Assembly (NCBI RefSeq): GCF_029255125.1
Contig: NZ_JAPUVR010000139.1
Location: 1-38,105, forward strand
Direction: 5' to 3'
Length of the DNA: 38,105 nt
DNA from: Accumulibacter sp.
Lineage (GTDB): Bacteria; Pseudomonadota; Gammaproteobacteria; Burkholderiales; Rhodocyclaceae
Shown: piece after piece, positions 1 to 38,105 of the stretch
How the letters are laid out: each line of letters opens with the position of its first letter
Numbering within the stretch: the first letter of the stretch is position 1
Translations under genes and position numbers: made by a program
Notes under the pieces: generated by a model
Seen by the model: only the letters and a program-made list of their open reading frames with translations
Database searches by the model: none
Told to the model about the DNA's origin: nothing

Positions 1-99
1 GCCGAAGAGCTGCTCTGCGAACGCCTGCTGATGCTCTGCGAAGACCGTCTGCGCGAGCAGGCGATGCGCCATTTCGGCTTCACCGGCGGGCTGATCTGA
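1..99 (+). CDS. C-terminal end of an unidentified protein, cut by the window edge
   Basis: Reading from base 1 gives 32 codons ending in TGA at 97-99, rich in Leu, Glu and Arg and ending FTGGLI. The stop lies one base before the ATG of the next gene, the same tight packing seen through the operon, so this is probably the preceding member of the injection-system operon. The fragment is too short to assign to a family. Confidence 0.6.
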   Translation, partial: AEELLCERLLMLCEDRLREQAMRHFGFTGGLI

Positions 100-100
100 G

Positions 101-697
101 ATGGCGCTCGAACTCGCCGGCGTCGCCATTGACCAACTGGTCAGCCTGGAGGCGAGCGAAGTCGCGCGTTTCGTGCGCCACGCAGTGCCCGGGATGAACG
201 GCGAACTGGCGCAGGATCTGGGCCGGCCGAGTGTGCGCATCCGCCTGCGCGGCATCTTCTACGGCAGCGACGCGGCCGATCGCCTCGGCCAACTGCGCAG
301 TCATCTGCTGGCCCGCCAGCCGGTCGATTTCCTGTGCGAACTGACCGGTGAAGGCTATTTCGCGCAGGTTATCGTCGACCAGCTCGAAGTCGCCGAGCGC
401 GCCGGGCGGCCGGACGAATTCGACTACGAGTGCGTCGTCACCGAATACGTTCCGCCGCCACCGCCGCCGGCGAGCAGCCTGCTCGACGGAATCGACGCCG
501 GCCTGCTCGACGAGGCGACGGCGATGATGGACGACATCCAGAACGCCCTCGCCGAAGTCGCCGGCCTGGCCGGCCTGCTCGCCGGCGCAGCCGATTTCGC
601 CGATCCGACGACGCGCCTGCCGGCGATGCTCGACAGCTTCACCGGCCTCGCCGGCGGCGCCGGCGGCACGCTGCGCGGCCTGGGAGACTTGCTGTGA
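101..697 (+). CDS. Tail/baseplate hub accessory protein, DNA-circularisation-N-like
   Basis: This 198-residue protein has an N-terminal half (about 1-120) of the pattern seen in phage and CIS baseplate proteins related to the 'DNA circularisation protein N-terminal' domain: an IRLRGIFYG strand, a helix covering RLGQLRSHLL, then a strand pair ending YECVVTEYVPPP. A proline run near residues 117-123 separates a helical Ala/Leu/Gly-rich tail with no recognised motif. Such proteins usually help join the tube to the baseplate hub. The gene starts one base after the previous stop, and its own TGA overlaps the GTG of the next gene by four bases, so translational coupling is likely. The assignment is from pattern memory and is moderate. 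Confidence 0.6.
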   Translation: MALELAGVAIDQLVSLEASEVARFVRHAVPGMNGELAQDLGRPSVRIRLRGIFYGSDAADRLGQLRSHLLARQPVDFLCELTGEGYFAQVIVDQLEVAERAGRPDEFDYECVVTEYVPPPPPPASSLLDGIDAGLLDEATAMMDDIQNALAEVAGLAGLLAGAADFADPTTRLPAMLDSFTGLAGGAGGTLRGLGDLL

Positions 698-3600
698 GCG
701 GCGCCAGCGCCAGTCTGCCAAACCTGCAGCGGGCGAGCAACGCTGCGGCGAACGTCCAATCGGGTCTGAACGGCTTCCTGCGCGTTGCTGGCGGGCTCGC
801 GGACGGCGGCGCGGATTCGCCGCTGCACGCGCTCGGCCAGGCACTTGGCGGTCTCGAACAGGTGCTCGAGATCGACCTCAGCGGGCTGTCGGAACGCCTG
901 CCGGCAACGCTGACGAACATCGAGCAGACCCTGCCGGCCGATGCCCTGCGCTTCGTCGAAGACCTCAAGGCGCATTATCAAGAGGTCGTCGGCTTTCTCA
1001 ACGCGAGCGAACTGCTGCGCCAGATCAGGCCGGGAACGACGCTGCAGGAGACCGCACTGGGGCTGATCGACGACTTGCTCGAGCTGCTCGGCAGCCGGCT
1101 GGACACGCTCGGCGCCTCGCTGCTCGACGCGGCGACGCTCGAACGCGTGCGCCGGGCGCTCGCCGCGCTTGACGACCTGGCGGCGGGAAACCCGCTGTCG
1201 GCCGACGAGCTGCTCGACTTTCTCGGCGAGAATCTGCTCGGCGTCGCGCCCGAGCTGCTGCAGCCGGCCCGTCACCATCTGGCCGGCGCATTGGCACTGC
1301 TCGAGCCGCTGACGGCGGCGGCGCTGGCGACGACGACGGCGCCGGCGAGCGCCGCGGCGGCCCTCGCCTGGCGCCAGCTCGGCCAGTCGCTGCACGACTT
1401 CGACGCCGACGACGCGGCTGCCTATGGCGTCGTGCAAGGCGAACTCGACGCGCTGCGCGCGGCGCACGAGGCCGCCTTTGTCGCTCTTGAGGAAGTCCTG
1501 CAGAACCTCAGCGCTGTGCTCGCCAGCGCGCAATGGGAGACGCTGTTCACCGCCTACGCCGAGGTGCTGCGGGCCATTCCGCTGCCCGCCCCGGCGACGC
1601 TGGACGACGCCGTCGAGGCGCTCGCCGGGGCACTCGAAATGCTCCTCGCGCGCCTGACGATGAGTCTGTCGCCGGCCGATCTGGCGGCGCAGGTCGCCCG
1701 CCTTTCGGCCGCGCTGCACGACATGTTCGCCGCTTCGCCGCTCGCCCAGGTACGCCAGATCCTGATCGACTTCATCAGCCAGGTGCGCCAGCGTATCGAA
1801 GCGGTGCCGGTGGCGGCGGTCGAGACGGCGGTGCACGCGATGCTGCAGACGGTGCGCCAGCAGATCGACGAACTCGGCATTGGCGAAGTGCGCAGCCGGA
1901 TCAACCAGGCGTTCGCGCAGGCGAACGATTTCGTCGATCAGCGGCTGAGCGACGATCTGCTCGACGGCGTCAATGACGCTCTGGCGTCGGCGCTGGCGCA
2001 GTTGCAGAACGTTCCGATCGCCGAACTCGGCCAGGAACTGGCCAACGCGGTCGGCGAGGCCGGGCAGGTCGTCGCCGATCTGCAGCGCCAGATGGCGGCC
2101 GGGCTGGACGAGATACGCACGCTGCTCGCCTCGCTCGACGGAATCGACTTCCGTCCGCTGGCCGACGAGGTGATCGACGAAATCGACGCGCTGACCGCGA
2201 AACTCGCCGCGATCAAGCCGGAAGCGCTCTCCGACGGCGAGCGCATCGCGCTGCAGGCGGGCCTCTCGCTGTTGCGCGCCGTCGACCTCGAAGGAATGAT
2301 CGAAGGCGAGCTGAAGACCGGCTTCGCCAGCGTCGAGAACGAACTTGCGCAAGCGGTGCGCAGCGTTCTCGACGCCTGGCTCGAGTTTCGCCGCCGCATC
2401 GGCGGCCTCGACGGATCGGCACTCGCCGCGCCGGTGAACAGCCTGCTCGATCAGGTCGGCGAGCGCGTCCTGGCGCTCAACGGCAGCCTCGTCGTCGCGC
2501 CGCTCGAAGAACTGCTCGCGCAGCTTCTCGCCAAGGCGCAAGCGCTTTCGCCAGCGGCCTTGCTCGAACCGCTGGAACAGCCTTACGCACGCGTGCTGCA
2601 GACGATAGAGCGGGCCAATCCAGCGGTCTGGGTCGAGCCCTTGCGCGTGCTGCACGGCGAAATCAACCGCCTGATCGACCTGATCGACATCACGCCGCTG
2701 TTGACGGCGCTTGCCGAAAAGGAAAGGCAGGTCTTCGCCCAGTTGCGCCAGCAACTCGTCGGCGCGCTCGACGCGGTCGATCTGCCGCCGCCGCTCGACG
2801 CTTTCTACGCGCAGATGAAAGCGCTCGTCGTCGGCCTGAGCGATGCCGTATTCAGCGATCCCGAGCTTGCCCTGCGCCAGGTCAACCTGGCGATGGCGGA
2901 TTCGCTGCGCCCGAGTGCGCTGTTCGCTCCGCTCGACCAGGCTTTCGACCGCTTGCTGGCGGCGCTCGAGGCACTGCCGGAAGACGACATCGTGGCTGCG
3001 CTGGAGGCTTTGCGCCAGGGTTTGGGCGCCGCGTTGCCGGCGCTCGATCCGGCCCGGCTGATCGCCACGCTGCGCGCCGCGCATGGCCGGCTGGCCGCGC
3101 TGGCGCCGGTCAACCTGCCCGGCGTCGTCGGCCTGCCGGCGCTGCGCGCCGGTCTGGAGGCCAGGCTGGCGCTGTCGTCGGCCGACGCCGCCGCCAAGGC
3201 GTCGTTGCTCGCCCGTTTCGACCTGACGCTGGCGCCGCTCGATCCGACGCTCGCCGGTGGTCGACTGCAGCGCGTGCACAGCGCGCACACCAGCGCCCTG
3301 GCGGCGCTGCGCCGGCGCATCAATGCGCTCGACAGTGCGCCCGCAGAAGGCGAGTTTCAGCGTCTGAACAGCGCGCTGACGCGCCTGCTGCCGGATTTCC
3401 TGCGCCAATCGACGGCGCTCGAGGCGGCCGACGTGCGTGCCGCGCTCGCCACGCTGCGACCGTCGACCAAGGCGCGCCGCATCGATCTCGCTTACGAGCG
3501 CTTCCTGGCCCAGCTTGCGCCGCTGCAGGGGGCGCTGGAGACGGCGGTCAATGGCTTTTTCGGCGAGCTTCGGCAGGCGGCGCGGGCGCTTCATCCGGAT

Positions 3601-4104
3601 GACCTGAAGTCGGCGCTGGCTGAGGTCTACGCCAGCGTGCGCAGCAAGCTGGCCGTCCTTGATCCGGACGAAGTTGCCGCCGCGCTGCGCGCCAGCGTCT
3701 GGGACCCGCTGCTCGAACCGCTGCACGCGCTCGACCCGGCGGCGCTCAAGCCGCCGCTCGACGCGCTGTTCCGCAGCCTGGTAGACAAGATCGGCGCTGG
3801 CGGGCGCCGCCTGTTGCAGCAGATCAGGCAGGTGATCGACCTCTTTCTCGGTCGCCTCCGGCAGGCGCTGAGCGGCGTTCTGGCGACGCTGAAGGAAAAG
3901 ATCGGGCTCATCCTGGCCGGCGTCGAGCAACTGCTCGGACAGATCGATCAGCTCGTCGTCGACGATCTGTTCGAGCGCCTGCTCGCCTTGCTGGCCAACC
4001 TGCAGATCAGCTTCGAGCAGGAACTCGAGCGCGTGCATCATCAGTTCGACGCGATGCTGGCGGCGATTCCGCTGTCCGGCTCGGCACAGGTGTCGATCGG
4101 ATGA
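694..4104 (+). CDS. Very long helical Ala/Leu-rich protein, candidate tape measure
   Basis: The start is the GTG inside GTGA at 694, overlapping the previous stop by four bases. The reading frame stays open upstream, but starting there would overlap the previous gene by hundreds of bases. The product is 1136 residues, almost entirely Ala, Leu, Asp, Glu, Arg and Gln in amphipathic helical spacing, with few aromatic residues. No enzyme motif, signal peptide or clear membrane segment is visible. Length and composition suit a tail tape-measure protein or a long coiled-coil scaffold. The position between a hub-like protein and the RHS/hub genes fits a structural part of the injection machine. A structural coiled-coil unrelated to length control is the alternative. 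No sequence family was recognised. Confidence 0.55.
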   Translation: MSGASASLPNLQRASNAAANVQSGLNGFLRVAGGLADGGADSPLHALGQALGGLEQVLEIDLSGLSERLPATLTNIEQTLPADALRFVEDLKAHYQEVVGFLNASELLRQIRPGTTLQETALGLIDDLLELLGSRLDTLGASLLDAATLERVRRALAALDDLAAGNPLSADELLDFLGENLLGVAPELLQPARHHLAGALALLEPLTAAALATTTAPASAAAALAWRQLGQSLHDFDADDAAAYGVVQGELDALRAAHEAAFVALEEVLQNLSAVLASAQWETLFTAYAEVLRAIPLPAPATLDDAVEALAGALEMLLARLTMSLSPADLAAQVARLSAALHDMFAASPLAQVRQILIDFISQVRQRIEAVPVAAVETAVHAMLQTVRQQIDELGIGEVRSRINQAFAQANDFVDQRLSDDLLDGVNDALASALAQLQNVPIAELGQELANAVGEAGQVVADLQRQMAAGLDEIRTLLASLDGIDFRPLADEVIDEIDALTAKLAAIKPEALSDGERIALQAGLSLLRAVDLEGMIEGELKTGFASVENELAQAVRSVLDAWLEFRRRIGGLDGSALAAPVNSLLDQVGERVLALNGSLVVAPLEELLAQLLAKAQALSPAALLEPLEQPYARVLQTIERANPAVWVEPLRVLHGEINRLIDLIDITPLLTALAEKERQVFAQLRQQLVGALDAVDLPPPLDAFYAQMKALVVGLSDAVFSDPELALRQVNLAMADSLRPSALFAPLDQAFDRLLAALEALPEDDIVAALEALRQGLGAALPALDPARLIATLRAAHGRLAALAPVNLPGVVGLPALRAGLEARLALSSADAAAKASLLARFDLTLAPLDPTLAGGRLQRVHSAHTSALAALRRRINALDSAPAEGEFQRLNSALTRLLPDFLRQSTALEAADVRAALATLRPSTKARRIDLAYERFLAQLAPLQGALETAVNGFFGELRQAARALHPDDLKSALAEVYASVRSKLAVLDPDEVAAALRASVWDPLLEPLHALDPAALKPPLDALFRSLVDKIGAGGRRLLQQIRQVIDLFLGRLRQALSGVLATLKEKIGLILAGVEQLLGQIDQLVVDDLFERLLALLANLQISFEQELERVHHQFDAMLAAIPLSGSAQVSIG

Positions 4105-6281
4105 GCGCGCTTGCCCGCTTGCGCGCCTGGCAGGCCGAACAGGCCGCGCTGCGCCAGATCGTCGTCGAGGACGGGCTGCCGAGCGCGGTGCGCGAGGCCG
4201 GCGGACTGTCGCGCTACACCTGGCAGGCCGGCGAGCTGGCCGAGATCGTCGAGGCCGACGGCGAAGCGTGGCGCTACGCCTATGGCGCCGACGGGCGTCT
4301 GCTGGCGGTCGAGCGCAACGGTCAGCGCTGGGCCGACTACCGCTACGACGCCAGCGGCCGCCTGAGCGAAGTGCAGCGCGCGGACGGGCCGCTGGCGCAT
4401 GCCTACGACGAGCAGGGCCGGCTGCAGCGCACGCTGCGCGGCGACGCCAGCCCGCTGGTCTATCGCTGGCAGGGAGAGCGCGTGCTCAGCGCGCGCTGTG
4501 ACCGCGAAGAAAGCCGTTTCCACTACGACGATCAAGGACGTGTCGTCGGTGTGGACCAGCAGGTCGACGGGCGCCAACTGTCGCTGCGCCGCAGCTTCGA
4601 CCAACAAGGGCGGCTGGCCGAGCTCGTTTTCCCGCAGTGGGAGCAGACGATTTCCTTTGCCTGGGACGAACGCGGTTGCCCGGCGGGAATCGACTGGAAC
4701 GGCCAGCGCATCGTCGCTTTCGGCAACGACCCGGCGCACCGGCGCACCTGGCAGCGCGGCAGCGACGGGGTGCTGCTCGAGACCTGGCACGAGGCGAGCA
4801 GCGGGCAGGCCGTCGACCAGCGGATGACGCACGCCGGAAAGCCGCTGTGGCGCTGCCGGCTGCAGCGCGACGAGGCTTTCCGCCTGATCGGCGAAGGCGA
4901 GCGCACGTATGCCTACGATGCCGCCGGACGGTTGAGCGAGGTGCGCGCCGGCGAACGCGTCTGGCGCTACGCTTGCGATGCGCGCGACAATCCGCTGCCC
5001 GATCCGGCCATCGTACAGGGCGTCGAGCACGACGCCGCCGGGCGCATTCGCCTGGTCCGCCAGGGCGCGGTCGAGCGCGTCTTTCGCCACAATCAGGCGG
5101 GCGAACTGCTCGAAGTTCTGCACGACGGCCGCCGCGTCGCGCGTTGCGCTTACGACCACAAGGGGCGGCTGGTCGTCAAGGCAGGTCCGGCGGGCGTCGA
5201 GCGCTACCTGTACGGGCCCGACGACGCGCTGCTCGCGGTGGCCGACGGCGAAGGGCGGCCGCAGTTGATCTACCTGCGCCTGCCGACCGGCATCGTCGGC
5301 CTGATCGATTTTCGCGCGTCGACCGCCGGCCGCGCGGTTTGCCTGCACTGCGACGTGCATGGCAACCTGATTTTCGCCGGGAGCGCCGAGGGGACGGCCG
5401 CGGGGACGATCGCCGGCCCCTTCGCCAGCGACGCCTTCGGTCTGCCGCTGCAGACGCCGGACGAACTGCCCTACCTCTATCGCGCACGCGTCTGGCACGC
5501 CGACCTTGGCCTCTACCGCGTCGGCGGTCGCTGGTACGACCCGCTGCTGCGCCGCTTCCTGACGCCCGATACCTGTACCGGCGCGCCCGACGATGCGCGC
5601 CTGGTCAATCCCTTCCGGCTGGCCGGCGAGCAGCGCATGGCGCGTGCGCAGATCCTCGGCGACTGGCTGCGCCAGCCCCGGCTGCGCAATCGCTGGGCTT
5701 TCTGCGCCAACGATCCGGTCAACCGCTTCGATCCGGACGGCCACTGGAGTTTCGGTGGCGTCATGCTCTCCGTGCTCGGCGTCCTGTGGACCTTGCCGAA
5801 CACCGCTTTCGGCCTCGCCGTCGAGGTCAGTTGCCTGATCGGCGAAGTCGTTCGCTGGCTCGTCTGGCTGTTTTCCGGCGGCAACGCGAGCTGGCAGACG
5901 CCGGGTTTCGACGTTGCCGCCTCGGGGCGGCTGAATGCTTTTGCCCTGGTCTTCAAGGGTGGCTGGCTGGGCTCGTTCGAGAATCTGCTCGGCATCACCT
6001 TCGGCAACGTCTTCTTCGTCAACGGCGAGTACGAACAGCATCCCGACTGGCAGCGGCTGCCCGATCCGGTGACGCCGTCGGCCTACGGCGGGACGCAGAC
6101 GATCGCCAAGAGCCAGGCGCTCTACGAACACGAATTGCGGCACGTCAATCAGTACAGTTGGTGGGGACCGTTTTTCCACCTCGGCCTGCCGCTGTTCGGC
6201 GTCTATGAGTGGGACGTCATTCTCAACGGCTATCAGAACGCGAGTCTGGAAGAAGACGCGCGCGCTCACGGCGGTTTCTGA
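4101..6281 (+). CDS. RHS/YD-repeat protein with C-terminal zinc-metallopeptidase-like domain
   Basis: This 726-residue protein begins with an ATG overlapping the previous stop (ATGA). Residues about 40-400 carry around a dozen YD-type repeats of the pattern Y-x-YDxxGRLxxV. Residues about 470-547 match the RHS core, with LYRVGGRWYDPLLRRFLTPD and ending NRFDPDG (544-547). RHS repeats are known to fold into a hollow shell enclosing a C-terminal toxin domain. Here the C-terminal 179 residues start with a hydrophobic stretch (about 552-590) and contain HELRH at 677-681. A downstream EEDAR (about 717-721) could supply the third metal ligand, the pattern of gluzincin-type zinc peptidases. There is no N-terminal PAAR or signal peptide. 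Its place inside the CIS operon suggests a cargo or effector. Peptidase activity is inferred from the motif. Confidence 0.85.
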   Translation: MSALARLRAWQAEQAALRQIVVEDGLPSAVREAGGLSRYTWQAGELAEIVEADGEAWRYAYGADGRLLAVERNGQRWADYRYDASGRLSEVQRADGPLAHAYDEQGRLQRTLRGDASPLVYRWQGERVLSARCDREESRFHYDDQGRVVGVDQQVDGRQLSLRRSFDQQGRLAELVFPQWEQTISFAWDERGCPAGIDWNGQRIVAFGNDPAHRRTWQRGSDGVLLETWHEASSGQAVDQRMTHAGKPLWRCRLQRDEAFRLIGEGERTYAYDAAGRLSEVRAGERVWRYACDARDNPLPDPAIVQGVEHDAAGRIRLVRQGAVERVFRHNQAGELLEVLHDGRRVARCAYDHKGRLVVKAGPAGVERYLYGPDDALLAVADGEGRPQLIYLRLPTGIVGLIDFRASTAGRAVCLHCDVHGNLIFAGSAEGTAAGTIAGPFASDAFGLPLQTPDELPYLYRARVWHADLGLYRVGGRWYDPLLRRFLTPDTCTGAPDDARLVNPFRLAGEQRMARAQILGDWLRQPRLRNRWAFCANDPVNRFDPDGHWSFGGVMLSVLGVLWTLPNTAFGLAVEVSCLIGEVVRWLVWLFSGGNASWQTPGFDVAASGRLNAFALVFKGGWLGSFENLLGITFGNVFFVNGEYEQHPDWQRLPDPVTPSAYGGTQTIAKSQALYEHELRHVNQYSWWGPFFHLGLPLFGVYEWDVILNGYQNASLEEDARAHGGF

Positions 6282-7339
6282 TGGCCACGCCGCGCCCGCA
6301 GTTTTCGTTTGCCGCCGGTGCGCTGAGCAGCGACTCGTCGTCGCCGGTCGCCGGCCCGCTGCGTTTCGTCGTCGAGCGCAGTCTGGACGTGCCGATCGAT
6401 GGCCTGCGCGTGACGCTTGCGGCGAGCGGCGGCGTCGCGCCCGGCGACCCGGTCGAGCTTGCCCTGGGCGACGAGGATAGTGTCGAGCGCGTGTTTACCG
6501 GCAGCGTCGCCGAAATCCGACCACGCCTGGGCGGTTGCGCGATCTTCTGCGTCGGCACGATGCTGGCGCTGGTCGATCTGCGCGTCTCGTCTTCCTATCG
6601 CGACACCAGCGCCGGCGACGTCGTGCGCGACCTCGTCGGGCAGGCGGCGCTGAGCGTCGGCGAGATCGACGACGGGATCACGCTGGCGCGCTTTGCCGTC
6701 GAACGCCGGCTTGGCGCGCACGCCCAACTGCGCCGACTGGCTGAGCGGCTCGGTTATTCGCTGTTTGCCGACCGCCTTGGCAAGGTTCATTTCCGCGCGC
6801 TGGGCGCGGCCGCCGGGTTGCGCGCCGGCGGCGCCGCGGCGCTCGCCGGGGCCGCTGCCGCGGCGTCGACGGCGCTCGGCACGAACGCCAGCGGCGCTTT
6901 CGCCTATGGCCGGCATCTGCTCGCCGCGGCTGGCCGGCAGCGCCCGGCGCTGGGCCGACGACTGCTGGTCGGCGGCGAGAGCCCGATGTCGGGGCAGGGC
7001 GAGGACAAGAGCTTCTGGCTGACGGCGACCGACAGCGACTTTCAGGATGCGGCCGGCGACGGGCCGGAAATGCTGATCACCGATCCGACGGCGCGGACGA
7101 AGGACATGGCGGGCCGCTTCGCCGCCGGTTACGCGGCCAGCCTGGCCAATCGCAACAGCGAGTTGCGCCTGCGCGTGCTGGGCATGCCGGGGCTCGAGCT
7201 GGGTGACCCGGCGAGCGCGGCGGATGCGCCGGAAAGCGGGCTGAATGGCGGCGGCCATGTGCGCAGCCTGCGCCACTGCTTCAGCGCACGCGAGGGTTTC
7301 GTCAGCGAAATCGGCGTTGCCCGCGGGGCAGGCGAATGA
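6281..7339 (+). CDS. Baseplate hub protein, phage late control gpD-like
   Basis: The ATG shares its A with the preceding TGA. The 352-residue product follows the gpD/gp27 layout: an N-terminal barrel with a VFTGSV-like strand, then a segment like SSSYRDTSAGDVVRDLV and a second barrel with LAERLGYSLFADRLGKVHF. Proteins of this family trimerise as the hub between the inner tube and the spike. An Ala/Gly-rich stretch (roughly residues 180-215) breaks the usual domain and may be a flexible loop. The gene is directly followed by the spike gene, the normal order for gpD and gpV. Family assignment is secure; the insertion is what is seen in this sequence. Confidence 0.85.
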   Translation: MATPRPQFSFAAGALSSDSSSPVAGPLRFVVERSLDVPIDGLRVTLAASGGVAPGDPVELALGDEDSVERVFTGSVAEIRPRLGGCAIFCVGTMLALVDLRVSSSYRDTSAGDVVRDLVGQAALSVGEIDDGITLARFAVERRLGAHAQLRRLAERLGYSLFADRLGKVHFRALGAAAGLRAGGAAALAGAAAAASTALGTNASGAFAYGRHLLAAAGRQRPALGRRLLVGGESPMSGQGEDKSFWLTATDSDFQDAAGDGPEMLITDPTARTKDMAGRFAAGYAASLANRNSELRLRVLGMPGLELGDPASAADAPESGLNGGGHVRSLRHCFSAREGFVSEIGVARGAGE

Positions 7340-8040
7340 ACGACCTGCTCGAGCTCATCCGGCGCTGCGTGCGCGAGGAAATTGCCGCCCGGCGCGGACC
7401 GCAGTTGGCGACGGTGACCGCGCTGAGCGCGCACAGCGCGAGCGACGATACGGCCAACTACGAGGCCGACGTGCGCCTCAAACACGACGGTCTGGAAATT
7501 GCGCAGGTGCCGATCGCCGTCAGCCACGTCGGTTTTGCCGCGCCGCCGCGTGTCGGCGATCTGGTCCTGGTCGAGTTTGTCGACGGCGACCTGCAGCAGC
7601 CGCTGATCACCGGCCGCTTCTACCACGACCAGGAAAGGGCGCCGCTCTTTCGCGACAACGAGGTGCTTTTCGAGCACCGCCTGGCCGACGACACGGTCAA
7701 CCACCTGCGTTTTGCCGACGATGGATCGATTTTCCTGCAGCGCGAGGTGAAGAAGCGCGAAGACAACAGCGAGTTCACCGCCGGCCTGCGCATTGCGCCC
7801 GACGGCCTGATCGAAATCAAGGCGGGGAGCAAGATCAGCGTCACGCTCGACGGCAAGAACGAAAAGGTGACGATCGTCTGCGACGGCAAGCCGATCGATC
7901 TCACGTGCTCGAAACTGACCGTAGACGCCGATGTCCAGATTCGCAAGACGCTCACCGTCGATGGCGACGGAACGATCAAGGGAACCGGCAAGATCAGCAG
8001 CGTGACGATCTCCGGCACCGACATTTCGGGGGGCGCCTGA
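7336..8040 (+). CDS. Spike/baseplate assembly protein, gpV/gp5-like
   Basis: The start overlaps the hub stop by four bases. In this 234-residue protein, residues about 18-100 form an OB-fold-like domain with PPRVGDLVLVEFVDGDLQQP and ITGRFY, the hallmark of the gpV/gp5/VgrG N-terminal OB domain. After residue 120 come short alternating strands rich in Gly, Asp, Ile, Thr and Lys (for example LDGKNEKVTIV and LTVDGDGTIKGTGKISS), as expected for a triple-stranded beta-helix needle. No lysozyme or effector domain is attached. It should sit below the hub as the puncturing spike. Confidence 0.87.
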   Translation: MNDLLELIRRCVREEIAARRGPQLATVTALSAHSASDDTANYEADVRLKHDGLEIAQVPIAVSHVGFAAPPRVGDLVLVEFVDGDLQQPLITGRFYHDQERAPLFRDNEVLFEHRLADDTVNHLRFADDGSIFLQREVKKREDNSEFTAGLRIAPDGLIEIKAGSKISVTLDGKNEKVTIVCDGKPIDLTCSKLTVDADVQIRKTLTVDGDGTIKGTGKISSVTISGTDISGGA

Positions 8041-8480
8041 TGGCTGACATGACGCTCGACGGGACGCTCAACCTGATGGGTACGCTGAGCTTCAAACCGA
8101 GCGCCGGCGGCAAGCTGCTGATCGGCGCGGCGGCGAGCGAAGCGCTGGTCGAAGTGACGCCGAGCGATCCGCCGCAATGCACTTCGGCGCCGCCGGTCAT
8201 CCTGCCGCCCCCGCCGGCTTCGCCCCTGCAGCCGCAACCGACGGTATGGATCGTCAACAGCTTCAACAAGACGGTCAAAGCGGGAAACCGCAACCTCGTC
8301 GCGCTCGGCATGGTGCTGCAGGGGCAAGCCGGCGCGCCGGTATGGCCGGGAATGCTGCTGCCGAGTACGGGCAATTCGACGGTGACGGTGAACCACATCC
8401 CGGTGAACGTGGTCAACGATAAGGCGGTGATCTTCCCGTCGGGCGGATCGGCCACCTTCACGACGAGCGGCCAACCATGA
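8040..8480 (+). CDS. Small spike-associated protein, candidate PAAR-like tip
   Basis: The ATG overlaps the preceding TGA by one base. The 146-residue product has an N-terminal strand-rich segment (MTLDGTLNLMGTLSFKP), a proline-rich linker (about residues 52-68), and a C-terminal Gly/Val/Asn-rich region with VTVNHIPVNVVNDKAVIF. It has no canonical PAAR motif. Its size, beta-rich composition and position right after the spike gene are where CIS operons often encode the spike tip, so that role is inferred. It could instead be another small baseplate component. Confidence 0.55.
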   Translation: MADMTLDGTLNLMGTLSFKPSAGGKLLIGAAASEALVEVTPSDPPQCTSAPPVILPPPPASPLQPQPTVWIVNSFNKTVKAGNRNLVALGMVLQGQAGAPVWPGMLLPSTGNSTVTVNHIPVNVVNDKAVIFPSGGSATFTTSGQP

Positions 8481-9208
8481 ACAGCCCAGCCCTGCAGATC
8501 GTCCAGCCAGTCGATGGCAGCGCTTTTCCCGCCGGAACACCGGTCGCGCTGCGCGCGCGGCTGACCGGCGATGCCGCCGGCCTGTATGTCAAGTGGTATT
8601 CGTCGCTCAACTCGGCGGCGACGGCCGAGCACCCGGAGCTGAATGTGGCCGACCATTCGCTCGCCATGCTCGACTGGAGCGCCGCGCTGCCCGAGTTCGG
8701 CAGCCACGCGCTGGTCGTCGCGGCGCTCGACCACGCCAGCGACACGGCGGCCGTCAGGCGCTCGGCGATGGCCGGCGGCGCTCCGCCGGAAGCGCCGCAG
8801 CCCTGCGTCGTGCACCGCCTGGTCGCACAGATCCGCACGCCGGCGACCGATGGTCAGGTGGTGTCGAAGGGCGCCTGCACTTTCGAGTTCCTGGCGCCGG
8901 CGCGCTGGGCCAGGGAAACGCCGCCGGCAAGCAACAACTGGGTCGCCGATGCCGACTACCAGCGCCTCAACGGCATCTCGTTCAGTCTGCGCCTGGCACC
9001 GGCCGGCCCGCCGGACGCCGCGCATACGGCCGAGTGGTCGCTCGATCTGGCCAGCCTGCCGTTCTTCCGTGCCGACGACGCCACCTGGCTGCGGCGCAGC
9101 GGCCCGCTGCCGGGCAATCTGGCCACCGGCAACTATCTCCTGAGCCTGTTCGTCAGCGTCGGCGGGGCGAGTGCCGTGGCGACCCGGCAACTCGTTCTCG
9201 TGGCCTGA
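8477..9208 (+). CDS. Ig-like domain accessory protein of the injection system
   Basis: This 243-residue protein starts with a four-base overlap. Residues about 5-95 look like an Ig/fibronectin-type beta-sandwich (ALQIVQPVDGSAFPAG, then GLYVKWYSSLN and GSHALVVAALDHA). A second sandwich-like unit follows at about 115-240 (RTPATDGQVVSKGACTFEF, then GNYLLSLFVSVGG). There is no signal peptide. Ig-like modules commonly decorate phage-tail baseplates and may bind carbohydrate or stabilise the complex. The specific role is unknown. Confidence 0.55.
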   Translation: MNSPALQIVQPVDGSAFPAGTPVALRARLTGDAAGLYVKWYSSLNSAATAEHPELNVADHSLAMLDWSAALPEFGSHALVVAALDHASDTAAVRRSAMAGGAPPEAPQPCVVHRLVAQIRTPATDGQVVSKGACTFEFLAPARWARETPPASNNWVADADYQRLNGISFSLRLAPAGPPDAAHTAEWSLDLASLPFFRADDATWLRRSGPLPGNLATGNYLLSLFVSVGGASAVATRQLVLVA

Positions 9209-9221
9209 GGGAGAGCGCGAA

Positions 9222-9662
9222 ATGGCCAGCGAACGAGGGCAGCTTTTCGGCAGCGACCTGCGGCTGCGCGACGGTGCCGGCGGGCTCGATCTGAGCCTCG
9301 AAGGCCCGGTCGGCTGGTCGGGCGATCTGGCGCTGGCGCACGGCAACGACAACATCGTCCAGGCGCTGACGCTGCGCCTGCGCGTGCGCGTCGGCGAACT
9401 GGCGCCGCTCGGCTGGCCGGACTACGGTTCGCGCCTGCACGAGCTGATCGGCGAGCCCGACCTGCCGCGCACTCGCCTGAAGGCGCAGGCCTTCGCGCGT
9501 CAGGCGATCGAGGCCGATCCGCGCGTCCGCCAAGTGTCGGCCCTGCACGTGTTCGCGCTGCCCGGCGAGCGTTCCGTCCTTCGCCTGGCGCTGGAAGTTG
9601 CGCTGATCGACCAGCCGACGCCGCTGAACCTGGTTTTCGACCTTGCCCTGGAGGGACCATGA
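9222..9662 (+). CDS. Baseplate wedge protein, GPW/gp25 family
   Basis: A GGGAGA ribosome site precedes the ATG in one of the few real gaps (13 bases) of the operon. The 146-residue product carries typical gp25 features: DNIVQALTLRLRVRVGELAPLG, then the conserved WPDYGSRLHELIGEP and a helix-strand segment with IEADPRVRQVSAL. The family is a structural wedge component that nucleates the sheath at the baseplate. It overlaps the following baseplate J gene by four bases, the usual gp25-J pairing. Length matches the family. Confidence 0.88.
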   Translation: MASERGQLFGSDLRLRDGAGGLDLSLEGPVGWSGDLALAHGNDNIVQALTLRLRVRVGELAPLGWPDYGSRLHELIGEPDLPRTRLKAQAFARQAIEADPRVRQVSALHVFALPGERSVLRLALEVALIDQPTPLNLVFDLALEGP

Positions 9663-11611
9663 TCGACCCCGGACATCCCTTCTCGAAGTCTTTCCAGAGG
9701 CTGGTCGATGGGCTCGTCGGCAGTCTGCAACTCGGTGTCGAGCAAGCGGCGGCGCTGGAGCTGATCTACCGCAGCGGGACGACGAGCTATTCGCTGCACG
9801 GCGTCGGCCCGCTCAGCGGGCTGGCCGAGCAGATCACCGGTTTCGTCGCCGGCCGGCCGGCGGTATTCAAGCTCGGTCAGCACTACACCTACGCCGTCGG
9901 CCAGCTCGTCTGGCAGCCGCTGCCGGCGGCGGCCGACCCGGAAATCGCTGCCAGCTGGTTTCCCGACGACAATTCGCGCCTGAACGTCGGCTACTACTTC
10001 CGCGACCTGCCTTCCGGAATCACCGACTTCAACGCCGGTAGCGTCGCCGGTACGCTGGTGCGCTCGCTGGCGCGCGAATTCAAGCTGCTCTACGAGCAGA
10101 TGGACCAGGCGTATCGGCGCGCCTTCATCGATTTCGCCGAGGGAGCGGCGCTCGACAATGTCGTCGCCCTGCTCGGCGTAGCGCGCAACCAGGCGCTGCC
10201 GGCGCAGGGCAAGGTCACTTTCTGGCTGAGAAAGGCGCCGCGCAACGACCTGGCGATCGCCGTCGGCACGCGCGTTGCCGACGCGCGCGGCCGTCTGTTC
10301 AAGGTCACCGCGCCGGGCGTCATCCGCGCCACGCTGGTCGAGGAGGTGGCGGCCGCCGGCAAGGTGGCGCACACCAGTGTCGCCATCGCGAATCTGCTGC
10401 ACGTGCGGGTGAAAGGCGGCACGAGCAACCTGGCGACCATTCCGAGCAAGGCCGGCAAGCCCTTCGGCGACGACGAGACGACGATCACGCTCGCCGCCGT
10501 TCCCTCTTCGTCGATGCTGGTGGTCACTTTTCAGGCGCGCCGGCCGCAGGTCGAGGTGCCGGTCATCGCGCTCGACAATGGCCCGGAAGGGAACCTCGGT
10601 TCGGGCAGCCTGACCGTCATGCCGACCCCACCGCGCGGCGTCGATGGCGGCGTGGTCAACGAGCAGCCGCTGAGCGGCGGTGTCGCCGCCGAAGGCGACG
10701 AGCAACTGCGCGAGCGCGCCAAACACGCGCTCGAACGCGCCGGGAACGCAACGCTGAACGCCATTCGCTACGCGGTGATGACGATCGACGGCGTAGACAG
10801 CGTCGAAGTGCGCGACTGCTCGCTCGACGCGGCGATTCCGCTCGGCGAAGTCTGGGTGCGCTTTTCGACCGGCAAGCCGGATCTCGTCGGGCCGCTGGTC
10901 AGCGACATCGTCGAGCGGACGCGCGCGGCCGGCATCAAGGCCGTCGTCAGCCAGGTGCGCACGGTCACACTGAGCGGCAGCTTCCTGGTCATCGGCGACG
11001 CCAGCGGCAATCTGGCCGACGCCCGCCAGCGTTACCGACTGGCGGTGATCGCCGCGCTCAAGGCGCTTGCCATCGGCGAAGCGGTATCGCCGCGCAAGCT
11101 CGCCGCGCTGGCTTTCCGGATTGCCGGCCTGGCCGACACCGGCGAGGTTCAGCTCGACTATGTGCGCGGCAGCGCGGCGCCGGCGGCGGTCGACCGCGAC
11201 CCCTTCGTCATCGACACTGGCGAACAGGCGCGGCCCGACGAAGGTGCGCTGAGCGTGCGTTCGCTGCACGCGCTGCACGTTTCGACCGCCAGTCTGGCGG
11301 TCGACGGCCGGCTGACGCTGTCGCTGCGCGTCACCGACGACGACGGCCTGGCCTTGCGCTTTCGCAACTTCCAGCTCGCGCTGCTCGCCACCGTGCGGGC
11401 AAAGCTGGCGAGCACGCCGAATCAGCCGCTGCAGCAGGTCGCGCAGGTGGCCGGCACGGTCACGCTGGCCGCCGCCGAGCAGGCGACACCGGTCTTCGCC
11501 ACGGTGCTCATCGCCAACCGCGCCAGCCTCGACGCGGCGAGCGCCGAAATCGTCGTGCAGGCCGCCGCCTATCCGGGAATCGTTCCCGCTTCGGCGCACC
11601 TTGCCTTGTAG
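9659..11611 (+). CDS. Baseplate J-like protein (gp6 homologue)
   Basis: This 650-residue protein has the baseplate J layout. An N-terminal region reads DNVVALLGVARNQALPAQG (about 160-180). It is followed by repeated strand segments and the conserved block LRERAKHALERAGNATLNAIRYAV (about 349-372) leading into GVDSVEVRD. The C-terminal part (about 440-500) contains a helix and a strand ending GEVQLDY. In known systems J/gp6 dimers form the inner ring of the baseplate wedges. An extra C-terminal sandwich-like region of about 110 residues lies beyond the usual domain. The start overlaps the gp25 stop by four bases. Confidence 0.85.
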   Translation: MIDPGHPFSKSFQRLVDGLVGSLQLGVEQAAALELIYRSGTTSYSLHGVGPLSGLAEQITGFVAGRPAVFKLGQHYTYAVGQLVWQPLPAAADPEIAASWFPDDNSRLNVGYYFRDLPSGITDFNAGSVAGTLVRSLAREFKLLYEQMDQAYRRAFIDFAEGAALDNVVALLGVARNQALPAQGKVTFWLRKAPRNDLAIAVGTRVADARGRLFKVTAPGVIRATLVEEVAAAGKVAHTSVAIANLLHVRVKGGTSNLATIPSKAGKPFGDDETTITLAAVPSSSMLVVTFQARRPQVEVPVIALDNGPEGNLGSGSLTVMPTPPRGVDGGVVNEQPLSGGVAAEGDEQLRERAKHALERAGNATLNAIRYAVMTIDGVDSVEVRDCSLDAAIPLGEVWVRFSTGKPDLVGPLVSDIVERTRAAGIKAVVSQVRTVTLSGSFLVIGDASGNLADARQRYRLAVIAALKALAIGEAVSPRKLAALAFRIAGLADTGEVQLDYVRGSAAPAAVDRDPFVIDTGEQARPDEGALSVRSLHALHVSTASLAVDGRLTLSLRVTDDDGLALRFRNFQLALLATVRAKLASTPNQPLQQVAQVAGTVTLAAAEQATPVFATVLIANRASLDAASAEIVVQAAAYPGIVPASAHLAL

Positions 11612-11626
11612 CCGGGAGAAGACGCC

Positions 11627-12952
11627 GTGTCGTTCAAGACCGACCGCCTGAGCGCCCTTTTTCCGGACGTTTACGCCGCGCGCGAAGGCGACTCGCTGCT
11701 CCACCGCCTGCTCGACGCGCTCGCCGCCGAGCTGCTGCACAGCGACGCGGCGGTCAAGGATCTGCTCAAGTCGCACTGGATCGATCACGCCAGCGGGGGC
11801 GGCCTCGATGGTCTCGGCAGCTTGCTCGGCGTCGCGCGCCGCCGTCTGCCCGACGGCACGCGCGAGGGCGACGACACTTTCCGGCCTCTGCTCAAGTCGA
11901 CCGTTCTCTCTTTTGTCGGCGGGGGCACGGTCGAAGCGCTGAAGGGTGCCATCCGCGCCGCGCTTGGCCTGCCTTACGACCTGGCGCTGTTCGAGCGTCA
12001 ACTGGTCGGCGCCGGCGGCAAGACGAGCACGGGGATGGCCGATCTGATCGCCGGCCTCGACCGACTGGTAAGGATCGAAGAGTTCTCGCCAAAAGCCGAA
12101 GTCGTGCTGGGCAACGCGCCGGCCAGCGCCGGCGGCAGCAGCGTGACGCTGGAAGTCAATTTCGCGACGATAGAAGCGGTCGCGCCGCGCATCGAATGGA
12201 GCTTCACGCAGGGTGCCGGGCGCCACCTTTCGCTCGTCCGCCAGGACTCCGGCGCGGGAGTCGCCTCGCGCGAGGAGTTCGTCGTTCCGCAGGGCAGCAC
12301 GCTGGTTCTCGCCGAAGACGCGAGCGGCCGCTTCTCGGCCTCGATCGGGACGAGCGAGGTCAGCGACTGGTTCGTCGATATCGGCGGTACGGCGCCGGCA
12401 GTGCTGCCGAAGGTTCCCACCGGCGATTCGAAATGGGTCTTTTCGGCGGCGCGCGCCGGCGAGTTCGGTTTTTCGACCTACGACAGCGGCGAGACCTTCG
12501 ACGCGCCGGCTTTCGCCATCCGCATGGCATGGATTCGCTATCAGCCGCTGACCTTCGATGTCGTCGTTCCATACTTCGTCGACGCGGCGGTCAAACGCAT
12601 CCTGGCGGGCACCGGCTACGAAAAGCGCTTCCGCGTTTTTGCCGGCCTCTCGCTCGACGCCATCCAGCGCGTGGTGGACAGCAAGCGGGCGGCCGGCGTG
12701 CGCGGCATGGTACAGTATTCGCTCTCCTTGCCCGGCGAATCGTTCGAGCGGGTCCCCTGGGAAGATCATGCCGCGGGCGAGCACTTTTCCGCCGCGCTCG
12801 ATCACCGGTACGGCGAGCAGCACGATGCGGACGAAGACCTGCTCGTCGGCGCGCTCGGAAGCGCGCGCGAAGTGCACGACGCGCATGAACGCTTCGCGAT
12901 CGGCGGCGTCTTCGACGTTGCCGTCTCGGATGGCAGTTTCGGCTTTCAGTAA
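11627..12952 (+). CDS. Tail protein gpI-like baseplate component
   Basis: The GTG start follows a GGGAGAAG ribosome site, 15 bases after the baseplate J stop. The first 130 of 441 residues match the tail protein I pattern: LSALFPDVYAAREGDSLLHR, a helix, KDLLKSHWIDHASGGGLDGLGS, and GTVEALKGAIRAALGLPYD. The gene order J then I is standard. The remainder contains sandwich-like strands, a YFVDAAVKRIL helix, and a C-terminal segment shared with large CIS gpI proteins. In phages gpI joins J to the fibres. Confidence 0.75.
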   Translation: MSFKTDRLSALFPDVYAAREGDSLLHRLLDALAAELLHSDAAVKDLLKSHWIDHASGGGLDGLGSLLGVARRRLPDGTREGDDTFRPLLKSTVLSFVGGGTVEALKGAIRAALGLPYDLALFERQLVGAGGKTSTGMADLIAGLDRLVRIEEFSPKAEVVLGNAPASAGGSSVTLEVNFATIEAVAPRIEWSFTQGAGRHLSLVRQDSGAGVASREEFVVPQGSTLVLAEDASGRFSASIGTSEVSDWFVDIGGTAPAVLPKVPTGDSKWVFSAARAGEFGFSTYDSGETFDAPAFAIRMAWIRYQPLTFDVVVPYFVDAAVKRILAGTGYEKRFRVFAGLSLDAIQRVVDSKRAAGVRGMVQYSLSLPGESFERVPWEDHAAGEHFSAALDHRYGEQHDADEDLLVGALGSAREVHDAHERFAIGGVFDVAVSDGSFGFQ

Positions 12953-12972
12953 ACCATTCCAGGAGCGATGAG

Positions 12973-13449
12973 ATGCAGGAAACCATGGATATGCAAGGCC
13001 GGCTGCGTTTGCTGGTCGAAGACCGCGACGGTCGCATCGTCGCCGATCGGACGCACGCCAACCGCATCGTCAAGTCCGGACGGCAGCTCGCCGCCCAGTT
13101 GTTTGCCGGCGTCACCGGCACGCCGCCGTCGAAAGTCAGCCACATGGCGGTCGGCACCGGCGCCGACCCGGCCACCGACGACCAGACGGCGCTGCTCGCC
13201 GAACGCGACCGCAACGCCGTTTCGGCGCCGATCTACACTGAAGTCGTCGACAGCGGCGGGATCAAGCGAATCAAGGTCAGCCTGCAGACCGTGTTCGATT
13301 TCGGTGAGGCGAACGGCGCCGCGCCACTGCGCGAAGCCGGCATCTTCACCGCCGAAACGGGCGGGACGATGTACAACCGGGTGGTCTTCGATCCGGTGAC
13401 CAAAGCCGATACGTTCAAGCTGACGCTGATCTGGGACGTCGTGTTCTAA
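12973..13449 (+). CDS. Tail collar/fibre-associated protein
   Basis: An AGGAG seven bases upstream supports the ATG at 12973; an ATG at 12968 is out of frame. The 158-residue product contains AVGTGADPATDDQTALLAER, a pattern common in phage tail-fibre N-terminal or collar proteins. Beta strands such as RIKVSLQTVFDFGEANGA and LREAGIFTAETGG follow, and it ends FKLTLIWDVVF. This kind of protein normally links fibres to the baseplate. The immediate downstream neighbour is a fibre gene, consistent with that job. Confidence 0.65.
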   Translation: MQETMDMQGRLRLLVEDRDGRIVADRTHANRIVKSGRQLAAQLFAGVTGTPPSKVSHMAVGTGADPATDDQTALLAERDRNAVSAPIYTEVVDSGGIKRIKVSLQTVFDFGEANGAAPLREAGIFTAETGGTMYNRVVFDPVTKADTFKLTLIWDVVF

Positions 13450-13472
13450 GCGTTTTTCGAGGAGCTACCGCC

Positions 13473-14648
13473 ATGCCACTGAGCCCCGATCTACCGTTTC
13501 CGAAGAGCGCCGGCGACGCGATTCGCTCGAAGGACTGGAACGACCTGGTCACCGAAACGCAACGCCTGGACAACGCCAAGGTCAACCGGGCAGGTGACGC
13601 AATCAGCGGTCCGCTGACCATCGCCGGCGCACTCGCGGTCGGCACGACGACGCCGGGCAGCCGGCTGCACCTGGTCGACAGCAACACGCCGGCGGTCTTG
13701 CGCATCCAGAGCACGCGCGCTTTCGGCCAGGGACAGATCGAATTCTGGAGCGATCCGCAAGGCAGCGCGACGGAATGGCGCCCAGCCATGCTGCAGTCGA
13801 TCGACCTCGGTGGTTTCACCGGTGGTCTGGCCTTTCTCACCAACGGCAGCGGCGCCGCCAACCGCACCGGCCAGGTTGAGGCGCTGCGTCTGGTCGACGG
13901 ACGGGTCGGTATCGGCGTTGCCACGCCAGCGTTCAAGGTCGATGTCGGCGACCGCATCCGGCTGCGCCAGGGTGTTGGCGGCACCGCCGGCCTCTGGCTG
14001 TACCAGACGACACCGAGCGAGGACCGCGCTTTCGTCGGCATGGTGAGCGACGACGCGGTTGGTTTCTGGGGCAGCAAGGGAATCGGCTGGGGGCTGAGCA
14101 TGGACGTCACGCACGGCAGCGTCGGCGTGCGTACCTCGGCGCATCCCGACGTCGGACTCTACGTCAATGGTACCGACAAGACCTACGGCCTCTACGTCTA
14201 CGGAGCGTCGTCGCAGAGCCTCTACGTCAATGGCAATGCCTACATCGCCGGGCGCGCACGCGACCAGAAGATCCGCTCGTCGGTGGCGACCGGCAACCAG
14301 GTGAGTACGGCGAGCACTGGCTATGTCGATATGCCGAACATGAGCCTGACGATCAACGCGGCGATCGGCGCCTATTTCCAGATCAACGTCCAGATCAACG
14401 GCGTACAGGCCACCGGCGGGACGACGATCGGCGCCTATTTCCGCCTGCTGGTTGACGGCGGCGTGCAGGAAAGCACACGCCAGGAGTTCAACCACAACGG
14501 TTGGGAACTGCGCGGCGTGACGCTCAGCCGACTGCTCTACCTGGCCGCCGGGTCGCACACGATTGCCGTTCAGTGGGCGGTCACCAGTGGAACCCTGACC
14601 TGCTGCTGGTACGGCGACATACGGCAGATTCAGGTCATCGAACAGTAA
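13473..14648 (+). CDS. Tail fibre / receptor-binding protein
   Basis: GAGGAG precedes the ATG with seven-base spacing. The 391-residue protein starts with a fibre-anchor-like segment (SKDWNDLVTETQRLDNAKV, then ISGPLTIAG). It continues with the GTTTPGSRLHLV motif found before beta-helical fibre shafts and has short LYVNG/LYVYG repeats near residues 229-252. The C-terminal 120 residues, from about 270, resemble a TNF/C1q-type jelly roll (YFQINVQINGVQATGG, then FRLLVDGG and GSHTIAVQWAV). Fibres of this kind set the target-cell specificity of contractile tails. The ligand cannot be read from the sequence. Confidence 0.75.
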   Translation: MPLSPDLPFPKSAGDAIRSKDWNDLVTETQRLDNAKVNRAGDAISGPLTIAGALAVGTTTPGSRLHLVDSNTPAVLRIQSTRAFGQGQIEFWSDPQGSATEWRPAMLQSIDLGGFTGGLAFLTNGSGAANRTGQVEALRLVDGRVGIGVATPAFKVDVGDRIRLRQGVGGTAGLWLYQTTPSEDRAFVGMVSDDAVGFWGSKGIGWGLSMDVTHGSVGVRTSAHPDVGLYVNGTDKTYGLYVYGASSQSLYVNGNAYIAGRARDQKIRSSVATGNQVSTASTGYVDMPNMSLTINAAIGAYFQINVQINGVQATGGTTIGAYFRLLVDGGVQESTRQEFNHNGWELRGVTLSRLLYLAAGSHTIAVQWAVTSGTLTCCWYGDIRQIQVIEQ

Positions 14649-14660
14649 GCGGAGGTCAGC

Positions 14661-15203
14661 ATGTATCTGGTTATCGACAAGCGAAGCAAAACGATTCTGC
14701 ACATGTCGAATTCGTTTCCCGGCGAGGAGAAGGCGGCTAAAGACGTCTTTCCCGAATTCGATCCGGCGACGATGGATTTCGGCCGTTCGCCCGAGCAGTA
14801 CGTACCGACCGAGTTCGCGATCGAGAACGGCGTGGTCAAGAACCTCGCCGCGCTGACCGCCTCGGTCAACCTCGTCGAGTCGATCGATCAGGCGCGCCAG
14901 CGCAAGCTCGCGCAGTTCTCCGATGCGTCGTTCGCCGCGCGCCGCGAGCTGATCCCCGATCACGAACTGATCAACGCCGCGCTCGGCATCTACGACGCCG
15001 AGCGCGTGCAGTCGATCCGCCGCACGGTCGAGGCCTTTCGCAACGAATACCACCGCTTGGCCGCGGCGGTTGGCAAGGCGGGCTCGCCGGGCGAGCTGGA
15101 AGCAATCAAGGCGTCTTTCCCGAAAAGCGTCGTCCAGCCGGTCGTCGGTGGCGCGGCGCCGAATACGGTCGGCGCGCAAATCGTGCTCCGGGCGAAAAGC
15201 TGA
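14661..15203 (+). CDS. Uncharacterised protein downstream of the tail fibre
   Basis: A GGAGG lies five bases before the ATG. The 180-residue product begins MYLVIDKRSKTILHMSN, has an acidic loop with FDPATMDFGRSPEQYVP, and is helical from about residue 70 to 150. No membrane segment, signal peptide or catalytic motif is seen. Genes in this position in phages are often fibre-assembly chaperones, but no specific similarity was recognised. It is cotranscribed with the injection-system genes and shares its last base with the next start codon. Confidence 0.55.
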   Translation: MYLVIDKRSKTILHMSNSFPGEEKAAKDVFPEFDPATMDFGRSPEQYVPTEFAIENGVVKNLAALTASVNLVESIDQARQRKLAQFSDASFAARRELIPDHELINAALGIYDAERVQSIRRTVEAFRNEYHRLAAAVGKAGSPGELEAIKASFPKSVVQPVVGGAAPNTVGAQIVLRAKS

Positions 15204-15439
15204 TGACGCAGGGTGATCTGGCGATGGAAGACCGCCTGCGGCGACGCCTGCGCGAGCTGCGCGCCGAATACGACAAGGGACGCCAGACGCTGGACGAGCT
15301 GGAAGGGCAGGCGGCGAGCGTGCGCGCGACGCTGCTGCGCATCGCTGGCGCCGTCCAGGTGCTGCAGGAGGAACTCGGCGAGAGTCCGCGCGAGACGCTG
15401 GCCGCCGCTCCGTCGGCAGCCGATCCGCCCGCCGGCTAG
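15203..15439 (+). CDS. Small coiled-coil protein
   Basis: The ATG overlaps the upstream TGA by one base. The product has 78 residues: a charged helix with heptad-like Leu spacing (about 8-62, including LRRRLRELRAEYDKGRQTLD) followed by an Ala/Pro tail. No family was recognised. The overlaps and conserved spacing argue that it is a genuine operon member, perhaps a structural or assembly factor. Confidence 0.5.
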   Translation: MTQGDLAMEDRLRRRLRELRAEYDKGRQTLDELEGQAASVRATLLRIAGAVQVLQEELGESPRETLAAAPSAADPPAG

Positions 15440-15448
15440 GCCGCCGCC

Positions 15449-16222
15449 ATGTTGCTCGCTCTGGAAAACGCCGTCGACGCGCTGCTCAGGAGCGAGTTGC
15501 CGGCGCTGTTCGCGGGCGCGGGCGCGGCGACCGCGAGCTTTGCCAAGCAGACCTGGGATTTCGACCGCCTGTCGGCCGACCCGCTCGCCGGAGAACCTGG
15601 TCCGCAGGACGCGGTCGACGACCTGTCGTTCGACCCGGCAGTGCCGGGCGGGCCGTATTTGTTGACGCGACCGCCGTACCCGGGCAGCAAACGCGTCTAT
15701 CTGCGCTCGGCTGCCGGCGAACTCGTCGCCCTTGCCCCTTCCGAGGTAGTTTGGAATCCGGCCGATGCAGCGTCGTTCTCGCTCGCACCGCGTCCCGGGC
15801 GTGATCTTGTCGGCTTCAGCCGGGTGCAGGTTCTCTACGGCGTCGTCGCCGCAGCAACCCACCTGAAAGTGCGCCACCAGCTCAGCCTGCAGATTGCCGC
15901 GGCCGACGCGGCAGCGGCCGAAAGAGCTTGCGCGCTCGCCTTGTCGGTGCTCGTCATGCACCGCGCGGCACTGTTGCGCGCCGGCGGGACGAGCTGGACG
16001 GCCAACGGCTACCAGGCGGCGAGCGTGCTGAAGGCACTCAAGTTCGCCGCCGGCGCCGCGCCAGCCAGTGCGACGCGCAGCCTGATGCTCGAAGCCGAGG
16101 TCGACCTGCGCCTCGAACGTCTGCTCGGCGCCGACGAGGGGCATGCCATCCGGCATCTCGTTTCGCCCGGGCGCAGCTCCGGCAGCAAACCGATCGACGT
16201 CGATCCCGCCGTCCAGTCCTGA
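15449..16222 (+). CDS. CIS-associated protein, DUF4255/Pvc16-like (tentative)
   Basis: This 257-residue protein opens with a helix (MLLALENAVDALLRSELPAL) like the start of DUF4255/Pvc16-type proteins, which in other extracellular CIS cap the tube and sheath at the distal end. The middle part has strand motifs such as PYLLTRPPYPGSKRVYLRS and VQVLYGVVAAATHLKVRHQL, and the end is a charged tail. No signal peptide is present. The tail-terminator role is inferred from this weak similarity and the operon context only. Confidence 0.5.
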   Translation: MLLALENAVDALLRSELPALFAGAGAATASFAKQTWDFDRLSADPLAGEPGPQDAVDDLSFDPAVPGGPYLLTRPPYPGSKRVYLRSAAGELVALAPSEVVWNPADAASFSLAPRPGRDLVGFSRVQVLYGVVAAATHLKVRHQLSLQIAAADAAAAERACALALSVLVMHRAALLRAGGTSWTANGYQAASVLKALKFAAGAAPASATRSLMLEAEVDLRLERLLGADEGHAIRHLVSPGRSSGSKPIDVDPAVQS

Positions 16223-16239
16223 CTGAAGCGGAGGCCACG

Positions 16240-19200
16240 ATGGCACGCATTCACGCTTTCCTGCAGCTTGACCCCGAGCGCTCGCCCGAGCAGATCGATT
16301 TCCTGCGCAGCCGGGCGAGCGTCCTGCGCGAAGCCGGCGGGCAGTTCTGGGTCGAGCTCGACGAAGCGCAGGTCGCGACCTTCGTTGCCGAAGGCTTTGC
16401 GGTGACGACCGACGCCAACGCCGGCGTACTCAGCCTCGGCCCGCTGAGTTTCCGTCCGGCGAGCGAAACGCCGCAGCCGCCGGCGCAGCTCACCGCCGCC
16501 TTGCCGAGCGGCGAGCAGACGCCTTTCTGGCTGGTCCATTTCGTCGCGCCGGTCGACAAGGCGTGGCTGGTCGACCTCGTGCTCGCCGGCGCTGTGCAAG
16601 TGCAAGTGGTCGACGCCTGCAGCGCCGTGTTCAGCATGACGGCGGCAACGGCGGACGCTGTGCGCGCGCTGCCGGTGGTCGATTTCGTCGGGGCCTACCA
16701 CCCGGCGTACGCCGTCGACCTCGATCTGGCTGGCGTCGATCAAGTGTTTACCGCCGCCTCGCTGGCGACCTTGACGTTGAACCTTCCGCCCGCCACCGGC
16801 GAAGGGAATCTGCAGGTGCAGCTTTTCGACGCGCTCGACGAGGCGAGCGTGCGCCCGCTGCTGGAAGCCGCCGGGGCTACCATCGTGGCCGAAACGGCCG
16901 GTGGTTTTCTGCTCAGCGTCGCGCCCGAGCGCTGTCCGGCGATCCTCGCCGTGCCCGGCGTCTTCCATGCGGCACTGCCCGCGCGCATCGATCTGTGCAG
17001 CCACCACGCCGGGGTGATCGTCGGCGCCAACCAGGTTCGCCAACTGGGAACGGTCAACTTTCTGGTCAATCTCGATGGGGCAAGCGAAATCGGCGCGGTC
17101 GTCGATTCCGGCTTCGACGTCGGCAGCCTGGCTGGCGCGGTCGTTCCGCTGACCGGCGCGATGACGCCGTTTCATCCCGATCTGGCGACCAGCATGCGCC
17201 TGCTGCGCAACAGCAACACGCCGCAAAACACGGCGCTCGGCGTTCCCGACGGCGCTCCGCACGGAACGCACGTGGCCGGCATCGTTGCCGGCGACGGTAG
17301 CGCTTCGGGCGGTGCCAACCGCGGGATGGCGCCGCGCAGCGCCTTGATCGGACTGGCTCCGCTGCCCAACAACTTCCGCGTCCCGTTCAACTTTGCCGAA
17401 ATCAACGGCGCGCGCGTCATCAACAATTCCTGGGGCAGCTCGTTTGTCGGCGGCAACAACAACCGCTACACGCCTAACGAGTCGCAGGCGGTCGACCGCT
17501 GGTGCTTCGACCACCCAGACGTTCTCCTCGTCTTCTCCGCCGGCAACGACGAGAGCGATACCTTTGGCGGTGCCGATGGCGTCCTCGACGCGCGTACGCT
17601 GCGCCTGCAGGCGGCGGCGAAGAATGTCCTCGCCGTCGGCGCCTCGGAAAACCTGCGCGTGGACAGCGGTTGGCGCGACAACTACCGCGCGTTCTTTCCC
17701 GGCCGCTATTCGCACGCCGCATTCAACGTCTCCGCGAACGCGCCGGCGAACGCCTTCAGCATGTCGGACAACGCCGACGACATCGGTCTGTTCAGCGATC
17801 GCGGGCGCGTGCGGACGAACGGTCTGGTCAACACGAACCGGGTCAAGCCCGATCTCGTGGCGCCGGGGACGAACGTCCTTTCCTGCCGTTCGCAGTTCGT
17901 TGCCCAGCCGCCCGGTCTGCCGGCGCCGCCGATCGCGCCGGCGTTCTGGAACGCCAACTCGGACTCGATGCTGCCGCCCGGGCTGAGTCGCAACCTTTAC
18001 CATATCCTGACCGGGACGAGCATGGCGACGCCGGTGGTCAGCGGTTCGGCGCTGCTCGTCCGCCAGTTCTACCGCACGCGTTTTGCCCAGATGCGCCGGC
18101 CGCTCTTGCTCGACGGCGTGCCGCTGCCGGATGCGGCGCCGCTACCGGTCTTCGGTCATCCGCCAGCGATTGCCCGGCACGCCGACGGGCTGGTCTGCGC
18201 CTGGCTGAGGCCGGCGCTGCCGGCCGAGCAGAAAAACATCGTCGGCATGCGCATCGGGCGCAATCTGGCACCGATCGATGCCCAGCCGGTGCATCTGCAC
18301 GACGATGTCGGCGAGCACGCGGCGCCGAAGCTGGCCAGCGTCGGCGAGCGGACCTACCTGCTGCACCGGCAGCGCGACGGCAAGATGCGCCTGACGTGCT
18401 ACGACCGGGCGCTGCAACTGGTCGCCGGCTTCGGCAGCGCCGGCAGCGTCGTCCTGGCGCCCGACGCGCGCACCGACGACGCGGTACCGCCCGACCTGAT
18501 CGCAGTCGGCGAGCGGCTGGTTTGCGTCTTCCCGGCGGTCGGCGGCAACGGCTACTTCTTCCAGCGCTTCCGCGCCGACAACGGCAACGCGGTCGATGCC
18601 GCGTCGATCAGCTTCCTGTTCCACGACGCCACCGGTCCGCATCGTCCGCTGGTCTGGAACGGCAACTGCTTCACCGTCTGCGGCGTCGTGCACGCGGGCA
18701 ACTACCGCCTGCAGCTGCGACAGATGAACGACGCCGGACAGGTGCAGGGCGCCGGCCCGCTGACCGTGCTCGAACAGGCCGCCGAGTTGCGCGAACCCTG
18801 CCTGCTCTGGGACCCGCGCGGGGCGCGTCACGTCCTCGTCTGGTGCGACGCGCGGACGATCGCCGGCGGTGAAATCTGGCTGCAGTTCCTCGACCGCAAC
18901 GCAGCCGCCAGCGGCGCGCCACGCCTCGTCGTCAGCCTCGCCGCCGGTCAGCACCTGCGCCGACCGCGTATCATCAATCACCCGGACGGCGGATACGCGC
19001 TGTTCTGGGAAGACGACACGCAAGACGGCCACTACGACCTGTACCTGGCTTTTCTCGACGCCAACGGGGCGCCCGACAGCCGCCTGCCAATCGCCGCCGA
19101 CGATGCGCTCGGCCGTCGTCTGCGCCGCCTGTCGGATACCCCCGGCGATACGGCCGGCTTTGCCAGCTTTGCCGACAGCGAAGGGTTCTCGCTGATCTAT

Positions 19201-21270
19201 CAGAGCCCGGACGAGCTCAATTCCGACCGACTCGGCGTCTACCTGCTCAATCTGACGCGCGCCGGCGCTTTCGCCGCGCAGGAAGAGCCCACCACGCCGC
19301 TCCTGAAGAGCGGGCGCTACGTCGTCGCCACGTTGCTCGAACACGAAAGTACGGCGATTTCAGCGCTCTCGGCGGTGTGGAGCGGTGGCGCCTACTATCT
19401 GCTGCGTCAGGCTCCCGGCGACGACCTGCACGACCGGCTGCAGTGGTTGCGCCTGCACGCCGACGGGGCGATCGACGAGAGCTTCGGCGTCGCCGGCGTG
19501 CGCGAGCGGCCGACGACCTTCCTCGTCCTCGGTTGCGAAATGCTGTGGACCGGCAACGACCGTCTGATCTCGGCCGCCAACGACGCGCTGGGCGGCATCA
19601 CGCTGCACCTGCACGACGCGCTCGGCGCACCCGTCGCCGACTTCGGAACCGGCGGTGCGGCGGCGCTGGTCGACAACGTGACGGTGCACGACCGGATCAC
19701 GCCACAACTCGGTTTCTTCACGGCGCCGGCTTTCCACCTGGTCGTCGGTTACGGAACGACGCAGGCCGGTGTGCTGCAATTGCGCCAGCAGCGCGTCAAC
19801 CGGCTCGGCGTGCGCGTCGGCACGGCGGTCAATCTGGCGCGCGCCGACGGCGTGGCGCGCCACGACTGGTTCCAGTACGTGAATAGCGAAGCGCGCTCGA
19901 TTGCCATCTACCACCGGGTGAACGGCGCGCTGACGCGCGTCCATTGCCGGCGCTACCGCCTCGACGGCACGCCCGATGGGGCCGAGCGCAACCTCAGCGC
20001 GGCCGCCGGCGAAGCGATCAACGGCGTCATCGCGCGCCGGCCGACCGCCGCCAACTCGAGCAACCGCGAATATGCGGCGGCTTGGCAGTACCGCGCGAGC
20101 AACGCGGCGCGCTGGGAGATTCACTTTGCCCGCCTCGATCGGCAGGGGCAGCCGATGGCCAATCCACCGGCCAACGCGCCGCCGATGCCGGTCAGCGATG
20201 TGCCGGTGATCACGCCGGCGACCGCCGGCTGGAGCGCGACGCGCGACGCCGTCGAACCGCTGCTCGTGTGCACCTGCACGCACGAAGCGTGGGCCAATCC
20301 GCCGGCGGTGCTGCCCGCCGGGACCAGCTTGCCGGTATGGAGCCCGGCCTACGGCCTGGCCTGGATCGGCGTCGAAACCGACGGTTCGCGCCTGCTGTTC
20401 TTTACTGCGCTGGACGAGAACGGCCGCCAACTCGTCGTCACGCCGCCGCCACCGGCGGCTGGCCCGCTCGCGGCGCGCGCGCCGGTCGGCATCCTGCAGC
20501 TCAGTTCGCCGACGGCGCGCGTGCAGGATTTCAAGCTGGTCTGGAACGGCCGCGTCTTCTTCATCTCCTGGGTCGAGGAGGAAAGCGGACGTCTGCGGCA
20601 CCGCCATACCGTGGTCAACCGGCACGCCAGCCAGAACGCCAACGAACTGCCGAGCGCCGCGCTGTTGCGTGCGACGCTGATCAACGGTGCGACCAACATC
20701 ACGCCCGGTGCGCTGCCCGACACGGCCGCCGGCTACGGCTGGGGCCGGGTCAATTTGCGCCAGAGTCTGGCGCCGGCGCCGCCGGTGACGCTGCACGTGC
20801 GCGACGACTGCGCCATCGGTCCCGGTCGCAGTGTGCGCTACCGCTTCGTCCTGCCCGCCGGCAGCGCCTTGCTGCGCGTCACGCTCAACTGGACCGACCC
20901 GCCCGGGCCGCGCTTGATCAACCATCTGCACCTGAGCGTGCGCGCACCGGCGCCGACCGGTGCCGCCCAGCGACCGGAGTTTCGCGGCAACCTGTGGCAA
21001 ACGGCGGCCGGCCAGACGCACCTGTCGCGACCCATCGCCAATCCGCCGGTCGCCGCTGACGCGCACGAGAACATCCAGACCTTCAAGCAGGTCGTCCTCG
21101 CCAACCCGCTCCCCGGTGAGTACGAGGTCGAGGTGTCCGCCGCGATCTTCCCGGCCGATCCGTTCAACCAGCAGAACCTGCAGGCTTTCGCGCTAGTCTT
21201 TGCCGGCAGCGGGCGCGAGCTGCGTTTCAACCAGCCGGCTCCGGCGGTGAGCGGAACCGGAATCTACTGA
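16240..21270 (+). CDS. Giant S8 (subtilisin-like) serine protease with domain insertion
   Basis: GGAGG sits five bases before the ATG chosen; the frame is open upstream into the previous gene. In this 1676-residue protein, residues 1-265 hold two or three prodomain-like modules (for example VDFVGAYHPAYAVD). The catalytic triad is Asp289 (VVDSG), His341 (HGTHVAG) and Ser594 (GTSMATP), with Asn436 (SAGND) for the oxyanion hole. The catalytic domain is interrupted after about residue 620 and resumes at PSAALLRATLINGA (1471 on) and GWGRVNL (about 1500-1506). It is followed by a C-terminal sandwich like that of KP-43-type proteases (1515-1676). The intervening 845 residues show repeating strand units with LVWNG-like motifs, suggesting beta-propellers. 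There is no signal peptide, so it may be cytosolic, processed with the machine, or carried by it. Confidence 0.9.
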   Translation: MARIHAFLQLDPERSPEQIDFLRSRASVLREAGGQFWVELDEAQVATFVAEGFAVTTDANAGVLSLGPLSFRPASETPQPPAQLTAALPSGEQTPFWLVHFVAPVDKAWLVDLVLAGAVQVQVVDACSAVFSMTAATADAVRALPVVDFVGAYHPAYAVDLDLAGVDQVFTAASLATLTLNLPPATGEGNLQVQLFDALDEASVRPLLEAAGATIVAETAGGFLLSVAPERCPAILAVPGVFHAALPARIDLCSHHAGVIVGANQVRQLGTVNFLVNLDGASEIGAVVDSGFDVGSLAGAVVPLTGAMTPFHPDLATSMRLLRNSNTPQNTALGVPDGAPHGTHVAGIVAGDGSASGGANRGMAPRSALIGLAPLPNNFRVPFNFAEINGARVINNSWGSSFVGGNNNRYTPNESQAVDRWCFDHPDVLLVFSAGNDESDTFGGADGVLDARTLRLQAAAKNVLAVGASENLRVDSGWRDNYRAFFPGRYSHAAFNVSANAPANAFSMSDNADDIGLFSDRGRVRTNGLVNTNRVKPDLVAPGTNVLSCRSQFVAQPPGLPAPPIAPAFWNANSDSMLPPGLSRNLYHILTGTSMATPVVSGSALLVRQFYRTRFAQMRRPLLLDGVPLPDAAPLPVFGHPPAIARHADGLVCAWLRPALPAEQKNIVGMRIGRNLAPIDAQPVHLHDDVGEHAAPKLASVGERTYLLHRQRDGKMRLTCYDRALQLVAGFGSAGSVVLAPDARTDDAVPPDLIAVGERLVCVFPAVGGNGYFFQRFRADNGNAVDAASISFLFHDATGPHRPLVWNGNCFTVCGVVHAGNYRLQLRQMNDAGQVQGAGPLTVLEQAAELREPCLLWDPRGARHVLVWCDARTIAGGEIWLQFLDRNAAASGAPRLVVSLAAGQHLRRPRIINHPDGGYALFWEDDTQDGHYDLYLAFLDANGAPDSRLPIAADDALGRRLRRLSDTPGDTAGFASFADSEGFSLIYQSPDELNSDRLGVYLLNLTRAGAFAAQEEPTTPLLKSGRYVVATLLEHESTAISALSAVWSGGAYYLLRQAPGDDLHDRLQWLRLHADGAIDESFGVAGVRERPTTFLVLGCEMLWTGNDRLISAANDALGGITLHLHDALGAPVADFGTGGAAALVDNVTVHDRITPQLGFFTAPAFHLVVGYGTTQAGVLQLRQQRVNRLGVRVGTAVNLARADGVARHDWFQYVNSEARSIAIYHRVNGALTRVHCRRYRLDGTPDGAERNLSAAAGEAINGVIARRPTAANSSNREYAAAWQYRASNAARWEIHFARLDRQGQPMANPPANAPPMPVSDVPVITPATAGWSATRDAVEPLLVCTCTHEAWANPPAVLPAGTSLPVWSPAYGLAWIGVETDGSRLLFFTALDENGRQLVVTPPPPAAGPLAARAPVGILQLSSPTARVQDFKLVWNGRVFFISWVEEESGRLRHRHTVVNRHASQNANELPSAALLRATLINGATNITPGALPDTAAGYGWGRVNLRQSLAPAPPVTLHVRDDCAIGPGRSVRYRFVLPAGSALLRVTLNWTDPPGPRLINHLHLSVRAPAPTGAAQRPEFRGNLWQTAAGQTHLSRPIANPPVAADAHENIQTFKQVVLANPLPGEYEVEVSAAIFPADPFNQQNLQAFALVFAGSGRELRFNQPAPAVSGTGIY

Positions 21271-21327
21271 GCGGGGTCGGCGGGCCGGCAGCGCGCGACG
21301 CGTTCGCCCGCCCTGCCTGGGCCGCCT

Positions 21328-21354
21328 GCCCGGGCACGGCGGGCCCGGGCTTTC
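21328..21354 (+). terminator. Possible intrinsic terminator of the injection-system operon
   Basis: An 8-base perfect stem (GCCCGGGC on both sides) with a 7-base loop is followed by TTTCT, about 58 bases after the protease stop. The T-tract is weak, but position and orientation fit the end of the long operon. Confidence 0.4.
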
Positions 21355-21425
21355 TCGCCCAAGCTTGCGCGAAAAGCGGATAATCGGCGTTTTTCCGGGG
21401 CGCCATTTCCCCGATGGAGTTCGCC

Positions 21426-22502
21426 GTGACCCGACCGTGCAACGACAGCTTTCTGCGCGCCCTGCTCAAGGAGCCTTGCCCGCACACCCCGATCTGGCTG
21501 ATGCGGCAAGCCGGCCGCTACCTGCCCGAATACTGCGAAACCCGCCGACGCGCCGGGAGCTTCCTGAACCTGTGCAAGAATCCGGCGCTCGCCTGCGAGG
21601 TCACGCTGCAGCCGCTGGCGCGCTATCCACTCGATGCCGCCATTCTCTTCTCGGATATCCTGACGATTCCCGACGCGATGGGACTCGGTCTGTATTTCAC
21701 CGATGGCGAGGGCCCTCGCTTCGAGCGGCCGCTGCGTGAAGAGTGGGCGATTCGCGACCTGAGTGCGCCCGACCCCTGGGATCACCTGCGTTATGTGACG
21801 GACGCGGTGGCCGAGATCCGGCGCGCGCTGAACGGTTCGGTGCCGCTGATCGGCTTCGCCGGCAGTCCTTACACGCTGGCGTGTTACATGGTCGAAGGCG
21901 GCGCGAGCAACGATTACCGCCGGATCAAGCGCATGCTCTACGAGCGCCCGGACCTGCTGCACCGGATACTCACGGTGACCGCGCAGGCCGTCACCGCGTA
22001 TCTGAACGCGCAAATCGAAGCCGGCGCCCAGGCGGTGATGATCTTCGATTCGTGGGGTGGTTCGCTGTCGGCTGCCGCCTACCAGGAGTTTTCGCTCGCC
22101 TATATGGAAAGGATCGTTGCCGGTCTGACGAAGGAAAAGGCCGGCGAGCGCATCCCGTCGATCGTCTTCACCAAGGGCGGCGGTCTGTGGCTGGAACAGA
22201 TCGCGCGCATCGGCAGCGATGCCATCGGCCTCGACTGGACGATAGACATCGGCGAGGCGCGCCGGCGGGTGGGCGATCGGGTCGCGCTGCAGGGCAACCT
22301 CGATCCGGGCGTTCTCTTTGCACCGCCGGAAACGATCGCCGCCGAGGCGCGCCGCGTGCTCACCAGCTACGGGGCCGGCGGGACGGGACATGTGTTCAAT
22401 CTGGGCCACGGCATCTCGCAATTCACGCCACCGGAAAGCGTTGCCGCCTTGGTCGATGCGGTGCATATGATGAGTCGCGTCAAGGCTGGAAACGACGCAT
22501 AA
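21426..22502 (+). CDS. hemE: Uroporphyrinogen decarboxylase
   Basis: HemE decarboxylates uroporphyrinogen III to coproporphyrinogen III in cytosolic haem synthesis. The product has the family signatures [13 protein letters not shown] near the N-terminus, [17 protein letters not shown] in the middle, IFDSWGG, and the C-terminal GHGI. The GTG at 21426 is preferred: GGAG lies six bases upstream and it gives [10 protein letters not shown], matching the usual family N-terminus and length (358 residues). An in-frame ATG at 21414 would add four residues. It lies 155 bases after the protease and is unrelated to it in function. Confidence 0.96.
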
Positions 22503-22840
22503 GAGGCCACTTGGAACGCACTTATTCACAGAATGTCCCACAGGTCAAGCCCAAGCGGCGCGATTTTTTGGTGACTTGGCGATAATTTTCAACGCATTGA
22601 TTTAGAATAAGTTGAAAGTTGCACATTTTTTTGGCAACCGGCCTGAAACCCTTGCTCCGCGGGCCTTTCGGTTCCTCGGCGCGGTTTTGTCCACACCTTT
22701 ATTCACAAGCGCTGTGTACCGTCTCGAAAGCTCCGATAACTGAACACTTTACCCCGCATTGCCAGAACTGGAGCGAGCTTCCGGCGGTAACTGACGACCC
22801 TCCCGAAACGCGCCGCCAGCGCTTTTTGAGGCCGAGCCCC
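22503..22840 (+). promoter_or_regulatory. AT-rich hemE-priA spacer with DnaA-box-like sites
   Basis: This 338-base non-coding stretch contains two perfect matches to the DnaA box TTATNCACA (22522-22530 and 22699-22707) and one single-mismatch site, TTGTCCACA, at 22687-22695. Between them lies an AT-rich tract (about 22562-22632) that stands out in GC-rich DNA. The region precedes priA and could be a DnaA-responsive promoter region or a DnaA titration site. No convincing promoter hexamer pair was found. Function is inferred. Confidence 0.45.
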
Positions 22841-24859
22841 TTGTCGCAAATCGTTCGCGTCGCGCTTGACGTGCCGCTGTACCGCTACTTCGATTACCTG
22901 GTTCCGGGCGACGAACAAGTGACGGCGGCCGACATCGGCCGCCGCGTTCAGGTGCCGTTCGGGCGTCGGACCATGATCGGGATCATCGTTGACCTGCCGC
23001 CAACCAGCGATCTTCCGAACGAGCAACTGCGCCCGATCGAGACGGTATTGCACGACCTGCCCCGCTTGCCGGACGACTGGCTGCGCCTCACCGAGTTCTG
23101 TGCCGGCTACTACCACGCGCCGCCGGGCCAGGTCATGCTGTCGACCCTGCCGGTTGCCTTGCGCTCGCCGAAGTCGGCGAAAGGAGCCAGGCGATTGGCG
23201 CGACCAGCGACGAGCGCGGCGGGCGGACAGGCGCTTCCCGCGCTGCGCGCCGAGCAGGAAGCGGCGCTCGCCGCGATCCACCAGGCCGGTCCCGGCTTCC
23301 ATTCCTTCCTCCTGCACGGCGTCACCGGTAGCGGCAAGACCGAGGTCTATCTGCGCCTGATAGAGTCCAGCTTGCTCGCTGGAAAGCAGGCGCTGCTGCT
23401 CGTGCCCGAGATCAATCTGACACCGCAGCTCGAAGCCCGCGTTGCCGCGCGCTTTCCGTCGGTGGCGCTGGTCAGCCTGCACAGCGGCCTTGGCGAAGCG
23501 GCTCGCCAGCGCAACTGGCAGGCCGCGCTCACTGGTACGGCGCGCATCGTGCTCGGCACGCGCCTCGCTGCATTTACCCCGTTGCCGGAGCTCGGCCTGA
23601 TCGTCGTCGACGAAGAACACGATCCTTCGTTCAAACAGCAGGACGGAGTGCGCTACTCGGCGCGCGATCTTGCCGTCTTTCGGGCGCGCCAGCTTGCCAT
23701 CCCGATTGTCCTCGGCTCGGCGACGCCGTCGCTGGAAAGCTGGGCCAACGCGACCGCGGGTGTTGGCCGCAGCCGCTATCAGCTCCTCTCGCTGCGCGAG
23801 CGGGCGGTCGCCGGCGCTCGGCTGCCGCTCGTCCGGCGCATCGACACGCGCCTCGACCGAGCCGAGAACGGTCTGTCCGCTGCCTTGCGCGCGGCGCTCG
23901 CGCAACGTCTGGAGTGCGGCGAGCAGAGTCTGCTCTTTCTCAACCGGCGCGGCTACGCGCCGGTGGTTGGCTGCCCGGCGTGTGGCTGGACGTCCGGTTG
24001 CCCGCGCTGCGCGGCGCATCTCGTTCTGCACCTGCGCGACCGCTGCCTGCGTTGCCACCACTGCGGCTTCGCCGTGCCGGTGACGAAAGCCTGCCCGACT
24101 TGCGGCAATCAGAATCTGATCGCTTTCGGCCGCGGCACGCAGCGCCTCGAAGCAACGCTCGCCGAGATTTTCCCGCAAGCGCGCGTCCTGCGCGTCGATC
24201 GCGATTCGGCGAGCACGCGACGGCAATGGGAAGCGCTCGCCGCGCGCATCGACGGCGGCCAGGCCGACATCCTGGTCGGCACGCAAATGCTCGCCAAAGG
24301 GCACGATTTCGCGCGCCTTACGCTGGTCGGCGTGATCGCGCCGGATGCGGCGCTGTTTGCCGCCGACTGGCGCGCCGCCGAGCGGCTCTTTGCCCAACTG
24401 ATGCAGGTTGCCGGCCGCGCCGGGCGCGCCGAGCGGCCCGGCGAGGTGCTGATCCAGACGCAGTTCCCCGAGCACCCGCTTTACCAGGCTCTGATCGAGC
24501 ACGACTATCCCGCGTTCGCCGCCGTTCAGCTTGCCGAACGACGGCAGGCCGGTTTCCCGCCGTACGCCTACCAGGCGGTGCTGCGTGCCGAGGCGCGCGA
24601 AATGGGCGAGGCGCTCGCCTTTCTGGCGACGGCGCGCGCCGCCGCGCTGGAAGTGGACAGCGCGGCAGTTACTGCTTACGACCCGGTGCCGATGCGTCTG
24701 GCTCGTCGCGCCAACCGCGAGCGCGCGCAATTGCTCGTCGAATCCGGCTCGCGGCGCGCGCTGCAGGCTTTCCTGAGCACCTGGCAGCTCCGCCTGGTCG
24801 CGCTCAAGCTGCCGGCGCAGCTCAGTTGGCATCTCGAAGTCGACCCGCTCGAGTTGTAG
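22841..24859 (+). CDS. priA: Primosomal protein N' (replication restart helicase PriA)
   Basis: PriA recognises stalled forks and reloads the replicative helicase. The 672-residue product begins at TTG 22841, where LSQIVRVALDVPLYRYFDYL matches the family N-terminus; GAGG lies nine bases upstream. The frame is open further upstream without a family-like start. Motifs: Walker A GVTGSGKTEVYLRL (about 160-173), DEEH box (257-260), the zinc-binding Cys cluster starting CPACGWTSGCPRC (378-390) and continuing through CHHCG and CPTCG, and the helicase motif ILVGTQMLAKGHDF. Length and domain order are normal. Confidence 0.95.
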   Translation: MSQIVRVALDVPLYRYFDYLVPGDEQVTAADIGRRVQVPFGRRTMIGIIVDLPPTSDLPNEQLRPIETVLHDLPRLPDDWLRLTEFCAGYYHAPPGQVMLSTLPVALRSPKSAKGARRLARPATSAAGGQALPALRAEQEAALAAIHQAGPGFHSFLLHGVTGSGKTEVYLRLIESSLLAGKQALLLVPEINLTPQLEARVAARFPSVALVSLHSGLGEAARQRNWQAALTGTARIVLGTRLAAFTPLPELGLIVVDEEHDPSFKQQDGVRYSARDLAVFRARQLAIPIVLGSATPSLESWANATAGVGRSRYQLLSLRERAVAGARLPLVRRIDTRLDRAENGLSAALRAALAQRLECGEQSLLFLNRRGYAPVVGCPACGWTSGCPRCAAHLVLHLRDRCLRCHHCGFAVPVTKACPTCGNQNLIAFGRGTQRLEATLAEIFPQARVLRVDRDSASTRRQWEALAARIDGGQADILVGTQMLAKGHDFARLTLVGVIAPDAALFAADWRAAERLFAQLMQVAGRAGRAERPGEVLIQTQFPEHPLYQALIEHDYPAFAAVQLAERRQAGFPPYAYQAVLRAEAREMGEALAFLATARAAALEVDSAAVTAYDPVPMRLARRANRERAQLLVESGSRRALQAFLSTWQLRLVALKLPAQLSWHLEVDPLEL

Positions 24860-24995
24860 CCCGCCCTGGCCATTGCCGCCGATTTTTTCTCGCGGCGAGT
24901 GTGCAAAAGTACCGCAAAACGCCCGCTCTTCGGCGCTATCCTCGTTCGGCTGGCGAGGTCGACCAGGGCACGGGCAGCACGCGCCGCAGCCGGGA

Positions 24996-25024
24996 TTGAC
25001 TGATCTTGCAGACCGGGCAATACT
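24996..25024 (+). promoter_or_regulatory. Weak sigma-70-like promoter candidate upstream of ppx
   Basis: TTGACT (24996-25001) is separated by 17 bases from AATACT (25019-25024). The first matches the -35 consensus at five of six bases, the second the -10 at four. The predicted start would fall just before the ribosome site, giving a very short leader, so this is only a candidate. Confidence 0.3.
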
Positions 25025-25044
25025 CATTAAAAAGGAGTCTTATC

Positions 25045-26628
25045 GTGTCTTCTGATTCGGTTGCGGCGATCGACCTCGGTTCAAACAGCTTCCACATGAT
25101 CGTCGCGCGCATCGAGAACGGTCGTGTGCAGGTCCTCGACCGGCTGCGCGAAATGGTCCAGCTTGCCGCCGGACTCGACGAACGCAACCGCCTGTCGCAC
25201 GCCGCGCAACAGCGGGCGCTCGCCTGCCTGGCCCGCTTCGGGCAGCGCGTACGTCACATTCCTCCCGCGCGCTTGCGCATCGTCGGTACCAACACTTTGC
25301 GGCAAGCGCGCAACAGCGCCGAATTCGTCGCGCGTGCTGAACGCGTGCTCGGCCACAAGGTCGAGATCGTCTCCGGACACGAAGAGGCCCGCCTGATCTA
25401 TCTCGGCGTTGCGCACAATGTCGGCGATGTGAGCGGGCAGCGCCTGGTCGTCGACATCGGTGGCGGCAGCACCGAACTGATTATCGGCCAGCAATTCGAA
25501 CCGCTGCACCTGGCCAGCCTGCGCATGGGCTGCGTCAGCCTCAGCCGGGAATTCTTTGCCGACGGCCGGATTACCGGCAAGAACCTGCGGCGGGCCGAGC
25601 TGCTCGTCCAGTTGAACCTCGAACCGGTGCGCGAAGACTACCTGGCGCGCGGCTGGGAAGTCGTCACCGGCGCTTCGGGGTCGATCAAGGCGATACACGA
25701 TGTGCTCGTCAGCGAGGGCTGGAGCCGCCAGGGGATCACGCTGGATGCACTGCGCCGTCTGCGCGCCGCCTTGCTGGAAACGCGCGAGACGGCGGCGATC
25801 GCCAGCCGCTGGCAACTGGAACCGGCGCGCGCGCGCGTCTTCGTCGGTGGGTTCGTCGTTCTGCACGGGCTGTGCGAAGCCCTTGGCGCCACTCGGATGG
25901 AGGTGTCCGAAGGCGCTCTGCGCGAGGGACTGATCTATGACCTGCTCGGCCGAATTCGCCATGAGGACGTGCGCGACCGCACGATCGCCGAGGTTACCGC
26001 CCGCTTCGGTCTGGACGAGACACAGGCGCGACGGGTGAGCACGACCGCGCTTGACTTGTTGCGCCAGGCACGCGCGAAGTGGCATCTGAGCGGCAAGGAG
26101 GCGCGCTGCGTGCTCGAGCGAGCGGCTCGTCTGCACGAGGTCGGCTTGCTCCTGGCGCACGACGGCTACCACAAGCACGGCGCCTACGTGATCGAACATT
26201 CCGACCTGCCCGGCTATTCGCGCGACGACCAGCGCCTGCTTTCGGCGCTCGTTCGCCGACACCGGCGCGCCTTTCCGGCGTCTGCCTTTGCCCACCTGCC
26301 AGCCGATTGGGTGAAGCCAGCGCGCCATTTGTGTGTGCTGCTGCGTTTGGCCGTCGTTCTCCACCGTAGCCGCAGCAGCGAGCCTCTGCCCAAGCTCGAA
26401 CTGCGCGTCGATCGTCAGCAGATGACCCTGCTCTTTCCGGCGACCTGGCTGGCCAGGCACCCGCTGACCCGGGCCGACCTGCAGATCGAGGCAGGCCTCC
26501 TGCGCGCCGCCGGCTTCGCCCTGCGCGTTGCCACCGTGGGGGCCGGCAAGGAAGGCGAAGACGGGATCGGCGATGGCGCCGGGACGAATACGGGCGAGGG
26601 AATACCACCGTTGCTAGCGCGGGCCTAG
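25045..26628 (+). CDS. ppx: Exopolyphosphatase, Ppx/GppA family
   Basis: The GTG at 25045 follows AAGGAG with seven-base spacing. The 527-residue product shows the ASKHA-fold signature VAAIDLGSNSFHMIVARIEN, the catalytic region SGHEEARLIYLGVAHN, and the phosphate-binding VVDIGGGSTELIIG. A C-terminal HD-like helical domain has HEVGLLLAHDGYHKHG. Length and the HD-like domain favour a full Ppx-type enzyme, which hydrolyses inorganic polyphosphate from chain ends; some relatives act on pppGpp. In a polyphosphate-accumulating lineage this would be physiologically central, but that is inference. Its TAG overlaps the GTG of the next gene. Confidence 0.93.
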   Translation: MSSDSVAAIDLGSNSFHMIVARIENGRVQVLDRLREMVQLAAGLDERNRLSHAAQQRALACLARFGQRVRHIPPARLRIVGTNTLRQARNSAEFVARAERVLGHKVEIVSGHEEARLIYLGVAHNVGDVSGQRLVVDIGGGSTELIIGQQFEPLHLASLRMGCVSLSREFFADGRITGKNLRRAELLVQLNLEPVREDYLARGWEVVTGASGSIKAIHDVLVSEGWSRQGITLDALRRLRAALLETRETAAIASRWQLEPARARVFVGGFVVLHGLCEALGATRMEVSEGALREGLIYDLLGRIRHEDVRDRTIAEVTARFGLDETQARRVSTTALDLLRQARAKWHLSGKEARCVLERAARLHEVGLLLAHDGYHKHGAYVIEHSDLPGYSRDDQRLLSALVRRHRRAFPASAFAHLPADWVKPARHLCVLLRLAVVLHRSRSSEPLPKLELRVDRQQMTLLFPATWLARHPLTRADLQIEAGLLRAAGFALRVATVGAGKEGEDGIGDGAGTNTGEGIPPLLARA

Positions 26629-27962
26629 TGGGCGCAGGGTCAGCCTCGCTCGCGGCGCCCAGCCCGCCGGCTGAGCCTGCGCGGCCGACCGAGCAGGCAT
26701 TGCCGCGTCGCCTGGCCGCCAGATTTGCCCGCTTTTCTGCCTGGCTTGCCGCGTTCCTCGTCGGCGTCGTCAGTCTGGCGGTGCTTGGCCTGCTCACGAC
26801 GCTCGAGCAGACGCCGCTCGTCAAGCGTGGCGAGACGATCGCTCCCACGGCAATTGCCGAAGCCCGCCGGCTGCTCGCGCTGAACGATCCGCGTCGCCTG
26901 CGTCGCGGCGAAAAGCGGACGGCGGAAATTCCCGCCGCTCTGGTCGACGAAGCAGTCAACTACGTGGTCAGCCGCAGTCTGGGTGGCCGCGGCGCTTTCG
27001 TGATGGCCGAGGACAGCGCCGAAGTCCGCCTGACCGTTCCCGCGCGCCTGCCCGGCGCACACTACCTGAACCTGCGGGCAGTCTTTCGCGAGGCCGAAGG
27101 CGAGCCACGCGTTGCCGCCGCGGCGATCGGCGCAGCGTCGGTGCCGCCCTTCCTCGCCGAGAGCTTCATTGCCGTCGCGCTGAGGATTGCCGGTATCGGC
27201 GAGCAATGGCGGCTCGCTCGGCGTGCGATTCGCCAGATGGTCTTCGAACCGAGCCGGGCGGTCGTCCTGGTGACCTACGTCTGGGAGCCAAAGCTGCTCG
27301 AACGCGCGGTTTCGCTGGCCATCGCGGACGACGACATTGCCCGCATGCGCGCCGTACAGCGCGATCTGGCGGGTCTGCTCGACCACCACGCACCGTATGC
27401 CAAGATACCGCTGGTTCAGGTGCTCACGCCCCTGCTCGCGCAGGCGGAAGAGCGGACGAGCGCACACCGCCGGGTAGTCCTGCTCGTGCTGGCGACCTAC
27501 CTGGCCGAGAAGGATCTGGCGACGATACTGCCGCAGGCGCGACAATGGCCGCGCGTACGGCGCGTCAAGCTGACGCTGGGCGAACGTCATGACAGTGCGC
27601 AGCATTTCCTCGTGTCGGCGGCACTCGTCGCCTGGGCGGGTGAGCCGGTGACCAAAGCGATCGGTCTCTACAAGGAACTCGACGACTCGCGTTCAGGCAG
27701 CGGATTCTCCTTTGCCGACCTTGCCGCCGATATGGCCGGTGCGCGCTTCGGCGAACTGGTCGTCAAGGACTCGCCGCTGCTAAGCGAAGCGCTGCAGCGG
27801 ACGCTGACCGACACGGATCTCGCGCCGCGCCTCGCCGACCTGCCGGAGCATTTGTCGGAAGCGCAATTCGGGCGCGTGTTTGGCGGCGTCAACGGACGTG
27901 GCTATCAACAACTGACCGGCGAGATCGAGCGCCGCCTGGACGAGTTGCCGCTTTATCGCTGA
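26628..27962 (+). CDS. Uncharacterised membrane-anchored protein coupled to ppx
   Basis: The GTG overlaps the ppx stop by one base (TAGTG), suggesting coupled translation. The 444-residue product has a short basic/proline N-terminus, one membrane segment at about 38-60 (AWLAAFLVGVVSLAVLGLL), then a large probably periplasmic region. Late in the protein, HFLVSAALVAWAG, IGLYKELDDSRSGSGFS and FADLAADMAGARFGELV resemble a conserved proteobacterial (YfiM/DUF2279-like) pattern, but this is a tentative match. No catalytic motif is evident. Its 3' end overlaps the converging MFS gene by ten bases. Confidence 0.65.
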   Translation: MGAGSASLAAPSPPAEPARPTEQALPRRLAARFARFSAWLAAFLVGVVSLAVLGLLTTLEQTPLVKRGETIAPTAIAEARRLLALNDPRRLRRGEKRTAEIPAALVDEAVNYVVSRSLGGRGAFVMAEDSAEVRLTVPARLPGAHYLNLRAVFREAEGEPRVAAAAIGAASVPPFLAESFIAVALRIAGIGEQWRLARRAIRQMVFEPSRAVVLVTYVWEPKLLERAVSLAIADDDIARMRAVQRDLAGLLDHHAPYAKIPLVQVLTPLLAQAEERTSAHRRVVLLVLATYLAEKDLATILPQARQWPRVRRVKLTLGERHDSAQHFLVSAALVAWAGEPVTKAIGLYKELDDSRSGSGFSFADLAADMAGARFGELVVKDSPLLSEALQRTLTDTDLAPRLADLPEHLSEAQFGRVFGGVNGRGYQQLTGEIERRLDELPLYR

Positions 27963-29188
27963 GGCGCGTGCGCCGGCGCCGCTCGCCTGCGCCAGCCAGC
28001 CAGCAGGAACCAGACGTAGGCCGCCGTTTGCCCGGCAAGCAGGACGAGAAAGGCATAGCGGTGGGCGGCGGCAGGACTGGCCGTCGCCGTCTGCAGCGCA
28101 TCGATCAGAACGCCGATACCCCATTGCACGGCAAAGGCGCCGATAAACACCATCAGGTTGAAAGCCGTGTTGGCGCGCCCGGCCAGGGCAAGCGGGAAAC
28201 CGGCCGCCGCCTGCGAGTAGGCGAGCGTCCCGAAGCTCGAGAAGACGCCGTAGGCGACCCACAGCCACGCACTGCTGCCACCGCCTGCGCTGACGATCAG
28301 CCCGAGCGTGAGCAGCGAAACCCCGACGCCGATGGCGAGCAGGACGATCGGTCCGATGCCGCGCCGGGCAAGGCCGGTGGCGAGCAGACCGATCAGCACG
28401 TAGGCGATGAGCATGGCAGCGTTCATGCTGCGCAGCGTGTCGGCGGCGAGCGCGCGGCTGTCGCCGTTGACCTGCATCAGCCAGGATACCGACCACAGGC
28501 TTTGTACGGCCATGAAGCCGCCGATGATGGTCAGCCCGAGTGGTACGAAGCGCCAGAAATGCGCGCTGGCGAAAACCATCCGGACGCCCGCCCACTGCGT
28601 CGCCAGGCTTTCCGGTTGCGGCTTTTCGGCGCGCTCCGGAACGCTGACGAACAGCCATAGCGCGACCAGCATCGTCAAACCGGCGAGGATCAGGAAGATC
28701 TCGCGCCAACCGGTGAAATGCAGGGCCGATTCGAGCGGCGTTGTGGCGACCAGTGCGCCGAGGCCGCCGGCCGTCATGATCCAGCCGGTCAGCGAGGCTT
28801 GGCGCTCGGCGGGAAACCATAGCGAGAAGGCCTTGAACGCCGCCATCAGGCAGGCCGAGACGCCCAGGCCGATCAACCCGCGGCCGATCGCCAGTTGCGC
28901 ACTCGTCTGACCAGCGGCGAAGACACCGGCGCCGACTGCCGCGACGAGCAGCAGAGCCGCTTCGACGCGGCGCGCACCAAAACGATCGAGGAGGACGCCA
29001 AGCGGTAGCTGCGCACTGGCGAAAGCAAGAAAGTAGGCGCCGGTGAGCAAGCCGAGATCGCCCGCCGTGAGCGACAGTTCCGCGGTCAGCAGCGGGCCGA
29101 TGACGGCATTCGCCGTCCGGTAAAGGTAGGAAAGGAAATACCCGCCAGCAAACGGGAGGAACAGCGTCAGCCAGAGTCTCGCCGCCAT
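27953..29188 (-). CDS. Major facilitator superfamily transporter
   Basis: The start is chosen at ATG 29188, giving MAARLWLTLFLPFAGGYFL, one base after the kinase stop. The frame is open upstream but overlaps the kinase gene. The 411-residue product has about 12 hydrophobic segments, an MFS-type loop LGVLLDRFGARRVEA between helices 2 and 3, and a central charged loop after SVPERAEKPQPES. Location is the inner membrane. The tight pairing with a sugar kinase suggests sugar uptake or exchange, but the substrate is not determined by the sequence. Confidence 0.88.
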   Translation of the reverse strand: MAARLWLTLFLPFAGGYFLSYLYRTANAVIGPLLTAELSLTAGDLGLLTGAYFLAFASAQLPLGVLLDRFGARRVEAALLLVAAVGAGVFAAGQTSAQLAIGRGLIGLGVSACLMAAFKAFSLWFPAERQASLTGWIMTAGGLGALVATTPLESALHFTGWREIFLILAGLTMLVALWLFVSVPERAEKPQPESLATQWAGVRMVFASAHFWRFVPLGLTIIGGFMAVQSLWSVSWLMQVNGDSRALAADTLRSMNAAMLIAYVLIGLLATGLARRGIGPIVLLAIGVGVSLLTLGLIVSAGGGSSAWLWVAYGVFSSFGTLAYSQAAAGFPLALAGRANTAFNLMVFIGAFAVQWGIGVLIDALQTATASPAAAHRYAFLVLLAGQTAAYVWFLLAGWRRRAAPAHAPQR

Positions 29189-29189
29189 T

Positions 29190-30092
29190 TCAGGCCTCGT
29201 TCCACAGCCAGGCCGCGCCGCGCACACCCGACGAGTCGCCATGAACGTTGCGGCACAACCGGGTGAGAACGGTCGGCGAGAAGATATGCTCCTGCCACAG
29301 GCGGGGTACCGTTTCGTAGAGCCGCTCGATGTTCGACAAACCGCCGCCCAGAACAATCACTTCGGGGTCGAGGATGTTGACCACGCCGGCCAGCGCCTTG
29401 GCCAGGCGACGCTCGTAGCGCCAGAGCGTTTCGTCGGCCGCGGTTTCGCCGTTCGCCGCGCGCGCGCAAATCTCCTCGGCGGACAAACGCTCGCCACAAT
29501 GTCGCCAATGATCGGTCGCCATGCTCGGCCCCGACAGCCAGGTTTCGACGCAGCCCAGGCGACCGCAATAGCAGGGCAACGGCGGCACGCTCTCCTCGTG
29601 CAGCAAGGGCAGCGGATTGTGGCCCCACTCGCCGGCAATTCGATTGATGCCGGCGACGACGCGTTGACGCACGACGATGCCGGCGCCCACCCCGGTCCCC
29701 AGGATGACGCCGAAAACCACCTCGGCGCCTCGTCCAGCGCCGTCGATCGCTTCCGACAAGGCGAAGCAGTTGGCGTCGTTGGCCAGGCGAACCTCACGCT
29801 GCAGCCGCGCTTCCAGGTCCTGCCGGAAAAGGCGGCCGATCAGCCAGGTCGAGTTGGCATTCTTGATGCGCCCGTCCGGCAGTGATTCGGCGCCCGGGAT
29901 ACCGACACCGACGCTGCCGGCTGCGTCGAGTTCGCTCTCGGCCGCCTCGACCAGACGGCCAATTGCCTCGACCGACGCCGCATAGTCTGCCTGTGGCGTC
30001 GCTTCGCGCCGGCGCAGCAAGGTCTGACCACCCTCGTCGAACGCTGCAAGCTCGATTTTCGTTCCGCCAAGGTCGATGCCAATTCGCAACAT
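29190..30092 (-). CDS. mak: ROK-family fructokinase, Mak-like
   Basis: This 300-residue protein phosphorylates a hexose, probably fructose, with ATP. It closely follows E. coli Mak as remembered: MLRIGIDLGGTKIELAAFDE at the start, LQREVRLANDANCFALSEA, the GEWGHNPLP motif, the zinc-binding CYCGRLGCVETWLSGP, NILDPEVIVLGGGLSN, and the ending HGDSSGVRGAAWLW. ATG 30092 fits the family start; a TTG four codons upstream is also in frame, and AGGAAGGG lies upstream of both. It is the first gene of a two-gene operon with the MFS transporter, one base apart. Confidence 0.88.
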   Translation of the reverse strand: MLRIGIDLGGTKIELAAFDEGGQTLLRRREATPQADYAASVEAIGRLVEAAESELDAAGSVGVGIPGAESLPDGRIKNANSTWLIGRLFRQDLEARLQREVRLANDANCFALSEAIDGAGRGAEVVFGVILGTGVGAGIVVRQRVVAGINRIAGEWGHNPLPLLHEESVPPLPCYCGRLGCVETWLSGPSMATDHWRHCGERLSAEEICARAANGETAADETLWRYERRLAKALAGVVNILDPEVIVLGGGLSNIERLYETVPRLWQEHIFSPTVLTRLCRNVHGDSSGVRGAAWLWNEA

Positions 30093-30197
30093 GTCGATTG
30101 TCAACCCTTCCTGGCGCGGGTAGCACGCCCATAGCCATGTCCCCCACGGACTTGTCGAATACTACCGCGAAACCTGGCGTCACGGCGGGCGCCAGGC

Positions 30198-30215
30198 AAA
30201 CCGCCCAGGCGGTTT
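30198..30215 (-). terminator. Possible intrinsic terminator downstream of the VOC gene
   Basis: AAACCGCC and GGCGGTTT form an 8-base perfect inverted repeat around two bases, 83 bases past the VOC stop. It reads similarly on both strands, with only three or four T after the stem, so strength is uncertain. Confidence 0.35.
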
Positions 30216-30297
30216 TGCGGCGCCGAAGAACGGCCAGCGACCGTCAGCGCATCGCAGCCGTTCGGTGCCGCCTTGGCTGCGGCTGTCGAGCGCCCGG

Positions 30298-30684
30298 CTA
30301 GTCCGCGGCGTAGTTGGCGACCTCGATCAGGTTCTGATCAGGATCGCGAAAATAGACCGAGGTGATTGGGCCAAGCGCTCCGGTTCGTGCGACCGGATCG
30401 GTCAGGACAGGAACACCGCACGGGGCGAGATGGGCGAGCACTTCGCCCATCGAACTGGCGGTGATCAGGCATAAGTCAGCCGAGCCGGGCGTCGGCGCGT
30501 GCGCCATTGGCGCCAACTCCTTGCCCTTCTGGTGGAGGTTGATCTTCTGATTTCCAAAAGCCAAAGCCTTGCGACCGCCGGCGAAGGTGACGACCCGCAT
30601 GCCAAGAACGCGCTCGTAGAACGAGCAGCTCAGCTCGAGGTCGGCGACGGTAAGAACAATATGGTCGAAGCGCAGGATATTCAA
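30298..30684 (-). CDS. VOC (glyoxalase/dioxygenase-fold) family protein
   Basis: This 128-residue protein begins at TTG 30684. No ATG is in frame nearby and no good ribosome site is seen. It has the two beta-alpha-beta-beta-beta modules of the VOC fold: LRFDHIVLTVADLELSCSFY, then LGMRVVTFAGGRKALAFGN, and in the second half ITSVYFRDPDQNLIEVANY. Likely metal ligands are the His near residue 8 (FDHIVL) and the Glu in LIEVANY. Relatives include glyoxalases and fosfomycin-resistance-type proteins; the substrate cannot be told. It stands alone on its strand. Confidence 0.82.
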   Translation of the reverse strand: MNILRFDHIVLTVADLELSCSFYERVLGMRVVTFAGGRKALAFGNQKINLHQKGKELAPMAHAPTPGSADLCLITASSMGEVLAHLAPCGVPVLTDPVARTGALGPITSVYFRDPDQNLIEVANYAAD

Positions 30685-30762
30685 CGCACTTGGCTCACAG
30701 TAGGGACGTTCAGACGGGCAGAATCGTGCGCTCGCCGCAAGCCACCCGGCCTATCCTGATGC

Positions 30763-30794
30763 CTTCCGGCTCAACGGTTGGGCGGAGCCGGAAG
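30763..30794. repeat. Inverted repeat in the VOC-PEP-CTERM spacer
   Basis: CTTCCGGCTC (30763-30772) and its perfect complement GAGCCGGAAG (30785-30794) flank a 12-base loop. No T-tract follows on either strand. It lies about 150 bases past the end of the PEP-CTERM gene. The rest of the 257-base spacer holds nothing recognised. Confidence 0.4.
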
Positions 30795-30941
30795 AGAAGG
30801 CGCCAAGACCCCTGCCCGAGGAGTGGGCGGCCGCTTCCGTCAACGATACTGCGCTTCTCGCTGTGCGGCGAACACCCGAGCGCCGCCGCGCGCGGCGACA
30901 CCGCCATCGCGTGACGGCGTCGTCGCGTTGGCGGGCGCCGA

Positions 30942-31775
30942 TCAGGCGAGCGCTGGGCAGCGATGCTGGCGGCCGCGGCGACCCAGGCCGCTCAGTCCGG
31001 CGGCGCCCAGGGCACACGCCAGCAGCGCCAGCGCCGGCGGTTCGGCGGCCTGTTGATAGCGCACCTCGACCATTCCCAACCCGTAGTAACTGCCAGGGTC
31101 GGGGAAGTCGCCGTGTAGCATCACATCCAGGTTCCCGGTGAAGCCAAGCGGGAAACCCGGCATCTGACCATAGGCCGGGATCAGCTCGCGCGTCGACAGG
31201 TACTGGGCATGCTGCGCACACGCGGGACCGCCGGCCGCAGAGCATGCGATACCCGCAATAACCGTAGTATCGCGCCCGCCGATGTCCACGAGGTGCGCCG
31301 TCAGGCGGGTGTCGAGCGCGACAAAGTCCAGCGTTCCGTTGGCATCAGCCGTCAGCACGCGCACCTGCTGTGCGCCGATGCCGACACTGGCGTTCTGCTC
31401 GACGAAATAGGTCAGGCCGAGCAGGTAGTCGAGGCTGGTCTGGGCTGGCCCCTGCAGCGAGAGTGGGTTGTCGATACCCTGCGAGGGATGTCCGACGATC
31501 TGGAAACCGAAACTTCCGTTATCCTCGACTGGCAGCACGACAAAACTTCTCAGGCTGGCGCCAGGGACATAGCTGACTGGATGTGGAAACCAATTGGCGA
31601 AGGTGAAGCCTCCGGCCGAGAAACTACCGCCCTGGCTCAGGTCGAAAAGCGTACATGAGAAGGGCGAGGTGCAGCCGCTGGTAACAATCGTCGCAGCCGA
31701 TTCACCGACCGTACCGAAAGCAAGTGCCGCCGTCGCGCAAAGCACAGCGGCTGGTTTTGCAGCAAACCAGCGCAT
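30942..31775 (-). CDS. Exported PEP-CTERM-like anchor domain protein
   Basis: GGAG lies five bases before the ATG. The 277-residue product has a Sec signal peptide (about 1-29, ending near GESAAT), a beta-rich Gly/Ser/Phe body with several Cys (CTSPFSC, then CSAAGGPAC), and a C-terminal tripartite tail. The tail is AEPPALALLACALGAAG, a hydrophobic helix, then RRGRQHR. This is the PEP-CTERM sorting layout recognised by exosortase in EPS-forming Gram-negatives, but the motif reads AEP and not PEP. Function of the body is unknown. The neighbouring genes are not polysaccharide genes. Confidence 0.75.
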   Translation of the reverse strand: MRWFAAKPAAVLCATAALAFGTVGESAATIVTSGCTSPFSCTLFDLSQGGSFSAGGFTFANWFPHPVSYVPGASLRSFVVLPVEDNGSFGFQIVGHPSQGIDNPLSLQGPAQTSLDYLLGLTYFVEQNASVGIGAQQVRVLTADANGTLDFVALDTRLTAHLVDIGGRDTTVIAGIACSAAGGPACAQHAQYLSTRELIPAYGQMPGFPLGFTGNLDVMLHGDFPDPGSYYGLGMVEVRYQQAAEPPALALLACALGAAGLSGLGRRGRQHRCPALA

Positions 31776-32300
31776 GGGAACTCCTTTTCAGCTTGAAGCC
31801 GTCGGATCGCGGCGCAGCACATGGCTCGCCGTGACCGCGCAACTTGAAAAATGGGGAAAACAACCGGGCCGACCAGTTCATTTCCAACTCAGAATATCAG
31901 GCCTTTGAGCGGTGACCTTATTGCACGCAGACGACCCCGCTTAGACGAAAAGCGGCTCCCCCGCATGCCGTACAAGTATAGGAGGTCGAGTTCCACTTTG
32001 CACAAACCACTGACTGCCACGATCGTTGTCGCCGCAAGTCATGCTGCGTTTGGCATACTCTTGGTTGTGCTGGAGGAATCGCGCGTGCCTGAGCTCAGGT
32101 CGGGGTTATGGGCAGCGCCTCGGCACTCGAATAGCGTAGTTTCCTTCGCCATGCTCGGCAAGTAAGAAACGTTACCATGCATGGATTTATGACAAGGACT
32201 TGCAAACTCCTCCAGGCCTGCTCTCGCCTTTTGGGCGACCGAAATGAGTGCGACGAATGGAGCCAGCCTGCTGTGCTGCTTCAGGAAAGTAGACCGACCC
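31776..32300. other. Non-coding stretch upstream of the PEP-CTERM gene
   Basis: No supported gene is seen in about 525 bases. The first 100 bases probably hold the promoter and leader of the PEP-CTERM gene on the - strand. Only short ORFs without family features or ribosome sites are present. A 17-base segment at 32113-32129 repeats, with one mismatch, the putative IS end at 32301-32317. Confidence 0.5.
32113..32129. repeat. Copy of putative ISAs1-type terminal repeat
   Basis: The segment at 32113-32129 matches 16 of 17 bases with 32301-32317 (shared core GCCTCGGCACTCG) in the same orientation, 188 bases apart. It may be the end of another lost element. Confidence 0.4.
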
Positions 32301-32317
32301 CAGGGCCTCGGCACTCG
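32301..32317. repeat. Putative terminal inverted repeat of a degraded ISAs1-type element
   Basis: CAGGGCCTCGGCACTCG begins with CAGGG and lies five bases beyond the ancestral 3' end of the transposase remnant, reading inward. That is where an ISAs1-family terminal repeat is expected. No matching opposite end was found. Confidence 0.4.
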
Positions 32318-32321
32318 GCTG

Positions 32322-32588
32322 TCATAGTCTGAGGAGGCGCATGATCTTCACCCGGAAGTCGTCATCTCAGGCGGCTGCTTTGCGCTTCCGACGCAAGCTG
32401 GTTTTCTTTTGCTCGGTCGTAGCCAGCCGAATCAGATTGAGAACGATCTTCTTCAGGGGGGAAGGATTCTGTGGCGCATTGTCCTTACGTACGGTGCTGG
32501 CATCCTCGCCGAAGCTGACCTCGAGCACCCAGTGAAGCCGATTTTCCACGGCCCAATGGCCGCGCACAGCTGTTACGTTCCGCCCAAT
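32322..32588 (-). pseudogene. ISAs1-family transposase C-terminal remnant
   Basis: The - strand reads VRGHWAVENRLHWVLEVSF followed by GEDASTVRKDNAPQN and IVLNLIRL, the well-known C-terminal signature of ISAs1-family DDE transposases. A TGA at 32367-32369 interrupts the frame where a conserved Trp (TGG) is expected. Beyond it the frame continues DDDFRVKIMRLLRL to the ancestral stop at 32322. Upstream the frame closes at 32589, so the N-terminal part, including the first catalytic residues, is lost. It is not functional. Confidence 0.75.
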
Positions 32589-32653
32589 TCAAGACTCTTC
32601 GTCCCGACCTATTCGAGGCGAGACAAGTGGCGAAAAGCGCATTTGCTTGTCAA

Positions 32654-32683
32654 GCCGAATGCGGCAATGTTGCCGCATTCGGC
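32654..32683. repeat. Perfect palindrome, 14-base arms
   Basis: GCCGAATGCGGCAA (32654-32667) and TTGCCGCATTCGGC (32670-32683) flank TG. A smaller GACAAG/CTTGTC repeat lies just before it, and a larger hairpin follows 15 bases later, so these form one palindrome cluster. Confidence 0.8.
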
Positions 32684-32698
32684 CTGCCGGCGCAGCGT

Positions 32699-32773
32699 AA
32701 GAAGCACTGGGGCGGGGTCAAGGGGTCGCTTTGCCGGGCTTCGCCCGCCCTTGACCCCGCCCCAGTGCTTCTT
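32699..32773. repeat. Large nested hairpin, perfect 26-base arms
   Basis: Arms 32699-32724 and 32748-32773 are perfect reverse complements (they start AAGAAGCACTGGGGCGGGGT). The 23-base interior contains a smaller hairpin, CGGGC-TTC-GCCCG (32735-32747). It resembles a REP/MITE-type structure. No T-tract follows, so a terminator is not favoured. Identity of the repeat family is unknown. Confidence 0.8.
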
Positions 32774-33803
32774 GAATACCCCGAGACGAAACACCCCTGT
32801 TTCCCCTCAAGCAGCGACGGTCATTACAGCTGCGAGTCCATCCAGAGCTCAGAGCCAAGATGGAGTCGTTGTTGGCGGCGGTCGAGAACGCGAGCGGCGA
32901 TGTCGAGAAGGCGGCTGAGGCGGAGCAGCGGGTGACGGAGGAATTGCGGCAGCTGGGTAACGAAGTCTTGCATGGTTAGGCGCGAGGGCAAGCGCAGCGG
33001 GAAGAAGATGGGGCGCAGCGGGCCGGAGACCCGGCCCTTCACGCGTTCGGCGGAGGTGGTCTGCCGGGGCCGCGGATTAGCTGCCGCGACCAGGGCTTCG
33101 CAGCGTTGCCGAAAGGACACTATCGCCAACTTGCCTCGAGAAAGGGCAAGCAATGAATCCGCTGCAGCGGGATGGGCTTTCCACCTGCTGATCACCCGAT
33201 ACGCTGCATACACGGGTGTCGAAGCAAGCCCGAGAGTGTGCGCTTCCCTTGATCGTCACCCGTCGGGCGACCGACACGCTCCCACAACCATCGGTCGGCC
33301 AAGAGAAGCGGGGGCGGCATCGGCGCGCTGAACAAGGCGGCCTCACCGGCCTGCTGCTGTACTGCGGGCTGTCGGGAGCGAAGCGCAGGTGCCAGCCAGC
33401 GGGAGAACGGGTCTGCAGCGGGTCTGCAACGGAAAAGGGGAGGCGATTGACACCAGGCGTGCGAGGATAAAACCACAGCTCGGCGCACGTTTCCAGATCC
33501 AATGCTCGAATTTTATTATTATACTATGCATTTCCGTTTGGAGGCGATGGCTGCTTGAACGTGCGCGCGGGGTTCATGTGCTGTTCCTCCCATGGTCGAA
33601 CAACTGTCTATGTTGAATGCGACGACGTGCACCGGCGACCTGCATGCTCCCGTCGCAATGGCTGGTTCAAGCTTCCAGCGTCCTGCAACCGGTTGGCTTG
33701 GTGCCCTTACCCGCCAGGTGCCGGCCACGGGCGTCGACCCTGACGGAGATTCGGATCCTTGTAAATCCGTTCTGCTTGAATATTATTTGACGGAAGATCC
33801 CCG
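32774..33803. other. Gene-poor decayed stretch before the chemoreceptor
   Basis: No intact gene is supported in about 1 kb. It begins with a possible transposase fragment (32860-32979). The middle is GC-rich with short unsupported ORFs on both strands. A short AT-rich tract lies at about 33508-33530. The last part should include the chemoreceptor leader. Confidence 0.5.
32860..32979 (+). pseudogene. Possible N-terminal fragment of a transposase
   Basis: A 39-codon frame reads MESLLAAVENASGDVEKAAE and then EQRVTEELRQLGNEVLHG before TAG. The same frame continues after the stop with ARGQAQREEDGAQ, as if a Trp codon (TGG) had mutated. The helical N-terminus with ELRQLG-x-x-xLxxWA resembles some large insertion-sequence transposases, from memory only. 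No catalytic region follows. Confidence 0.3.
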
Positions 33804-35693
33804 ATGAAATCACTGCACACCCGACTGACCTGCCTGGTCGGCGGACTGATCACCCTGTCGATGCTGCTCTTTGGCGCCGCTTTCTACCTGCAGATGCGCT
33901 CGCAGCTCATTGAGTCGGTGGCGTCGGAAACACGTGGCACGGCGACAGGCTTTGCGCTCGCGACTGGCGAGTGGGTAGCGTCCAAGGCGCAGATGGTCAG
34001 CGCACTCAAGTCGGTGATCGATAAGCCGGAAGCCGAGAAGTCGTTCGCGACCGCCAAACTGGTTGGCGGATTCGATTCGGTTTATGCGGGGTATCCGGAC
34101 AAGCGTTCAATATTTTCCGAAGCTCAGCCCGACCTTCCGGCCGACTGGGACCCCACGACAAGGCCGTGGTATCAGGGCGCCATGCGCGCCGGCGCGGATC
34201 AGATCGTTGTCACCAAGCCCTACGAAGACGCCGGCAGCAACAAGCTGGTCATTTCGCTTTCTGCCCTGGTCAAGGAAGGCGAACGTGTGCTTGGCGTCGT
34301 CGCGGCCGACCTGTTCATTGATCGTGTCGTCGGCGAAGCGCTGAATATCAAGCTGGCAGGCGAAGGCATCGGTTTCCTGCTGCATCAGGACGGGACGATT
34401 CTCGCCCATCCGACCAAGGAAGTCGTCATGAAGCCCGCCAGCGAGCGCTTTCCAGAACTGACGGCGGAGCGCATCGCCCAGGCTAAGGCGGCCGCTAACA
34501 CGATGTTCGAAACGCGCGCCATCGACGGCGACCGTCTGGTTTTCCTGGCCCCGATCAAGGCGACCGACTGGCTGCTTTGCGTGTCGCTCGACAAGGCAAA
34601 GGTGCTCGCACCACTCGACCGCCTGCTACTCAGCTTGTTGTTCGCCTTTTTGGTGGCTGCCGCTGTCGCCGCATTCCTCGTGCGGCTCGTGCTCGGCCGC
34701 ATGCTGCGCGGTCTGCATCAGGTGCGCGGCAAGATGGTCGAAATCTCGCGCGGTGGCGGCGACCTGCACGTCCGTCTCGATGTGCTGTCGGAAGACGAAG
34801 TTGGCGAAACGGCGCGTTCGTTCAACCAGTTCCTCGATCAACTGCAACGTATGGTGTTGTCACTCAAGGACGAGGCGCAGCGCCTGAGCCAGGATGTCGA
34901 CCAGCTCGACGGCAACATCAGCAATCTGGCGCGCGAATCGCTCAGTCTGACCGAGAGTTCAAAAGCGAACGCGGCCGCGGTCGAAGACATTACGCAGGCT
35001 GCCTCGAAGATTGCCGATACTGCCGGCGATACCGAAAAGTTGATCCGCGCGACCGGCGAGCTTTCACAGGAGAGTGCCAGCGAGGTGGACGCCGTCGCCG
35101 CGGACGCCGAGGTTTCGATCGGTCACGTGAAAGAGCTTGCGCGCGTCATGGCGAGCCTTGACACCCGTTCCGAGGAGATCAGCAGCATCATCAACGTGAT
35201 CAAGGGCATTGCCGATCAGACCAACCTTCTCGCCCTCAACGCGGCGATCGAGGCGGCGCGCGCCGGCGAACAGGGACGCGGCTTCGCCGTCGTTGCCGAC
35301 GAAGTGCGCAAGCTGGCGGAAAATACGGCCAAGGCGACCGTTGAAATCGCCGGAAAGATATCGGCCGTGCACGAGGAAACCAGTCAGGCCGGACTGACCG
35401 TGCAATCGACGGTCGAATCGGTCAGCCGTGGCGTCGAGCGGTCGCGAATTGCGGCGCAGCGCATCAAGGAAATCAGCGCAAAAATGGACGAGGCGATTGC
35501 GCGGGTGGGTGAAATCGCGCGCTCGACGCTCGCCCAGCGCCATGCGACGACGGCAATGGCGCACACCAGCGAACTGATCAGCCAGCGCGTCGAGGCCGAG
35601 GATCGCGTCATCCAGGACGTGCGCAACACGCTCTCGGCCTTGGCCGGAAACGCGGATAACACGCGACGGCTACTCGACGGTTTCCACGTGTAG
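33804..35693 (+). CDS. Methyl-accepting chemotaxis protein with dCache-type sensor
   Basis: This 629-residue receptor senses a periplasmic ligand and controls the CheA kinase. It has an N-terminal membrane helix (about 9-30), a periplasmic dCache-like domain (about 35-270) with [29 protein letters not shown] and VVAADLFID, a second membrane helix (about 275-297), a HAMP domain, and a long cytoplasmic coiled coil. The signalling tip is complete: [20 protein letters not shown], then [20 protein letters not shown]. The C-terminus LLDGFHV lacks the CheR/CheB-binding pentapeptide. The RPWY and distal Asp arrangement resembles amino-acid-binding dCache sensors; the ligand is inferred. A weak GGAAG precedes the ATG. 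Confidence 0.92.
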
Positions 35694-35945
35694 TTTCCGC
35701 TCGCGCGTCGCGCGTCGTCCTGGCTTTTCAGCCTGGGGACGCCGCGCTCAGGCAAGGGACGGGTGTCAGCTTGGAGGACTCGCGCCGGTCGACGGCAGCC
35801 CGCAATGAACGGCCGCAGTCCACTTGAGCAGGCGCGAACGTACAATTGGCTTCGGGCAGCTTACGTCGCGTGTGCGCGAGCCGGTACGCTCGGCGACCGC
35901 CGCGGCAATGGCGCCCGGGCCAGCCAGTGAACTGGGAGCAAGCAG

Positions 35946-36815
35946 ATGAGCGATATCGACATTGAATATTTGCGGTCGTGGATTGGCCAATCACGGCAGG
36001 ATCAAGACCTGATCGCCACGCGCCACGCGCGGCTCATGGCCGCAACGGTAAACCATCCGGAAAGCGCTGCGCTGGTCGACGGCGCCGAACTCCCGCCGCT
36101 ATGGCACTGGCTCTACTTTCTGGAGGGCCAGCCGGCCGACCGTCTGGGCCGCGATGGGCATCCGGCGCGCGGTGAGTTCCTGCCGCCGGTGCCGCTAGCC
36201 AACCGCATGTGGGCGGGCGGCCGGCTTGACTTTCTTGCCCCCGTCCAGCTCGGTACTCAGGTGCGCAAGACTTCGAGCATCTTGCGCGTCGAGCACAAGA
36301 CCGGGCGTTCCGGCGATCTCGTCTTCGTCACCGTCCTGCATGAACTCACCGCGGCCGACGGACGCCCGCTCGTGCGCGAGGAGCACGACATCGTCTACAA
36401 GAACAAGAGCCCCGCTCCCCCCGCACCGCCTCGTTCTGCCGGCGCTGCGGACACGCCGCACGCGGCAACTGGCGGAGCGCGTCGCAGCCTGAAACCCGAC
36501 TCGACGCAGCTCTTTCGTTACTCGGCGCTGACCTTTAACGGGCACCGCATCCACTACGACGCGGACTATTGCCGCCAGGTCGAGGGCTATCCTGAGCTGG
36601 TCATTCATGGGCCGCTGCTCGCCACCCTGCTCGCCGGCTTTGCCATCGAGACCCGCCATCGCAGCCTGCGTCACTTCACCTACCGTGCGCTGGCACCAGC
36701 CCTGCTTGGGGATGTCTTGACGCTGCAGGCGGAAGCCCAGCCTGACCAGCTGGTCCTCGCGGCCACGGTCGATCGCGGCATCACCTGCATGCAGGCGGAA
36801 GCCGTGCTCGCCTGA
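35946..36815 (+). CDS. Hot-dog-fold dehydratase/hydratase, mesaconyl/itaconyl-CoA hydratase type
   Basis: GGGAG lies seven bases before the ATG. The 289-residue product combines an N-terminal FAS1-like dehydratase half (LPPLWHWLYFLE, then PVPLANRMWAGGRLDFLAPV) with a C-terminal MaoC-like half. The latter holds the hydratase motif FRYSALTFNGHRIHYDADYC and EGYPELVIHGPLLATLL, including the conserved Asn/His/Asp region. Proteins of this layout hydrate mesaconyl-C4-CoA or itaconyl-CoA, or act as HTD2-type hydroxyacyl dehydratases. Cytosolic. The gene stands alone between a chemoreceptor and a methyltransferase, so context does not decide the substrate. Confidence 0.85.
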   Translation: MSDIDIEYLRSWIGQSRQDQDLIATRHARLMAATVNHPESAALVDGAELPPLWHWLYFLEGQPADRLGRDGHPARGEFLPPVPLANRMWAGGRLDFLAPVQLGTQVRKTSSILRVEHKTGRSGDLVFVTVLHELTAADGRPLVREEHDIVYKNKSPAPPAPPRSAGAADTPHAATGGARRSLKPDSTQLFRYSALTFNGHRIHYDADYCRQVEGYPELVIHGPLLATLLAGFAIETRHRSLRHFTYRALAPALLGDVLTLQAEAQPDQLVLAATVDRGITCMQAEAVLA

Positions 36816-36968
36816 AGCGACCCCACACGTTCCGCGGGTGGACGCAAGCTGCTCGCCGAGTTCTGCTCGTCGTCGTGATCGGCGTAAGCGGGGTTGCTGG
36901 CAACAGTAGGCTGCCGCGGGCAGCGCGGGACAGCGCGACGGATCAACGCCTCGCGCCGACCGGCGAAA

Positions 36969-37676
36969 TCACGGTTTTCGCAGCGTCACCAGTATCCATC
37001 CGCGCAAGAAGCGTAGCCAATGCACGTGGCTGATCAGTTTCTCGAAGCACATGCCAAGGAAAAAGACGAAGCCATTGAACATCAGGTAGTTCGGGTACTG
37101 GCTCAGGTACTCGAACGATTCGACGCGCAATTCAGCGGCGCTTGCCAGTTGCTCGACGGCACCGCGCGTGTTGGTGCGGTAAGCCGTCGGAAACGTGTCT
37201 TCCTCGGCGCGGCCTTCGACTATCCGGACGACGCGCGCGTGCAAGCGATTCGGGATCAGGCGTGCGACCTGGGTCCCATAGTCCCACATGTTGGCGGTGA
37301 GAAAGATGATGACCCCGTTTGGCCGCAGGATGCGCGCGAATTCCCGGTAGACCGATTGCGGATCCTGCAGGTGTTCGAACACGCTACGCGACATGATCAC
37401 ATCGACGCAGGCGTCTGGCAGTGGGATCTGCGCGAGGTCGGCGTTGTATGTCTCAATACCGGCTGGCACATCTGTGAACGCGACCAACTCGACGCCGATC
37501 AGTCGCTGCGCTTTGCCCAGATAGGTGCGCAGCACAGGGGCGGTTCGTCCGCAGCCGGCGTCAAGCAGCGTCGCTGTCGGGCTCAGGTGCCCGGATACGC
37601 GGCGCTGAAAGATGCGGTAGGGATGTTCGCTGTTGTCGTAGTATCGTCGGAGCAGTCTTTCGGCTAATGTCGACAT
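36969..37676 (-). CDS. Class I SAM-dependent methyltransferase
   Basis: ATG 37676 is chosen because AAGGA lies just upstream; the frame is open further out with no better start. The 235-residue product has SAM-binding motif I LLDAGCGRTAPVLRTYLG, then LIGVELVAFTDVP (motif II acid), LAQIPLPDACVDVIMSRSVF (motif III region) and EFARILRPNGVIIFLTANMW. The C-terminal part has hydrophobic, aromatic-rich stretches (FNGFVFFLGMCFEKL) that may sit on the membrane. Relatives act on lipids, quinones or polysaccharides; the substrate is unknown. Confidence 0.85.
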   Translation of the reverse strand: MSTLAERLLRRYYDNSEHPYRIFQRRVSGHLSPTATLLDAGCGRTAPVLRTYLGKAQRLIGVELVAFTDVPAGIETYNADLAQIPLPDACVDVIMSRSVFEHLQDPQSVYREFARILRPNGVIIFLTANMWDYGTQVARLIPNRLHARVVRIVEGRAEEDTFPTAYRTNTRGAVEQLASAAELRVESFEYLSQYPNYLMFNGFVFFLGMCFEKLISHVHWLRFLRGWILVTLRKP

Positions 37677-37841
37677 GGTGTCCTTGCGCTTGATCAGAAC
37701 CCGGATGTGGTCCGCACGCCTGGATTTTCGAACGTGCACGCGACCTGAGTCAATGGACTATCGCACAGCAGACCCGGATCAGCGCGTGCCGACGCGCGCC
37801 AGCGCATCGTCCACAAATGCACGGAGCCCCTTCAACATGCC

Positions 37842-38105
37842 TTACGCTGCCGGTCGCGTGGCGGCTGCGAGTGCCGCAAGGTAGGTGGCGTCCGGCGTCT
37901 GGCCATCCAGGGAGCGATGGGGGCGTCGTTCGCTGTAGAAGCGCAGATACGTGGCCAGGTTAGCTGTCGCATCGGCGACGCTGTCATCGGCCTTGAGATA
38001 CACCTCCTCGTCCTTGACCGTCTTCCACAGGCGCTCGACGAAGACGTTGTCCCGCCAGGACCCCTTGCCGTCCATGCTGATCCGGATGTCGTGTGCCTTG
38101 AGCAG
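37842..38105 (-). mobile_element. IS3-family transposase, 3' end, cut by the window edge
   Basis: The - strand frame runs from the window edge to its stop at 37842. It reads ISMDGKGSWRDNVFVERLWK, then KDEEVYLKADDS and YSERRPHRSLDGQTP, the C-terminal part of the IS3-family integrase-like transposase with the catalytic Glu in FVERLW. The frame is undamaged in the part seen. The N-terminal part and left terminal repeat lie outside the window; no right terminal repeat was clear between 37677 and 37841. Confidence 0.85.

Follow-up and report, generated by a model that had tools for sequence, protein, structure and literature searches.

Among the features of eCIS is an AAA ATPase. The core genes Afp12, 13, 14 or 16 serve as a criterion for these systems (PMC8213781, available text), and propeller lectins occur on some eCIS fibres (PMC12923769, available text). 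Among subtilases, KP-43 has a jelly-roll barrel behind its subtilisin-like domain and the triad Asp30, His68 and Ser255 (PMC7471176, available text), and CspB carries a jellyroll insertion of about 130 aa and retains its prodomain (PMC3567191, available text). The words subtilisin and subtilase are absent from the main texts of the eCIS papers searched (including PMC8213781, PMC11297309 and PMC12923769). In the literature searched, made up of main texts with few subscription papers or preprints, neither a subtilase with a propeller inserted in it nor one that belongs constantly to a contractile machine was described. Here we describe P0001, a protease encoded in the window (the whole stretch of 38,105 nucleotides of Accumulibacter sp. 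DNA that was analysed), which appears to combine the two.

Comparison at the sequence level confirms P0001 as a KP-43-type subtilase whose catalytic domain is broken in the loop that follows the helix carrying the serine. The subtilase domain PF00082, the sole domain found by Pfam, covers residues 286–612 (E 1.5e-32). The catalytic triad and oxyanion Asn lie where the sequence-only reading had placed them, at Asp289, His341, Asn436 and Ser594, and are identical in all eight aligned family members, as expected of a peptidase of family S8. PADLOC returned a generic subtilase match and nothing else, and PHROGs a match to a phage protease family. The family profile aligns with KP-43 (1wmd) at E 2e-43 in three collinear pieces, chain residues 19–191 falling on 278–474, 194–272 on 506–610 and 280–424 on 1468–1637. 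A search of solved structures with the single sequence likewise gave KP-43 in three pieces, the last joining query 1461–1574 to chain 270–379. Because KP-43 aligns in this piecewise manner, the catalytic domain is interrupted after the serine helix, and because chain 280–424 aligns beyond the break, the last stretch of the domain and the barrel come after it. By sequence, then, a KP-43-like catalytic domain is followed by a C-terminal beta-barrel, but the catalytic domain is not continuous, and we therefore call P0001 KP-43-type rather than a plain member.

The spacing of conserved motifs points the same way. From the catalytic Ser594 to Pro1471 of the next helix motif there are 877 residues, compared with 24–26 in all seven relatives that are uninterrupted at that point (two of these, L006 and L008, come from one contig, and L066 has another insertion further on). 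The net insertion is thus 851–853 residues, and seven KP-43 chain residues are unmatched across the break. The split proposed from the sequence stands, at a size close to the 845 residues proposed. The final catalytic segment does come as late as had been suggested, PSAALLRATLINGA starting at 1471 and GWGRVNL at 1500, and PF00082 stops at profile position 258 of 288. The entry linker holds four residues (Q617, R619, R620 and P621) that are invariant in the eight aligned sequences.

We fetched whole clusters through the baseplate protein J, which gave seven loci in the genome collection. Six of them carry the split protease, with the insertion at the identical place and 36–74% identical to that of P0001: Accumulibacter UW9-POB and Ca. 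Accumulibacter appositus (74% each), Pyxidicoccus caerfyrddinensis (61%), Azohydromonas aeria (58%), a Burkholderiales MAG (53%) and a Chloroflexota MAG (36%). In the seventh, Ideonella azotifigens, the contig ends before the insertion site, and a C-terminal fragment (model positions 1540–1672) lies at the edge of another contig of that genome. A further genome, from the Myxococcota sample, has both the split protease and the cluster on a 13.2-Mb contig. Homologues with the same split, which the sequence-only reading had proposed to look for, thus exist in Pseudomonadota, Myxococcota and Chloroflexota, and the retention of the arrangement in such distant bacteria makes it likely that it is a working part of the machine. 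In the Azohydromonas aeria locus (L039, around 16500–16800) the first 200 or so residues of the homologue are in a different frame, perhaps through a sequencing error or decay.

Outside these clusters, relatives were found for the catalytic part. Searches with P0001 gave matches in 3 of 150 genomes of the family, 1 of 300 of the order and 2 of 398 of the phylum, the own genome included, with two to three candidates scored per genome and sensitivity limited accordingly; the non-self matches cover the catalytic domain only. No match was found in phages. Plasmids gave 13 records at a query coverage of 32% or less, the two inspected being unsplit S8 proteins, and the insertion alone had no plasmid match at E 0.01. 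In viral contigs, the insertion profile gave nothing that was confirmed. A scan with the subtilase alignment found an IMG/VR contig homologue that is 42% identical over residues 1–664 and is cut off by the contig end just inside the insertion. The three related viral-collection records stop short of the insertion or run only into its beginning. Among the viral-contig matches listed, at least 10 more at 23–31% identity, and five further relatives at 21%, match the catalytic part only. On an Azospirillum argentinense plasmid (L009, 13969–16370), an unsplit relative is annotated as two overlapping S8 genes, apparently broken in frame.

The insertion was claimed to consist of repeated strand units with LVWNG and VWSGG motifs. 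The motifs are present, LVWNG at 804 and 1433 and VWSGG at 1046, and the test for repeats gave a divided answer. In the single sequence, self-similarity is barely above chance (best score 47, where 20 shuffles reached 39 at most), and blastp of the insertion against itself returned the full diagonal only. With a seven-sequence family profile, repeats emerge. In 70-residue windows and without preset units, the best self-matches fall at lags of 404, 56–57, 93, 452 and 629 residues, at a probability of 78% at best (a search without its own control); a lag of 56–57 equals one unit and 404 about seven. We set the boundaries of 14 units by hand (38–90 aa, 10 of them 50–58 aa), which gives the repeated units of about 50 aa that mark a beta-propeller. 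The median profile score between units is 12.5, compared with 8.95 for column-shuffled controls. Of 91 unit pairs, 44 exceed the 95th percentile of these controls, 17 exceed the maximum of their 182 comparisons and 16 exceed the maximum of a control built from catalytic-domain tiles. Mean scores are highest for adjacent units and for units seven apart (17.5 each; permutation p 0.006 and 0.04), the seven-apart signal being modest.

On this basis we favour a reading of the insertion as two seven-bladed beta-propellers in tandem, the second likely a divergent copy of the first. Known propeller-repeat models match it only at scores below their curated cut-offs: the delta-60 repeat TIGR02608 matches unit 8 in five of seven members (best 22 bits against a cut-off of 76.5; best E 1.1e-4), and DUF5122 (PF17164), described as a propeller, matches two of seven (13.8 bits against 27). 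Against the PDB, the insertion profile found two designed trefoils only (E 0.38 and 0.98). Ten of the 14 units, combined in one profile, matched three designed beta-trefoils, the lectin CV39L (E 0.0098), an acylphosphatase and an antibody chain, a result that does not decide the fold; CV39L, a propeller, and the designed beta-trefoils have similar E-values. A naive strand prediction gave four strands in 4 of the 14 units only. Given the models below cut-off, the weak structure matches and the missing four-strand pattern, the propeller fold is likely rather than established.

In the N-terminal region, the possible modules 91–170 and 180–261 align end to end at a probability of 5% only. The family profile matches the N-termini of the relatives L066, L009 and L011, and gave no match in L006, L007, L008 or L010. 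No strongly hydrophobic N-terminal stretch was found in any of seven sequences (highest 15-residue mean hydropathy 0.24–1.15), so that the protease would be made with no evident Sec signal.

The protease gene lies in a cluster with the order sheath, tube-like, 188-aa, variable protein, hub, long protein, Rhs, hub/VgrG-like, spike, PAAR-like, Ig-like, gp25, J, I, 158-aa, fibre, (180-aa), 257-aa and protease (coordinates in Table 1). Sheath, spike and the baseplate proteins J, I, gp25 and hub thus occur together, as in contractile tail-like clusters. In the window genome, contig C114 begins with a sheath, tube and 186-aa end that is probably part of the cluster on C139; the 166-aa protein after the sheath matches the tail tube family PF18906 below cut-off (E 0.0066). 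A second sheath match besides C114 (L044, C127, 682–1167) means that this genome may carry another contractile system. No capsid, portal or terminase was matched in the cluster proteins scanned, the outer flanks being partly read, and neither an AAA ATPase nor eCIS-specific Pfam domains were recognised in them. J had no match in phages and plasmids at E 1e-10 and was matched in 6 of 199 genomes of the family sample, own genome included, the other five over about 100–135 residues only. In the Accumulibacter genus sample, where every first-look candidate was scored, the two genomes of 27 that have J are also the two that have the split protease. The Myxococcota sample likewise has both in the same 2 of 195 genomes, with 2 and 6 candidates scored per genome and rare misses possible. 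Judged from these gene neighbourhoods, the split protease is a constant member of a contractile, phage-tail-like cluster in the genomes sampled.

Table 1 Features of the protease gene and of the tail-like cluster in the window
Feature	Position	Strand	Basis or remark
Baseplate hub protein (DNA_circ_N)	101..697	+	domain match
Long protein, high helix propensity, possible tape measure	694..4104 (start approximate)	+	
Rhs/YD-repeat protein, conserved C-terminal HELRH	4101..6281	+	
Baseplate hub protein, VgrG-related	6281..7339 (start approximate)	+	NCBIfam below cut-off
Spike/baseplate V-like OB protein	7336..8040	+	
PAAR-like protein, weak	8040..8480	+	Pfam E 0.085
Ig-like protein, weak	8477..9208	+	Pfam Big_7 E 0.058
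gp25-like baseplate wedge	9171..9662 (start approximate)	+	Pfam below cut-off; PHROG baseplate E 6.7e-14
Baseplate J protein	9659..11611	+	
Baseplate I-like protein	11627..12952	+	PHROG baseplate protein E 7.6e-8
Tail-associated protein, conserved, 158 aa	12973..13449	+	
Fibre-like protein, N-terminus conserved, remainder variable	13473..14648	+	
180-aa protein	14661..15203	+	matched in 4 of 10 related loci
257-aa protein, conserved, directly upstream of protease	15449..16222	+	
GGAGG ribosome-binding-like site, 5 nt upstream of P0001 ATG	16230..16234	+	read directly
P0001, split KP-43-type subtilase, 1676 aa	16240..21270	+	ORF, Pfam and KP-43 matches
P0001 residues 1–261, N-terminal region, possibly two tandem prodomain-like modules (weak)	16240..17022	+	
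P0001 residues 262–612, catalytic domain part 1 (Asp289, His341, Asn436, Ser594)	17023..18075	+	PF00082, KP-43
P0001 residues 613–640, entry linker, conserved	18076..18159	+	alignment
P0001 residues 641–1039, repeat units 1–7, proposed propeller 1	18160..19356	+	profile comparison
P0001 residues 1040–1466, repeat units 8–14, proposed propeller 2	19357..20637	+	profile comparison, sub-threshold delta-60
P0001 residues 1467–1512, catalytic domain last part (PSAALLRATLINGA...GWGRVNL)	20638..20775	+	KP-43 alignments
P0001 residues 1513–1676, KP-43-like C-terminal beta-barrel domain	20776..21267	+	1wmd profile alignment to chain 424

Identities were compared over the 15 pairs of six clusters, with L039 and L012 left out. 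The most conserved part of the protease is the segment after the insertion (1467–1512; mean identity 73%). The C-terminal domain averages 64%, the first part of the catalytic domain 62% and the propeller halves 51 and 53%. For the other cluster proteins, the means are 59% for Rhs, 57% for J, 50% for the long protein and 38% for the fibre. The propeller halves are therefore about as conserved as J and the long protein, and the fibre is less so; in level, the conservation of the protease is that of the fixed parts of the cluster. In five pairs, dN/dS (NG86) is 0.06–0.64 and below 1 in all six protease segments, with some dS saturated. Pairwise divergence follows that of J with a rho of 0.74–0.84 for the protease segments and 0.76 for the fibre, compared with 0.91–0.94 for the Rhs, long and Ig-like proteins. 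The protease tracks J less closely than these three and no better than the fibre does, and some independent exchange of it among clusters is therefore possible. In the fibre-like protein, about 60 N-terminal residues are kept across clusters and much of the rest is exchanged. In Ca. Accumulibacter appositus (L035, 15756–16535), a stop interrupts the gene of the 257-aa protein upstream of the protease.

In Rhs proteins the C-terminus usually varies. The Rhs protein of this cluster is conserved to its C-terminus, with a HELRH (HExxH) motif downstream of a hydrophobic stretch in all nine sequences (the window, L030, L032–L035 and L037–L039), and from its sequence it is possibly a second protease of the machine.

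We rate as about evenly balanced the chance that P0001 is a split KP-43-type protease held on a contractile particle by two tandem seven-bladed propellers. According to this model, the protease would be made without an evident Sec signal and would fold with the help of its own N-terminal region. The propeller module would project from the back of the catalytic domain and hold the enzyme on the particle, the chain would then return to complete the subtilase fold and add the C-terminal beta-barrel, and the open active site would cut protein when the particle meets its target. We infer the propeller fold, the attachment to the particle and the substrate on the target side. The position of the insertion bears on its role. 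In subtilisins, the serine helix starts at the active site, crosses the core and ends on the face opposite the cleft. The insertion follows the end of this helix and would thus project away from the cleft, which makes docking or target binding more probable than gating. Of the two roles suggested from the sequence, the known subtilisin fold thus speaks against gating, and docking is kept as an inference. A shared domain that could mark a docking partner was not apparent: in 84 profile comparisons, no convincing domain was common to the protease and 14 other cluster proteins, the best probability being 8% and the best E 0.004, compared with 0.04 for reversed controls.

Alternatively, the protease could be an effector or toxin delivered into or onto the target, its propellers binding victim molecules or the spike, which we consider possible but rather unlikely. 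In the window and the five genomes with the downstream side read, no ORF of at least 80 aa outside the protease region is shared at E 1e-6, and the protease therefore closes the cluster. This position, together with the missing evident Sec signal, is compatible with an effector, given that an eCIS survey chose its toxin candidates partly by their 3' location and describes peptidase toxins among them (PMC8213781, available text) and that 46 protease or peptidase annotations are found among the toxin candidates of PMC11297309 (available text). Against it, the protease is conserved over its full length among clusters, whereas the 3' toxins of that survey vary, and small size was another basis on which its candidates were picked (PMC8213781, available text). 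The absence of a shared ORF likewise means that no common immunity gene was seen in the five downstream flanks and the window. At 1676 aa, the protein is also large for a tube lumen.

An unlikely reading is that P0001 is a maturation protease trimming cluster proteins, for example the Rhs protein or the long helical protein, during assembly, with the propellers picking the substrate. It would fit the co-occurrence of the protease with the full structural set and the similar conservation of the Rhs and long proteins, but no cleavage site or substrate was identified, and the protease gene is not adjacent to that of either protein. A gating role, in which the propellers would let only small or extended substrates reach the active site in the manner of prolyl oligopeptidase, is quite improbable: propellers do govern access in S9 oligopeptidases (PMC9218822 and PMC3507156, available text), but by the known subtilisin fold the insertion would emerge here where the serine helix ends, on the side turned from the cleft. 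An assembly or annotation artefact is rejected as practically impossible, because the same insertion is present in independent genomes (six other genomes or MAGs from three phyla, and the 13.2-Mb contig), even though the genome of the window is a draft assembly in 150 contigs.

Taking the split protease docked on its particle as the preferred reading, the insertion, about twice the size of the catalytic domain and kept across phyla, shows how a protease can be built into larger machinery. A dedicated protease may thus be a constant component of some contractile injection machines, for which Azohydromonas, Ideonella and Pyxidicoccus are examples of cultured hosts. Only tentatively do we go further and propose a distinct class of capsid-less contractile machines, present in at least three phyla, with built-in proteases of their own, a subtilase opened up to hold a double-propeller dock and a fixed HExxH domain in the Rhs shell, in which puncturing and local proteolysis would be one coupled act.

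Among known proteases, KP-43 and SubHal (1wmd, 5fax) resemble P0001 by sequence in both the catalytic domain and the C-terminal beta-barrel, but their catalytic domain is uninterrupted, where P0001 has about 850 residues between chain positions 272 and 280. S9 oligopeptidases have a peptidase fold different from that of subtilases. Like P0001, S9 prolyl oligopeptidase and DPPIV combine a serine peptidase with a propeller, which in their case is N-terminal and, in the sources as available, covers the active site. CspB of Clostridium (4i0w), which matches the P0001 family profile at E 4.9e-11, likewise has a subtilase domain interrupted by another domain and retains its prodomain; it differs in that the insertion is a jellyroll instead of repeats, is about one-sixth of the size and lies centrally, and in its role in spore germination (PMC3567191, available text). 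In genome G1081 (L066/L067), a KP-43-type subtilase with a separate insertion is encoded; L066 has a related N-terminus and an inserted module, but of about 150 aa and one helix later, between PSAALVKATLLNGA and GWGRVDL. Together, P0001 and L066 suggest that this end of the subtilase domain accepts insertions. The PA domain of cell-envelope proteases, which are cell-wall enzymes, sits before the catalytic Ser. Like P0001, these proteases have a domain inserted within the protease domain (PMC10535647, available text). With eCIS and tailocins, the cluster shares sheath, tube-like, baseplate and spike-like genes; it differs in that the clusters seen constantly carry a split subtilase alongside an Rhs protein with a conserved HELRH, and in that no AAA ATPase was recognised in the proteins scanned.
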